Positions 1 to 64,000 of a stretch of DNA of 64,000 nucleotides are shown here, piece after piece (the first letter of the stretch is position 1; the number at the start of each line of letters is the position of its first letter). Source of the DNA: Treponema sp. Its GTDB lineage: Bacteria > Spirochaetota > Spirochaetia > Treponematales > Treponemataceae. The notes under the pieces were generated by a model. That model did not search any database and was not told the DNA's origin. It was given only the letters and a program-made list of their open reading frames with translations. Both the position numbers and the translations under genes were made by a program. Where the stretch lies: the NCBI GenBank assembly GCA_016286535.1, contig JAEESZ010000001.1, positions 124,001-188,000 on the forward strand, in the 5' to 3' direction.

Positions 1-701
1 AAAGTTACACAGTCAAAGCCGAGCAGTTTTGCTTCGTATTCCCTGTCTAATGGTAAGGTGGAACCTGCAAGAGCACAGGCACCTATAGGTGAAATATTTA
101 TTCTTTTTAAGCTGTCTTCCAGTCTTTCGAAGTCTCTTTTAAGCATCCAGGCCCAGGCCAGAAGATGATGAGCCAGAGTTACAGGCTGGGCATGCTGCAT
201 ATGAGTAAAGCCAGGAATAAAAGACAATTTATGTTCTTTTGCAATATCAACAAGAGCCTGAATGAGTTTTAAAATATTATCCTGTAATAAAGGAATTGCA
301 TGACGTAAGTAAAGTCTTTCATCTAAAGCAATCTGATCATTTCGGCTTCGGCCGGTATGAACTTTTTTACCTGCTTCGCCAATTCTATCTGTAAGGGTTG
401 CTTCAATAAAAGAATGAATATCTTCTGCAGAATAATCTATTTTTAAGTTTCCGCTTTCAAGGTCTTTTTTTATACTTTTTAAGCCTTCTACAATTTCTTG
501 GGCTTCTTTATCTGAAATGATTTTTGAATGGGCAAGCATTGTGGCGTGGGCAATACTTCCTTCAATATCATCAAAAGCCATTCTTTCGTCTACAAAAATA
601 GAAGTTTCAAATGCAACTGCTTCTGCATCCGGACCTTCCTTAAATCTTCCATGCCATAAAGCAGCATGGTTATCCTGTGTAATTGTTCCGTGTTGACTCA
701 T
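1..701 (-). CDS. argH: Argininosuccinate lyase (3' part of gene runs off the window's left edge)
   Basis: Reverse strand reads MSQHGTITQDNHAALWHGRFKEGPDAEAVAFETSIFVDERMAFDDIEGS...GKKVHTGRSRNDQIALDERLYLRH...; the HTGRSRNDQ motif is an ArgH hallmark. Open at the window edge, so absent from the ORF track. Confidence 0.93.
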   Translation of the reverse strand, partial: MSQHGTITQDNHAALWHGRFKEGPDAEAVAFETSIFVDERMAFDDIEGSIAHATMLAHSKIISDKEAQEIVEGLKSIKKDLESGNLKIDYSAEDIHSFIEATLTDRIGEAGKKVHTGRSRNDQIALDERLYLRHAIPLLQDNILKLIQALVDIAKEHKLSFIPGFTHMQHAQPVTLAHHLLAWAWMLKRDFERLEDSLKRINISPIGACALAGSTLPLDREYEAKLLGFDCVT

Positions 702-760
702 ATATTTAAAATTATATTAAATTTTGCAATATGTGTAAATTAGATAAAAAAAACAAAAAA

Positions 761-803
761 AAAGACTGCACTCCGGAATCATCTTCCTGAAGTACAGTCC
801 TTT
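761..803 (-). terminator. Rho-independent terminator downstream of the 828-2246 solute-binding protein
   Basis: Minus strand AAAGGACTGTACTTC...GGAGTGCAGTC followed by a long T run. Confidence 0.75.
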
Positions 804-827
804 ATTAAAAGTTATGATTTATATAAC

Positions 828-2246
828 TTAGCGGTTACATTCATCAACAAGAGCCTGCCACTGGTTTTTAGCACCTTCCCAAGCTTCTGCTGGTGTCATA
901 TATCCACCTGTAATACCCCAAATCATATCTCCCTGGCTTAAACCAGAAATAAGTGTATCGAAACGTGGGTTAGCTGTTTTAGCCATTAATTCAAGTGTTT
1001 CATCTACAGCACGTGAATCACGGAATCCAGCGTAGTAACCTTCTTTCCAAGAATCTGGTTCATCATATCCTGGAACATCTTCGAGCCAGAGGTCAACTGC
1101 TTTAGCAATTTTTTCTGCACGTTTGTCATCATAGCAAGATGGGATTACACACATGTTTGTATCGTGAATAGTCTTGTATACACCGTCTCCATGAGGTCCC
1201 AGTGGGAAACATACGAATCCCCAGTCGTCTGCCATCTGAGCAAAACGTCCACCTGGCTGTGCATTGTATTCCTGGTCAGCTAAGAATGCTGTTTCACCAT
1301 TAATGAATGCTGTGTAGAAGTAATCCCAGTTAGCACCTTCTGCCTGTGGTAACTGATAGTTCTGCCACATTTTCTGGATCCAGTTCCATGCTTCCATAGA
1401 GTTTTCTGAACCTGCATCGAGATAATATTTTCCGCTTGAATCACGTTTTACAATTCCGCCACCGTTTGAATCGAGTGCTGAATATGTAAATTCTGTGTTG
1501 AATGAAGACATAGCATACTGATCGATTACACCATCGTTATCTGTATCGCGTGTCATTTTCTTACACATTTCTTCGAAAACAGCCCATGTCCATTTTCCAG
1601 ATTTCTGAAGATCATATGGAAGATCTGGATCATATCCGTTTTCTTCAAGAATTCTCTTGTTAAAGAACATACCGTTCTTTGGTTCTGGTTTTCCCCAGTT
1701 GAATGCATAGAATGAGTCGCCTTTAGCGAGTTTCATTACAGCACCCTGATCATATTTTGCAGCGTTATGGTAATCTACAGATTTGATTTTTGACAAATCG
1801 TAGAATAAGTTAGCTTTTACACCTGTAACAGCTGAACGTCCATCAATAATAAATACGTAGTTTTCTTCACCGCCAGTGATACAGAAGTTTGTTACAAACT
1901 GTGGGTTTGAACCCCATCCAGAAACTGCTTTCTGAACAACGTTTACATTGTAAACATCATTTGTAAACTGTCTCCATGTAGCCAAATCTTCCTGCTGTTT
2001 TGAGTTTGGAGCAGCGTCAGGATTTGTCCACCAGTCACCTACGATTACGTCCATTTTTTTGAAGTTGAAAACTTTACCTGATTCATCTGTTTGAATTGTA
2101 ACAGCCTCATATTCAGGATTTTCTTCGACCATAGTTGCCAAGGCTTTTTCTGCTTTAGCTTTTGATCCGCCACCACCACAAGATACAACTGTCATAGAAA
2201 GAAGAACAGCTGACATTGCGAGTAATGAACCAGCAATTTTTTTCAT
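828..2246 (-). CDS. Extracellular solute-binding lipoprotein (carbohydrate ABC transporter, block A second SBP)
   Basis: Signal peptide with lipobox-like LLSMTVVSC; SBP family 1-like sequence; adjacent to permeases; SD AAGGAG upstream. Confidence 0.88.
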   Translation of the reverse strand: MKKIAGSLLAMSAVLLSMTVVSCGGGGSKAKAEKALATMVEENPEYEAVTIQTDESGKVFNFKKMDVIVGDWWTNPDAAPNSKQQEDLATWRQFTNDVYNVNVVQKAVSGWGSNPQFVTNFCITGGEENYVFIIDGRSAVTGVKANLFYDLSKIKSVDYHNAAKYDQGAVMKLAKGDSFYAFNWGKPEPKNGMFFNKRILEENGYDPDLPYDLQKSGKWTWAVFEEMCKKMTRDTDNDGVIDQYAMSSFNTEFTYSALDSNGGGIVKRDSSGKYYLDAGSENSMEAWNWIQKMWQNYQLPQAEGANWDYFYTAFINGETAFLADQEYNAQPGGRFAQMADDWGFVCFPLGPHGDGVYKTIHDTNMCVIPSCYDDKRAEKIAKAVDLWLEDVPGYDEPDSWKEGYYAGFRDSRAVDETLELMAKTANPRFDTLISGLSQGDMIWGITGGYMTPAEAWEGAKNQWQALVDECNR

Positions 2247-2282
2247 AAAAATACTCCTTAATTTTTTATATATCTACTTTTA

Positions 2283-2310
2283 ATTATATCACCAATAAAA
2301 TAAAAGACAA
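2283..2310 (-). promoter_or_regulatory. Predicted sigma70-like promoter for the SBP gene
   Basis: Minus strand TTGTCT-16 nt-TATAAT (-35 at 2305-2310, -10 at 2283-2288). Confidence 0.5.
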
Positions 2311-2359
2311 TTTTTTTTTAGGAGATTTCTTCTATTAAGCAAAATCCCCTAAAAAATTG

Positions 2360-3355
2360 TTACATCTTAACACCAGTAGAAGCAAGACTTTCAACAAAGA
2401 GTCTCTGGCAGAAGAGGTAGAGGATAATTAAAGGAATTATCATCAAAAGAATACCAGTAGAAAGAATTGCATTTGAATATCCTACAGATGCCATGGCACT
2501 TGCACCATATAAACCGCTTAAATAGGTTCCTAAACGTTCTGTTAATCCCGAAATCTGTGTAGAGAGGAGTTTGATTTTTCCTAAGAAAAGGTCTGTATAG
2601 AAAGAATCTGTCCACTGCCATACAAAAGAGAAAAGGAAACAAGAAGTTAAGATTGGTTTTGCACCAGGAATCATAATCTTAAAGAAAGTTGCGAATGGTC
2701 CGCAGCCGTCTACATAAGCAGCCTCTTCCAGTTCGAATGGGAAGCCCATAAAGAACTGACGGATCATAAAGATGTAAAGACCATTTTTAAGTCCCATACA
2801 GCCAAGACACATCAAAAGATATGGCACCATAGAAGAACTTAAATTAAGCTTCAATCCAAGCAGATTAAAATAGCGGAAGTGAAGGAACAAAGAGGTAGAA
2901 ATTGTCTGTGGAGGAATAACGATGATTAAGATTACACAGAAGAACCAGAATCTTTTTAAAGGGAACTGGAATCTTGAAAAACCGTATCCTACAAGAGAAC
3001 AAACAAAAACTTCAATTACAGAAACTAAGGCAGAAACCCAGATTGTATTGAAGAGAGAAAGCTTATATTCCATCAATAAGTTTGTAATTCGCCAGTTACT
3101 TACAGAAAAGTGCTTTGGAACCAGAATAATTGTAGTATCATAAAGGTCTTTTTCAGCCATAAAACTGATTGCAATTTTATTTAAGATTGGCTGAATAATC
3201 ATAAAGCACATTCCAAACAATAGAATTAATCTAAAGATAGAAATTGCATATTTTTTAGAAGTTTCTTTTAATAAAACTCCGCCAGATGCTTCATTACGTT
3301 CCCAGAAAGAACGTTTTTCTACAACTGCTGCTGTTGGTTTTTTATTTTTAGTCAT
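2360..3355 (-). CDS. Carbohydrate ABC transporter permease (MalG-like)
   Basis: Polytopic; EAA-type loop 'FELEEAAYVDGCGPFATFFKIMIPGAKP'. Confidence 0.9.
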   Translation of the reverse strand: MTKNKKPTAAVVEKRSFWERNEASGGVLLKETSKKYAISIFRLILLFGMCFMIIQPILNKIAISFMAEKDLYDTTIILVPKHFSVSNWRITNLLMEYKLSLFNTIWVSALVSVIEVFVCSLVGYGFSRFQFPLKRFWFFCVILIIVIPPQTISTSLFLHFRYFNLLGLKLNLSSSMVPYLLMCLGCMGLKNGLYIFMIRQFFMGFPFELEEAAYVDGCGPFATFFKIMIPGAKPILTSCFLFSFVWQWTDSFYTDLFLGKIKLLSTQISGLTERLGTYLSGLYGASAMASVGYSNAILSTGILLMIIPLIILYLFCQRLFVESLASTGVKM

Positions 3356-4283
3356 AGTTGTATACCACCTTAGAAATAATTAGCGAACTTAAGCCTATTA
3401 ACAACATACAAACAACAAAGTAAATCCAGGCAAGTGCAGAAGAGTAACCATAATTCAACTGAATTACCATCTGATTATTGATTTTTTCCATAATCTTGTT
3501 ATCGGTCTTCATAAAGAAGTCAACGATTGTGTAAATCCAGCAAACAAGCATTAAAGGGCTTACCATTGGAACTGTAATTTTCCAAAGGCTTTCCCATGCT
3601 GTACAACCTTCCATATCGGCAGCTTCATACATACTTGGAGATATGTTCTGTAAACCAGAAAGGAAGATAATAATCTGAATACCAGATGCCATTGCAACTT
3701 CGTAAATAGAATCGATTACTTCAAACAAGGTTTTGAAAATCTTTCCACTAGGACCATTTACACCACCGGCATTTGAAAGAAGAATATCTTCCAGAACCTG
3801 GGTAATTGAGTTAGAGTTTCCTGCTTCTTCAATTGTAGCCTTTAACTGCTGCATTAAAGTATTGTTGTATTCAAGTCCAACAAGTACACCAGAAGAAAGA
3901 ATTACAGTAAGGAAGAAGATAGAACGAGCAAGAGCCCTACCCTTAAACTTCTGATTTAAGATTAAGGCAACGAAGAAACTGAATACAATTGTAGCCAGAG
4001 ATCTTACGAACATCTGGATAATAGCCTCAGTTAACATTCGGTTGAACTCAGGGTCAATTCTAAAAGCACGATTATAGTTTGCAAAATTATTCCAGTTTAA
4101 CTTGAAGCCGGAATTAGAAATTACAACCTCGCAGAAACTCATTCTTAATGATTCAAACATAGGTTTAACCATAAAGAAGAGGAATCCCAAAATAAATGGT
4201 AATATAAAAATATATCCGTATAATGCACGTCTTTTTGTAAGACCTACATTTTTAGATTTTTTAGGTAACTTAAGTTTAGGCAT
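3348..4283 (-). CDS. Carbohydrate ABC transporter permease (MalF-like)
   Basis: Polytopic; 'SMYEAADMEGCTAWESLWKITVPMVSP' EAA-type loop; overlaps the next permease. Confidence 0.9.
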   Translation of the reverse strand: MPKLKLPKKSKNVGLTKRRALYGYIFILPFILGFLFFMVKPMFESLRMSFCEVVISNSGFKLNWNNFANYNRAFRIDPEFNRMLTEAIIQMFVRSLATIVFSFFVALILNQKFKGRALARSIFFLTVILSSGVLVGLEYNNTLMQQLKATIEEAGNSNSITQVLEDILLSNAGGVNGPSGKIFKTLFEVIDSIYEVAMASGIQIIIFLSGLQNISPSMYEAADMEGCTAWESLWKITVPMVSPLMLVCWIYTIVDFFMKTDNKIMEKINNQMVIQLNYGYSSALAWIYFVVCMLLIGLSSLIISKVVYNYD

Positions 4284-4284
4284 T

Positions 4285-6972
4285 CTATTTTACCTCCTGC
4301 ACTACTTTGTAATCGCGAGCAGGAATTACAAGTCCTGAATCTGTTACAAAATCAACATAACCAAAGTTTACAAAAACTTTATAACCGTTATCAAAGCTTG
4401 TTGCAGTTACAGATTCATTAACATAAGTATGATCAGTAATACAACTGTTTGCTACAGGTCCAATTTCCTTATTATAGCGGCTATAAATCTGATTAATCTG
4501 TTCCTTCCAGGTGTCAAAACAAGCAGCATAGTATTCTGTGTAGTTTGTTTCCTGAAGTTTCATTTCAGATTCGTTCATAACTGTAAAGAAGAGGCCTGCA
4601 CCTGTTTCTGCAGATTCAAGTACAATCTGATTCTTTTCATAACCAAGGTTTACAGCAGAACCTGAATAGTTTTTATATCCGTGTAAAGCTATCTGATAGA
4701 ATGGAACGGTAAGGTCAATAATTGAATAAGAGTTTCCATGGAAATCCATGTTTGTAATAAAGTCTACATTATTCAAGGCATAGTCATTACCTGAATTAAT
4801 CATAATCTTAAGACCCTTATCTTTTGCATCCTTCATTTTTTCGATCTGCATATTCTTAGATGCACTTCTGCTTACAGGTCTGTCATCATTATAATCTGCA
4901 CTTAAGATACTTCCGTTATCTCTGTAAGAAATACCGTCAAGGCCATATTTCAGGGCAGTTTTAGTAAATAAATCTGCTGATTTAGCACTTACATAAGGAT
5001 TAAGGTAGAAATATGAATCCTGAGTATGAAGTTTTCCGTACCATACAGGAGAGTATTTGTTTAATTCACAAACTTCAGAACTTACAAATCTTGCCGGTGT
5101 ACTGTAGCGGTTGAAGCCGTCAAATATTCCGGAACGGTAAGCAAACTGCATTGAACCGTCAAGATAGATATTTGCAGATAAATCTTTTGTCTTTTCAATT
5201 AATTTATTAAAGCCTTTTTTACCACCAAGAGTATCGATAAGCTTGAACTTATTAAAGATTTTCTGGCTGATACCGCCATTAAAGAAACCTGAAAGTTTGT
5301 AATTTACATTCTTAAAGCCTAATTCTTCTACCTGATTGATAATATCTGCAGCCTGATCATAAGTTGTAAGCTGATAAGGTTTAGTCTTTGGCATACCTGC
5401 TACCTGCTGAACTTTATCAACTGCACCAATGATTTCGATTGCTAAAGGAGAAGATTCATTATTAAGCTTTTTCTGATCTGCAAATAATACTTTCTGATAT
5501 TCTTTAGCCATATCAACATAAGAATTAGAATTAATGAAAGAATATACCTGGGTAATAGATTCACCCTTAGGAAGATTTGCTTCATAAGCGTACTGAGCAG
5601 AAGTATTTCTTGAAGAAACTTCATACTGTTCACCGTGAATCATCTTATAATCTGCACGAATGTAGTTATAATTTCCTAATTTACCGGCAATTTCTGCTGT
5701 AATACCTGCATATTCAGCACCGTTTTTAATAACTGTTATGAATGATGATTCTTCAAAAGCTTCTCCAAATACAGGATAAGCAATCTTTGTTTCTGTAATA
5801 ACAGCCTTACGGTCTATACCGTAATCCCAGCCGTAAAGATCAGCATAATAGCCGTTCTGTTTTGTTTTACCGTTATTAAAGTAAATTAAACTTCCGCCCC
5901 CCTCTGGAACAAGCATAAAGCCGTTTTCGCCTTCAGTTGAAGCTCCAAAGTAAGGAAGTACAGAAAGCTGTATTATAGGATAAGCATGTTTATAAGCAAT
6001 TTCGTCAAATGGAACATCTACAAGAAGTTTATTGCCGTCAAGTTTGTATACAATAGAAATATTGAAAGCAGGAACTTCTTTTTCATTCTTTTCTTTATAG
6101 ATTTCCTTATATTTTGCATAATCTTCATTTGTAAATCCGATTCTGTCAAAAATATCTTCACAACTTTCCTTTAAGTAGTTATTTAATGGATCAAATACCA
6201 GATAGAGCTTATTTTTCTCTAAGTCCGGATATTTTTCCAGCATTTCTGCCTTGTTATCAGCAAGTTTTTTTACATCAACAAGTTTGTAACAGCGTTTTGT
6301 AATTACGTTCTGTTCATCTTTTGTCATTTTTGAAAGGAATACTTTCATATCCGGTTCATAAATTGCCAGAGGATATCTGTAAACTCTTTCAATCTGACCG
6401 ATTGTGTAATTAACTGTTACAGAATCAGCTGTTTTTTCAATAGAATAAAAGTCCTTATCTACTGAATAAGTCTTTGTATCATAAATATTATCTACACCGT
6501 TTTCTGTAGAATATTTAATAAGAAGACTTGAGTTCATGTAGTTCTTTTCTTTGGCAAGAGCAATAGGATCATTTTCTGCACCAGCTGGTGAAGATGACCA
6601 TACTCTTCCTGTGTCTTTCTGTGTAACAGTAAAGTTTGTAGTAAGAGGATCAAGTACAAACTTTAATTTGCTGTTTTCAAGAACATAATCAGAAACATTT
6701 TCCTTGTCTTCTTCAAAGTTATAGAATGCAAAAGGAAGATCTTTTACATTAGAAACATCTATAAGTCTAAGAACAATGTAAGTTGCAAATGCAATAAAAG
6801 CAGCTAAGAAACCAATTGCAATCCAGTTACCAACAGTTGGTTTATGGAATTCGAAGGTTTTTGTCTTCATTGGTTTTGGACGGCCAATATAACCTTCAGG
6901 CATTTTTGATTTTTTTGGAGTTTTAGGTGCTTTTTCTTTCTTTATTTTTTCTTTCTTTTCCATATCAATCAC
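4285..6972 (-). CDS. DUF5696-like protein, N-terminal TM anchor
   Basis: 895 aa; cytoplasmic Lys-rich N-terminus then one TM helix; 'GFMLVPEGGGSLIYFNNGK', 'VNYKLSGFFNGGI', 'VPFYQIALHGYKNYSGSAVN' also found in the block B paralogue. Family name from recall. Confidence 0.7.
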   Translation of the reverse strand: MIDMEKKEKIKKEKAPKTPKKSKMPEGYIGRPKPMKTKTFEFHKPTVGNWIAIGFLAAFIAFATYIVLRLIDVSNVKDLPFAFYNFEEDKENVSDYVLENSKLKFVLDPLTTNFTVTQKDTGRVWSSSPAGAENDPIALAKEKNYMNSSLLIKYSTENGVDNIYDTKTYSVDKDFYSIEKTADSVTVNYTIGQIERVYRYPLAIYEPDMKVFLSKMTKDEQNVITKRCYKLVDVKKLADNKAEMLEKYPDLEKNKLYLVFDPLNNYLKESCEDIFDRIGFTNEDYAKYKEIYKEKNEKEVPAFNISIVYKLDGNKLLVDVPFDEIAYKHAYPIIQLSVLPYFGASTEGENGFMLVPEGGGSLIYFNNGKTKQNGYYADLYGWDYGIDRKAVITETKIAYPVFGEAFEESSFITVIKNGAEYAGITAEIAGKLGNYNYIRADYKMIHGEQYEVSSRNTSAQYAYEANLPKGESITQVYSFINSNSYVDMAKEYQKVLFADQKKLNNESSPLAIEIIGAVDKVQQVAGMPKTKPYQLTTYDQAADIINQVEELGFKNVNYKLSGFFNGGISQKIFNKFKLIDTLGGKKGFNKLIEKTKDLSANIYLDGSMQFAYRSGIFDGFNRYSTPARFVSSEVCELNKYSPVWYGKLHTQDSYFYLNPYVSAKSADLFTKTALKYGLDGISYRDNGSILSADYNDDRPVSRSASKNMQIEKMKDAKDKGLKIMINSGNDYALNNVDFITNMDFHGNSYSIIDLTVPFYQIALHGYKNYSGSAVNLGYEKNQIVLESAETGAGLFFTVMNESEMKLQETNYTEYYAACFDTWKEQINQIYSRYNKEIGPVANSCITDHTYVNESVTATSFDNGYKVFVNFGYVDFVTDSGLVIPARDYKVVQEVK

Positions 6973-6975
6973 CTA

Positions 6976-7653
6976 TCAGTTTAATCTGAACATAATTTCT
7001 CGACCAAGAGAAACGAAATATGCAACACCCTGAGAAATCATACTGAAGAACAATAGCATAATAAAAATAAATACTAACATTCCAAAAATTGTGATTACTG
7101 TAAACAAAAGTGTTTTTGCAAATCCGTATTGATGAATCATCATCATGGCCATAAAGATTAACATTGCACACCATAACAATGAAATTGAATCAAATACTGA
7201 ATAGAAGGTACCTTCATCTCTTGTAATAAAAAGACTTACAATGATTAATGGAATCTGAATAAGTGGATAAGGAGTAAGAGCATAAGCTGTTCCCTTATAA
7301 ACATCACCTAAATGACCTTTTCCATCAAAAAGTGTTGTACAAGCCCAGTTACAAATACAGAAAATTGACAATGGAAGAAGAATTGTAGCAATTTCCATGA
7401 AGATATTTACTTTTTCCCAGTTTACATTATTAAAAAGGAAACTGGTAAAGTGCAACTTCCAGATGTGGGTAAGAAGAGTAAGTAAAACGATGAAGTTTGC
7501 AGCTGAATATGAACCTCTCTTAGCGTGAATTAAATCCCACATACCATCTGCCGGATGAAAAATTACGTAAAGAGAATATTTTAATGTTTTACCAAAATGG
7601 ATGTATGTTTCTTTTTGGCTTAGTTTACTTAATTTTTTAGTTAGATAACTCAT
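6976..7653 (-). CDS. Yip1-family polytopic membrane protein
   Basis: 225 aa with several TM helices; 'YSLYVIFHPADGMWDL' N-terminal motif typical of YIP1-family proteins; overlaps upstream gene by 4 nt. Confidence 0.75.
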   Translation of the reverse strand: MSYLTKKLSKLSQKETYIHFGKTLKYSLYVIFHPADGMWDLIHAKRGSYSAANFIVLLTLLTHIWKLHFTSFLFNNVNWEKVNIFMEIATILLPLSIFCICNWACTTLFDGKGHLGDVYKGTAYALTPYPLIQIPLIIVSLFITRDEGTFYSVFDSISLLWCAMLIFMAMMMIHQYGFAKTLLFTVITIFGMLVFIFIMLLFFSMISQGVAYFVSLGREIMFRLN

Positions 7654-9122
7654 AATGATCTAAGCTCCTGTTTGAATGCCTTAACCTTCTTATGAATGAA
7701 AGGCACAAGAATAAGAACTACAACAATTACTAAAACCCACCAGAGATTTGCTTCAATCCAGTCCTTGCGGTAGTACTGGAAGGCTTTAGAATAATTCTTT
7801 TTATCGCGTTTTAATTTGAAATAGCGGATTGCATCTTCATATTTTTCCTGGCGGAAGCAGGCTTTTCCAAGACCAATGTAAGCCAGATCATAGTTTCCGT
7901 TCTGTTTAAGAACTTCGCCCCAGATTTCTGCAGATTCATCGTATCTGCCCTGAGCATACATTTCAGTTGCATCATAAATTAAATCGCCGTAAGAAGTTGG
8001 AGTAAATACAGTAATAGAAGCATTCTGAGAATCAAGAACAAAAAGATCACGACCAATATGTTCTATTGCAGAAGGAGCACGGAAATAACCGTCGATATTA
8101 CCTCTGTTACCGAAGGCAAACAAAAGCAGGCCCTGATTATTATAGGCAAAAAGGCGGCCGCGTGATTCATCTACAGCAATGTAAACTTCGTTTTCTAAAA
8201 CTGTAATATCTGTAAAGTGTGAAGGCTCTTTAATACCAGCAGCGTTATCCCACTGTAAATCGCCGATTGGAGGATAATCTCCGTTCTTTACAAGAATATC
8301 ATTTCCAAGAGCATTAAGACGTCTGATTGGTTTTGCTACGTCAGATTTAAGGTCCCACTGCTCGAAAGTTTTTGTAACGGCATAAAGGAAGCCTTCGTGA
8401 TCCATGTAAACATTTGAATATTCTGTAGGAACAAAAGATTCCATCTGTTCTCGCTGAGCACGGGTAGCAAACTTTTTCCATAAATAGTCAGTCCAGTCAA
8501 ACTTTACGTTTGAAGCTCCAAAGAAGCCCTGGAAAGTTCCGTCGTATTCGTACTTAATAAAACCTTTGTTTACGTTCTTTGCAAGAACATAAGCACGGCC
8601 TTTTGAATCTGCAACAACCTTCTGAGGATAGAAAACCTTTCCTTTTTCGTAGGTTGGATCATCAGGTTCAACAAAAGAAAGAAGATAATTCCAGTCTTTA
8701 TCGCATTTTACAACACGTCCGTTATTTGTATCTGCTACAAAGATTGAGCCGTCTTCTTTGTTTACAAAAACATCAGAAGGGCCGCTGAAGGTTTCAATTA
8801 CCTGACCATTTGAATTAAAACTTGTAATTACTTTGCTTAAAGTAAGTACTTTATTATCTGAATATACTAATTCAACAATACGATCATTATCTGTATCTGC
8901 AAGGTAAACTTTGTTACCGATGCAGAAAAGACTCTGTGGAGTTCCAAGAGGTTTATCAAGTTTTAAGTCATCTGCGTAAAGAACATGAGAAACCCTGTAA
9001 ACATCTGGTGATTTTTCTACTTCACCCCAATAATCGTAAATATAAGCATCAGCTTTTGCAAAAAGTCCTGCACAGAAAGTGAAAAGACTTGCTACTGTAA
9101 ATAATATTTTTCGTCTATTCAT
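7650..9122 (-). CDS. NHL-repeat beta-propeller with TPR and C-terminal TM helix
   Basis: Repeated 'NKVYLADTDNDRIVEL', 'GSIFVADTNNGRVVKC' NHL units, TPR 'ALYDESAEIWGEVL...YLGLGKACFRQEKYEDAIRYF'-type region, terminal TM. Start at MNRRKILF (9122) preferred over the ORF-track start 9161 because a signal peptide begins there. Confidence 0.8.
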   Translation of the reverse strand: MNRRKILFTVASLFTFCAGLFAKADAYIYDYWGEVEKSPDVYRVSHVLYADDLKLDKPLGTPQSLFCIGNKVYLADTDNDRIVELVYSDNKVLTLSKVITSFNSNGQVIETFSGPSDVFVNKEDGSIFVADTNNGRVVKCDKDWNYLLSFVEPDDPTYEKGKVFYPQKVVADSKGRAYVLAKNVNKGFIKYEYDGTFQGFFGASNVKFDWTDYLWKKFATRAQREQMESFVPTEYSNVYMDHEGFLYAVTKTFEQWDLKSDVAKPIRRLNALGNDILVKNGDYPPIGDLQWDNAAGIKEPSHFTDITVLENEVYIAVDESRGRLFAYNNQGLLLFAFGNRGNIDGYFRAPSAIEHIGRDLFVLDSQNASITVFTPTSYGDLIYDATEMYAQGRYDESAEIWGEVLKQNGNYDLAYIGLGKACFRQEKYEDAIRYFKLKRDKKNYSKAFQYYRKDWIEANLWWVLVIVVVLILVPFIHKKVKAFKQELRSL

Positions 9123-9126
9123 ACTG

Positions 9127-10020
9127 TTAGTCCTTAAGTCCCGAAGTAGCCATTGTTTCAAGAATCTGGCTCTGAGAGAAGATGAAGAAGATAATTGGTA
9201 CAGAAATGGTAATAACAGTTACTGCCATTGCCTGTCCTGTACGAACAATTCCACCTGCCTGAATCTGCTGTAAAGCATAAGCAAGCATTTTTTTGTTTTC
9301 TGAATAAATTACACTTGAAGCCTTGTTGTTCCATAATCCCTGTACAGAGAAAATAGAAATTGTAAGCCAGGCTGGTCTTACGTTTGGCATTACAAGTTTC
9401 CAGAAAATTGTAAATTCGTGGGCACCGTCAATCTTTGCAGCTTCAATTAATGACATTGGGAAGCCTTCCATGAACTGTTTCATAAGGAAGAGACCCATTG
9501 AACCACCAATTGCAGGAAGAATAAGAGCCCAGTAAGTATCAACAATGTGAAGACGGCACATAATCAGATAGTTTGGAATACCTGTTACATAACCACTGAA
9601 CATAAGTGCAACTACTACTACACGGAAGAAAATGCTTCCGCCAGGAAAGTTGTATTTGGCAAGAACATAAGCTGCCATAGATGCAATGATTACATGACCA
9701 ATTGTACCGGCAAGGGTAATTAATACTGTATTGTAGATATATCTTGAGAATGGAACCAGAGAAAGGCTCATTGTAACAAACAAATCAGAAAAATTTTCCA
9801 ATGTAGGATTTCTTGGCAAGATATCTGGAGGGAATTTTAAAAGTTCATCCAGTGGTTTTAATGACTGACAGAGTGAGAAGAACAATGGGAAGAACATTAT
9901 GATAGAACATAATCCCAGGAAGATATAGATTCCAATATCACCACCAATAGAGCGGTTTGGCTTTCGGCGGTGTTTATAATGATGAATTGTTGTGTCTTTG
10001 TACATATTTTTAGAACTCAT
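9127..10020 (-). CDS. Carbohydrate ABC transporter permease (MalG-like)
   Basis: Polytopic; 'MSLIEAAKIDGAHEFTIFWKLVMPNVRP' EAA loop. Confidence 0.9.
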   Translation of the reverse strand: MSSKNMYKDTTIHHYKHRRKPNRSIGGDIGIYIFLGLCSIIMFFPLFFSLCQSLKPLDELLKFPPDILPRNPTLENFSDLFVTMSLSLVPFSRYIYNTVLITLAGTIGHVIIASMAAYVLAKYNFPGGSIFFRVVVVALMFSGYVTGIPNYLIMCRLHIVDTYWALILPAIGGSMGLFLMKQFMEGFPMSLIEAAKIDGAHEFTIFWKLVMPNVRPAWLTISIFSVQGLWNNKASSVIYSENKKMLAYALQQIQAGGIVRTGQAMAVTVITISVPIIFFIFSQSQILETMATSGLKD

Positions 10021-10030
10021 TTTTAACCTC

Positions 10031-10969
10031 CTACTGACCTACTCTATTTAATAATGACTGAATAATCTTATTACAGATAATCATGGTAAGGAACAAAACA
10101 GTTGCAATTGCTGAAGCGTATCCCATTTCAAAACGTTCAAAACCGTAGTCGAACAGGTGAGTTACAATTGTTCGCGCACAGTAATCGGTTGAAGGATATC
10201 CTGCAAGCTGCATAGGAACATCACAAACGTTGAAAGCAGATGTAATTGACATTACGGCACCAAAAAGAAGCATTGGCTTCATGTTAGGAAGTGTGATGTA
10301 CCACAATTCCTGCCAGCGGTTCTGAATACCGTCAATATATCCGGCTTCGTACTGTGACTGATCAATACCTTTTAAACCTGCTACGAAAGCAAGGAAGCCT
10401 GAACCCAGAGACATCCAGAGGATTACTGGAATTAAAAGCTTCATTACATTTTCTGGAGAAGTTAAGAACTGAATTGGTTCATTAACAATACCAAGTTTAA
10501 TTAACCATCCGTTTGCCCAACCATAAGCATCATCACGGAAAATTAACTGGAAAACTGGTACTACGTTTGCAGAAAGTGAAGGTGCGTAGAAGAAGAATAC
10601 AACTAAAGTTCTTACCCACTTTGGAAGTTCATTAATAAGCCATGCAAAAATAAATGCCATTATGTAACCAACAGGACCTGTAATGATTGCAATAAGGAAG
10701 GTATTTTTAACAGCCTTCTGGAAAACTTCGTCCTGAAGGAAGAGATTTATGTAGTTTCTTACACCAATAAATTCCGGTTTCTGTAAAATATTAAAGTTAG
10801 TAAAACTATAATATATAGAGTTGATCATTGGCAGAATATTAAATGTCAAGAACAACGCTGCATAAGGCAAAAGGAACAGATAACAGAATTTGAGAGTTTT
10901 AGCCCGTCTTACTGTATCTGTAAGCTGGAGTCGTTTTTTATTTCTATATTTAATCCAAACTTCGCTCAT
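10031..10969 (-). CDS. Carbohydrate ABC transporter permease (MalF-like)
   Basis: Polytopic; 'SQYEAGYIDGIQNRWQELWYITLPNMKP' loop. Confidence 0.9.
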   Translation of the reverse strand: MSEVWIKYRNKKRLQLTDTVRRAKTLKFCYLFLLPYAALFLTFNILPMINSIYYSFTNFNILQKPEFIGVRNYINLFLQDEVFQKAVKNTFLIAIITGPVGYIMAFIFAWLINELPKWVRTLVVFFFYAPSLSANVVPVFQLIFRDDAYGWANGWLIKLGIVNEPIQFLTSPENVMKLLIPVILWMSLGSGFLAFVAGLKGIDQSQYEAGYIDGIQNRWQELWYITLPNMKPMLLFGAVMSITSAFNVCDVPMQLAGYPSTDYCARTIVTHLFDYGFERFEMGYASAIATVLFLTMIICNKIIQSLLNRVGQ

Positions 10970-10979
10970 TTTTACTCCT

Positions 10980-13900
10980 CTACTCGTCTATAGGAAGGTT
11001 AAATTCCTGGCGTTTACGAGTTAACTCTTCGTTAATTTCACGTGTGTAGTCTATTAATGTTTCGCGAGGATCATTCTGCTGTGTTACAACCATACGGGTA
11101 GCATTAACAATATGGCGAGGTGTATAGTAACTTCCCGGAACTTCAGGAACTCCTATAGTCTGTTCAAGTGAATTTAACAAGATTTCAAGCTGTGCAGAAC
11201 TCCATGGAAGCTGTTTCAGAGCCTCAATATTTGCTGTGGCATAACGTGCAGAAGAACCGAGTAAGGCTTCAAGTTCACGTCCAAAACGAAGCTGAGTTTC
11301 TGCAGAAACCCACCACTTCATGAATTCCCATGAATCATGCATTCTGGTTTCATTCTTCATAATTTCTTTTAAGGTTTTTTCATCAACATTTGGCATACTT
11401 GCATCAGAGAGCTTTGTAGCAAAAATTGAATCATAAGAAATGTTAGAAGAATCAGTATAAGTTACATCTGAAAGGTCAAGGCCTTTTTTAATCATCATAC
11501 AGCCCACACCACCAGAAGTAGTTCTTCGGTCAATGTAAGTATTACCGTTTTCATCAACTTTTTCTGTACCAGGGAGATAAGTAAAATCCCATAATCCTCT
11601 GATTTCTGGAGCAGATACAGTTAATGTATTGTAAGTTACGTAGTTAGCAATACCAAGAGGCATTTCTGCAGAACGGAAGCGGCTCACAAAGTCAAAGTAA
11701 GAAGGAAGTCCGTAACTGTTGTACAAACTTGTATAAGTCTTGAAAGCAGCAATTGCGGCTTCAGAATCCATTGCAGATTTTGTTCCTGCAGGATTGTAAA
11801 TATCACCGTCATTCTGGAATACAAGAGAATACAGGGTTGTCATATCAGGGGCCTGTAATGTTGGGTAAGGAATACCAACGTTAAGGTTGTTACCCTGTAA
11901 TGTAGGAAGAATTTCAATTAATTCATCCCAGGTATCTGGAACTTCAAGATCAAGCTGCTCAAAAATATCTTTACGATAGAAAAGCAGGTTGAATGACTGA
12001 GTTTCTGGTAAAGCGTAAATACCACCATTGTATTTGTATGCTTCGTATGCACTAGGATAGAACTGTTTAAGAACTTCTTCACAATCATCAAAGCGCATTA
12101 AGTTTACGTCTGCACCACGCAAAGCGTAGTTTACAGGTTTAGAAGTATCTGTAGAAATTACTACATCAGGACCATTACCTGCTACAACGGCATTTAACAA
12201 AGATGAAATATCAATAAGTTTTACGTTTACGTTGATTCCGGTTTTTACTGTAAAGGAATCATCAATCATATTCTTTAAGATCTGGCTCTGGTCACGTCCA
12301 CCTGTTACAATCCAGGCCTGAATTAAATGACCTTCGTCATCTTTGTCATAAACGTTACCAAGATTGGTTGAATCTACAAAGAAAGAAGTAAAGAATGATA
12401 CAATTTCATGTTTAGCATTCTTAAAGAAATTTGATTTTTTAGGCTTAATTTTGTCACCAGCTGCCTGGATAACAAGATAATCTATATCAAGCTTTGACTC
12501 TGTCATAGCAAGCATTGATGTACCTAAAGCTGTAATATTATCTTTAAAGTTACTGAAAGTCTTTGTAATTTTTTCAGGGCGGGCATAGAACTGTTCAAGC
12601 TGAACGGCAATTTTTTCTGCCATTGCAATGTTTTCTGATTTACCGCCGGCAATTCTAATATAATCATCAACAAGTTTATACAGACGTTTACTTTCAACGT
12701 TCATTGCTTCAACCTGTTCAGGATATACCTTGTCAATTTCGTAATCGCGGAACTGATCAGGATAAGTACCTGTTAATACAAGAATTGTACGATAAATGAT
12801 ATTCATTCTGTAAATACTATCCTGAAGACCACTGATTACAGTACCAAGCTGACCAAGAGATACTTCAAGGCGGATATCATGTTTACCCTTTGAAAGATAG
12901 AATTTATATGGATCTTTATTCTTATCGCTTAAAGTTACATATTTCCAGTCTGAACTGTAGGCAAAGCCGACATCTTTTACTTCTTCCATTGGAATTTCGC
13001 CGTCAATGTATAAAGAACGGGTACTTACACTTCCACGGGAATAAAGCTGTCTTGCCTGGAAAGAAATTGTATACCAGCCGTCTTCAGGAATATCTGCCTG
13101 CCACTGAATCCACTGACCAGGAGACTTCCATGAATCACCACCAGTATAGTTTAATACTGTATTTTTTACAGAATAAGGTTCGGTAATTGCAGATGCACGG
13201 TCATAGCGGCCGAATAAAGAAGGATCAGAACGAGAAGATGACTCTTCACCCTGAATCTTAATATAAACATCTTTTACCTTATTATTTTCTGGAGAGAAAG
13301 GCTGCTTGGCAAGATACTGTTCATAATTAATATTTTTATAAACAGGCACTAAGCTTAAAGAACTTATTGCAATTGGTTCGTTTGTAGAAACCAGTTTAAT
13401 AGAGTTCACACCTTTATTGAAATAGAATTTATACGGATCAACTTCGTAACCAAGGTCACTCTTAAAAGAAACAGTCTGATACTCAAAGAATTCAACTTGA
13501 GAAGGACGAATACTGTTTCCCTGGTTATCGAATTTAACAGGTCCACCATCTTTCCACAAACGATAGAACGAAAGTGTATCGGCTCCGTTAAAAGGCATTT
13601 CGTCATTAATATAAAGGATTCGTTCCATGGTTACATTTCGGGATGGAATTGCTATGTATTCCATTGAAATATTATAGAAACCAGCTTCTGGAACATCCAC
13701 ATACCAAGTTACAGAAGAACGATCTTGTGTAACAACAACATCTTTTCCGTGATAAGAAGATTCAACTTTTGTACCGGTTGATTTTGATGAATCAAAATTG
13801 AAGATGTCTACTGATACTGATTTTGAAGGATTTTTTGCATTTTTATGCTCATTCAAATATTCTGCATAAGTTCTTGTTGCAGATGTAGTACCGATAGAAG

Positions 13901-14036
13901 TTGATAAATCAAAACCTTCGTATTTCTTGCTGAAGTTCTTTTCAGGAATAAGGCTCACGATTACGAATACCAAGATTATTGCAGCAATAACAATAACAGT
14001 GTTTCGCAACTTTTTACTGATTTTAAATCCTACCAT
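10980..14036 (-). CDS. Giant extracellular solute-binding protein with N-terminal CBM6/35-like beta-sandwich domains
   Basis: 1018 aa; N-terminal TM anchor, two 'VDVPEAGFYNISMEYIAIP...' / 'ADIPEDGWYTISFQARQ...' modules, then SBP domain ('ALPETQSFNLLFYRKDIFEQLDLEVPDTWDELIEILP'). Confidence 0.85.
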   Translation of the reverse strand: MVGFKISKKLRNTVIVIAAIILVFVIVSLIPEKNFSKKYEGFDLSTSIGTTSATRTYAEYLNEHKNAKNPSKSVSVDIFNFDSSKSTGTKVESSYHGKDVVVTQDRSSVTWYVDVPEAGFYNISMEYIAIPSRNVTMERILYINDEMPFNGADTLSFYRLWKDGGPVKFDNQGNSIRPSQVEFFEYQTVSFKSDLGYEVDPYKFYFNKGVNSIKLVSTNEPIAISSLSLVPVYKNINYEQYLAKQPFSPENNKVKDVYIKIQGEESSSRSDPSLFGRYDRASAITEPYSVKNTVLNYTGGDSWKSPGQWIQWQADIPEDGWYTISFQARQLYSRGSVSTRSLYIDGEIPMEEVKDVGFAYSSDWKYVTLSDKNKDPYKFYLSKGKHDIRLEVSLGQLGTVISGLQDSIYRMNIIYRTILVLTGTYPDQFRDYEIDKVYPEQVEAMNVESKRLYKLVDDYIRIAGGKSENIAMAEKIAVQLEQFYARPEKITKTFSNFKDNITALGTSMLAMTESKLDIDYLVIQAAGDKIKPKKSNFFKNAKHEIVSFFTSFFVDSTNLGNVYDKDDEGHLIQAWIVTGGRDQSQILKNMIDDSFTVKTGINVNVKLIDISSLLNAVVAGNGPDVVISTDTSKPVNYALRGADVNLMRFDDCEEVLKQFYPSAYEAYKYNGGIYALPETQSFNLLFYRKDIFEQLDLEVPDTWDELIEILPTLQGNNLNVGIPYPTLQAPDMTTLYSLVFQNDGDIYNPAGTKSAMDSEAAIAAFKTYTSLYNSYGLPSYFDFVSRFRSAEMPLGIANYVTYNTLTVSAPEIRGLWDFTYLPGTEKVDENGNTYIDRRTTSGGVGCMMIKKGLDLSDVTYTDSSNISYDSIFATKLSDASMPNVDEKTLKEIMKNETRMHDSWEFMKWWVSAETQLRFGRELEALLGSSARYATANIEALKQLPWSSAQLEILLNSLEQTIGVPEVPGSYYTPRHIVNATRMVVTQQNDPRETLIDYTREINEELTRKRQEFNLPIDE

Positions 14037-14136
14037 AATTTAATATTGTAACATAAATCAGTATGTTTTACATAGGTTTTTTTTCTTAATTTATACCTTT
14101 TTTATTAAATAATTTTACATAAAACCAAATTATAAT

Positions 14137-14475
14137 TTATTTTTTAGAAAAATAAGAATCAAACTCTTCGTCTGTATGAGGAACTGATTTTACACTATTT
14201 TCAGAGCCACTTTCAGAAGAAGTTTCAGACTCAGAAGACACTTTTGCATCTTTTAAATTATCAATTTCTTCATCGGTAAAGTCAGCAAGAGGAGAAGAAG
14301 GCATTACCAGGGCACAAATAAGATATCCAAGCAGGCCTACCCCCTTTAAAACTACGAGGGCAATAAAAATCAACCTTACAACTGTAACATCAATATTAAA
14401 AAATTCAGCAAATCCACCGCAAACACCGGCAATCATGCGTTTTTTATTTGATTTATATAACTTTTTGTCGCTCAT
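14137..14475 (-). CDS. PspC domain protein
   Basis: 'KKLYKSNKKRMIAGVCGGFAEFFNIDVTVVRLIFIAL' PspC signature. Confidence 0.88.
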   Translation of the reverse strand: MSDKKLYKSNKKRMIAGVCGGFAEFFNIDVTVVRLIFIALVVLKGVGLLGYLICALVMPSSPLADFTDEEIDNLKDAKVSSESETSSESGSENSVKSVPHTDEEFDSYFSKK

Positions 14476-14493
14476 AATTAACTCTCCTAACTT

Positions 14494-15405
14494 TTAAGAC
14501 TGAAAACGTATATTTACACTTCCCATTCCGACATTTACCGAAATGTGATTTGCTTTTTTCTGATTGCAGTCAATATGACCTGCTACACTACTCTTCTTTT
14601 CGCCGTTAAAGTTCAGGTCGCCAAGACCAATTTTGGCATCAAAAGAATAATCCTCTGCAGAAGCGGCTAAATCCATTTTAAGATTTCCCATTCCGCAATC
14701 AAGGTTTATATTTCCGGTAAGCTTACCCTTAAGTTCAAGATTACCCATACCGCAGCGTATATTCGAGGCAGAAGACTGGATATTTTTAAGAACCAGGTTT
14801 CCGGCTCCTACAATAAATTCAGATTTAAAGGAAGTGATATCAACCTTTTCTGATGTGAAGGAACCGGCTTCTATTTTTAAGTTAAAATAATCAAGGCTTA
14901 AAGCTTTGGGCAAGGTAATTAAGATTCTTGGAACCACCCTGTATTTTCTGTTGTGATTAAAAAATTCAAGGTTGATTCTTTTTTGATTATTAACAGAAAG
15001 TATTCCGTTTGAACTTAAATTACAAACAAAATCTGATTTTTCAATCCCGCGGGTTTCAAAAGAGATTTTATTGCCTTCTATAACAACAATCTCTGCAGCG
15101 CTGAAATGCAGCTGCATGGACTGTATACGATTTGGCTCAAACTCATAATAAAGGGCATTAACACAATCATCTGAATTATTATCTTTCTCTTCTTTTTGAG
15201 AAGCAATAAGATTTTTATTGTGTTTTTCCTTTACTCTTTCTGCAAGCTCTTCAGGCGATCCCAGCTCATTAATGACCTTTTCGTCATCATTTGTTTCTTC
15301 AAAAAAAGAAGCATAATAAGTTATAGTATCATTAATATCTGAGTCAGAAAGGCCCGAAAGTTCTTTCTTTAATTTTCTTAAATACGTTGCCCTTGTCATT
15401 TTCAT
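14494..15405 (-). CDS. DUF1700-like N-terminus plus DUF4097-like beta-helix protein
   Basis: 'MTRATYLRKLKKELSGLSDSDINDTITYYASFFEE' then repeated 'GMGNLELKG..., CGMGNLKMDL..., GLGDLNFNG' pattern. Confidence 0.75.
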   Translation of the reverse strand: MKMTRATYLRKLKKELSGLSDSDINDTITYYASFFEETNDDEKVINELGSPEELAERVKEKHNKNLIASQKEEKDNNSDDCVNALYYEFEPNRIQSMQLHFSAAEIVVIEGNKISFETRGIEKSDFVCNLSSNGILSVNNQKRINLEFFNHNRKYRVVPRILITLPKALSLDYFNLKIEAGSFTSEKVDITSFKSEFIVGAGNLVLKNIQSSASNIRCGMGNLELKGKLTGNINLDCGMGNLKMDLAASAEDYSFDAKIGLGDLNFNGEKKSSVAGHIDCNQKKANHISVNVGMGSVNIRFQS

Positions 15406-15429
15406 ACTCTCTAAAAGTGGATGTATTTA

Positions 15430-16875
15430 TTACATACCGTAAGTTGAAATAAATACACCTGCAGCAATTGCTGTTCCAATTACACCGGAAACGTTAGGAC
15501 CCATTGCGTGCATCAAAAGGAAGTTTGAAGGATCTTCAGACATACCTACTTTATTAGCAACACGGGCAGCCATTGGAACTGCTGATACACCAGCCGAACC
15601 GATAAGAGGATTGATTTTTTCCTTTAAGAAAAGATTCATAATCTTAGCCATAATAAGTCCACCCATTGTAGCTACACAGAAGGCAATAAGACCTAAAACA
15701 ATAATACCAAGAGAATTAAGGTGCATAATCTTTTCCGGAGTCATCTGAGAACCAACACCAAGAGAAAGAAGAATAGAAACAATATTCATCATTTCATTTT
15801 CTACGGTCTTTGAAAGTCTCTGAACTACACCAATTTCTTTAATAAAGTTTCCGAAAGCAAGCATACCGATAAGAGGAGCTGCAGGAGGAAGAAGAAGAAT
15901 TGTTACAACAAGCAGAAGCAATGGGAACAAAATCTTTTCTGTTTTAGAAACCGGTCTAAGCTGCTTCATTTTGATTAAGCGTTCTTTCTTTGATGTAAGA
16001 AGCTTCATGATTGGAGGCTGAATCATTGGAACGAGAGCCATATAAGAATAAGCGGCTACGGCAATTACGGCCATCATTTCCGGAGCAAGTTTTCCGGAAA
16101 CATAGATTGATGTTGGACCATCAGCACCACCAATAATAGCAATAGCACAGGCCTGTTTCATTGTGTAATCAATACCCGGAATAAAGTTCATGGCTGCAAC
16201 ACCAAAAAGTGTAGCAAATACACCAAGCTGGGCAGCACCACCGAGCAGGGCTGTTTTAGGATTTGCAATAAGAGGACCAAAGTCGGTCATGGCACCAATT
16301 CCCATAAAGATGAGCATTGGGAAGAATTCGTTTCCAACACCGGCTGTGTAAATAATGTGAAGCATACCGTCAGGTCCCTGACCCATACCGGCTCCAGGAA
16401 TATTTACAAGGATTGTACCAAATCCGATTGGAATAAGAAGAAGAGGTTCAAAACCTTTTGCAGCACCAAGATAAACAATTAGGAAACCAATAGCCAGCAT
16501 TACAAGACGCTTCCAGCCTGCAACAGGATGTTCTGCAAGATCTTTTTCTGCAGCAAGCATCTGTTCTTCCTTGGCTTTTTCCATAGCTTCTTTTGAAGCA
16601 GCTTCTTCGGCAATTTCTTCCTGAGTTGGAGTGTGAATCATTTTGTAGATTCCGGTATTTTTTCCAACGTTCTTAAAGAAAGAAGAAACCGAAATAGGTT
16701 TAATATTTTCTGAACCTTTTACTATTGTACTTGAGGCATAAGAGCTTTTCTGAGCTGTAGAATTTTTTGAAACTCCACAGCCGGCAAAAGACAAAAGCAT
16801 AGCTAAGCCACAGATAATGGCTGTAACTTTGAATGCCTTGTATTTATCGTTTGTTTTATTTAATTCTGTTTCCAT
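15430..16875 (-). CDS. oadB: Na+-translocating oxaloacetate decarboxylase beta subunit
   Basis: '[17 protein letters not shown]', '[18 protein letters not shown]', '[21 protein letters not shown]' are conserved OadB/GcdB motifs. Confidence 0.93.
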
Positions 16876-16883
16876 ATTTTATC

Positions 16884-18668
16884 CTACTGAATCTGAGCTA
16901 CAGCCTGTCCCTGAGCAATCTGACTTCCTGTTGCGGCAAGGAAATGTACTTTTCCGGCAGCACCAGCTTTAATTTCAAGTTCCATTTTCATTGATTCAAT
17001 TATGATAATTGTTGTATCAGGCTGAACGGCAGCACCTTCGTCAACTGCGTAGCGGAGTAAAGTACCTGCAACAGGAGCTGGAACATCTTTAGCACCGGCA
17101 GAAGGAGCGGCAGGGCTTGCAGCGGCAGCTGCTGAAGTTGAACCGGCAGCACCGAAACTTACGTCATAAGAAGTTCCGTTTACAGTAACTTTCATAGAGT
17201 CGCCGGCAGGGCCTGTTGTAACATTGTATGAAGATCCGTTTACGCTGATTGTATATGATGAACCTTTGTTTTCGCCGGCAGGGGCAGCTTCTTTTTTAGC
17301 AAAGGTGCTTGCAGCATCAACTGGTCCCTTAGAGCGCTCAGCAAAGAACTTAGGAGCAACATTAGGGAACATAGCGTATGTGAGAACGTCTTCATCAGAA
17401 CCGTCACCACCAGCTTTCTTAGCTTCTTCAACCATTTTGTCCCACTCTGGAGGAATTTCATCTGCAGGACGACAGGTCATAACCTTTTCCATTCCGTTCT
17501 GTTTAAGAGCTTCTTTTACAAGTTCTGGATCTGCATCTGTAGGGAGTTTACCGAATTTACCTGTAATAAGGTTACGGAAGTCCTGAGTCATTACTTTATA
17601 TGGTCCCATAAGAACGTTCATAACTGCCTGTGTACCAACAATCTGAGAAGTTGGAGTTACAAGTGGAACGTAACCTGCAGCCTTGTGAACTTTTGGAAGT
17701 TCTGCAAGAACAGCATCCATCTTGTCGCCGGCATTCTGCTGTTTAAGCTGACTTTCGAGGTTAGAAAGCATTCCGCCAGGAACCTGTGAAAGAAGAATAC
17801 GGGTATCTGCACCAAGGAAGGCAGATTCAAGTGCTGAATAATGTTTGCGAACTTCGCGGAAGTAAGCTGCAATTTCAAGAAGAAGCTTTGTATCAAGGCC
17901 GGTATCCATATCGGTACTCTTGAGCATTTCTACAACAGTTTCTGTTGGAGAGTGAGAAGTACCCATAGACATAGAAGAAATTGCTGTATCAAGCCAGTCA
18001 GCACCAGCTTCAGCAGCTTTCAAAAGTGTTGCAACAGAAAGACCTGTTGTAGCGTGTGAGTGGATTTCTACAGGAAGATCTACCTTTGCCTTAATTTTCT
18101 GTACGAGGTCATAAGCATCATATGGTTTTAAAAGACCAGACATATCTTTAATACAGATAGAATCTGCGCCAAAGTCTGCATAAGTCTTAGCAAGTTCTGC
18201 ATATTTTTCGTTTGTGTGGAATGGAGTTACGGCATAAGAAATAGCCATCTGAACATCAACTCCAGATTTTTTAGCTGCCTTTGTAGCACATTCCATATTG
18301 CGTGGGTCGTTACATGCATCGAAAATACGGAAACATCCGATACCGTTTTTTGCAGCAGTAGCAACGAATTTTTCTACTACATCATCAGCATAGTGCTTGT
18401 AACCAAGAAGGTTCTGGGCACGAAGAAGCATCATAATTTTGTTGTTTGGAAGGGCTGCATGAAGTTTGCGTAAGCGATCCCATGGATCTTCGTTCAAAAA
18501 GCGGATACAAGAGTCATAAGTTGCTCCACCCCAGCCTTCTATATATTTATAACCAACCTTATCAAGTTTATCGCAGATTGGCAGCATATCTGCTGTAGTC
18601 ATACGTGTTGCGTGAAGACTCTGATGAGCATCACGGATTGCAAGTTCTGTAATTCCAACTTTAGCCAT
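16884..18668 (-). CDS. oadA: Oxaloacetate decarboxylase alpha subunit with C-terminal biotinyl domain
   Basis: 'ITELAIRDAHQSLHATRMTTADMLPI', C-terminal 'IIIIESMKMELEI' biotinylation site. Confidence 0.93.
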   Translation of the reverse strand: MAKVGITELAIRDAHQSLHATRMTTADMLPICDKLDKVGYKYIEGWGGATYDSCIRFLNEDPWDRLRKLHAALPNNKIMMLLRAQNLLGYKHYADDVVEKFVATAAKNGIGCFRIFDACNDPRNMECATKAAKKSGVDVQMAISYAVTPFHTNEKYAELAKTYADFGADSICIKDMSGLLKPYDAYDLVQKIKAKVDLPVEIHSHATTGLSVATLLKAAEAGADWLDTAISSMSMGTSHSPTETVVEMLKSTDMDTGLDTKLLLEIAAYFREVRKHYSALESAFLGADTRILLSQVPGGMLSNLESQLKQQNAGDKMDAVLAELPKVHKAAGYVPLVTPTSQIVGTQAVMNVLMGPYKVMTQDFRNLITGKFGKLPTDADPELVKEALKQNGMEKVMTCRPADEIPPEWDKMVEEAKKAGGDGSDEDVLTYAMFPNVAPKFFAERSKGPVDAASTFAKKEAAPAGENKGSSYTISVNGSSYNVTTGPAGDSMKVTVNGTSYDVSFGAAGSTSAAAAASPAAPSAGAKDVPAPVAGTLLRYAVDEGAAVQPDTTIIIIESMKMELEIKAGAAGKVHFLAATGSQIAQGQAVAQIQ

Positions 18669-18699
18669 ATATATTCTCCTTAAATTACTATCTATATAA

Positions 18700-18939
18700 T
18701 TATGATTTTAATACCTTATCGTGAACTGCTGCGGCAATTGCTGCAACAACAGCATTGTTATCCGGGGCTGCAGCTTTATTTGCAGGAGCTGCTGGCTCTT
18801 CCTTATCAAGTTTTAATGCATGAATAACCACCTGTAAAAGTTTCATACAGATAATAAGAATTATAATAAATCCAAAAACGACACACATACCAAGCAAAGT
18901 AAGCAAACCACTTTGTCCAAGCATTTCTATAATTGTCAT
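18700..18939 (-). CDS. oadG: Oxaloacetate decarboxylase gamma subunit
   Basis: 79 aa, single TM, immediately upstream of oadA. Confidence 0.8.
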   Translation of the reverse strand: MTIIEMLGQSGLLTLLGMCVVFGFIIILIICMKLLQVVIHALKLDKEEPAAPANKAAAPDNNAVVAAIAAAVHDKVLKS

Positions 18940-18974
18940 AAAAATCTCCCATAAACAAAAATTCTGTTTGTGCT

Positions 18975-19004
18975 ATTATAAATAAAAAAAACACTGCTTT
19001 TCAA
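18975..19004 (-). promoter_or_regulatory. Predicted promoter for the oad operon
   Basis: Minus strand TTGAAA-18 nt-TATAAT (-35 at 18999-19004, -10 at 18975-18980), about 35 nt before the oadG start. Confidence 0.5.
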
Positions 19005-19075
19005 TCAGAAAATCCCCCCACTCCTATTAAATTTATAAAAATATGGAGATTTTACAATAAAAAACAGTGTTTTAT
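18983..19075 (-). terminator. Extended terminator-like structure after the SGNH hydrolase gene
   Basis: Minus strand AAAACACTG...CAGTGTTTTTTTT, enclosing a nested AAAATCTCC...GGAG...GATTTT pairing. Confidence 0.5.
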
Positions 19076-19104
19076 AAAAGTATGTTAGTTTTTTATAACA
19101 AAAG

Positions 19105-20331
19105 CTATTTTACGGCTAAAATTCCTGTAATGTTACAGAACTTTCCTTCTGCACTCTTAGGAGCTCTTTTTGAGCACTGGATGTGAACCGTAAACTTTTT
19201 GGCTTTTTCTTCGTTAACAAGTTCTTTATAAGCCCAGCCCAGGTAACCCTTTCTGTAAGAAACATAACAGTTTAAAGGAACCTTTGGACCTTCTTTTCCG
19301 TCAGGGGATTCTACCCAGGCAATAGCATCTCGGAACTGATCACTTTCGCTGTAAGTAAGGCCAATTGAAGAAGCTTCTATTGTAAAGGTGATTTCTGCAC
19401 CACTGACATTTGTTTCCCAGCCTTTTTTTGCGTTTCCATGGGCAACCCATTCGCTGTGAACAGGACTGCCTTCAGTCCAGCCGGAATTTGATTTTGCCTT
19501 AAGGTCTGAAGAAGTATAATAAAGAACATTTTCTATACAGTCTTTATTTAAGGCTGGAGGAAGAGCCTGTACAGAAGGGATTTTTGCCTCCTCTTCCGGC
19601 AGAGTCTTCCACACTTCTTCCCATTTTGCTTCAAGGAATTTTGAAATATTATCATGTCCCTTATTATTCGGATGAACATTTTCTTCTCCGTCAAAGAACT
19701 GGTTAAAATCTGCATTTTTATCTTCATTAAAAAGGCAGTCTTTCCAGCTTACATAAGGAATATGATAATACTCACAGATTTTCTGCTGCTCGGCCTGATT
19801 ACTGTTATATGGGGCATTTCTTTCGTTTACAAAGAGTGCCATAACGGCAGTCTGAGGATTACTAAGGAGTTTTCGCATAATTCCTTCGTAAGTTCTCTGT
19901 CTTACCTGAGGCTGAAGCCACTGATCATTCATTGCAAATTCAACAATTACTAAATCAGGATTATATTTTAAAACATGGTCTTCAAGTCTTGCTACCGCAA
20001 AAGCAGAATCGGTTCCGCTTACACCGGCATTTGCAAAGCGAAGGTTAGAATCATATTCATCTGCAAAATCTGAAAGCCAGCTTGAAAATACTCCAGCCCA
20101 GCCTTTCTGTCTGGCAGGAGATGCATTAAAGCCTGTAGTTATTGAACCGCCAACAGCTACAACCTGAACGCTTTCTCCTCTCCTGATCTTAGCCATTACA
20201 TTGTAAAGTCTTGTATTTTCATTTTCTTTCATAACTTCAACTCCATTGCCTGTTTTATTCTTTGATTTAGAAATCAAAGGCATTAATGTAACAAAAAAGA
20301 TAACTCCCAGACAGAAAAGTTTTTTCATCAT
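19105..20331 (-). CDS. Secreted SGNH/GDSL-family hydrolase
   Basis: Signal peptide; 'VVAVGGSITTGFN', 'FANAGVSGTDS', 'VIVEFAMND', 'VHPNNKGH' SGNH blocks. Confidence 0.82.
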   Translation of the reverse strand: MMKKLFCLGVIFFVTLMPLISKSKNKTGNGVEVMKENENTRLYNVMAKIRRGESVQVVAVGGSITTGFNASPARQKGWAGVFSSWLSDFADEYDSNLRFANAGVSGTDSAFAVARLEDHVLKYNPDLVIVEFAMNDQWLQPQVRQRTYEGIMRKLLSNPQTAVMALFVNERNAPYNSNQAEQQKICEYYHIPYVSWKDCLFNEDKNADFNQFFDGEENVHPNNKGHDNISKFLEAKWEEVWKTLPEEEAKIPSVQALPPALNKDCIENVLYYTSSDLKAKSNSGWTEGSPVHSEWVAHGNAKKGWETNVSGAEITFTIEASSIGLTYSESDQFRDAIAWVESPDGKEGPKVPLNCYVSYRKGYLGWAYKELVNEEKAKKFTVHIQCSKRAPKSAEGKFCNITGILAVK

Positions 20332-20357
20332 AATAGGCCTCGTAAGCTTAAATATTT

Positions 20358-22070
20358 TTAGTCAATTTTTTCAACAATCTTAATGTTATCGATTAAGAAG
20401 TCTTTCATGTTATGGCCACTAATCTGAAGACCAATTCTACCATTCTGTAAAACATCCATAATAGTTGCTTTCATATGGTATACTTCATCTTTTGATTCAA
20501 TAGTTTTACGTGTCCAGCCATATTTATGAAGGTCATTATCATAAGCCTGTACAGAAACATAAGCTTCTTCTCCAGGTTCTTTTAATGCCTTAATATCGAA
20601 TTCAACTTCGTAGCTTCTCCAGCCAACAATACCAAGTAAAGCAGGATCTGTTAAACAGTAAGCTACATCTTCGCCGTCAACTTCATAATCGCAGGCAATC
20701 TTCAAAGAACCGGCTTCAATTCCTTTTGGTTCAAATGAAATCTGTACAGAAGAATATTCTGTATCTGGCATTGGCTTAAAGGCAGCAAGCATCTTGTTGT
20801 TTTTGAAAACTTCGTTTACAGCCTTGAAAGGAAGACGTTCAAGTTTTCCAACAGGTTTGTTTGCATCCTGTACTAAAGCAACTGCCTTTGGTTCCCATGA
20901 AGCAATAGCTGTAGCAGGAGAGTTTCCTGACCATACAATTTCGCCAAGGAAGCTGTTTACAATGCTTTCGATTGGAGATGTTGTATAAGAAGGATACCAG
21001 CGGCTCTTTTCCATCTGTTCACCAAGAGCAAAGATTTCTTCCGGCCATACTTTTGCACGGTCTTTTGTATCATTTTCGTAAGTTGCTTCAACAACACAGT
21101 CAATGTAAATACCTGCATATTTTTTGTTCTGTGAACCTGCACCAATTCCGTAACCGTCACATTCGTAAATATTTTTGTGTTCTTTGTTGCTTGGTCCAAA
21201 AGGAACAGGAACATAAATAATTTCATCACGGGTATTCTTTAATACGGCAGGAGGATCGTATTCACGTCCCATTACCATAGCTACAGTTCTGCTTGCAAGA
21301 CCATCTGTAATAATAGAGTTATCCTGCTGATACCAGCCGTCATTTTTAGCATTCTGAAGATATACTAAAGCTTCTGTTACTCTCTGATCTTCCATGTTTA
21401 AAGTGATTTTACCCTTTGAGTCGATGTTTGTAAGTGTAACACCGTTTGCATAGAGTAAACCTTCTGTATACCAGTTACCAAAACCCCAGCGGTCAATTGT
21501 ACCAGAACCTGTTGTATCTTTTGTAAGTTTTAATGCTAAAGAACGAAGGTGATCCCAGTCCCATTTTCCAGCCTTCCACAAAGCTAAAGGCTGATCTTTT
21601 TCTGCGATACCCTGTTCATCCATTAATGACTTGTTGTATAAAATAATCCAGTAGTGATCAGAAGTTTTTGCAGATGCAACATAATAGCTGCCTTCATATT
21701 TAAAACAGCCGTCCATAGCATCTTTACTTAAATATTTTGCATCTAAGTTTACATACTGATTGATTGGTTCAAAATAGTGTTTTGTAAAGAATTTTGGGAA
21801 GTCAGCATTTCTTGCAAAACAAACATCAATAGGAGTTCCTGCTGCCATATAAGTAAGAAGTTTAGATTCCAGAGAACCCCAGTCACCCATTACAAAAGTA
21901 ACCTTTCCACCTGTTTTTGCAGTATATTTTTCTGCAGCCTGAACCATAATATCTTTTTTACTGCGTGGGTTTGTACCCGGTCTGAATACAGTGATATTAG
22001 GACTCTCTTTTGCAAATAAACCTGCAACCATCAAACCAAAAATTGCTGCTACAATTCTAGTTTTTTTCAT
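20358..22070 (-). CDS. Extracellular solute-binding protein with C-terminal CBM-like domain (block B)
   Basis: Signal peptide; SBP sequence, then about 150 aa ending 'LQISGHNMKDFLIDNIKIVEKID'; SD AGGAGG. Confidence 0.85.
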   Translation of the reverse strand: MKKTRIVAAIFGLMVAGLFAKESPNITVFRPGTNPRSKKDIMVQAAEKYTAKTGGKVTFVMGDWGSLESKLLTYMAAGTPIDVCFARNADFPKFFTKHYFEPINQYVNLDAKYLSKDAMDGCFKYEGSYYVASAKTSDHYWIILYNKSLMDEQGIAEKDQPLALWKAGKWDWDHLRSLALKLTKDTTGSGTIDRWGFGNWYTEGLLYANGVTLTNIDSKGKITLNMEDQRVTEALVYLQNAKNDGWYQQDNSIITDGLASRTVAMVMGREYDPPAVLKNTRDEIIYVPVPFGPSNKEHKNIYECDGYGIGAGSQNKKYAGIYIDCVVEATYENDTKDRAKVWPEEIFALGEQMEKSRWYPSYTTSPIESIVNSFLGEIVWSGNSPATAIASWEPKAVALVQDANKPVGKLERLPFKAVNEVFKNNKMLAAFKPMPDTEYSSVQISFEPKGIEAGSLKIACDYEVDGEDVAYCLTDPALLGIVGWRSYEVEFDIKALKEPGEEAYVSVQAYDNDLHKYGWTRKTIESKDEVYHMKATIMDVLQNGRIGLQISGHNMKDFLIDNIKIVEKID

Positions 22071-22157
22071 TTTTTCCTCCTGACTTTTTATAACATTTTA
22101 TAAAAACAATTCTATAACAAATCTGACAGAACAGATTATTATACCATAATTTTTTTT

Positions 22158-23132
22158 CTAGCCTACAAGACCAGATCTTGTAATACTTTCTGTAAAGTAT
22201 TTTTGAGCGAAAATATAGAGTAATAAAAGCGGCATAATGACAACAAAACAGGCTGCTTCAAGAATTGAACTTTCAGCCAGTGCCATATTTTCTGCATTCA
22301 TTGACTCTGCCAGTAAAGACAAACGATCCTGCAAAACAGTTACACCTACCGACAAAGGATAATTATCTACATAGAACATAACTGCAAGGTAATAGTCGTT
22401 CCAGTGCCATACAATAGAAAACAATAAGATTACAATAATAATGCTTCCTACATTTGGAACCATAATTCTTATAAAGGTAGAAAAAGGATTACAGCCGTCA
22501 ACATAAGCGGCTTCCTCAAGTTCCTTTGGCATACCTGAGAAGAACTGACGGATCATGTAAATGTAAAGTCCGGAACGGATTCCTACCCCAGTTGCAGACA
22601 TAATATAGAAAGGCCAGTTTGTATTTAATAAGTTAATACTTACCGCATCTCCATGATTAAAGGGTCTTAAAAGCTGACCAAGATAGAAGAAATCAAAGAA
22701 GTGGAACTTTACATATAAAGGAATAATTATTGTAGAAGATGGAACAATAATTGTAAAAATAAGGCAGGCAAAAAGAAGGTTCTTACCCTTAAAATTAAAG
22801 CGGGAAAAACCATATGCAACCATAAGGCAGACAAAAACCTGCACGATTACAGATGGCACAAGAATTCCGATTGTTTTTAATATGGAATCTTTAAAACCGA
22901 TTAATTCATCTGCGAAAGCAAAGTTACTCATGGTAAGAGTTTTTGGAATCCAGATGATGGTTGGGTCAAGTCTGTCTACAGGTGCTCTGAACGCATTTGA
23001 AAGCAAAAAGAGTACAGGATAGAGCAAAACATATGACATTCCCAGAAGAAAGAGAAATCTGAAAATCTTTACTATTATACTAAGCGATTTATCTGCCAGT
23101 GATTTATTTTTGAATTTAAAACCTTTTGTCAT
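22158..23132 (-). CDS. Carbohydrate ABC transporter permease (MalG-like)
   Basis: 'KELEEAAYVDGCNPFSTFIRIMVPNVGS' loop; paralogous to 2360-3355. Confidence 0.9.
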   Translation of the reverse strand: MTKGFKFKNKSLADKSLSIIVKIFRFLFLLGMSYVLLYPVLFLLSNAFRAPVDRLDPTIIWIPKTLTMSNFAFADELIGFKDSILKTIGILVPSVIVQVFVCLMVAYGFSRFNFKGKNLLFACLIFTIIVPSSTIIIPLYVKFHFFDFFYLGQLLRPFNHGDAVSINLLNTNWPFYIMSATGVGIRSGLYIYMIRQFFSGMPKELEEAAYVDGCNPFSTFIRIMVPNVGSIIIVILLFSIVWHWNDYYLAVMFYVDNYPLSVGVTVLQDRLSLLAESMNAENMALAESSILEAACFVVIMPLLLLYIFAQKYFTESITRSGLVG

Positions 23133-23144
23133 AGTCCACCTGCC

Positions 23145-24053
23145 CTAGTTCAAAGCCTTGTTTACATTTTTAGTAAGTAACACATTAACAAGACCAATAA
23201 TTGCCAAAACAATCACGAAATATACTATAGAAATTGTTGTAGAATAAGCGTAATTTCCCTGCCCTACATAGGTTACAATCATACGCATTACCTTATTGGA
23301 ATAATCCGTAAAGTAATCAATGATGGAATAAATTACAGTTGTTACGATTGTTGGAGAAATCATAATGAATGTAATTTTCCAGAAGGTTTCCCATTCTGTA
23401 GCACCTTCAATTCTTGCAGCTTCGTACATAGAATCCGGAATTGAGTGTAAAGCAGATAATAATAGAAGAATCTGTACACCACTTTTCCAGGTAAGGTCAA
23501 ATACGGCTCCTACGGTTGAAGTAATAATTTTTACCACCTGGGCATTCAAACCAGATTTAATTAAAACTTCATTTATAAGACCAGTCTGAAAGAGGGTTCC
23601 GGCCTGTCCGTTTGTTCCGGAAAGAACATTTTCCCTTAAAATTGTAATTACAACTCCGGAAGAAATAATTACCGGTAAGAAGAAGATTGAACGCATCATT
23701 GTTCTTCCCCTGAAGTCATTGCGCAGTAAAAGTGCAATAAAAAGGCTGAAGAAAACAATGATTGGAACCTGATACAAAATATTTAAGGTTGAATCTACAA
23801 TTGCACGGGTAAAATCAGGGTCTACGGTAAAGGCTCTTACATAGTTGTCCAGACCGCAGAAATCCATTCTTAAACCGGCACTTGTAATGTTCATTTCATT
23901 AAAGGTATAGGTAAAAGCTGTAATAAGAGGCACTGCAAAGAAACAGATAAAACCTAACAGCCAGGGAGCAATAAATACGTATCCCCAGCGTGACTGTCTT
24001 TCAATAAGTCCAGCTTTTTTACTTTCTTTCTTTATTTTCTTATTTTTTTCCAT
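23145..24053 (-). CDS. Carbohydrate ABC transporter permease (MalF-like)
   Basis: 'SMYEAARIEGATEWETFWKITFIMISP' loop; paralogous to 3348-4283. Confidence 0.9.
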   Translation of the reverse strand: MEKNKKIKKESKKAGLIERQSRWGYVFIAPWLLGFICFFAVPLITAFTYTFNEMNITSAGLRMDFCGLDNYVRAFTVDPDFTRAIVDSTLNILYQVPIIVFFSLFIALLLRNDFRGRTMMRSIFFLPVIISSGVVITILRENVLSGTNGQAGTLFQTGLINEVLIKSGLNAQVVKIITSTVGAVFDLTWKSGVQILLLLSALHSIPDSMYEAARIEGATEWETFWKITFIMISPTIVTTVIYSIIDYFTDYSNKVMRMIVTYVGQGNYAYSTTISIVYFVIVLAIIGLVNVLLTKNVNKALN

Positions 24054-24055
24054 AA

Positions 24056-26296
24056 CTAGTTCCTTCCTACCGCAAACGAATATGGGGCGGCTGTAAGTCC
24101 TTCTTCAGTAACTTCCTTATCAGAATAATTGGTAAGGATTTTTGTACCATCTTCGTAAATAGTAATTCTGGCCCCGTTTTCAAAAACCTTGTGACCGGTT
24201 ATTGTTTTTCCACTAAGCTTTTCAAGAATATCTTTTACAGCCTTATAGTTTTCTACCGATTCTTCCAGCCAGTCCTCTGCATAGGCAAAGGAATAAGACT
24301 GAAGACGGGAATCTCTTAATTCGTCCTGATTTTTTGTAATCCACAAATAAGAAATATCTGAACCTGTTTCCAGAAGCTTGAGTAAATAAGTTTCATTATC
24401 CAGTGACTGGTTTGCACTAAGATTTGAGAAAGGAATATATCCCTTAATTACAATCTGATAGAAAGGTACAGAATAGTTTTCAATTTCAAAATCACTTGAT
24501 CTTACCGGAGCATCTGTAATGTAAGATACTGACGAAAAGGCATAATAAAAAGGACGGCTTAAAAGCAAAGGATTTGTATTTGCTGTAGAAGACAAAAGCT
24601 CTTCGAAGCCTGCAGCAGTCTGATCTCGGGAAGAACCATTGTTTCCAAAATCTGAGCCGACATTATTTCCAAGGGAGTCTAAAGCAAGGCCGTTTCCTTC
24701 GTATTTTTTAGAGAACTTCTTAAGGAACTTCTCGTAAAACTTCTTTACAAAAGGAAGTCGGAGCATCCAGTAAGAATAATTATCTGAACCTGTTTTTTCG
24801 TCAAAGGTAGACATGCGGTAATCAGGGATTGTAACCGGAGACTTATTTATCTGGCGGTTAGCAGAAAGCTCTTTAATATGTTTTAAGTCTGTCTTATAAA
24901 CATTTACAAAATCTGCACCAAGATAAAAATCTGCTGTCTTTTCTTTAAGGAAGCTGATTAAAGATTTTAAGCCTCTTTTACCACCAAGACTTTTTGCAGG
25001 AACAGGTTTTGAAGGATATTTTCCAAATAATCCGCCGTTAATCCAGCCGTCATATTTTACAACAAAGTTTTCTACCCCCTGGTCTTCCAGTTCTGTTACA
25101 ATTTTTGTTACATCTTCAAAAGGGGTAAAAGGAATATTTACTCTGGAAGGGAGTCCAAAAACTGCCTTCTTTTTTGTACCGGCGCCAATAAAATTAAGGT
25201 TCATAGAAAAATCTTTGTCAGTTTTTTCTACAGGGAAGAGATCCTTATCCTGTAAGTATTTTCTATATTTATTAGCCATGCCGACATAATCATTTTCGTT
25301 CTTATCGAGAAAGATATATCGTACAGAATAATAATCCTTGCAGTTTGGCATATCTCTTTTCTGGAAAATACTGATGTTTCTTGGAGTTCCGGTTCTTTCG
25401 CGGAAGGTAAAGGTATCTACATCGCGGATAATACACTTTGAGTTTACATTATTGTAAGAAGTCATCTGGCCGGAAGTTGAAGCCGACACAATTGAGTTAG
25501 ACCTGTTTTCTTCTACAACTGCAATAAAGCCTGCATTTTCGCGGCTAAGGCCAAAGACCGGAAGATATACATCTTCTACGACAGTTTTTTTCATGGCAGG
25601 GACAATAGATTTATCTCTTCCATAAACATACTGTGAATAAAGACTTGAAGATTTATTATTATCAAAATTAATGATGGCTCCGCTACCGTCCGGAACAAAA
25701 ATAAAGCCCTTCTCTCCCTTAGGAGCAGCACCAAAATATGGAAGGAGTGTAATATCCAGAAGACGTAAAACTCCTAAAGTACTTTCAGGATCTTCTTCCT
25801 CTTCTTCAATTTCATCAAAATAGAATTTTACAACCAGACTGTCATCTTCGAGACTTACATGCAAAGGAATAAAAAAGCCGTCTCTTTTGAAGTTGTGATT
25901 TAATACAAAACCATCATCTTCTCTTTCTACCCTGAAACCGCCCCTTACAACTGCATTCATATAAGAGTTGGCAGGATAAAAAGATCCCTTACTGTCTTTT
26001 GTATTAACCTGCATAAGAGAAGCAAGGGCATTTTTATTATAACCTGAAGCAAAATCATCAGATTCCCAGTCTAAAGGAGATGAATACCATACATAACCGG
26101 AAGCCTTTACTCTTACGGCAAAAACTGCCCTTTCTTTATTTAAGTATAATTCAAGACTTTTACTTGAGTTATAAAACTGGAAGCCCTGACTTTCCAGAGT
26201 ATCAGGGGTCCAGTATGCTGAGTCTGTAAGAGCAAAAAGACCCGAACAAAGTAAAAACAAACCAGATATAAGTATTAATGCTTTCTTAATTTTCAT
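24056..26296 (-). CDS. DUF5696-like secreted protein (block B)
   Basis: Paralogous motifs 'GFIFVPDGSGAIINFDNNK', 'VKYDGWINGGLFGKYPS', 'VPFYQIVIKGYIPFSNLSAN'. Start moved from 26356 to 26296 (MKIKKALILISGLFLLCSG signal peptide). Confidence 0.7.
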   Translation of the reverse strand: MKIKKALILISGLFLLCSGLFALTDSAYWTPDTLESQGFQFYNSSKSLELYLNKERAVFAVRVKASGYVWYSSPLDWESDDFASGYNKNALASLMQVNTKDSKGSFYPANSYMNAVVRGGFRVEREDDGFVLNHNFKRDGFFIPLHVSLEDDSLVVKFYFDEIEEEEEDPESTLGVLRLLDITLLPYFGAAPKGEKGFIFVPDGSGAIINFDNNKSSSLYSQYVYGRDKSIVPAMKKTVVEDVYLPVFGLSRENAGFIAVVEENRSNSIVSASTSGQMTSYNNVNSKCIIRDVDTFTFRERTGTPRNISIFQKRDMPNCKDYYSVRYIFLDKNENDYVGMANKYRKYLQDKDLFPVEKTDKDFSMNLNFIGAGTKKKAVFGLPSRVNIPFTPFEDVTKIVTELEDQGVENFVVKYDGWINGGLFGKYPSKPVPAKSLGGKRGLKSLISFLKEKTADFYLGADFVNVYKTDLKHIKELSANRQINKSPVTIPDYRMSTFDEKTGSDNYSYWMLRLPFVKKFYEKFLKKFSKKYEGNGLALDSLGNNVGSDFGNNGSSRDQTAAGFEELLSSTANTNPLLLSRPFYYAFSSVSYITDAPVRSSDFEIENYSVPFYQIVIKGYIPFSNLSANQSLDNETYLLKLLETGSDISYLWITKNQDELRDSRLQSYSFAYAEDWLEESVENYKAVKDILEKLSGKTITGHKVFENGARITIYEDGTKILTNYSDKEVTEEGLTAAPYSFAVGRN

Positions 26297-26307
26297 CCTG
26301 CTGCCCC

Positions 26308-28404
26308 CTACATTCTCATCATAATTTCCTGCGCAATGGTTGCAATAAAGGACCATAACTGCGCAAAGAGCGAAACAAAAAGCATACCAATTAAAATTAC
26401 AAGGAATGCACCAAGCAAAGTTAATAACATGGAACCGACAGTTTTATTCATTGTGTACTGATGGGCAGATTTTGTTGCCAGAAGCAGCTGTACAAGGCCC
26501 CAGATTTGAACAAAAGCAACTATAATATTCATAAAGAAAGCTTCATCTGCAGTAATAACATTGCTTATAATAATTACAGGAATGATGGTTATAAGATATG
26601 TCATTCTTGTATAGGCAAAGTTAATCCAGATTTCGCGGAAAGTTCCCTTTCCATCCTGTAAAGTACACAAAGCCCAGTTTGTAACACTCCACAAAATTGC
26701 AAGTCCCCAGGTTGAAGCCATAATAATAAAGATATTCATATTATCAAGGCGGTTTTTATTAAAAATAAAACCTTTGCACTGGTATTCAAAAACTTCTGCT
26801 ATGAGCCATAAAAGAATAATTATGTTTGCAATCATTACAGAACCTTTTGTTTTATGTTCAAGTTTAAATTCTTCCCAGCCCTTGAAAGGATGCAAAACAA
26901 GATAGAATGGATAATACCATTTACTTATTTCGTATACGTGCTGAATTTCCTTCTTTTTACCGTATTTTGCCTTTAATGGAGGCAGAACAAAAATTGCAAG
27001 GAGGATTGCAAGAAGAATAAGCATTAAGCCGACAAAGTATTTACGTAAAAAGGCTGTTCTGTATTCATGGAAAGAATCTGAATAAGCTGCATGATATTCA
27101 GCCTGTTTATAATAATCCATTGCCTTGTCGTATTCTTTAAGTCTTTCGTAAGCCCGGCCAATTCCCCTTAAAACAATAAAATTATTTCTGTCCATCTTAA
27201 GGGCTTCGAACCATGGTTCAAGGGCATCTTCAAAATAGCCCTGCTCGTAAAGATTTGTTGCTTCTATTAAAGCGGCACCAAATCTTGTAGTTTTAAAACA
27301 GGTAATAGAATTACGCACATTGTCTAAAACAAAAAGTTTTCCGTTTGAACTTACAATATCAACAGGATTTTTAAAGGAACCTTCCTGGTTTCCGGTTCCA
27401 CCAAAAATTGTAAGCAGGTTACAAGACTGGTCGTAAACAAAGATACGGCCGCGTTCACTGTCCAGACAGGAAATAAAATTATCCTTATCTACATCAACTG
27501 CAACAAGATTTGTTTTTTCTACCCTGTTTGTATAGGTGTTTTCAAGATCTCCAAAGAAAGCTAACTCCGGCTTTTTACCCTTAAAGAGAATATTCTGAGA
27601 AAGAGGATTTAATTTTCTTATCTGACCTTTCTGATAGTTATCTCCATAGTTAGAAACTGTGTAAATAAAACCTTCACTGTCTATATCAAAATTTACATAT
27701 TCAACAGGAACATAACGGTACATTCGGTCCCTCTGTTCCTTTGTAGTAAATTTTCGCCAGATACGGTCTGAACGGAGCTTGCTTGTTACGTTTACCTTAT
27801 TTGAACCAAAGAAGCCGAGGAAGTCGCCGTTTTCGTCAAAGGTATAGGCACCTTCATAGCAGCCCATGGAAAGAACATAAATTACTCCAAGGTGGTCAAC
27901 AAGAACCTTATCGGGAATAAATTCTGTCTGTTCATCAATAAGATCTGTAACAGGTTTTATGATTGAACGCAGATAATTTCCATCATTATCAAATATTAAA
28001 ACCCTTTTATTACCGCGGTCACAAACATAGATTTTTCCATTGTCTGCAAGGTACATTCCCCGGCAATCTTTTATCTGCTGATTATCTTTCTGTAAATCAA
28101 TTAAACGAAGAAGATTTAAGTCTGAATCAAAAACAACAATGCGCTTGTTACCTGAATCAAGAACATAAATATTTCCATCAGCATCTGTAGACATATCCAT
28201 AGGATTTAAAAAATCACCTATTCCATAATCTGATGCTGTAATAAATTTCTGAACTTCGTAAGCTGCAGGAGCCGGAATAGAAGTATCCCATACACCATAG
28301 TTATAAGAAAGCCATGGAACAGGAGCTGCTTCCGGAGCAGATGCAAAAAGCCATGAAGTAAAAACTGAAATCAATATTAAAAAACTAATAAAAAACTTTT
28401 TCAT
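26308..28404 (-). CDS. NHL-repeat/TPR protein fused to a Yip1-family membrane domain
   Basis: 698 aa: NHL units 'GNIYVLDSGNKRIVVFD', TPR, TM, then 'YYPFYLVLHPFKGWEEFKLE...' and a C-terminus aligning along its length to the stand-alone 6976-7653 protein. Confidence 0.82.
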   Translation of the reverse strand: MKKFFISFLILISVFTSWLFASAPEAAPVPWLSYNYGVWDTSIPAPAAYEVQKFITASDYGIGDFLNPMDMSTDADGNIYVLDSGNKRIVVFDSDLNLLRLIDLQKDNQQIKDCRGMYLADNGKIYVCDRGNKRVLIFDNDGNYLRSIIKPVTDLIDEQTEFIPDKVLVDHLGVIYVLSMGCYEGAYTFDENGDFLGFFGSNKVNVTSKLRSDRIWRKFTTKEQRDRMYRYVPVEYVNFDIDSEGFIYTVSNYGDNYQKGQIRKLNPLSQNILFKGKKPELAFFGDLENTYTNRVEKTNLVAVDVDKDNFISCLDSERGRIFVYDQSCNLLTIFGGTGNQEGSFKNPVDIVSSNGKLFVLDNVRNSITCFKTTRFGAALIEATNLYEQGYFEDALEPWFEALKMDRNNFIVLRGIGRAYERLKEYDKAMDYYKQAEYHAAYSDSFHEYRTAFLRKYFVGLMLILLAILLAIFVLPPLKAKYGKKKEIQHVYEISKWYYPFYLVLHPFKGWEEFKLEHKTKGSVMIANIIILLWLIAEVFEYQCKGFIFNKNRLDNMNIFIIMASTWGLAILWSVTNWALCTLQDGKGTFREIWINFAYTRMTYLITIIPVIIISNVITADEAFFMNIIVAFVQIWGLVQLLLATKSAHQYTMNKTVGSMLLTLLGAFLVILIGMLFVSLFAQLWSFIATIAQEIMMRM

Positions 28405-28412
28405 TTTGCCCC

Positions 28413-29321
28413 CTAATCCTTAATACCAGATGTTGCCATGGTTTCAATTACAGACCGCTGACATAAAGAGAACATTACAACAGGCGGAATTAAAAGAACC
28501 AGCATAACTGCAGATGAAGCACCTGCATATACCAGACCACTTGCCTGAATCTGAGGAATTATTGAAGGCAATACTTTCAGATTTTCTTTATAAAGATAAA
28601 GGTTTCCGTTGTTTGCCCAGATATTCTGGAAGGCGAAAATCATAAGGGTAAGCCAGGCTGGTTTTACAGTTGGCATTACAATCTTCCACCAGATGTACAT
28701 TTCTTTTGCACCGTCAATTCTGGCTGCTTCCAGTAAAGACTGTGGAAGCTGGGTCATAAACTGACGCATAAGGAAGGTTCCAAGTGTCATCTGTACGGTT
28801 GGCAGAATTAAAGCAAGGTGATTATTTACCAGGCCCAGTTTTGCAATAATAATATACTGAGGAATATACAAAACCTGAGGGGTAAAAAGCAGGGCATCTA
28901 CAATTATTTCGTTGATGATTTTTTTACCCTTAAAGTTATGTAAGGCTAGAGGATATGCTGCCATACTTGAAACTATGATATTTCCTGCTGTTGCACAGAA
29001 AGTAACAATAATTGAGTTGAACATATAGCGGGAAAAAGGAACCCACATGTTGGCAATTATTTGAGAAAGCTGGGTAAAGTTATTTAATGTTGGATGCCTT
29101 GTAAATAATTTTGGAGGCATTACGAACATTTCTCCAATTGGTTTGAAGGAGTTAATAATGATAATCCAGATTGGGAAAATCATAAAAATTGCAAGAAGGC
29201 CCAGCCACAAAAATAAAAGAAAGTCTACAGTTCTTGAGCGGTTTGCTTTAGCGGCTCCCCTGTATTTGAAGATTCGTGTGAATATCTTTTTTGCTTTTTC
29301 TCTTTTAGTCATTTGCGCCAC
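28413..29321 (-). CDS. Carbohydrate ABC transporter permease (MalG-like)
   Basis: 'QSLLEAARIDGAKEMYIWWKIVMPTVKP' loop; paralogous to 9127-10020. Confidence 0.9.
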   Translation of the reverse strand: MAQMTKREKAKKIFTRIFKYRGAAKANRSRTVDFLLFLWLGLLAIFMIFPIWIIIINSFKPIGEMFVMPPKLFTRHPTLNNFTQLSQIIANMWVPFSRYMFNSIIVTFCATAGNIIVSSMAAYPLALHNFKGKKIINEIIVDALLFTPQVLYIPQYIIIAKLGLVNNHLALILPTVQMTLGTFLMRQFMTQLPQSLLEAARIDGAKEMYIWWKIVMPTVKPAWLTLMIFAFQNIWANNGNLYLYKENLKVLPSIIPQIQASGLVYAGASSAVMLVLLIPPVVMFSLCQRSVIETMATSGIKD

Positions 29322-30249
29322 TCCTCAAGAATTTTGTGATTATCTTATTCATAAGAAGCATGATGATAAAAAGCACTACAGATAAGGTACAGGCATAGCC
29401 CATTTCAAAGCGGACTGTACCATAGTCAATAATGTAAGTACCGATGGTATCGGCCGCGTAACCACGGGAAGGGAAACCTGCAACAGATTTAACAACTTCG
29501 GAAACACCAAAAGAAGCGGCAATCTGCATTACGGCACCAAATAAAAGCTGAGGTTTCATGGAAGGAATTGTAATGTACCAGAGTTCCTGCCAGCGGTTTT
29601 TTATACCGTCAATACGACCTGCTTCGTACATACTTTTATCAATTCCCTGAAGACCTGCAATAAAGGAAAGGAAGCCCGCACCAAAAGAAAGCCATACCTG
29701 AACTAAAAGAACAACTTTAAGAACGTAATCGGTATTACCAATCCAGTCGATTGGCTCCTGAATAATTGCAAGCTTCATAAGCCAGCCGTTTAAGTAGCCG
29801 TAGTAATCGCCTGAGAAAACAATAGTCCAGGCATAGAAGATATTTCCTGCAAGTGATGGAGCATAGAAAATTAAAGTCCAGATAGAACGAACTACCGGCT
29901 TATATTCATTAATCATCCAGGCCAGAAGGAAGGAAAGAACATAACTTAAAGGTCCTGTAATAAAGGCAAAAACCATTGTATTTTTAAGAACCTTAAGAAA
30001 TATTTTATCATCCAGCATAAGGCGGATATAATTACTGAAGCCTACAAACTTTGGCTTTTGAAGCATATCAAAACTTGTAAAACTAAAGTAAATTGAGCAC
30101 AAAATCGGTAAAACTGTAAAAACAGTAAATAAAATTAAAAAAGGAGCCAGCATACCATATGCAGAACGGGTCTGCCAGTCACGTTTGTCTATAGTTTTAG
30201 AAATCTCAATAGGAGCATTTTCTAAATCAATATCTCTATTAATCTTCAA
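29305..30249 (-). CDS. Carbohydrate ABC transporter permease (MalF-like)
   Basis: 'SMYEAGRIDGIKNRWQELWYITIPSMKP' loop; paralogous to 10031-10969. Confidence 0.9.
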   Translation of the reverse strand: MKINRDIDLENAPIEISKTIDKRDWQTRSAYGMLAPFLILFTVFTVLPILCSIYFSFTSFDMLQKPKFVGFSNYIRLMLDDKIFLKVLKNTMVFAFITGPLSYVLSFLLAWMINEYKPVVRSIWTLIFYAPSLAGNIFYAWTIVFSGDYYGYLNGWLMKLAIIQEPIDWIGNTDYVLKVVLLVQVWLSFGAGFLSFIAGLQGIDKSMYEAGRIDGIKNRWQELWYITIPSMKPQLLFGAVMQIAASFGVSEVVKSVAGFPSRGYAADTIGTYIIDYGTVRFEMGYACTLSVVLFIIMLLMNKIITKFLRSGAND

Positions 30250-33106
30250 TTCCTAACTCCTTACGTTTTCGTGTAATTTCTTCATTAATCATGTCGCAGT
30301 ATTTATTAAGGGTTGCGCGAGCATTTTCATTATTGTAATAAGCATCTGTAAAGGCTGTATCGAGCATACGGATTGTATAGTAGCCTCCAGGTACTTCCTG
30401 AATTTCTTTTACTTCTTTCCACTGGGCTTTAAGAATTTCCTGTTCAGAAAGTGACCAGCCCATTCTTTCGAAGGTTTCAAGATTTGCTGTTCCAAGACGG
30501 GCAGAAGTTCCCATTATGGTTTCAATCTGATTAGCATATTTGAGCTGAACATCAGCACTCATCCACCATTTTAAGAATTCCCATCCGGCCTGAGGATTTT
30601 TGATTTTTTTGAACATAACTACAGCAGAACCAGAACCGGCCTCGCTGCGATTTATACTGCCATCTTCCATTCTTGTACCAGGAATTGGACTCATAGCCCA
30701 CTGGTTACGGATTTCCGGAGCAGCAACCGAAAGAAGGTTGTAGTTACCATAAGAAACAATGGCAATTGGCATTTCTCCGGAACGGAAGCGGGTATTAAAA
30801 TCATATTTAAGGGTAAAACCGTAAGCTGCATAAAAATCTACCCACTGCTTAAAGGCTTTATAGGCTTCAGGATCTGTAAGGGCGGTCTGAGTATTGTTAT
30901 TTTTGTAGAAAGAACCGCCGTTCTGACTGAGCAATGTTGGGAAGAGGTTTCGTGAACCCATTCCGGCATCAATCAAATCGATTGCGTCTACAGACTGGTA
31001 AGGTAAACCTACCTGCATATTGTTACGCTGTAAAATTGGAATAATCTTATATAAATCTTCCCAGGTCTGAGGAGGCTCAAGGCCAAGTTCCTTAAGGATA
31101 TCTGTACGATAGAACATCATGTGGAAATCCTGGGTCATAGGAAGAGCATATACCCCACCCTGGAATTCATAAGGAATTAAGGCAGTTGGATTATACCAGC
31201 TTCTTACAGAATCAAAATCTTCAAAAGTTGAAAGATCATAAAGAGCATTTCGGCTGGCAAGATTTACCGGCTGACCTCTTGAAGTATTAATTGCAATTTC
31301 AGGACCTCTTCCGGCCATGGTTGCTTCGATAATACTACCCTGTACAAGGCTGAGATTAATTTTTATTCCGGTTTTAGGAGTAAAATCGTTAATAATCATG
31401 TTACGAACGATATTTGCCTGTTCACGACCAGCTGCAATCCAAACGGTTACAGCTTCTTTTTCCTGTTTACCAATGCTGTCATAATCTTCTACAAAGGAAG
31501 CAAAGAAGGAAGCAATATTCATCCATATTTTCTGGAAGATATTAGCCTTTGCCCTCTGAGCCTTCTGGTCAGGACTAACAAGAGAAATATAATCAACTTC
31601 GATTGGAATTTCCTTTCGGTACAAAATCCATGAAGAAAGACTTACAATGTTGTCGCTGAAATTACTGAGTTTATTAGGAATATATTCAGGCTGCTTTACA
31701 AAGCTTCTGAGCTGATTTACTACGATTCTTAGGGTTGCTGCTTCTGAACCAGACTGACCGGTAATTGCTTCAAAATCATCGGCAACTTTTTCAAAGCGGT
31801 CTGCATATTCACTAAGCTTTGGCATAAGGCCTGGAATTTCTTTATCGAGATTATAGTCGCGGTATAAGTCTGGTTCGCTACCCATAATCATAATAAAGCG
31901 TCTGCGTACTGCATTAAGTTCTGCAGTAAGATCATCAACTGCTGTAAGAATTGGAGTTAATTTTCCTAAGGAAGATTCAAGTTTTACTGTGTGAAGGCCT
32001 TTTTCAAGGTAAACAAGACAAGGCTTTCCTTTTGAATCTTTTGGAGTGTACTGTCCCCAGTTCAAGGAATAATCAATTTCAAGACCCTCAAATTCCTTAC
32101 AAGGAATCTTTCCGTCTATATAAAGCTTTCTTGTAGCAGCAGAACCTCTCTGGAAATTCTGTCTTGCCTTAATGTAAATATTGTAATAACCGGATTCAGG
32201 CGCTTCTATCTGCCATTCAATCCACTGGCCCGGGAATTTCCAGGTCCAGGAACCACCAATTGTATTAAGTCTGATTTTTGAAGGACTTGCAGGTTCACTT
32301 GCCGCATCAGAACGGTCAGAAGTTGGAACCAGTGTTGAATCAGATTTTCTGTAAGCTTTTTCTGCCTGCACTTTTACATAAGTTTTTACAGGGTTATTTT
32401 CTTTTTTATAGTTATAAGAAGTTGATATTTCTTCGTAAGAAGGCAAATCTTCCTGGTTATAAATATGAATTGAATCTAAAACCAGAGCTTCTCTGTGAAG
32501 TTCGAGCGTAAGTTTATGCTGTCCCTTAGTAAAATAAACCGGAAGATTTTTATTATAAAAACCCTGAGTGTCTAAAAAAGCAGCCTTTGTCCACTCAAAT
32601 ATTTCTTCCTGTTCAGGAACAATATCATTTCCATTTTCGTCCTGGCGGATATCATAAGAATCCTTCCAGATTCTGTTAAAGCGTACACTGCGGAAATCAT
32701 CATAAGGATAATCTCCATCAACTTTAACACCGAATTCAATATTCATCCCCTTGTATCTGAGGGGGATGTAGTCTATTGCAAGGTGATAAAAACCTTCCTG
32801 AGGAATATTTACCACCCAGTCCACACTTCCCTTTTCTCCTGTCCAGGAAAGTACATCATCTTTTCCTTCATAAGATTCAAGGACAGCAAGTTCTGCCTCT
32901 TTTGAAGAAACAAAAGAAGTTGCCTTTACACTTATGTCATTTATTGGAAAATCTGCTTTGCCATATTTTTGTTGATAATCATTGATTGAATTACCAGAAG
33001 ACCAGCGGAGAACCTGTTTTTCTGTTCCGGCCTGAGCAAAAAGAGGCGAAAGCAACAAAGACAGACCTGTTGCAAGAAGGATTCCTGCACTTTTTCTTTT
33101 AAACAT
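30239..33106 (-). CDS. Giant extracellular solute-binding protein with N-terminal CBM-like domains (block B)
   Basis: Same architecture as 10980-14036. Start moved from 33178 (TTG) to 33106 (ATG, MFKRKSAGILLATGLSLLLSPLFAQA signal peptide, AGGATGG SD). Confidence 0.85.
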   Translation of the reverse strand: MFKRKSAGILLATGLSLLLSPLFAQAGTEKQVLRWSSGNSINDYQQKYGKADFPINDISVKATSFVSSKEAELAVLESYEGKDDVLSWTGEKGSVDWVVNIPQEGFYHLAIDYIPLRYKGMNIEFGVKVDGDYPYDDFRSVRFNRIWKDSYDIRQDENGNDIVPEQEEIFEWTKAAFLDTQGFYNKNLPVYFTKGQHKLTLELHREALVLDSIHIYNQEDLPSYEEISTSYNYKKENNPVKTYVKVQAEKAYRKSDSTLVPTSDRSDAASEPASPSKIRLNTIGGSWTWKFPGQWIEWQIEAPESGYYNIYIKARQNFQRGSAATRKLYIDGKIPCKEFEGLEIDYSLNWGQYTPKDSKGKPCLVYLEKGLHTVKLESSLGKLTPILTAVDDLTAELNAVRRRFIMIMGSEPDLYRDYNLDKEIPGLMPKLSEYADRFEKVADDFEAITGQSGSEAATLRIVVNQLRSFVKQPEYIPNKLSNFSDNIVSLSSWILYRKEIPIEVDYISLVSPDQKAQRAKANIFQKIWMNIASFFASFVEDYDSIGKQEKEAVTVWIAAGREQANIVRNMIINDFTPKTGIKINLSLVQGSIIEATMAGRGPEIAINTSRGQPVNLASRNALYDLSTFEDFDSVRSWYNPTALIPYEFQGGVYALPMTQDFHMMFYRTDILKELGLEPPQTWEDLYKIIPILQRNNMQVGLPYQSVDAIDLIDAGMGSRNLFPTLLSQNGGSFYKNNNTQTALTDPEAYKAFKQWVDFYAAYGFTLKYDFNTRFRSGEMPIAIVSYGNYNLLSVAAPEIRNQWAMSPIPGTRMEDGSINRSEAGSGSAVVMFKKIKNPQAGWEFLKWWMSADVQLKYANQIETIMGTSARLGTANLETFERMGWSLSEQEILKAQWKEVKEIQEVPGGYYTIRMLDTAFTDAYYNNENARATLNKYCDMINEEITRKRKELGIED

Positions 33107-33273
33107 TTTTATCCATCCTGTAGTTTTGAATAATCCCTTACCACTTTTTAGGATATATCCAAACTTAAAAAATCGCAAGAAAATTCTGCCTTAATTTAAG
33201 CATTTTTAAGTAATTTTTAACATTTTTTTAATCTGTTTTATTAACTAATAAATTAAAATTGTAACTTTTTTTC

Positions 33274-33301
33274 TTGACTATTATTTTTACGAATATACAA
33301 T
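33274..33301 (+). promoter_or_regulatory. Predicted promoter of small secreted protein gene
   Basis: TTGACT-16 nt-TACAAT upstream of an AGGAGG SD and ATG at 33335. Confidence 0.55.
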
Positions 33302-33334
33302 GTTAATGAAGAATAAAGTATTCAGGAGGATAAG

Positions 33335-33940
33335 ATGAAAAAAGCACTTGCTGTTTTAGTTTTAACAGCTATGGTTTTACCAGCCCTTGTTGCAAAGGGT
33401 CCAAAATTACCAAAAGCTTTCAAAGGTATTAAAGTTCCTGCAGATTATGTAGAAATGACAATTCCAGAAGGTGAAGTTATCGTTATGGATGACTTTGAAG
33501 ACGGTTTGTACTGGGACAAGACAGGCTGGCCAAATGATTTTGTAGCGGGAGTTACACTTTCATCAGACTGGGGTTCAAACGGACCAAATTCTTTAAAAGT
33601 TACCTATTCAGAACAGCCTGGCGGAGACAAGGGAACAATTACCTGTACATCTCCATTAGAAACAGACTGGACCGGAGCTAAATATGTTGTATTAGACATT
33701 GGAAATGCAAGCAATGCCCCTGTTGATTTAGTTGTAGTACTTCAGACAGGTGAAACCTGGATCTGGACACAGACAGACCCAATCCGCTGCCCTGCCGGAA
33801 TCCACTCTCTTGTATTTGATATTTCAAACTTCCCTAATCTTGAAATCATCGATCAGTTGTTTATCTGCTGCGTAAACTGGGAAGGCGATACATCTCCAAG
33901 CGGAAGCTTCTACTTAGACAACTACCGCATCATCAAATAA
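33335..33940 (+). CDS. Small secreted CBM-like beta-sandwich protein
   Basis: Signal peptide; 'VIVMDDFEDGLYWD...SSDWGSNGPNSLKV...SFYLDNYRIIK'. Confidence 0.65.
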   Translation: MKKALAVLVLTAMVLPALVAKGPKLPKAFKGIKVPADYVEMTIPEGEVIVMDDFEDGLYWDKTGWPNDFVAGVTLSSDWGSNGPNSLKVTYSEQPGGDKGTITCTSPLETDWTGAKYVVLDIGNASNAPVDLVVVLQTGETWIWTQTDPIRCPAGIHSLVFDISNFPNLEIIDQLFICCVNWEGDTSPSGSFYLDNYRIIK

Positions 33941-33961
33941 ATTATTTTATAAAAAATCATA

Positions 33962-34576
33962 GTGAGGAAAAAAATGAAAAAACTTATTTCAATTGCTTTA
34001 ATTGCATTACTTTCAACAAGCGTTATGTTTGCAAAACCTAAAAAGGTAAAGGCTCCAAAACTTGTAACAATTGACCTTCCAAAAACAAACATGCTTCTTC
34101 TTGACAATTTTGAAGACGGAAACTACTGGTACGGTGTTGGAAACTCATGGGATCAGTGGGGATCTCACAACCTTTCATTAACAGCAACAACTTCATCAGA
34201 CTGGGGTACAGACGGCCCTACTTCTTTGAAATGTACAAATGAACCTGCCGGAGCTAACACTTCAAAACAGGCAACCTGGTGCTGTAACTCACCTATAGAA
34301 ACAGATCTTTCTGCTTACAACTGGTGTGCTGTTGACGTATACAATCCTGGAACTGATAACTACAACCTTTCAATTGCCGTTCAGAATGGTGATGACTGGG
34401 CATGGGATCAGAGCCCTGCAATTTTAGTTGAACCAGGTGCAAAAACTGTTTTATTTGATCTTTCAGCTTTCCCAGATGCACACCTTGCAAACGTTTTCTG
34501 CTTCATGATTCAGTCTATTGATATCGAAACAGAAGCAACTTTAGTATATTTTGATAACTTCCGCTTATTTGAATAG
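33962..34576 (+). CDS. Small secreted CBM-like beta-sandwich protein, tandem paralogue of 33335-33940
   Basis: Signal peptide; 'LLLDNFEDGNYWY...SSDWGTDGPTSLKC...VYFDNFRLFE'. Confidence 0.65.
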   Translation: MRKKMKKLISIALIALLSTSVMFAKPKKVKAPKLVTIDLPKTNMLLLDNFEDGNYWYGVGNSWDQWGSHNLSLTATTSSDWGTDGPTSLKCTNEPAGANTSKQATWCCNSPIETDLSAYNWCAVDVYNPGTDNYNLSIAVQNGDDWAWDQSPAILVEPGAKTVLFDLSAFPDAHLANVFCFMIQSIDIETEATLVYFDNFRLFE

Positions 34577-34593
34577 TAAGTTTGCTTAAAAAT

Positions 34594-34628
34594 TAAGGCT
34601 GCCCTTTACAAAAGGACAGCCTTTTTTT
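34594..34628. terminator. Rho-independent terminator between convergent genes
   Basis: AAGGCTGCCCTTTacaaAAGGACAGCCTTTTTTT. Confidence 0.8.
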
Positions 34629-35748
34629 ACTTTAAGAAGGCAGTAAGTTTTTCTGCTGCAAGTTTATGAGTTTTTGGACCGGGATGACCGCGGCTTCCCT
34701 TATCCTCATTGTTTTTTTCTACATCTTCCATTGCATCAAGTTCAAGGGCAAAAACATTAGAATCAGAATTTTCATTTTTGAACTCATCAATTCCCTTAAG
34801 AATGTAAGGAGGAAGGGTCTTTAATTTAATCATTCCCCAGACCCAGATAATTTTTGCAGAAGGATTATGTTTTCTTATAAGGGCAAGAAATTCTTTTACC
34901 CCCTCTTTGACTCTGTTGCCGCTTTCTGGCAGGGCAATCTCCTTTTCATCTTTAAAAAGCAGATTTTCTTTTCCGTCAGAATCTTTCCAGGCAGGCTGAA
35001 AAAAGGCCCCGTTATCGTTTGTACCAAGATTTACAACTACAAGGTCTGCAGGTCTTTTAAAATCATAAGAATCCTGAGCCCCCAGAGCTTTCTGATAGTC
35101 ACCAAACATTAAGGAACAGACGTTTTCATAATGACGAAGCATGGAAGAGTTTGTGTTTCCGTCCCAGCCCCATTTAATGCCCCAGCCGCACTGACTTAAA
35201 ACGCTCCAGTCGGCATCAAGGGCTCTGGCAGTCTGCCTTGCATAAGTTTTACTTGCACAGAACCACTGGGGAATCCACTCCATTTCGTCAGGAGAGCCGC
35301 AGAGGCCTTCTCCACTGGTAATGGAATCTCCAATAAACTCTATCATAAGTTTTCTTTCTTTAAGCGAAGTGAAGCTTCCCTGGTCATCAAGGCCGATTCC
35401 ATTTATAAAAAGGGAATGTTTTTCATCCCCGCTCATAGCCTGGGTATCTTTTATAAGGCTTATAAGATTATCTTTCTGTGGATTAAGATTTCTTGCAAGG
35501 CAAATCCAGCCTTCTTCTTTTGGAACAATAAATCTTGAAACCTGAACTCCGTTAATTTCAACTGCAAGCCAGCATTCAGAAGTGGAATAATCAGAAGAAA
35601 GATTTACCCATACATCTTTTGCATGTACACATACTTCGAGGGCAGATGCTCCCCAGAACAAGGCAAGTCTTTCCTGCTTTTCTGCATCCTTTACATTTCT
35701 ACCTAAAATACGTTTGTATTCAATTTTATTAATTTTAAAAGTTTTCAT
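34627..35748 (-). CDS. CE2-like two-domain SGNH carbohydrate esterase
   Basis: N-terminal beta domain then 'IEFIGDSITSGEGLCG', 'VVNLGTNDNGAF', 'GHPGPKTHKLAAEKL'. Confidence 0.75.
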   Translation of the reverse strand: MKTFKINKIEYKRILGRNVKDAEKQERLALFWGASALEVCVHAKDVWVNLSSDYSTSECWLAVEINGVQVSRFIVPKEEGWICLARNLNPQKDNLISLIKDTQAMSGDEKHSLFINGIGLDDQGSFTSLKERKLMIEFIGDSITSGEGLCGSPDEMEWIPQWFCASKTYARQTARALDADWSVLSQCGWGIKWGWDGNTNSSMLRHYENVCSLMFGDYQKALGAQDSYDFKRPADLVVVNLGTNDNGAFFQPAWKDSDGKENLLFKDEKEIALPESGNRVKEGVKEFLALIRKHNPSAKIIWVWGMIKLKTLPPYILKGIDEFKNENSDSNVFALELDAMEDVEKNNEDKGSRGHPGPKTHKLAAEKLTAFLK

Positions 35749-35859
35749 AAGTGAATTATAGCACTCTTTTATAAGATAAAATAGAAATTTTTGACAGTTA
35801 AACGTTTTTATTTAGTTTATTTTTACTTAATTTTTATCAGCTTTTTTACTTAAAAAAAC

Positions 35860-35888
35860 TTGACAATTAATAATCCGGGCATTAATCT
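35860..35888 (+). promoter_or_regulatory. Predicted promoter of the GH130 gene
   Basis: TTGACA-17 nt-TAATCT, SD 'aggagaa' before the ATG at 35924. Confidence 0.55.
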
Positions 35889-35923
35889 ATAAGCATAGTT
35901 ATTTATTCAAATAGGAGAAAATT

Positions 35924-36970
35924 ATGGCAAAAATCATTAGTGGCGGTAATTTACCAAATATTCCTTGGCAGGACAAACCTGCTGACTGCTGGCTTCCAAT
36001 CTGGCGTTATGACGAAAATCCTGTAATTGGACGCAACCCATTCAAAGGCATGGGTCGTATTTACAACTCGGCAGTTATTCCTTGGGAAGGAAAATTCAAG
36101 GGAGTATTCCGTTCAGAAGACACTTCTGCCCGCCCATTCCTTTATATTGGAGACTCAGAAGATGGTATTCACTGGGAATTCCAGAAAGAAAAGATTCACA
36201 TGCACGATCCAGACGGAACTCCACATGACCCATTCTATGCTTATGACCCACGCTGTGTAAAAGTTGAAGATACCTATTATATCCTCTGGTGTGGTGATTT
36301 TGACGGAGCTTCTATTGGTGTTGCTACAACTAAAGATTTCAAAGATTTTACCCGTCTTGAAAATCCATTTTTGCCTTTTAATAGAAACGCTGTTTTATTC
36401 CCAAAAAAGATTGACGGAAAATATGTAATGCTTTCACGCCCATCTGATTCAGGACACACACCATTTGGTGATATTCTTCTTTCTCAGTCTCCAGATATGA
36501 AATACTGGGGAGAACACAGACTTGTTATGCAGAAAGGCGGACAGGGCTGGTGGCAGGGAGTAAAAATTGGTTGCGGACCTGCACCAATCGAAATTGAATA
36601 CAAAACTCCAGAAGGAAAAAACGAAAAAGGCTGGCTCATGTTCTATCATGGAGTTGCAACAACCTGTAACGGATTTGTATACTCATTCTCTGCAGCTATT
36701 CTTGATCACGAAAAACCTTCTATCGTTCGCTACCGCTGTGGTGATTACATGCTTACTCCAGAAATGCCTTATGAAACAACAGGTTTCGTTGATAATGTAT
36801 GTTTCCCTGTAGCAGCTCTTACAGACGAAAAAGACGGAAAAATCGCAATCTACTACGGCTGCGCAGACACAGTAGTAGGTCTCTGCTTTACAACTGTAGA
36901 CGAAGTAGTAAACTTCACCCTTGCTCACAATGAATTAGGATATTGGGACAAGGACGAAGGCCGTTTCTAG
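35924..36970 (+). CDS. GH130-family glycoside phosphorylase (beta-mannoside/mannooligosaccharide phosphorylase-like)
   Basis: 'NPVIGRNPFKGMGRIYNSAVIPWEGKFKGVFRSED', 'YDPRCVKVEDTYYILWCGD', 'GWLMFYHGV', 'IYYGCADTVVGLCFTTVDEVV'. Confidence 0.88.
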   Translation: MAKIISGGNLPNIPWQDKPADCWLPIWRYDENPVIGRNPFKGMGRIYNSAVIPWEGKFKGVFRSEDTSARPFLYIGDSEDGIHWEFQKEKIHMHDPDGTPHDPFYAYDPRCVKVEDTYYILWCGDFDGASIGVATTKDFKDFTRLENPFLPFNRNAVLFPKKIDGKYVMLSRPSDSGHTPFGDILLSQSPDMKYWGEHRLVMQKGGQGWWQGVKIGCGPAPIEIEYKTPEGKNEKGWLMFYHGVATTCNGFVYSFSAAILDHEKPSIVRYRCGDYMLTPEMPYETTGFVDNVCFPVAALTDEKDGKIAIYYGCADTVVGLCFTTVDEVVNFTLAHNELGYWDKDEGRF

Positions 36971-36981
36971 AAGACACGTTA

Positions 36982-37006
36982 AAAAAGAATGCGCCAGCAT
37001 TCTTTT
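36982..37006 (+). terminator. Terminator of GH130 gene
   Basis: AAAAGAATGCgccaGCATTCTTTT. Confidence 0.6.
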
Positions 37007-37049
37007 AGTGTCTACCTATTTTTTCTAGAAATTTATAACAAAGATAAAC

Positions 37050-37099
37050 AGGATGAAAAGGATAAGGAAAATCTACTTATGCTTTTCATCCTTTTTTTT
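37050..37099 (+). terminator. Second terminator-like hairpin between convergent genes
   Basis: AGGATGAAAAG...CTTTTCATCCT followed by a T run. Confidence 0.5.
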
Positions 37100-37110
37100 A
37101 TTTTGAAATT

Positions 37111-38247
37111 TTACACATTATAAGGCTCATATTTTCCGCTCAAGGCCAGCATTGCAAACATATAAAGGCAGTTGTCGTAGTAGCGGCGTTCGCCGGTGCG
37201 GAGTGGAGTTTCCCAGAAGCGGCGGACTATTTTTTCTGCATTTTTTGCTGCAGCAGGGGTACAGGCAAGGCTTGTTTGAGCAAGAGTTGCAAGAAGGCCT
37301 ACCGGATGCAAAGCTTTTTCTTCGCTGCCATCTGCAAGTTTTACAGGGCTTCCGTCAATCTTATATTTCTTAAAAGCTTCTGCAGGAATATCTGCAAAAA
37401 AGTTAATTAAGTTATCTGCAATTTTTCCAAAGGCATTTCTGTATTCATCATACTGTAAGGCTCCTGAATGCCACAAAACATCAAGGCCAATATTTGCGCC
37501 TGTACGGTAAGCATCTGAATAAAAATCTCCATGACCTTCAGGAGGACCATAAGAATTAGGACTTCCGTCAAAATTTGCATATTCCGGACTCATTCCAGTT
37601 TCCGGATGACAGGCCTTTATTAAATACCTGCGGCTTGCTTCTGCTGCCCTGCTCCAGAAAGCGCTTTCAGATTCATCAGTATTTTTTGCAAAATATTCAT
37701 AAAAATGCATAAGATGATAAGAAGGATCTGAAAAAGCACAGCCCGGAACAAACTTTATAAGGGCTGATTTCTTATCCCACATAGGAATTTCATGATGCAG
37801 GCAGGTTCTCAAAATCTTTTTTGCCCAAGATGTGTAATTATAAATGCCTTCTCCATCACCCCATTTTTTTCCTGCAAGGAACAAAGCCATGGCAAAGAAT
37901 TCTTCTCCATCTGGAGCAGGACCAAAGGCATTTTTCTTTCCGTCAGGGGCTACAGACCATGCAAAATAACCTTTCATATAGCCTTCATTCATATACATAA
38001 AATCTACAGCGAATTTCCACATGCGGTCAAAGAAATCTTTTCTGTTCATCAGAACACACATAAGCATTCCGTACGACATTCCTTCGGTACGGGCATCGCA
38101 GTTTCCTGTATCCATAAAATATGAAGTATCATTTAAGCCGTCAAAGAAGAATCTGTTCATACCTTCAAAAATCGCATAAAAGCTGTCATTAACACGATTA
38201 TCAATTTCTTCTTTTGAATATCCATAATCTAAAAATGTATTTTTCAT
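37111..38247 (-). CDS. GH8-family reducing-end xylose-releasing exo-oligoxylanase-like
   Basis: 'DARTEGMSYGMLMCVLMNRKDFFDRMW', 'APDGEEFFAMALFLA', 'SDAYRTGANIGLD' GH8/Rex motifs. Confidence 0.85.
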   Translation of the reverse strand: MKNTFLDYGYSKEEIDNRVNDSFYAIFEGMNRFFFDGLNDTSYFMDTGNCDARTEGMSYGMLMCVLMNRKDFFDRMWKFAVDFMYMNEGYMKGYFAWSVAPDGKKNAFGPAPDGEEFFAMALFLAGKKWGDGEGIYNYTSWAKKILRTCLHHEIPMWDKKSALIKFVPGCAFSDPSYHLMHFYEYFAKNTDESESAFWSRAAEASRRYLIKACHPETGMSPEYANFDGSPNSYGPPEGHGDFYSDAYRTGANIGLDVLWHSGALQYDEYRNAFGKIADNLINFFADIPAEAFKKYKIDGSPVKLADGSEEKALHPVGLLATLAQTSLACTPAAAKNAEKIVRRFWETPLRTGERRYYDNCLYMFAMLALSGKYEPYNV

Positions 38248-38261
38248 ATTTATACCTTTAA

Positions 38262-40043
38262 TTAGTCCTGTGTAATAATTTTTGTATGAAGATTTTCCAG
38301 CTGATTTGCAGCATCCTTTAAGCGTTGTGCAGTATTATTTACAGTACCAGTAGAAGTAGAAAAATTTTCAATTCCAGAAGAAATCTGACGAACAGTGGCA
38401 ACAATCTGATCAAATGCGGTTGACTGCTGATTAATAATCTCTTTAATCTGATTTGCAGACTCTACAGTAATTTCTGAAGAACTTTGAATATCATTAAATT
38501 TTTCCTTTAATTTTTCTGACAGTTCCAGACCTTCACGAATCTTTTCAGTTCCACTTTCCGAAGTAATAATCAAATTATCTGAAGAATGCTGAATTTCGGT
38601 AATGCGGTCCTTAATCTGCTCTACGGAATTTGTAATTCCCGCTGCAAGACGGCGAACTTCGTTTGCTACAATATGGAAATTCTTTCCGCTTGCACCGGCA
38701 CTGGAAGCTTCCAGTTCCGCATTAAAAGCAATAATACGGGTCTGGTCTGCAATATCATTAATGATTTTTACTATTTCCCAAATACTTCCGATTTTTTCGC
38801 CCAATTCACGTATTCCCGAAATGGTAGAAACGTTTGCTTCGGTAATTTCTGTCATTTTATCAAGATTTGACTGAAGAATATCAAAACCTGCGGTTACGTT
38901 GTTTTCTGTTCCTTCGGCAATGGTAGTTACATCTGCAATTTTGTCTACAATAGTTCTGGTCTGACGGTCGGTATCTTCCATTGTGGCAAGGATTTCTTTT
39001 ACACCGGTAGACTGCTCCAGAGAGGTAGAGGCAGTATTTTGAGAAATTACAGAAAGTTCATTTATAGGAACAATCATTGTATTACCAATAGCCCGAATCT
39101 CATCCAAAATAGAACGGAAAAGTAAAACAACCTCATTTACAAGATGTAAGTTATAAGAAACCTCTGTTTCAAAATCTGTAGAAACAAGTTTTACAGTAAA
39201 AATATCATTCTTAATAATATGATGCATTGAAGACTGAAGTTTACCGGATGAAACTAAAATACTGTGCAGGAAGGAATAAACAGATACAATGCCAATAATT
39301 ACATTTATTCCTAAAACAATACAGATTCGGGAAAGCTGAACGCCCCGTAAGCCAGGGCCTGTTAAATCAGCAGGAAGGAAGCCTGCATCGGAAGGAATAT
39401 TATTAAAGTAATAAACATAAAATAGCATTACAGCAAGAATAACTCCCCATATTACAGGAATAGTACAATAAAGGGTAAAAGTTTTCTGATACGAAGTACC
39501 AAGATGAGTTTTATTACTCAATAACTTTTCATCTACACCTTCTTCAACAATCCGGCAGGCATAGTCATTACAAATTGCCCTTGTATTAGCCAGAGCAAGA
39601 AGACTTGCAACATAAGCCCCTAAAAGACAGCTGAATATACTTACAATATTTAAGGCAATATTCATATCAAGAAGAATGTGATATGAAGCGGCAAGTAAAA
39701 AGGTACAAATAAAAAAGTAAGAGAAGGCTTCCAGCTGCTTTCTGGCAGGCAATTTATGTAAATCTAAGAGGAGTTTTGTTCTTTCTTCCTGTGTACTTTC
39801 TTCTGTTTCCCATTTTTTTATTCTCCTGGAAACTCTGCCCATAAACAAATGATTTGTAATTGGAGAAAGACAGAACTGAGCAACAAAGATAAGTGCAAGA
39901 ACTACCAGAATATGAAGATAATGGGTTCTGATATTTAAGTTTAAAATTAAAACAGTATACAAAAGAATAACAATACCACTTGCAACATCAGGAAGATGGC
40001 TTGCCCTTAAAATTTTTCTTTCCAGTGATAAATTATCTTTCAT
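38262..40043 (-). CDS. Methyl-accepting chemotaxis protein, polytopic N-terminus
   Basis: Several TM helices, then signalling hairpin 'IINDIADQTRIIAFNAELEASSAGASGKNFHIVANEVRRLA'. Confidence 0.87.
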   Translation of the reverse strand: MKDNLSLERKILRASHLPDVASGIVILLYTVLILNLNIRTHYLHILVVLALIFVAQFCLSPITNHLFMGRVSRRIKKWETEESTQEERTKLLLDLHKLPARKQLEAFSYFFICTFLLAASYHILLDMNIALNIVSIFSCLLGAYVASLLALANTRAICNDYACRIVEEGVDEKLLSNKTHLGTSYQKTFTLYCTIPVIWGVILAVMLFYVYYFNNIPSDAGFLPADLTGPGLRGVQLSRICIVLGINVIIGIVSVYSFLHSILVSSGKLQSSMHHIIKNDIFTVKLVSTDFETEVSYNLHLVNEVVLLFRSILDEIRAIGNTMIVPINELSVISQNTASTSLEQSTGVKEILATMEDTDRQTRTIVDKIADVTTIAEGTENNVTAGFDILQSNLDKMTEITEANVSTISGIRELGEKIGSIWEIVKIINDIADQTRIIAFNAELEASSAGASGKNFHIVANEVRRLAAGITNSVEQIKDRITEIQHSSDNLIITSESGTEKIREGLELSEKLKEKFNDIQSSSEITVESANQIKEIINQQSTAFDQIVATVRQISSGIENFSTSTGTVNNTAQRLKDAANQLENLHTKIITQD

Positions 40044-41848
40044 TATTCTACCTCACTATTATTAACTTCAGCCTTGTCTTCAACTTCTTTTTCCGGCTGT
40101 AAACTCTTCAAGTTGTCAGAAATTGTGCAGAGATTTTGTGCTGAATCGCTGATTTTCTGAGTTGAACCAGAGAAGGTTTCTGCGGCTTCGGCAATTTGAC
40201 GAAGAGTGATTACAATCTGGGCAAAAGAAGCGGTCTGCTGTTCAATAATCTGCTTGATATCTTCTGATGCATAATCCATAGACTCAGAAGAAGCTTTAAG
40301 TTCTTCAAAACGATGATTCAAATCTGTAATAATCTGATTACCATCCATAATTTTTTCGCTTCCGTTTTGAGAAGAAGAAAGCAGTTCATCTGATGAATGC
40401 TGGATTTCTATAATTCTTTTTCTGATTTCTTCTGTAGATTGAATGATGTTGTTTGTAAGACGACGAATCTCGTTTGCTACTAGAGAGAAATTATCCCCTA
40501 CATCGCCGGCACTGGATGCTTCAAGTTCTGCATTAAATGCTATGATATTTGTCTGATCGGCAATGGAATTAATAATTCTTGCAATATCTGAAATACCGGA
40601 AACTTTTTCTGTAAGTTCCTTGATTCCTTCAACTGTTACGTTATTGGCAGATTTAATTTCATCAAGTTTGTGCATATTTTCTTTTAGAATATCAAAACCT
40701 TCGGTGATATTATCTGTAGTTCTGCGGGCAACAATAGATACCTCACCTATTTTTTCTGCAATATTTTTAGAAAGAGCATCAGATTCTTCCATTGCGGAAA
40801 GCAGTTCCTTTACTCCAGAATTCTGCTCCAGCGAAGTTACGGCGGTTTCGCGGGAAATTACAGAAAGTTCATTACTTGACTCAATTACATCAAGACTGAT
40901 TCTCTGACTTTCTCTTAAAATATTCTGTAAAATGCTTATGATTGTATTAATAAGATAGAGATTATACATAAACTCATTTGAAAGGTCTGTTGGTTCTGAC
41001 TTTACCTTATGAAGATTGTCTTTATTAATTCCACCAAGAATATCTTTCATATTGTTTATAGAACGCATCATTCGCTTGAACAAAGAAGTTGAGAAAATAA
41101 AATAGAAAATAGAATTTACAAGTCCAAGAGTAATAAGATTTTTAATTATAATTCTTAAAGAAAGGTATGAAACATATACCCGCCATGAAAGAATTAAAAA
41201 GGAAAGACTTGAAATAATAATTGGCAGGAAGATATGTAAAACTGTAATTAAAGTTGATTTTGTTCCAAAGGTATGATTTTTATCAACCTCGGCTTTTGAA
41301 ACCCCTTTTTCTACAATTATAGCTGCATAATGAGAACAGATTTTCTGTGTTACGCCTGTAATAGCGTAGACCGTTGCATAATAGGTACCTATTACAATTC
41401 CCAGGCCAAAAAGAATGTAAGAATCCTTATTTAATCTTGCCAGGTTTGTAGAGATAATTTCCCAGATTGTACCTGTAACTATGAATGAAATCAGTACAAT
41501 AATACCAACTTTTGGAGGCATGGCCATTAACTGCTTCATAAGTTTTGTCCGCTCTTTTACAGTTGTTTCTTCTCCGTAAAATGAAACCAGATCTTCTGTA
41601 ATAGATTGAGCTGAAAATGTAACCGAGATTGAAAGAATTACTATGTTTAAAATAAGACAGATTATTACCCCTGCGCTTATTACTCCCGGCAGTTTTGCCA
41701 ACGGCACATCGCCCAGAACAATACTCAAAGCCATGGTAAGAATTTCAAAACCTATCACAGGTAGAAGCAGTTTGTAAAAAGTTTCTTTTCCAAAGTTTAC
41801 GTCTTGTTCTAAATTTTTAGTTTTTTTAAATTTTTCTTTTAGACTCAT
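40043..41848 (-). CDS. Methyl-accepting chemotaxis protein, polytopic N-terminus (paralogue)
   Basis: 'IINSIADQTNIIAFNAELEASSAGDVGDNFSLVANEIRRLT'; same layout as 38262-40043. Confidence 0.87.
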   Translation of the reverse strand: MSLKEKFKKTKNLEQDVNFGKETFYKLLLPVIGFEILTMALSIVLGDVPLAKLPGVISAGVIICLILNIVILSISVTFSAQSITEDLVSFYGEETTVKERTKLMKQLMAMPPKVGIIVLISFIVTGTIWEIISTNLARLNKDSYILFGLGIVIGTYYATVYAITGVTQKICSHYAAIIVEKGVSKAEVDKNHTFGTKSTLITVLHIFLPIIISSLSFLILSWRVYVSYLSLRIIIKNLITLGLVNSIFYFIFSTSLFKRMMRSINNMKDILGGINKDNLHKVKSEPTDLSNEFMYNLYLINTIISILQNILRESQRISLDVIESSNELSVISRETAVTSLEQNSGVKELLSAMEESDALSKNIAEKIGEVSIVARRTTDNITEGFDILKENMHKLDEIKSANNVTVEGIKELTEKVSGISDIARIINSIADQTNIIAFNAELEASSAGDVGDNFSLVANEIRRLTNNIIQSTEEIRKRIIEIQHSSDELLSSSQNGSEKIMDGNQIITDLNHRFEELKASSESMDYASEDIKQIIEQQTASFAQIVITLRQIAEAAETFSGSTQKISDSAQNLCTISDNLKSLQPEKEVEDKAEVNNSEVE

Positions 41849-41872
41849 TTTTACCTCCGCATGGTAAATCTA

Positions 41873-43762
41873 TTATTTAGATGTAAGTGCAATTGCACCA
41901 TCCCAGTTTTCTGGTTTATTAATTAAAAATTCATTACAACGCTCAAGCATTAATTTTGCAGCTTTATTATTAGGAATAAGCTCCACAGCTTTTTCAAAAT
42001 ATGGAACAGCAAGATTAAAGGCCCCTTCGTTATAAGCTTTAAATCCCTTTTCATATGCATCTGAAAAGTCTTTTGGCAAAGGCTTTTCATCTACACGATA
42101 AATAAATACACTCTCTTTTTTACCTTTTACTTTTACAGAATCTAAGAGCAAAAGATTCATAGATTCATCAAGTTCGTCGCTTACCGCCCCGGAAACAATT
42201 ATTTTTGCACCATACAGTTTTGTAAGACCTTCAAGACGGGAAGCAAGGTTTACGGCATCACCAATTACAGTATAGTTAGTTTTATCTGCACTACCTATCT
42301 GCCCGACAATAACATCGCCATAGTGAATTCCAATTCCTATATCAAGCTTCATTCCATCGGGAAACTTAAGCTGGTCACAGGGAATAGATTCAAGCTGGGC
42401 ATACATTTCCAGTGCTGCACTTACCGCACGTTTTGCATTATCGTTATAACTGATAGGAGCACCAAACAAAACCATAATTGCATCACCAATAAACTTATCT
42501 ACTGTGCCGCCATATTTTTTTACAATATCTACCATATGGGTAAAGTAGTTATTAAGGAAGTTTACAACATCTTCCGGCCGGTTAATCTCACTTATAGATG
42601 TAAAACTTCTTATATCACTCATCAAAATAACAACGTTTCGTTTTTCGTTATTATTATTAAGTTCCTTGCTTCCATCAGAAATTAATAAATCATTAATTAC
42701 CTGTTTTGGAACAAACTTAGAAAATGCTGTTCTGATTTTATATTCCTTATCCACAAGAATGGAATGACTGACAGATTCCTGTAAAATATTTGCAAGAGAA
42801 GGCAATATAAAATCTATAGATGACTGAACTTTATAATTAAAGATTTTTTTACGGCAGGAAGCTAAATGAAGAGTGCCGACAAATTCATTTCCATTTTTAA
42901 TTGTATAAGCTCTGTATGATTCAAGTTTTTTATCGGGCCCGGTTTTTGGCAAAAAATAAAAAGATAAATCATCAACAGGATTTACAATTTGAATGAATTT
43001 CTTTTCTTCATATTTTACAGTATGATTTTTTCTGGCCTGCTGTTCATATTCTGTTTTACAAATATTCCAGAATTCATCAATAGTATCCTGATTAAAAAAC
43101 TCAATTCCGGTTTTATAAACACGGGCATTCTGAGCATCAAGAATTAAAGTGATAATATCGTAATCGCAGGCTCTATAGAGTATTCTAAAAAGATTACCAA
43201 CAAGAGTGTCCAGATCCCTTACATCGTTATAAAGCCCGATTACATTCTTAGACATAGTCAAAAAGAATTCACTTTTAGACATAGAATTTAATATCCAGGA
43301 AGAAATCTGTTCATCAGGAGAAAGTTCCTTTTTACTATAGTTATCTTCATCGGATTCAAAAAAAGTATCTGCAGCTATATATTTGCAGTTTAGCAAATCC
43401 TGAACTGACTGAATTAAAGCTTCTATATTCTGGCCGGAAACAGAAAGCGCCTTACTCACAAGAGATGTATCATTCCAGAAATCCTGTATTTTATCATCTG
43501 TTGTAATCAAAATAAAAGGGATTCCCTGTTTTGGTGAGCCGTTTTTTATTATATTACAAAGCTCCACGCCGTTTATCTGTTCAAGTTCTTTAGAAGCAAT
43601 TATAAGAGAGGGACTTTCTCTTACTATTTTTCTTAAGAGCGAAAAACCTTCTGTAAAAGCTTCAACAAGAAAACCAAGCTTTTCCAGTTCATTACAAATC
43701 ATCTTGCAAAGTATTTTTGAAGGTTCTGCAACGTAAATCAGAGTCTTTTCATTTTTAGTCAT
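41873..43762 (-). CDS. Receiver-like domain, middle (GAF-like) region, class III adenylate/guanylate cyclase, TPR
   Basis: Cyclase core 'VVILMSDIRSFTSISE...VDKFIGDAIMVLFGAP...GIHYGDVIVGQIG...NYTVIGDAVNLASRLEGL'; TPR-like C-terminus. Confidence 0.88.
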   Translation of the reverse strand: MTKNEKTLIYVAEPSKILCKMICNELEKLGFLVEAFTEGFSLLRKIVRESPSLIIASKELEQINGVELCNIIKNGSPKQGIPFILITTDDKIQDFWNDTSLVSKALSVSGQNIEALIQSVQDLLNCKYIAADTFFESDEDNYSKKELSPDEQISSWILNSMSKSEFFLTMSKNVIGLYNDVRDLDTLVGNLFRILYRACDYDIITLILDAQNARVYKTGIEFFNQDTIDEFWNICKTEYEQQARKNHTVKYEEKKFIQIVNPVDDLSFYFLPKTGPDKKLESYRAYTIKNGNEFVGTLHLASCRKKIFNYKVQSSIDFILPSLANILQESVSHSILVDKEYKIRTAFSKFVPKQVINDLLISDGSKELNNNNEKRNVVILMSDIRSFTSISEINRPEDVVNFLNNYFTHMVDIVKKYGGTVDKFIGDAIMVLFGAPISYNDNAKRAVSAALEMYAQLESIPCDQLKFPDGMKLDIGIGIHYGDVIVGQIGSADKTNYTVIGDAVNLASRLEGLTKLYGAKIIVSGAVSDELDESMNLLLLDSVKVKGKKESVFIYRVDEKPLPKDFSDAYEKGFKAYNEGAFNLAVPYFEKAVELIPNNKAAKLMLERCNEFLINKPENWDGAIALTSK

Positions 43763-45845
43763 TTAAAAGCTCCTTTACCTTAGCCGCAAGACTTTCACGC
43801 TCAAAATCAGATTTTACAATATAGCCCTGAGCTCCAAGATTTTTCGCCTTTTCCAGAGTATCACTTTCAAATACGGAAGAAACAATTATTACCGGAATAT
43901 TTTTAAGTTCTTCTTTATGACGCATATTATGTAAAAGAACAAAGCCGTCCATTCGAGGCATTTTGACATCAGTTACAACAAGATCGAATTTATACTGCTT
44001 CATTTTTTCAAGTGCATCAATTCCATCTACAGCTGTAGAAACATTATAGTTTTCAGCTTCAAGAATAATCTGTTCAATATGGCGTGTTGTATGAGAATCA
44101 TCAACGACAAGAACCGAGTGCATTTTCGGCATTTTTCTTACTTCAAGATTTTTTATATCATAAACATTTACGACCTTGAACCTGCGCATTGTATCCGGAA
44201 TATTAAGAACCGGAATAATGCGGTAATTTTCGTCAAAAACGACACCCTGCAGGGCATTAAAATCCTTTAATAAAGGTGGAACAGGTTTTATAACGACAGT
44301 TCCATAATGAAGGATTTTATCTACAATAACTCCAATTTTACGATTCAGGTATTCAAGTACAACTACAGAAAGTTCTTTTTTAGTATTTGTCTGTTTTTTT
44401 GAATTTGAATTTATAATATCAAAGTCAAAAATCGGAATAAGTTCATTATGAACATTTATTACAGGTCCATGCTGCATCTGTAAAAATTCATCTTTATTTA
44501 CGGTTAAAATCTCTTTTATATAATGAGAAAGAATAAGATAAGAACTGTTAGAAACACTTACAAAAAGTCCGTCCTGAGTTGCCAGCGAGGCCGGTAGCGA
44601 TAGTTCAAAATTTGTTCCCTTGTTAAGCTCTGAATAAACGGAAATCTTTCCCTTAAGTTTATCCATTTCTGTTCTTACTACATCAAGGCCGATTCCACGC
44701 CCGGAAAGTTCAGACTGTTCATTTTTTGTAGAAAATCCGGGGACAAAAATATACTGCAATAATTCGGTTTTATCTGCAGTTTGAATTTCAGCTTCCCTTT
44801 CAGGATAGAGCCTTAAGGCCTTTTCCTTTATTTTTTCATAATCAATTCCGTGACCATCATCTTTTACGTTTACAAAAATACGGTTAGAAACCTGGCTTAC
44901 AGTAACAGAGATTTTTCCAGTTTCGGTCTTGCCAAGTTTTACACGCTCTTCTTTAGTTTCAATTCCATGATCAATTGCATTACGTACCAGATGGATTAAA
45001 ATGGCGGGAAGTTTTTCAAGAATAAATTTATCGATTGTAATTTCTGACTGAGGAATATCAAAATCGATGTTTTTTTCTGCTTTTAAGGCCTCTGCAACAA
45101 TAGAACGCTTGATTGGTCTTAAAATCATATCAAAAGGCAGCATTCTAAGGGCAATGATATTTTTTTGAATTTCTACACTCTGATTTTCTAGTACCGAAAT
45201 ATTTTCAGAAAGCTCCTGGAAGGACTGAAACTCTGTACGTTCAGGCTGCTGCTTTAAGTCGTCTATTACATTCTTTAATTTTATCTGACGCATAATCAGT
45301 TTGTCCAATGACTGCAGGATTGAATCTATTTGAGAAACCTGAATCTTTATGGTTTGAGAATCGTGAAAAAAATCTTCATTTTCAAGTTCCGTTTTTGCTT
45401 CGCTTTCAACTTCCTTCTTTTCCTTTTTTTCGCCGGAAAAATCAGTTCTAAAGTTTTCATCTTCGATTGCATTATCAATATTTATAATAACATCTTCAAA
45501 TTCGCTGAAGCTGCCATCTGCTCCGTCTTCAATTCTGTTAATTACTTTATGAAGCAGATCTGTAACGCCCATAAGAAGCTGAACTATTTTTTTAGAAATT
45601 TCAGTCTGATTGCTCTGTATATTTTTAAAAACTGTTTCCAGATGATTTACAACCTTTTCAATCTGGACATACTCCATCATTCTGGAAGAACCTTTTAAAG
45701 TATGCAAAAGTCTTAAAATTTCGTTCAAACATCCTGTATTACGCTTTTTCTTAGAAGCTTCAATTGCGATGTCGTCTAAAGAATCAAGAATTTCACGAGC
45801 TTCAGAAATGTAATCTGCAATATAAAGATTTTTATCAATATTCAT
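43755..45845 (-). CDS. cheA: Hybrid chemotaxis histidine kinase CheA with C-terminal receiver
   Basis: Hpt 'LLHTLKGSSRMM', HATPase 'HLVRNAIDHGIE...GRGIGLDVVRTEMDKLKG', CheW-like domain, REC 'VLVVDDSHTTRH...DLVVTDVKMPRMDG'. Confidence 0.9.
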   Translation of the reverse strand: MNIDKNLYIADYISEAREILDSLDDIAIEASKKKRNTGCLNEILRLLHTLKGSSRMMEYVQIEKVVNHLETVFKNIQSNQTEISKKIVQLLMGVTDLLHKVINRIEDGADGSFSEFEDVIINIDNAIEDENFRTDFSGEKKEKKEVESEAKTELENEDFFHDSQTIKIQVSQIDSILQSLDKLIMRQIKLKNVIDDLKQQPERTEFQSFQELSENISVLENQSVEIQKNIIALRMLPFDMILRPIKRSIVAEALKAEKNIDFDIPQSEITIDKFILEKLPAILIHLVRNAIDHGIETKEERVKLGKTETGKISVTVSQVSNRIFVNVKDDGHGIDYEKIKEKALRLYPEREAEIQTADKTELLQYIFVPGFSTKNEQSELSGRGIGLDVVRTEMDKLKGKISVYSELNKGTNFELSLPASLATQDGLFVSVSNSSYLILSHYIKEILTVNKDEFLQMQHGPVINVHNELIPIFDFDIINSNSKKQTNTKKELSVVVLEYLNRKIGVIVDKILHYGTVVIKPVPPLLKDFNALQGVVFDENYRIIPVLNIPDTMRRFKVVNVYDIKNLEVRKMPKMHSVLVVDDSHTTRHIEQIILEAENYNVSTAVDGIDALEKMKQYKFDLVVTDVKMPRMDGFVLLHNMRHKEELKNIPVIIVSSVFESDTLEKAKNLGAQGYIVKSDFERESLAAKVKELLND

Positions 45846-47294
45846 TTACATTCTGCCTCCATTTGAAAAAATTTCGCAAAGCGAAGATATATATGCCGGA
45901 CTAAAAGAATCCAGTGCAAAATCGTAAGGAAGGTCTTTTCCAAAATTATTAATGAGATTTTTACATTTAGAAAAGCATTTTAGGGCAGATTCAGTTTTAC
46001 CTAAATCACGAAGTACCATTCCATGATAGAAAACTGCCGGCCAGAAGCCAGGAGAAAGACTTTCTGCAGAGGCAAAGAAATTTTCTGCTTCGGCTCTGTT
46101 ATCTGCATGATACTCAATATAGCCAAGCATAAAGAAAGAATATTTTTTTTCATCTGGGCCATTTATTCCCCGGGCAATCAGCCTTGCTTTTTCAAAATCT
46201 CCGCGGTTTATTTCCATGCAAACCATTTCGTAAGTCTGCTTTGCATCAAATTTTTTTGAGTTTTCCTTTTTTAATTTCTCGCTCAGCACTTTTTCCTGTT
46301 CAAGTTTTTCCTGCACAAACTTTTCCTGCTCGAGTTTTTCCTGTTCGAGTTTCTGCTGCTTTATTTTTTCAACTTCCCGCCGCACTTTTTCCCTGGCAAT
46401 TTGGCTCTCTTTTTCTTTTCTCTTTAACTCAGTAGAAGCAATAATTTGCGAAGCAGTCTTTTTATCAGCTTCACCTTTTTCAAAATAATAAACCTGAGCG
46501 TTATTCTTTTTATGCAAAGTATCCGGTATGATATTCTTGTCTATTGAACCAATTTCATTCATAGAAAAGAAGAGGATTCCATTTTTCTTGAGACGCTGGC
46601 AGACTTTATTTGTAACCATCTTTCTTGTTTCCTTATCAAAATAAATAAAGACATTCCTCATAAAAATAATGTCTACTTCTTCTGCAAAAGGAAGCGAAGA
46701 GATTTCATCCTGGATAAGATTAAACTTGAAGCTGTGAATTCTATTTAAAAATTCCGGTCTGAATATAATCTGACTTTCTGTTTTTTGAGAATAAGAATCT
46801 AAAAGCTTATGATATTTTTGCCCGTCTGAGCGTAAAGAGTAAGTAGAATACTGTCCTCTGGAAAAAATCTTAAGGGCATTATCGTCAATATCGGAGGCAT
46901 AAATTGTAATGTTGATATTCATGGATAAGGCAAGAGCCAGAAGTGAGAGAGGCTCTTCTCCTGTAGAACAACAGCAAGTCCATATAGTAAGATTTTTTCC
47001 TATAAACTGCGGAAAAACTTCTTTTTCAAGAAATTCAAACTGCTTTACTTCTCTAAAAAAATAAGTTTCATTGACTGTTACCTGATTTATAATCCTGTCA
47101 AATTCTAAGGTATCTGCTGAAAGAGAATTACAATAATCAGAGACTGAAACTTCTTTTACCTCTGCCCTTTTTTTTATGTAATTAGCAAGGCTTTCATATT
47201 GTGATTTTGCAACATAAATACCGGAAAAAGCGAGAATCTTAGAGTTAAGCCCTTCAATTAAAACTTCTGTCTGCTTATCCACATTAATCCTCAT
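45846..47294 (-). CDS. cheR: CheR methyltransferase with coiled-coil linker and TPR-like C-terminus
   Basis: 'VNETYFFREVKQFEFLEKEVFP', 'WTCCCSTGEEPLSLLALAL', 'IIFMRNVFIYFDKETRKMV'; Glu/Lys/Gln-rich heptad-like linker. Confidence 0.9.
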   Translation of the reverse strand: MRINVDKQTEVLIEGLNSKILAFSGIYVAKSQYESLANYIKKRAEVKEVSVSDYCNSLSADTLEFDRIINQVTVNETYFFREVKQFEFLEKEVFPQFIGKNLTIWTCCCSTGEEPLSLLALALSMNINITIYASDIDDNALKIFSRGQYSTYSLRSDGQKYHKLLDSYSQKTESQIIFRPEFLNRIHSFKFNLIQDEISSLPFAEEVDIIFMRNVFIYFDKETRKMVTNKVCQRLKKNGILFFSMNEIGSIDKNIIPDTLHKKNNAQVYYFEKGEADKKTASQIIASTELKRKEKESQIAREKVRREVEKIKQQKLEQEKLEQEKFVQEKLEQEKVLSEKLKKENSKKFDAKQTYEMVCMEINRGDFEKARLIARGINGPDEKKYSFFMLGYIEYHADNRAEAENFFASAESLSPGFWPAVFYHGMVLRDLGKTESALKCFSKCKNLINNFGKDLPYDFALDSFSPAYISSLCEIFSNGGRM

Positions 47295-48351
47295 CTTTCT
47301 TTATAAGGCTCCACAGCCTTTTTGGAATTTGTTTTAAAGGTAAAACTTCACAGGAAGCGCCCATTTCGAAGGCAGCCTTAGGCATTCCATAAATAACACA
47401 GCTTGCTTCGTCCTGAGTAATTGTGTAGGCGCCCAGCTGCTTTAAGTGAAGACATTCCTTAGCCCCGTCAGCCCCCATTCCGGTAAGCACAACAGCAATG
47501 CAGTTTTTTCCAAAAACTTTTGCTGCACTTTCAAACATTTTGTCTACAGCAGGCCGCAGGAAATTTACTGGAGCATCGTGATTTAAAACAATGTGATAAT
47601 CATCATTAGGATATGGAACAAAAGTCAAATGTTCATCAGAAGGTGCAAAATACACGTGTCCGGCAAGCGGCTTTGTATTATTCTGAGCAAGTTCCACCGG
47701 AAGCAGAGCCTCGGCAGAAAGCCATTCAATCAGATTTTTATCAAAAAATGAATCTATATGCTGGGTAATAAAAATTGGCAGAGGAAAGTTAGCTCCAATC
47801 CCCTTAAGAAAATCAAGCAGAGCTCCAGGTCCTCCTGTAGAAACACCTACAAGAACTGCCTTAAAGTTGCGCATGGAATAATCAGAAGAAAGGGAGGGTA
47901 ATTCAGAGACTAAGCTACCATCTTCATTCACAGTTGATGCAAGAGAGGAAGGATGATTTTCAAAAAGCAGATTGCATTTTATATCGTAAACCTGCTGTTC
48001 AAGAAAAGAAGCATATTCTGCAATTTTTTCTGAAGAAAAATTGATAAAGGCCGGCTTTTCTATGAATCTTATATTTTTAGAAGAATAATCTGCTTTATCA
48101 TTTGCAGTATAATAAATAATAGTTGGTATTTGAGAATGGCTGCAGTAATCAGAAAGGGTTGAGTTTCTGTCTGAATCAAAAAGAGATTTATCAGCAATAA
48201 TGACGTTTGGTTTTATTTGAGCACAAAGCTCTGTAAACTGAGAATAAGAAGACGCTTCTCCTACCCAGCTTAGTTTTTTTGTTTTTTGAATAATTTCCTT
48301 AAGAAGAGAGCGGATTACAGCAGAAGAATCTGCCACAAGTACATTAATCAT
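47284..48351 (-). CDS. cheB: CheB-type protein-glutamate methylesterase with receiver domain
   Basis: 'VLVGVSTGGPGALLDFL', 'ITQHIDSFF', 'VVLTGMGADGAKEC', 'TITQDEASCVIYGMPKAAFEMG'. Confidence 0.92.
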   Translation of the reverse strand: MINVLVADSSAVIRSLLKEIIQKTKKLSWVGEASSYSQFTELCAQIKPNVIIADKSLFDSDRNSTLSDYCSHSQIPTIIYYTANDKADYSSKNIRFIEKPAFINFSSEKIAEYASFLEQQVYDIKCNLLFENHPSSLASTVNEDGSLVSELPSLSSDYSMRNFKAVLVGVSTGGPGALLDFLKGIGANFPLPIFITQHIDSFFDKNLIEWLSAEALLPVELAQNNTKPLAGHVYFAPSDEHLTFVPYPNDDYHIVLNHDAPVNFLRPAVDKMFESAAKVFGKNCIAVVLTGMGADGAKECLHLKQLGAYTITQDEASCVIYGMPKAAFEMGASCEVLPLKQIPKRLWSLIKKDED

Positions 48352-48776
48352 AACTCCTCCAGTAAGTAATTATTCATAAATTTTATAGTCTGCTTTGCAT
48401 TAATTAAAAGCCTCATTCTGCTGCCATCAAAAGAGCAGGCAAAAATGCCAAAATGTTCAAAGCCCTTTGAATATAAATCTGAGAATAATCCGAAATCTTT
48501 GTAATTCATTGTAAATACCCGGCATTCCTGAGTTGTAATAACAGAAAGTTGCTTCTCCTCCCCTTTGAGCACAATCATTGTTTTTATATCTGATTCCCGC
48601 GGACTCTGATTAAACTTTTTTGCAATTTCATCAAAATCTACAATACCGGAATGCTGATTCTGCAGCAGGGAAGTTTCAACATCCTTAACTCCGACGCACG
48701 AAAGAACGTCTTTTTGAGGAATTAAAAAATCTATTTGCGGATATTCAATACAAACAAATTGATCAAGCTGCTGCAA
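48348..48776 (-). CDS. CheW-like / cluster-associated protein
   Basis: 142 aa; partial CheW-like pattern, overlaps cheB and the next CheW-like gene. Confidence 0.5.
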   Translation of the reverse strand: MQQLDQFVCIEYPQIDFLIPQKDVLSCVGVKDVETSLLQNQHSGIVDFDEIAKKFNQSPRESDIKTMIVLKGEEKQLSVITTQECRVFTMNYKDFGLFSDLYSKGFEHFGIFACSFDGSRMRLLINAKQTIKFMNNYLLEEL

Positions 48777-49269
48777 TTTCTTTTCCTACTTTTTCAATTA
48801 TGGCCTGAACTTTTAAAACAAAAACCTCTTCACCATTAATTTTCAGAGTTCCTTCATAATAATCAGACATTTCTGCTTCGGTAAAATGGACAATATCTTT
48901 TTCAGAAGCAGAAAAAAAGTCTTTTACATCTGTAATACGAAGGCAGGTATGACTTTCATCATTTAAAACAATAAAAAGAAAAGAATGCTGAGCATCTTTG
49001 CCTTCAAGCACAGATGTATCAATAACTACGTAGGGATCTCCATAACGGTTGAGAACGCCATTTACATAAGCAGGAACAAAAGGAAGGGGAAATACTGTTG
49101 CGTCACGCAGAATTTCTTTTACACAATCGGCAGGAATAGCATAGGAATTATTACCATCAGCCTTATTTCCCATAGTAAAAATAAGCCAGATATCTTTTTT
49201 ATCTGCCCCTTTTTTTTCAGTATTTTCTGCCTTACTTTTTTTAATAATTGCTAACAAATCATCAGACAT
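48763..49269 (-). CDS. CheW-like adaptor
   Basis: 'YAIPADCVKEILRDATVFPLPFVPAYVNGVLNRYGDPYVVIDTSVLEG' CheW-like motif. Confidence 0.78.
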   Translation of the reverse strand: MSDDLLAIIKKSKAENTEKKGADKKDIWLIFTMGNKADGNNSYAIPADCVKEILRDATVFPLPFVPAYVNGVLNRYGDPYVVIDTSVLEGKDAQHSFLFIVLNDESHTCLRITDVKDFFSASEKDIVHFTEAEMSDYYEGTLKINGEEVFVLKVQAIIEKVGKEIAAA

Positions 49270-49317
49270 AATGATTAATTATACAGCAAAAAGAGCGATA
49301 ATGCGAATTGTTTTTTT

Positions 49318-49938
49318 TTATTTTTGATTAAGTATCTCAACCCAGCTGCGGCTGTCCCTCTTTTGTGGATTTAAGCCCAACTGCAATACAAAGTCCTCCA
49401 GCCCTTTTCTTACACTTTCTGCATCCATTTGATCATCTGTTACTTCAATTTCAACATAGGGTAAATCATTTACTTTTTCCATTTCCAGGTGAAATTCAAC
49501 TCCGGGCAATACAGTAGAAAGGCAGTAAGCTCCAGAAGATTTTTTAACTTTATCAAACCATTTGTGATAGCCAGCTTCTGCAAAAAATTCCCGTAAAACT
49601 TCGGCATCTTCTACAAAAGTTTCATCTTCCCGGTTAAATTCAATTCCGTTTTCCTTTTTCTTATATTTTATGGTAAAAAAACTTCTGCATGTTTTTCCGT
49701 CATCTTCGCTTCTAAGCCTTATGACCTGAGGTTCATTATTTGCAAGTCTTTCTTCCCTGCTATTATACTTAGACCAGTACTCGTCCCTTTTTGTAATCAG
49801 CCGGGGAAATCCGCCTGTATTCCCTCCCCTCTTTACGGTAACTCCATCAATTGCATTTTCTTTGTTAAAAATCAAATCAAAAAGCTTCTGATATTCTTCT
49901 GCAGATAAAGGTATTTTTATTTCAATTTCTCGTCCCAT
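49318..49938 (-). CDS. CYTH-domain protein (adenylate cyclase class IV / triphosphatase-like)
   Basis: N-terminal 'MGREIEIKIPL' (ExExK), charged strand pattern, 'VEFHLEMEKVNDLPYVEIEV'. Confidence 0.75.
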   Translation of the reverse strand: MGREIEIKIPLSAEEYQKLFDLIFNKENAIDGVTVKRGGNTGGFPRLITKRDEYWSKYNSREERLANNEPQVIRLRSEDDGKTCRSFFTIKYKKKENGIEFNREDETFVEDAEVLREFFAEAGYHKWFDKVKKSSGAYCLSTVLPGVEFHLEMEKVNDLPYVEIEVTDDQMDAESVRKGLEDFVLQLGLNPQKRDSRSWVEILNQK

Positions 49939-50066
49939 AAGTTTAGTCTAGCATTTTTTAAGGAAAAATCATATTAATAAATATTTATCTTTAGCGCTTC
50001 ATTTTTTTCTTATTTTTACTTTTTTTTAGTTTTTTTTTAAGTAAATCTATGATATACTTTTACATT

Positions 50067-51086
50067 ATGCAACAGAAGAAAAAAGTAAGACTTTCGGACA
50101 TAGCTGAAAAACTTAAGATCAGTACAGTTACCGTATCTAAGGCTCTTTCAAATAAAGAAGGAGTTGGCGATGATCTTAGAAAACAGATTAAAGACATAGC
50201 CGAAGAAATGGGCTATAAAGTAAAGAAAACAGGTCCAAACGTAAAAAACGGAAAAATTACAGGTAACATTGGAGTTTTAATTCCAAATAAATTCTTTTCA
50301 AAAGATATTTCCTTTTACTGGTATTTATTCAATCACCTTTCTACAGAACTTTTAAACAGAGATTATTATACCATAATGGAGCTTCTTTCTAATGAAGATG
50401 AAGCAAACCTTGTTTTACCAAGAACAATAAATGACAAAAAAATTGACGGCCTTATAATTCTTGGACAGACTTCAGCAGAATACATAAAGACTATTCATGC
50501 AAATTTCAACAACTTTATTTTGCTGGACTTTTACACAAACGAAATGGACTTAGACTGCGTTTCTAATGATGACTACTACTGCTCTTATATGCTTACAAGT
50601 CATGTAATCAGTCAGGGACACAAAAAGCTTCGCTTTGTAGGAAACTTTAACGCAACAACCTCTATCCGCGACCGTTATATGGGCTTTCAAAAGGCCATGC
50701 TGGAAAACAACTTTGAAACAGGCTTAAAAGATATTATTGATGACAGAGACAGCAATGGAAATGCCATTGAATTTAAGCTTCCTTTAGATGATATGCCTAC
50801 AGCCTTTATCTGCAACTGTGACCTTACTGCGGCAAACCTTATTGATAAGCTGACATCGCTTGGCTACAAGGTACCAGAAGATATTTCTGTAACCGGCTTT
50901 GATAATTACCTTTCGCCAAACAGAACTTCCATTCCTTTAACAACCGTCTATATAAAACCTCAGGACGTTGCTAATGTAGCGGCAGATTTGATTATTAAAA
51001 AGCTGAACAATGAGCCTTACATTCATGGAAGACATCTTGTAAGCGGTTCTCTTATTCTTAGAGATTCTCTTAAAGCTTTGAACTAA
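50067..51086 (+). CDS. LacI-family transcriptional regulator
   Basis: 'VRLSDIAEKLKISTVTVSKALSNKEGVGDDLRKQIKDIAEEMGYK' HTH plus periplasmic-binding fold. Start MQQKKK (50067) preferred over 50049. Confidence 0.9.
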   Translation: MQQKKKVRLSDIAEKLKISTVTVSKALSNKEGVGDDLRKQIKDIAEEMGYKVKKTGPNVKNGKITGNIGVLIPNKFFSKDISFYWYLFNHLSTELLNRDYYTIMELLSNEDEANLVLPRTINDKKIDGLIILGQTSAEYIKTIHANFNNFILLDFYTNEMDLDCVSNDDYYCSYMLTSHVISQGHKKLRFVGNFNATTSIRDRYMGFQKAMLENNFETGLKDIIDDRDSNGNAIEFKLPLDDMPTAFICNCDLTAANLIDKLTSLGYKVPEDISVTGFDNYLSPNRTSIPLTTVYIKPQDVANVAADLIIKKLNNEPYIHGRHLVSGSLILRDSLKALN

Positions 51087-51107
51087 ACAAAGGAAAAACA
51101 AAAATAA

Positions 51108-51734
51108 ATGAAAACCTCAAGATTAATTTTAAAAATTCTTTCAACCTTGCTTTTACCCCTGATTGCAGGTATTTCAACTTATTTGCTTACAAGATTTCTG
51201 CCCGATTCCCGCAGAGTTCTTGCCCTGAGCGACATCAGTTTTTTCTTTACAAGCCTTGCAATAGCTTTCTTTATATTTGATAAAAATACAAAGTTCCGCT
51301 ACTGCACCAGAGTTTTTACAATTCTGGCAATAATCGCCTTTATAAATCTGCATTTTCCGGTATTTTTTCTTTACCACATTCCCCTTCCGCTTACAGTATT
51401 TTCTATAATTTTTTATCTGGCCCTGGCTGTAAGCAGCTGCTTTTTTATTGGTAAACAAAAAGTGACCTCTTATATCTGGATTTTAATTACCCTTATGGCA
51501 GGGGGATTTTTTCATTACCTTACACTCATAAGCCTCTGCTATTCCCACAGATTATATTCTGTCTTTTTATTTGCAGGAGCAGGAATTCAGCTTTCTACCC
51601 TTGTTTACTACATTCTGGACGAAAAAAAATACCACTTTAGACATTCTAAAGTGGTATTTTATATCTTTTTTCTTCTTGCCCAGCTTTTACTGGCAAGCGC
51701 CTGTGTTTTAATGAATTATTCTAAATTAGTATAA
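51108..51734 (+). CDS. Polytopic membrane protein of unknown function
   Basis: 208 aa, multiple hydrophobic helices, immediately 3' of lacI-family gene. Confidence 0.65.
   Translation: MKTSRLILKILSTLLLPLIAGISTYLLTRFLPDSRRVLALSDISFFFTSLAIAFFIFDKNTKFRYCTRVFTILAIIAFINLHFPVFFLYHIPLPLTVFSIIFYLALAVSSCFFIGKQKVTSYIWILITLMAGGFFHYLTLISLCYSHRLYSVFLFAGAGIQLSTLVYYILDEKKYHFRHSKVVFYIFFLLAQLLLASACVLMNYSKLV
51626..51660. terminator. dapB terminator lying inside the convergent membrane-protein CDS
   Basis: Minus strand AAAATACCACTTTAGA-ATG-TCTAAAGTGGTATTTT followed by TTTT: 16-bp perfect stem. Confidence 0.75.
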
Positions 51735-52505
51735 ATCATCCCAGCCGTAAAGATTTCCTTTTGTAATTTTTCCGGTCTTTAAAGCAGAATCAAGTTTAAC
51801 AAGAGAATCTACAGCCCCTACAGCAAAACCTTCGCGGCTTCTTGCTGTATGGGTTAATTCAATTGTGTCTGCAGTTCCGTCAAAGAAGACCTTGTGGGTA
51901 CCAGGAACATTTCCACAACGGGTTGAACTTACATGAAGCTGATTTTCAAGAGGACGCTCGTGGAATGCATCTGTAACAATTTCTGTTTTATTTTTATATC
52001 CGGCCTGAACCCTGCGGGCAATTTCTAAGGCAGTACCACTTGGGCTGTCTGCTTTCTGATTGTGATGCATTTCCCAGGTCGCAACATCATAATCTTTATA
52101 CTGAGACATGATTTTTGCAGCCTCTTCCACAATTCTGTAGAACATATTTACACCAATAGAAAAGTTTCCTGCAGTCATGATTGTACCGCCAACTTCTTTT
52201 GCATAGGCAGCAATTTCTGCATGTTTATCATTCCAGCCGGTAGTTCCAACAACTAATGGAAGTCCAAGTGGAAGAAGCGCTTTAATATTTGCAATTACAA
52301 CTGAAGGATGAGTAAATTCAATAATTCCCTCTGCACCGCTTGCTTTAACTGCACGAACAATAGAATCTGTATCTCCGCCAGCAACTTTTACTTTTGCGTC
52401 TTCTGCTACAACATCAATAGTGGTTACAACTTCATGACCAGCCTTTTTTGCAGCCTGCTCAATCATATGTCCCATTTTTCCATAACCAACAAGAGCAATC
52501 TTCAT
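51726..52505 (-). CDS. dapB: 4-hydroxy-tetrahydrodipicolinate reductase
   Basis: 'KIALVGYGKMGHMIEQAAKKAGHEVV', 'EMHHNQKADSPSGTALEIA'. Confidence 0.93.
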   Translation of the reverse strand: MKIALVGYGKMGHMIEQAAKKAGHEVVTTIDVVAEDAKVKVAGGDTDSIVRAVKASGAEGIIEFTHPSVVIANIKALLPLGLPLVVGTTGWNDKHAEIAAYAKEVGGTIMTAGNFSIGVNMFYRIVEEAAKIMSQYKDYDVATWEMHHNQKADSPSGTALEIARRVQAGYKNKTEIVTDAFHERPLENQLHVSSTRCGNVPGTHKVFFDGTADTIELTHTARSREGFAVGAVDSLVKLDSALKTGKITKGNLYGWDDLY

Positions 52506-52622
52506 AATTATCCTCCAGACTTTCTTTTTGATATCCTATAATAACAAAAAATAACCTTATCTTCTACAATCAAAATAGAGAAACATACATCTTTTTGAAA
52601 GAATATCCTTTATAATTTAAGT

Positions 52623-53666
52623 ATGAATAGATATGTTAATTGGGCAATTTTAGCCCCTGGTCGCATTGCAAACAGTATGGCCACTGCCATGAACGGTGTA
52701 AAAGATGGAAAACTTCCAGATTTTGACGGAAAAAAAATAAAGCTTTATGCAGTAGCAAGCAGAAACAAGGAAAAAGCTGAGGCTTTTGCAAAAAAATGGA
52801 ATTTCCAGAAATCATACGGCTCATATGAAGAACTGCTGAATGATCAGGATGTAGATGCAGTTTATATTGCAAATCCCCACGCCTTTCACCACGAATGGGT
52901 CATAAAGGCCTTAAAAAAAGGAAAACATGTACTTTGCGAAAAACCTGCCGGCTGTTCAAAAAAACAGCTGGACGAGATGATCAGCCTTGCACAGGAAAAA
53001 GGCCTCTTTTTTATGGAAGCAATGTGGACAGCCTTTAATCCCTGTATTGCAAAAATCCGCTCGGTTATAAAATCAGGATTAATTGGAGACATTATTAATA
53101 TTGATTCCCGCTTTTGTAACAGAAATCCTTATGATCCTAACGATAGAAATTACGCGCCGGAACTTGCAGGAGGAGCCCTTCTTGATTTAGGAATCTACAA
53201 TATCTATTTTTCAATGATGATTGCAGATTTTTCTCCTGTAAAAAAAATCTCTTCTGCAGTAAGAATGCTTAAGGGAATTGATGCCTGGAACGGGGTTAAT
53301 CTGACTTTTGAAAACGGCATTCAAAGTTCTTTCCAGAGTGCCATGGATCTTCCAACCGAAAGCGGAAGCCACAATGCAGTAATATGGGGCAGCAAAGGTT
53401 ATATTACAGTAGAAAACTTTTTTATGGCCCAGAAGGCAAAGGTTTATTTATATAAAAATATCTGGGGCGGCGAAAGTGACCTTATAGAAGAAATAAATCT
53501 TCCCTTTGCAATTAACGGCTATGAATATGAGCTGGCCCACTCAAACGACTGTATTCTCAAGGGGCTTTATCAATCAGACATTCACACTTTTGAAAAGTCC
53601 GAAAATCTGATTGAAACCATGGACAGTCTTAGAAAAGACTGGAAGATGAAATACCCCTGGGAATAA
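52623..53666 (+). CDS. Gfo/Idh/MocA-family oxidoreductase
   Basis: 'WAILAPGRIANSMATAM', 'VDAVYIANPHAFHHEWVIKALKKGKHVLCEKPAGCSKKQLDEM', 'GGALLDLGIYNI'. Confidence 0.9.
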   Translation: MNRYVNWAILAPGRIANSMATAMNGVKDGKLPDFDGKKIKLYAVASRNKEKAEAFAKKWNFQKSYGSYEELLNDQDVDAVYIANPHAFHHEWVIKALKKGKHVLCEKPAGCSKKQLDEMISLAQEKGLFFMEAMWTAFNPCIAKIRSVIKSGLIGDIINIDSRFCNRNPYDPNDRNYAPELAGGALLDLGIYNIYFSMMIADFSPVKKISSAVRMLKGIDAWNGVNLTFENGIQSSFQSAMDLPTESGSHNAVIWGSKGYITVENFFMAQKAKVYLYKNIWGGESDLIEEINLPFAINGYEYELAHSNDCILKGLYQSDIHTFEKSENLIETMDSLRKDWKMKYPWE

Positions 53667-53671
53667 GAATA

Positions 53672-54997
53672 TTAAGAAAAATATGCATTATGAAGAATCT
53701 GAACTGTACGGTCAGCTTCTTCATCGTCAACAATCATACTGATGTTTACTTTACTTGCCCCCTGAGAAATCATCTGAACGTTGATTCCTTCGTCGGCAAG
53801 GGCATCAAAACCACTTGCAAGAATTGCAGAAGAATGAGCTGCATCACAAATAATTGTAACGATAGCCTTGTTTTTTCTAACAGAAACCTGACTTGCCTGT
53901 TCAAGATCTGAAATAAGGCCGGTCAAATCTGCTTTTGTATTTACTGTAAGAGATACAGAAACTTCTGAAGTTGCAATAACATCAATACTGATATTCCATT
54001 TTAAGAAATTATTAAAAATATGAGCAAGGAAACCTGCGGCACCAAGCATGCGGGAAGAAACAATATCAATTAAGGTGATGTGCTTTACAGTTGTAATTGC
54101 ACATACAGGTGGAACTTTTCCTGCGTGTTTTTCTACGATAATTGAACCAGGACTTGTAATATTGTAAGAGTTCTTCACGCGAACCGGAGTCCCCGTTTTA
54201 CGTACAGGCAGCATCGATCGCGGATGCAATACCTGAGCACCAAACATTGCAAGCTCCTGTGCTTCTTCATAAGTTACTTCAGGAACAGGCTTTGCTTCTT
54301 TTACCAGGCGAGGATCTGTAGTTAAAATACCGTCAACATCCTTCCAGGTCTGAACTTCATCTGCCCTCATGGCAGCACCAATCATTGTTGCTGTAAGGTC
54401 AGAACCACCTCTTCCAAGAGTTGTAATATTACCTTTTGCGTCCTTTGCAATAAAGCCGGTAACAATAGGTATTCTGTTTTCAATTCCGTTTTTATAGTTA
54501 TTAAGATGCTGGGGAATATTTTCCCAAACCTGATCAAGAAGTTCGGCAGACATGTAATTACTGTCAGAAACGAAGCCTATGTCCCAGGCATCATAGAACT
54601 GGGCAGGTATGCCTTCTTTATTAAGGTATGCAGACATCATGCGGACACTCATACGTTCACCAAAACTTACAAGATAGTCTCTTGAACGTTTACTGATTTC
54701 TTTTAACATTGAAATTCCGGTTAAGAGCTGTTTTAATTCATCAAGAAGGGCACGGATTGTATCTATATTGATTCCAAGTTCTGCTGCAGTGTCTTCGTGA
54801 AGTTTTGCAACACCTGCAACATCTACAATTCCTTCTACTGCCTTGTCAGCTGCTTCTAAAAGATGATCGGTTGTATCTCCCATAGCTGATAATACAACTG
54901 CCGGACGCTTGTTCTGATACGCTTTAATAATTGAAGCTACATGTTTAATTCTTTCTGCATTTGCGACTGATGAGCCGCCAAATTTCATTACTATCAT
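53672..54997 (-). CDS. lysC: Aspartate kinase
   Basis: 'MIVMKFGGSSVANAERIKHVASII', 'TTLGRGGSDLTATMIGAAMRADEVQTWKDVDGILTTDPRLV', ACT domains. Confidence 0.93.
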   Translation of the reverse strand: MIVMKFGGSSVANAERIKHVASIIKAYQNKRPAVVLSAMGDTTDHLLEAADKAVEGIVDVAGVAKLHEDTAAELGINIDTIRALLDELKQLLTGISMLKEISKRSRDYLVSFGERMSVRMMSAYLNKEGIPAQFYDAWDIGFVSDSNYMSAELLDQVWENIPQHLNNYKNGIENRIPIVTGFIAKDAKGNITTLGRGGSDLTATMIGAAMRADEVQTWKDVDGILTTDPRLVKEAKPVPEVTYEEAQELAMFGAQVLHPRSMLPVRKTGTPVRVKNSYNITSPGSIIVEKHAGKVPPVCAITTVKHITLIDIVSSRMLGAAGFLAHIFNNFLKWNISIDVIATSEVSVSLTVNTKADLTGLISDLEQASQVSVRKNKAIVTIICDAAHSSAILASGFDALADEGINVQMISQGASKVNISMIVDDEEADRTVQILHNAYFS

Positions 54998-55032
54998 AGC
55001 CTTATTATAATAAAATGAAGGCTATTAGTCAT

Positions 55033-56934
55033 CTACACCCTTACAAATTCCTGTTTCTGCTCTGTAACATCAACCGCTTTCATTTTAAGGCTGACTTCAT
55101 CATTAAGCTGAACCTCGCCTGCATTGTGTAAGGTTGTCTGCATATCTAAAGCAGGAATTAAGAATAAAGCATCGCTTCCACGGCGGTCAATACAGAATGC
55201 CTGGTAAACATTGTCAGGATTCTGCAAAAGATAAATTAATTTCCAGTGAGTATCGCTCTGGCGGCTGGCTTTTTTTGCAGCAAGACTGGCAGCATCACCG
55301 GCGGCAATGCGTTCAAGCATTTCGTCCTTTCCTAAAAGGCGGCGGCCGTCTATAAAGGCCCGTAACTGCTGGTGGGCAACCAGGTCTCCGTAACGGCGCA
55401 GGGGCGAAGTTACCTGACTGTAGAAGGAAAGGCCCAGGCCTGCGTGAGGAGCCGGTGTAATTCCAACTGAACGCTTTCTCATGCATTTAATCTGGGCAAA
55501 CTGACCTGCCCAGCCCTCCGGAAGACTGGCCGGAAATTCCGGAGCTTCCTGACTTACAAAAGGAAAAGGAATCTGATTTTTAAATGCAAAGCGGGCTGCT
55601 CCTTCCCCTGCAAGAATCATACATTCGGCAATCATATCGTTACTTTCGTATTTGATGTCTTCTTCAATGGAAACCTTTTTACTTTCCTTATCAACTATAA
55701 TGCTTACTTCAGGCATTTGAATTGAAACGGCATTATTGGCTTCCCTTCTGCTTTTATTTTTTCTTGCAAGTTCAAACAAAGGTTTTAATTCCGGGCTTTC
55801 CTTTAATTCTTCTGCCTCTTTATAGGTGAGTCTTTTTACCTTTACTCTTGTTTTTAAAACCTGACAGTCTTCAATCTGACTTTTTTCGTCAAGCTTGATT
55901 TTAAAAGACAGGGCAGAACTTATTTCCTTTAAGCCAAGGGCATAATCTTCAAGACAGCTTTCTGCAAGCATTCGAGATGCTCCTTCGGGAATATATAAGG
56001 TTGTACCCCTGTTTCTTGCGGCAATATCAATTGAAGAATCGGGTAAAACTGATGAGGCAGGGTCTGCAATATGAACCCACAGATATTCTCCGTCGAAGGC
56101 AACGGCATCATCAGGGTCTGTAGAATGTTCACTGTCTATGGCATAGGCCAGAGCAGGCACTTCTACCCTTTCTTCTTCAGGCATAGCGCCAAGCCCTTCT
56201 TTTGCAGATTCAAAAGAAAAACCTAATCTTGTTGGATAAGGATTTTTTGTTACATCCCAGATTCCGCATTCAATTAAAAGTTTATGGGCTTTTTCAATTG
56301 TCTGACTTATGCCCGCTTCTTTCATGATTTTTGATTTATCTGTTTTACAAAGGGCAAAGGCTTCTACCTCTCCCATAAATTTTGAGTCGGAAGGTAAATC
56401 CAGTTTTTTGTTTTTTAAGCGCTGAATAAAGGCATTTCTTATTTCTTCTTCGTGTTCTTTTTCGTACTGTTTTTGATTAAGAAGATTGATTTCTTCCTGA
56501 GTGCGGGGAATAAAGATGATTTTTCCGTTTTTAAGTTCTTCCTGACTTAGTGCAAAATGAGAATCTTTGCAAAGTTCGTTATAAAAAGCCCAGGCTTCGT
56601 CCGCCCTGAATTCTCCGCGCGAATATTCGGCCAGCTCCGAAAGAGGGAGAGGCGCGGTCGCGGTAGACTCATCACTTTGCAAAAGTTCGTAAGCTTCGTT
56701 TATCTGATTTTTAATTGCATCGTCAGAAAATAAAAGGGCCTTATCTAAAGAGCTACATGGACCTTCGTGTAAAAGAACTATGTCTTTTTCGCGGACTTTC
56801 TGACTACCATACTGGGCCTTTTTTCCGCCTGCACTTGCCATCTGGGTGCAGAATTTTATCTGATATTTATCGCCATCTCTGTCTTCAATTATGGCAAGAA
56901 AACTTCTATATAAAACCAGGGAATTCTTAGTCAT
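55033..56934 (-). CDS. RNase II/R-family (RNB domain) exoribonuclease
   Basis: 'AYAIDSEHSTDPDDAVAFDGEYLWVHIADPASSVLPDSSIDIAARNRGTTLYIPEG', 'YSQVTSPLRRYGDLVAHQQLRAFI'. Confidence 0.88.
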   Translation of the reverse strand: MTKNSLVLYRSFLAIIEDRDGDKYQIKFCTQMASAGGKKAQYGSQKVREKDIVLLHEGPCSSLDKALLFSDDAIKNQINEAYELLQSDESTATAPLPLSELAEYSRGEFRADEAWAFYNELCKDSHFALSQEELKNGKIIFIPRTQEEINLLNQKQYEKEHEEEIRNAFIQRLKNKKLDLPSDSKFMGEVEAFALCKTDKSKIMKEAGISQTIEKAHKLLIECGIWDVTKNPYPTRLGFSFESAKEGLGAMPEEERVEVPALAYAIDSEHSTDPDDAVAFDGEYLWVHIADPASSVLPDSSIDIAARNRGTTLYIPEGASRMLAESCLEDYALGLKEISSALSFKIKLDEKSQIEDCQVLKTRVKVKRLTYKEAEELKESPELKPLFELARKNKSRREANNAVSIQMPEVSIIVDKESKKVSIEEDIKYESNDMIAECMILAGEGAARFAFKNQIPFPFVSQEAPEFPASLPEGWAGQFAQIKCMRKRSVGITPAPHAGLGLSFYSQVTSPLRRYGDLVAHQQLRAFIDGRRLLGKDEMLERIAAGDAASLAAKKASRQSDTHWKLIYLLQNPDNVYQAFCIDRRGSDALFLIPALDMQTTLHNAGEVQLNDEVSLKMKAVDVTEQKQEFVRV

Positions 56935-56961
56935 AAAGTTATTCTAGCAGAAAAACGGGTA

Positions 56962-56994
56962 AAAAAAAAGCACCGTTCCTAAGAACGATGCTTT
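56962..56994 (-). terminator. Terminator of the ABC ATPase gene
   Basis: Minus strand AAAGCATCGTTCttagGAACGGTGCTTTTTTTTT. Confidence 0.85.
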
Positions 56995-57113
56995 TATTGA
57001 GGGTTTATTACAAAACCCTCAAAACGGCGAAGTCAAGGCTTTAAGCGTGAGCGTGCCTTGACTCGACGTATTTACGGCTCACAAGTCTGGCCGCTTAAGC
57101 TATGTTTTTTAGC

Positions 57114-58235
57114 TTACCATTTCTTTTCAATCTGATCACAGATGTTTGGTTCGCCTTCTTCAAGAGAGAAGAATTTAGCTTTTGCCATGTTAGGTACAAC
57201 GTTTACAGAATCTCCTAAGCGGAAGTCTGCATTAGCGTTTGTATTAACGATGATCTGCTGACCTTTGTTAGATACAAGGTAAAGATGTGTAGAAGCACCA
57301 AGTGGTTCTTTGTTTACAATCTTCATCTGCATATCATCTTTAGCAGCTGGCTTTTCTACGTATGTTAAGTCTTCTGGACGGATACCAAAAGAAACTTCTT
57401 TGTTTACGTAAGCTTTTAAGTATTTAGCCTGTTCTTCTGTTGGATTGATTTCGAATGATCCTTCATCACAAACAATCTTTCCGTCTTTTTCAAGAACTTT
57501 TACAGTTAAGAAGTTCATTGGAGGTGTACCAATGAAGCCTGCAACGAATTTGTTGATTGGGTTGTTGTAAAGGAATAATGGAGCACCAATCTGCTGAATG
57601 AAACCGTCTTTCATTACAACGATTTTTGTTCCTAATGTCATAGCTTCAATCTGGTCATGAGTTACGTAGATCATTGTAGCCTGAAGTCTGTTATGAAGAG
57701 CAGCTAATTCAGAACGCATTGTTACACGAAGTTTAGCATCAAGGTTTGAAAGAGGTTCATCAAACAAGAATACTTTAGGATTACGAACGATAGCACGACC
57801 TACAGCAACACGCTGTCTCTGTCCACCAGAAAGTGCCTTTGGTTTTCTATCAAGATACTGTGTAAGATCAAGCTGTTTAGCAGCATCGCGAACACGGCGA
57901 TCGATTTCTGCTTTATCCATTTTACGAATCTTTAATCCGAATGCCATGTTATCATAAACAGTCATATGAGGATAAAGAGCGTAGTTCTGGAATACCATGG
58001 CGATATCACGGTCTTTTGGTGGAACATCGTTCATTTCGATTCCATCAATGTAAAGTTTACCTTCTGTAATATCTTCCAAACCAGCAATCATACGTAATGT
58101 TGTTGATTTTCCACAACCAGATGGACCTACGAATACGCAGAATTCCTTGTCTTCAACAGTGATATTAGAATTAGTTACAGCACGAACACCGCCGTCGTAA
58201 ACTTTTCCAATACCTTTAAGTTCTACTTTTGCCAT
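57114..58235 (-). CDS. Sugar ABC transporter ATP-binding protein (MsmX/UgpC type)
   Basis: Walker A 'GPSGCGKST', '[36 protein letters not shown]', C-terminal TOBE-like region. Confidence 0.93.
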
Positions 58236-58374
58236 TTTTTTGGCCTCCTGAGTTTTTTGATAACAGACTTAAAGCCTGCTACCTCTGGGTTATATTATTA
58301 AATCCATTATAACATATTGGAGGCATAAATCAACAGAGAAATTTCTTAAAAGTGGATTTTTTTCGTTTAAAAGA

Positions 58375-58400
58375 AAAAAGGCTTCCTGAAAGGAAGCCTT
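58375..58400 (-). terminator. tRNA-Leu terminator
   Basis: Minus strand AAAAGGCTTCCTttcAGGAAGCCTTTTTT. Confidence 0.8.
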
Positions 58401-58401
58401 T

Positions 58402-58483
<82 letters not shown>

Positions 58484-58528
58484 GGAATGTGATATTAAAT
58501 ATATAGATTTTATGAATTTGTGTCAATA

Positions 58529-59008
58529 TGCAGCATACGTTTTTTTTTAAAAATTTTTATCCACACCAGCTGCATGTGTAATTTTCTGGCGAAAATTACA
58601 TGCGGAAACTACGCAAATGCAGCATGCGTTTTTTTTAAAAATTTTTATCTACACCAGCTGCATGTGTAATTTTCTGGCGAAAATTACATGCGGGAACTAC
58701 GCAAATGCAGCATGCGTTTTTTTTTATAAAATGCGCGAGCAGGGTTCGGCTTTTGCGGAGCGTTGAAGCCGATAAAGCAGATTCTTTCTGTAATTGAAAC
58801 ACAGAGTGAGCCTTGCGAACATAAAGGCTTCTCGGCGGAGCATAAAGACGGTTCCTGCGGGAGCATTTTACAGAGATTCAAATAAAAGACGATTACGCTG
58901 CCAGCTGCATGTGTAATTTTCTGGCGAAAATTACATGCGGGAACTACGCAAATGCAGCATAGTTTTTTTTTATAAAATGCGCGAGCAAGGTTCGGATTTT
59001 GCGAAGCA
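58529..59008. repeat. Composite noncoding repeat array (three A units, two B units)
   Basis: 'CAGCTGCATGTGTAATTTTCTGGCGAAAATTACATGCGG(G/A)AACTACGCAAATGCAGCAT' at 58567, 58655 and 58902; 'TTTTTTTTTATAAAATGCGCGAGCA(G/A)GGTTCGG(C/A)TTTTGCG' at about 58716 and 58962. Confidence 0.88.
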
Positions 59009-59010
59009 TA

Positions 59011-59047
59011 AAAAAAAAGGAACTGCCTTAAAAAGACAGTTCCTTTT
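59011..59047 (-). terminator. Terminator of 59068-59643 gene
   Basis: AAAGGAACTGcc...acAGTTCC-type stem with T run on the minus strand. Confidence 0.7.
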
Positions 59048-59067
59048 ACTGAGCAGAATACTTTTCC

Positions 59068-59643
59068 CTATGGAAGGAAAGTAATTTCTTTGATTGTCAT
59101 TTTTACAAGGTCTTCATCTGAACCACCATCTTCTACCCATTTCCAGGCATTTAATGGAACTGCAATCTTAATGATTTTTCCAGACATTGCAGAAACATCT
59201 AAATCATATTCATAAGTTCCAGATAATTCATCTGCATCAAAATAGCAGCGGTCTACACCACCGTTATAATAAGTTGTTCCTGGTCCCCAGGTTACAATCT
59301 TGAATTTTGGTGCTTTAGCTGAATTTTTCCATCCATCAACTGTTTTATAATCAAAAACAACATGAACAGTAGAATAGTTTTTTAAGTTAATTCCTTCTTT
59401 TGGTCCATTAATAAAGAAAGAAATTCCGCCACCACCATAACGCATCATTGCATCATAAGTAACAGAGCCGTCAGCATTGAATACCTGATTCTGCATTGTT
59501 CCCTGATTTTCTGCAAGATTTGCTTCTGTAAGTTTAACTGTAATAGGTTTAATCTCTACAGGTGCAGCAGCTTTTTTTGGTGCAGCAGAAAGTGCACCAG
59601 AAATCAACAATAATGTTGCAAGAATAATACTTGTTTTTTTCAT
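59068..59643 (-). CDS. Small secreted CBM-like protein
   Basis: Signal peptide 'MKKTSIILATLLLISGALSA'; beta-rich 191 aa. Confidence 0.6.
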   Translation of the reverse strand: MKKTSIILATLLLISGALSAAPKKAAAPVEIKPITVKLTEANLAENQGTMQNQVFNADGSVTYDAMMRYGGGGISFFINGPKEGINLKNYSTVHVVFDYKTVDGWKNSAKAPKFKIVTWGPGTTYYNGGVDRCYFDADELSGTYEYDLDVSAMSGKIIKIAVPLNAWKWVEDGGSDEDLVKMTIKEITFLP

Positions 59644-59753
59644 TGGGTTCTCCTATATTTCTTAATAATTTAATTCTAAATCCAAAAAGCAATTAGATAA
59701 AGAAAAAGTTACTTAATTTTAAGAAATTAGGAAAAATCCCTTACAAAAAAAAA

Positions 59754-61814
59754 CTAGTAAGTATTTAATCCGCCGGCTTTTAGCTGGAAATGACTGAATT
59801 CCATACTGAAACTTGCCCTTCCCTGTGTTGCAGAACGTAAGTTAGTTGTAAATCCGAACATATTTGCCATTGGTGCCTGGGCATGAATAATTTCTCCTGA
59901 AGCTTTACTGTCCTGGCCCATAATATTTCCACCGCGCTGTGAAAGCTGACTTGAAGCAGGTCCAACAAACTCTTTTGGACAGGAAATATCTACATTCATT
60001 ACAGGCTCTAAAATTACAGGATTTGCGGCATTGCAGGCTTTATCAAAAACCTGGGCTGCACAGGCTTCAAAAGCAAAGGTTGAAGCAGTAAGTTCATTGT
60101 AATCAATCTGAGTTACCTTTACGGCAATATCTGTACAAGGATAACCATATTTAATACCCGAAGATAAAGAAGACATAATTCCACTCTGGATGGCATCCAT
60201 AATTTCCTGTGGAACTTCTGCATGCTTGCAGGTAACTTCGTAAGAATTTCCTGAACCGGTTTCTCTCTGTTCAACAGAAATTGTAAGCCCTGCAACATTT
60301 TCTTTTCCTGCAAGAACCTTATTAAATTCTTCGCTGGCCTGGGCAGAAGAGCTTACAGATTCCCTGTAAGTTACCTGAGGAGCACCAACATTGCATTTTA
60401 CGCCAAAATCATCACGCATACGGGTAACAAGAACATCAAGATGAAGTTCACCCATTCCACTGATGATTAACTGACCAGTTTCTGCATCTTCGTGACTGGT
60501 AAAGGTTGGATCTTCCCGGCTTAAAATTTCAAGAGTTTCGTTCATTTTATCTTTTTCGCTCATGCTTTCCGGTTCAAGAGCGACAGAAATTACAGGCTGA
60601 GGGAACTTTGGCTGCTCAAGTAATACTGTAAAGGCTTCTGTTCCGATTGTATCGCCAGTCTGAGCAAGTTTTAAGCCGATAAATACGCCAATATCACCGG
60701 CACTGATTGAATCGCAAGGTTCTGATTTATTTGCGTGCATACGTAAAATTCTGTTTACACGCTCTCTTTTCTTTTTATTGATATTGAAAATCTGACTTCC
60801 TGTCTGGATTTTACCGCTGTACATTCTTACATAGCAGAGTGGTCCCATTTCGCGGTCATACTGAATTTTAAATACAAGGCCAAGAGGCATTTTTGAAACA
60901 TCACATGGAATTTCAACAGCTTCTTCCTGGTCTTTTTTTACCCTGATTCCCTTTGCTGCAGGAATATCTGTAGGACAAGGAAGATAATCTATAACTGCAT
61001 CGATTAAAGGCTGAACTCCCTGATTATGTCTTGCACTACCCATTACAAATGGAACATAAGAACGGTTTATGGTGCCGCTTCTGATTGCTTTTTTAAGCTG
61101 CTCTACAGAGATTTCGCCGCCTTCAAGGTAGATTTCCATTAAGGCATCATCGCAGCCGGCAACAGTTTCAATAAGTTTTTCGCGCCAGCTCTGGGCCTCT
61201 GCAAGGCGTTCAGAACTTACGTCTGTAACATCAAAAGTTTCACCTTCATCTTCTTCGTGCCAGCGGATTTCTTTCATCTGTAAAAGGTCAATTACACCTT
61301 CAAAATCCGGTCCCTGACCAATAGGAATCTGCAGGGCGAGTGTTTCCACCCCGAATTTTTCTTTTACATCTTCCATAGAGCCAAAAAAGTCTGCACCAAT
61401 TCTGTCCATTTTATTCATAAAACATAAACGTGGTACATTAAACTCATCAGCCTGCTTCCATACAGTTTCTGTCTGAGGCTGTACGCCATCTACGGCACAA
61501 ATTACAGCAACAGCTCCGTCCAGAACACGCAGAGAACGTTCTACTTCGGCTGTAAAATCTACATGGCCCGGAGTGTCTATAATATTAATCTGATGATCTT
61601 TCCAGTAAGTGGTTGTTGCAGCAGAACAAATGGTAATACCTCTTTCCTGCTCCTGAGCCATCCAGTCCATTGTTGCCTGGCCGTCATCAATTTCGCCTAT
61701 CTTATGAATCTTTCCTGTATAATATAAGATACGTTCTGTTGTTGTAGTTTTTCCGGCATCAATGTGAGCCATAATACCAATATTACGCATTTTGTCTAAA
61801 CTGTTAGCTGCCAT
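59754..61814 (-). CDS. fusA: Elongation factor G family protein
   Basis: '[24 protein letters not shown]', '[27 protein letters not shown]', '[13 protein letters not shown]'. Confidence 0.92.
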
Positions 61815-61898
61815 TTTATAAAACCTCTAAAGAAAATGATTTGATTATTATATAAAAAAAGAAGAGAGATACACAAGATAGAAAAGTTAAGGAAGATA

Positions 61899-61930
61899 AA
61901 AAAAATCCCCTGCACAATTAAGTACAGGGG
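61899..61930 (-). terminator. Terminator of 61954-62481 gene
   Basis: Minus strand CCCCTGTACttaattGTGCAGGGGATTTTTTTT. Confidence 0.8.
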
Positions 61931-61953
61931 TGTAAAGAGCCTGAAGTCAGGAC

Positions 61954-62481
61954 TTACATTTTGATTGTAATACCGGCATGTGGATTAATAAGTAAAGCAC
62001 TTGCAGAACCAAATCCAGTTCCAGAACTTGAATCAACAAGACCAAAGAGATAGTAATCTACATCTGTACCGGCAGTAATATAGAACTGTTCATTAATTTT
62101 ATAGTTTGCAGTTACATCAAGACCTGCTCCAATGAACATTGCAAGTCCACCGCCAAAAATAAAATTAATATCTGCTACTGGTGCTAATACCAGAGAGAAT
62201 TTTTCTGTATTTAAAGGACGAATTGCTACACCTATTTTTGTATCAATAGAAATACCACCATTTGCCTTATTAAAATAAGCAGCAGAATAAAGACCTACAC
62301 TTTCTGTAAAGTAGTTATCTCCAGTAATACCAACACCAAACATTGTAGCTTTTGCTCCGCCGTTGTTTAATCCCATGAATGTAGGAACATCAATCTGGAT
62401 AGAAAAATCTTTTTCTGTAGCAAAAGCACCAAAAGTTAATGTCATTAAAAGTGCCAAAACAGCAAATTTTTTCATTTTCAA
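61954..62481 (-). CDS. Small secreted/outer-membrane beta-barrel-like protein
   Basis: Signal peptide, alternating beta pattern, 'GAGLDVTANYKINEQFYITAG', C-terminal 'HAGITIKM'. Confidence 0.6.
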   Translation of the reverse strand: MKMKKFAVLALLMTLTFGAFATEKDFSIQIDVPTFMGLNNGGAKATMFGVGITGDNYFTESVGLYSAAYFNKANGGISIDTKIGVAIRPLNTEKFSLVLAPVADINFIFGGGLAMFIGAGLDVTANYKINEQFYITAGTDVDYYLFGLVDSSSGTGFGSASALLINPHAGITIKM

Positions 62482-62499
62482 TCTCCTTTTGTTTATTTT

Positions 62500-63021
62500 T
62501 TACATCTGAAATGTAATACCTAAATGAGGTGTAAATTTAAGTAATTTGCAGGCACCAGAACCTGTACCACCAGAAGCTAATAACATCTGATAGAAGTCAA
62601 AACCAGAATTTAAGCCACCAGAAACATAGAATGTATCAGAAACTTTATAATTAGCAGTTACATCAAGACCTGCTCCAAAATCTAAAATCATCACAGAATC
62701 AGCAAGAAGGAAATCTACGTTTGCTACAGGCGAAATTAATAAAGAAAATTTATCAAGATTTATAGGACGAATGGAAACTCCAATATTTGTATCCATATTC
62801 ATTCCACCACCACGAATAAAACCAAAATCTACACTTGAATAAAATGAAAGCTTTTCAGAAAGCCAGTTGTTTCCGGCAATACCAAAGGCAATTGCAGGAA
62901 TTTTAGCATCATTTCCAAGATTAATGATTGTAGGTGTGCTAAAATTGATAGACATATCTTTTTCCTGAGCAAATAAGCTTACAGAAAAACACATAAGAAG
63001 GGCTAAAACTAACTTTTTCAT
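62500..63021 (-). CDS. Small secreted/outer-membrane beta-barrel-like protein, tandem paralogue
   Basis: 'GAGLDVTANYKVSDTFYVSGG', C-terminal 'HLGITFQM'; aligns along its length with 61954-62481. Confidence 0.6.
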   Translation of the reverse strand: MKKLVLALLMCFSVSLFAQEKDMSINFSTPTIINLGNDAKIPAIAFGIAGNNWLSEKLSFYSSVDFGFIRGGGMNMDTNIGVSIRPINLDKFSLLISPVANVDFLLADSVMILDFGAGLDVTANYKVSDTFYVSGGLNSGFDFYQMLLASGGTGSGACKLLKFTPHLGITFQM

Positions 63022-63183
63022 AAATATCTCCTTTTTTTAAGTTTACCCGAATAACTAATTGTTATTTAACAAAGAATGACATATAGAGGCCATTACGTCA
63101 AGTTAAAATTTTTCGGGCATAAACTCTTAGGAGATTTCACCTACAGAAAGGATTTTTCCCCTTCTGCAGGCAATAATAATTAA

Positions 63184-63837
63184 TTATAAATGATAACCTA
63201 AACCAACAGAAGGAACTACATAAAGCCCTTTTGTATCTTTTTCTGTTCCGTCTGAATAGATTGTCTTAAACTGGAAGATTACAGGACAGTTTGCATTTAA
63301 ATATAATTTCTTATTTACTTTAAACTGTGCATTTATAGCAGCACCAGCTCCAAGGTAAGTAACTTTACTTACAGAATCTCCGGATTTTGCAGCTCTCCAG
63401 TCAAAAGACATGCCTGGTACTACATAAAGGGTATAAGTCTTGCTTGAAGAGATGTTAATTGCAGGACCCACAAAAAGATTAAAGGAAGTAAAAGAATCAT
63501 ACAAATCTGAGTAATTTGTTTTTGAACTTCCTGTAGTTACTGTATTACCAACGGTTGTAGTAGTTTTGGTAGAAACTGACTGAGGGAAGTAAAGTCCTAA
63601 ATCTGCTCTTACACCAAACTGCTTTGTAAACATTGCCTGAACCCCGATATCTCCACCAAGGCCAAGTTCTGTATTATGAGCAACATAAGAAGTTTTTACC
63701 CCAAAAACTGTTTCTGACCAGCTTGATTTTGTAAAATCAAGAGGAAGGGCAAAGTTTGCATCAAAAGATAAATCTACTGCATAAGCAGAACCCAAAAGAA
63801 GAAAAGCCGAAAGAAGGCCTGTTAATAATTTTTTCAT
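63184..63837 (-). CDS. Outer-membrane beta-barrel-like protein
   Basis: Signal peptide, beta-rich, C-terminal 'VVPSVGLGYHL'. Confidence 0.55.
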   Translation of the reverse strand: MKKLLTGLLSAFLLLGSAYAVDLSFDANFALPLDFTKSSWSETVFGVKTSYVAHNTELGLGGDIGVQAMFTKQFGVRADLGLYFPQSVSTKTTTTVGNTVTTGSSKTNYSDLYDSFTSFNLFVGPAINISSSKTYTLYVVPGMSFDWRAAKSGDSVSKVTYLGAGAAINAQFKVNKKLYLNANCPVIFQFKTIYSDGTEKDTKGLYVVPSVGLGYHL

Positions 63838-64000
63838 AAATCCTCCACTTTTACCAATTCGAAGCCGTTATCAAGTAAGGCACAAATTAATAAATCTAAA
63901 TAATCATACAAAGGGCGGGCATTTTTTACAAGAGAGCTGCCCAAAGACACAGGTACAATTCCGCTTCCGGTTTTCTTAAGGGTATTGCAGTATTCCTGAA
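63834..64000 (-). CDS. Partial CDS; C-terminus possibly a polysaccharide deacetylase-like protein
   Basis: Reverse strand reads ...QEYCNTLKKTGSGIVPVSLGSSLVKNARPLYDYLDLLICALLDNGFELVKVEDL*, TGA overlapping the ATG of the 63837 gene. Confidence 0.4.
   Translation of the reverse strand, partial: QEYCNTLKKTGSGIVPVSLGSSLVKNARPLYDYLDLLICALLDNGFELVKVEDL

Follow-up and report, generated by a model that had tools for sequence, protein, structure and literature searches.

Our results indicate that the propeller/TPR and Yip1 proteins belong to a functional unit larger than the two of them, a twin ABC sugar-importer operon that also encodes a DUF5696 protein. We lean towards the view that propeller/TPR and Yip1 form one membrane unit, an accessory subunit dedicated to a twin carbohydrate ABC importer. 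This unit is covalent in one of the two gene blocks of the window (the whole stretch of 64,000 nucleotides that was analysed), block B, and very probably a two-chain complex in the other, block A. The genes for the unit are as follows.

26308 to 28404, minus strand: fused propeller/TPR–Yip1 protein, 698 aa, block B; a single uninterrupted frame
6976 to 7653, minus strand: stand-alone Yip1 protein, 225 aa, block A; Pfam Yip1 at 41.9 bits (cut-off 28.6)
7650 to 9122, minus strand: stand-alone NHL/TPR protein with a C-terminal transmembrane (TM) helix, block A; Pfam and homology to the fused protein

A reading made from the sequence only had described one fused gene in block B and two genes with a 4-nt overlap in block A, and the open reading frames and their coordinates bear this out: the block A genes share 7650-7653 (ATGA on the coding strand), and the NHL/TPR gene likely starts with the ATG at 9122, its earliest possible start being a TTG at 9161. 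The resemblance it had proposed for both halves was recovered by BLASTP, in which residues 479-698 of the fused protein match the stand-alone Yip1 protein (31% identity over 221 columns, E 2e-30) and the N-terminal part matches the block A NHL/TPR protein (31% identity over 457 columns, E 1e-58), so that the split pair covers the full length of the 698-aa protein by homology. A lack of significant similarity between the Yip1 parts, which that reading had named as counting against it, is thus not the case. NHL repeats (PF01436, 57.8 and 33.8 bits, cut-off 20) and weak TPRs were found by Pfam in both the fused and the block A NHL/TPR protein. The C-terminal domain of the fused protein, searched alone, matches no Pfam family at E 0.01, Yip1 (PF04893) included, and its name therefore rests on homology to the 225-aa protein; a sequence search of the PDB gave no relatives of the Yip1 domain. 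Among the shared features listed earlier, the motifs HP..G, NW..TL.DG.G, H.Y...K and a C-terminal E...R stood, being 80-100% conserved at key positions in 82 Yip1 domains, fused and split, with the best-conserved motifs identical between the two forms. The helices are not N-rich as had been supposed; there is one invariant N (576), which opens the NW motif.

Scanning species genomes yielded 456 relatives, and the best 80 loci, those most similar to the fused protein, were kept. All of these come from other genomes, and 36 are fused and 44 split, a ratio biased by this choice. In the split loci the spacing between the two genes varies, and the genes overlap or lie close together in most. Split copies in related genomes are intact neighbouring frames, most with the identical 4-nt overlap, which rules out a sequencing frameshift as the origin of the block A split, the other outcome that had been named as damaging to the reading. 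No relatives were found on viral contigs. A copy of the operon that is typically Clostridia-like lies on a contig labelled as the archaeon Methanocorpusculum, which is probably mis-binned (L072).

The fused protein divides into the following parts.

28339 to 28404, minus strand: signal peptide, residues 1-22 (hydropathy, charge, model)
27289 to 28305, minus strand: NHL beta-propeller, residues 34-372 (Pfam NHL, PDB profile and fold matches)
27094 to 27285, minus strand: TPR-like helices, residues 374-437 (weak Pfam TPR, model helices, PDB TPR matches)
26983 to 27039, minus strand: TM1, residues 456-474, the end of a helix continuing from the TPR (model, hydropathy)
26911 to 26982, minus strand: positive low-confidence linker, residues 475-498, predicted cytoplasmic, the point at which block A is split (model, charge)
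26311 to 26892, minus strand: Yip1-like five-TM domain, residues 505-698 (homology to the 225-aa protein, model, motifs)

The AlphaFold model of this protein is fairly confident (mean pLDDT 82.5, pTM 0.73). In it one unbroken helix, residues 438-473, joins the TPR to TM1, and five TM helices span 523-697, beyond the linker. The Yip1 domain is accordingly predicted to have five TM helices with a cytoplasmic N-terminus, as in the Yip1 family, for which five TM helices have been predicted (PMC6682643). The earlier suggestion that the propeller lies outside the membrane agrees with the predicted signal peptide, the one TM helix that follows the TPR, and the strongly positive stretch that comes next. 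This positive charge is present in both forms (a mean of 7.3 K/R against 2.2 D/E after TM1 in fused proteins, and a mean net charge of +3.0 after the TM helix in split propeller proteins), and from it the propeller is predicted to lie outside and the junction inside. Furthermore, the split propeller proteins among the best 80 of the 456 relatives keep their own C-terminal TM helix in 44 of 44 cases. The unit and its predicted orientation, with an outside propeller and a cytoplasmic junction, are well supported. On the same predicted topology, HP..G, NW..TL.DG.G and H.Y...K would lie on the inner face, with the C-terminal E...R facing outwards.

The propeller itself matches NHL propellers in Foldseek (E 7e-17), and PDB profile and fold searches place the sensor PknD among the NHL domains that it resembles. 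It would be tempting to see the unit as a transmembrane sensor, in which the propeller/TPR senses a bound glycan or a loaded substrate-binding protein (SBP) and signals through TM1 and Yip1 to a partner in the cytoplasm, for example the shared ATPase or a regulator. The likeness to the outside sensor domain of PknD, the continuous helix between TPR and TM1, and the predicted inner position of the best-conserved Yip1 motifs are all in keeping with this. However, the propeller–Yip1 protein lacks a signalling domain in the cytoplasm, a signal would need to pass between two chains in the split form, and the gene sits among transporter genes with no adjoining regulator, and we regard a sensor as unlikely.

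The order of the operon is SBP1, permease F1, permease G1, propeller/TPR–Yip1, DUF5696, permease F2 and permease G2, and SBP2 is often present at one end. Both blocks of the window hold the full set, an SBP2-like gene included.

30239 to 33178, minus strand: SBP1, large substrate-binding protein, block B (N-terminal region co-occurs with the operon)
29305 to 30249, minus strand: permease F1, block B (NCBIfam ABC permease families, place in the operon)
28413 to 29321, minus strand: permease G1, block B (Pfam and NCBIfam ABC permease families)
24056 to 26356, minus strand: DUF5696 protein with a GH129-like predicted fold, block B (Pfam, model, fold and profile matches)
23145 to 24053, minus strand: permease F2, block B (homologues at the matching operon place)
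22158 to 23132, minus strand: permease G2, block B (homologues at the matching operon place)
20358 to 22070, minus strand: SBP2, block B (Pfam SBP_bac_1)
10980 to 14036, minus strand: SBP1, block A (Pfam, gene-by-gene locus comparison)
10031 to 10969, minus strand: permease F1, block A (Pfam, gene-by-gene locus comparison)
9127 to 10020, minus strand: permease G1, block A (Pfam, gene-by-gene locus comparison)
4285 to 6972, minus strand: DUF5696 protein, block A (Pfam)
3348 to 4283, minus strand: permease of the second pair, block A
2360 to 3355, minus strand: permease of the second pair, block A
828 to 2246, minus strand: SBP2-like protein, block A (36% identity, E 8e-98, to SBP2 of locus L061)
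57114 to 58235, minus strand: UgpC/MsmX-type ABC ATPase (NCBIfam UgpC subfamily, 468 bits, cut-off 432)

Permease G1 directly upstream and DUF5696 directly downstream flank the unit in 73 of the 80 best-ranked loci. DUF5696 follows in 79 of the 79 whose contig continues (among the best 80 of 456), one of these calls, L046, being a truncated last open reading frame whose start was judged by eye. This locus was at one time a candidate for lacking DUF5696, which was dropped because the truncated frame begins like DUF5696. Permease G1 is not directly upstream in four of the best 80 loci (L044, L046, L053 and L058); L044 and L048 lie on short contigs. Across genomes, strong matches to DUF5696 and propeller–Yip1 occur in the same 15 of 59 relatives, the N-terminal region of SBP1 in those 15 and the incomplete G008, and in 101 genomes around a Paenibacillus 68 of 69 have both propeller–Yip1 and DUF5696 (the exception, G086, has a weak DUF5696 match only), all counts that shared ancestry inflates. 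No clear counter-example to the co-occurrence of propeller–Yip1 and DUF5696 was found among the genomes compared. In SBP1, a protein of about 970 aa, ~590 residues precede the substrate-binding domain; this region has no Pfam match and is confined almost entirely to genomes with the operon.

Each block holds the permease pair and SBP of a CUT1-type importer, and neither contains an ATPase gene, dedicated or otherwise. Many CUT1 systems share an ATPase. The UgpC/MsmX-type protein at 57114-58235 is a possible shared motor of the blocks. Many plant-glycan enzymes (GH43, GH10, GH5 and GH67) are encoded next to the operon, and since glycan-degrading enzymes are its neighbours, the operon most likely serves to take up glycan fragments, the substrates differing between copies.

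The DUF5696 protein is the closest partner of the unit. Its model (pLDDT 85.9) matches the GH129-like DagB (5opq) over the whole chain in Foldseek (E 2e-31, TM-score 0.62/0.71), followed by NagBb and GH101 enzymes. A profile search against 5opq (E 1e-9) and hhalign against GH129 (98.9%, E 2e-17) also connect them, so that DUF5696 is predicted to have the GH129/GH101 glycosidase fold with distant homology. Pfam Glyco_hydro_129 was detected in 0 of 22 members at E 0.1. The GH129 nucleophile is Asp435 of NagBb and Asp486 of DagB (PMC5698469). By remote alignment, the column mapped to it holds D/E in only 9 of 78 DUF5696 members, and the likely acid/base column holds E in 13 of 78; D569, R577, N603 and Y605 are conserved instead. 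Thus, while the whole-chain fold is shared with GH129/GH101, the mapped catalytic columns mostly differ, and most members seem to lack the GH129 catalytic pair. This variability makes an ordinary GH129 enzyme doubtful, and most DUF5696 proteins may be non-catalytic, binding glycans rather than cutting them.

These features also bear on the possibility that the unit is a surface scaffold for glycan breakdown, anchoring a DUF5696 protein that acts on surface glycans, with no direct contact to the permeases. DUF5696 is the tightest partner, with a glycosidase fold, and a few loci have no permeases directly upstream, as such a scaffold would allow. The apparent loss of the catalytic pair, the signal or membrane anchor that the DUF5696 sequences of the window carry themselves, and the permease pairs on both sides of the unit in nearly all loci nevertheless make a scaffold of this kind quite improbable.

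Switching between the fused and split forms has occurred repeatedly. A tree of the propeller/TPR part requires 7 state changes, whether by fusion or by fission, of which well supported branches force at least 4; with shuffled labels about 30 are required. One genome, that of P. baekrokdamisoli (Paenibacillus), has seven fused and two split copies, each adjoining a DUF5696 gene. No locus with only one half, propeller or Yip1, occurs among the best 80 of the 456 relatives. In a Ruminococcus locus (L110:10510-13101), two genes separate the halves, one for a zinc-ribbon protein and one for an SPFH/Band 7 protein that carries a GYF_2 domain, the only sampled locus in which these are non-adjacent. 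The repeated switching, the near-perfect adjacency and co-occurrence, and the compatible topology together support the proposal that propeller/TPR and Yip1 are one functional unit. A neutral origin, in which neighbours with coupled translation are occasionally fused by stop loss and their products do not act together, would fit the close or overlapping genes of most split loci and the several independent switches, but is very unlikely given that no half is found alone in these loci, that the pairing is kept across phyla, and that fused and split forms agree in the predicted membrane side of their junction.

The two blocks are not the products of a recent event. Each block A gene that was compared is closest to Lachnospiraceae loci, with permeases 64-69% identical, whereas L032 (P. 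baekrokdamisoli) or L033 (a Bacillota MAG) is the closest locus for most block B genes, and fused and split copies from the window's genus sit in distant clades of the tree. Recent fission or fusion of a block duplicated in this genome was therefore rejected. Blocks A and B are two anciently separated operon lineages, and so the window alone shows no fusion event.

How might an accessory subunit of this kind work? The glycan-enzyme neighbours and a precedent in Bacillus, where YknW of the Yip1 family modulates assembly of the ABC transporter YknXYZ (PMC4887032, PMC4338810), underlie the accessory-subunit reading. We speculate that the propeller/TPR keeps the DUF5696 protein and SBP1 near the permeases, while the five-TM Yip1 domain would pack on the permeases, perhaps through its inner-face motifs HP..G, NW..TL.DG.G and H.Y...K, and help to assemble or couple the importer complex, much like YknW with YknXYZ. 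A shared UgpC/MsmX-type protein encoded elsewhere would serve as the ATPase. Docking, coupling and direct permease contact are what we infer, and the operon neighbourhood by itself could explain the co-inheritance of propeller–Yip1, SBP1, DUF5696 and the permeases. More tentatively, and with a lower probability than the accessory subunit, the propeller/TPR–Yip1 unit, the mostly non-catalytic GH129-like protein and the giant SBP might together be a new kind of surface docking complex that feeds glycans to two ABC importers simultaneously. If so, Bacillota and the lineage of the window would have a sugar-uptake machine of a distinct class, with a role comparable to that of the Sus complexes of Bacteroidota.

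YknWXYZ is the best precedent, as there too a Yip1-family membrane protein is encoded with an ABC transporter. However, it works as an exporter, contains a MacB-type permease plus a membrane fusion protein, and has no propeller, DUF5696 or sugar SBP, whereas in the operon the MacB-type permease and membrane fusion protein are absent, with BPD_transp_1 permeases and SBPs instead. With CUT1-type importers (MalFGK, MsmX-dependent) the operon shares sets of two BPD_transp_1 permeases plus an SBP, and an ATPase encoded elsewhere; it differs in its two permease pairs, its SBP1 of about 970 aa, propeller–Yip1 and DUF5696. PknD of Mycobacterium tuberculosis likewise carries an outside NHL propeller on a single TM helix, but it has a cytoplasmic kinase where the propeller–Yip1 protein has TPR helices, a five-TM Yip1 domain and no enzyme domain. 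A literature search found nothing relevant on NHL and Yip1 clusters or the operon and no mention of DUF5696 by name; most subscription journals lay outside the search and an earlier description is possible, but the propeller–Yip1 part of a sugar-uptake machine appears undescribed. The operon is carried by Paenibacillus, Lachnospiraceae, Oscillospiraceae and the window's genus, with nine copies in one genome and glycan-degrading enzymes usually adjoining. The fused form offers a single-chain construct for structural studies, and with partners that occur nearly one to one, what a bacterial Yip1 domain does can be tested directly.

Several other features of the window were observed. Beside block B, 34627-38247 encodes a CE2-like esterase, a GH130 and a GH8. 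Just upstream of the block, on the plus strand, lie genes for two similar-looking small secreted proteins of ~200 aa (33335-33940 and 33962-34576). A 120-aa open reading frame on the plus strand at 17224-17586, opposite the 594-aa gene at 16884-18668, is probably not a gene.
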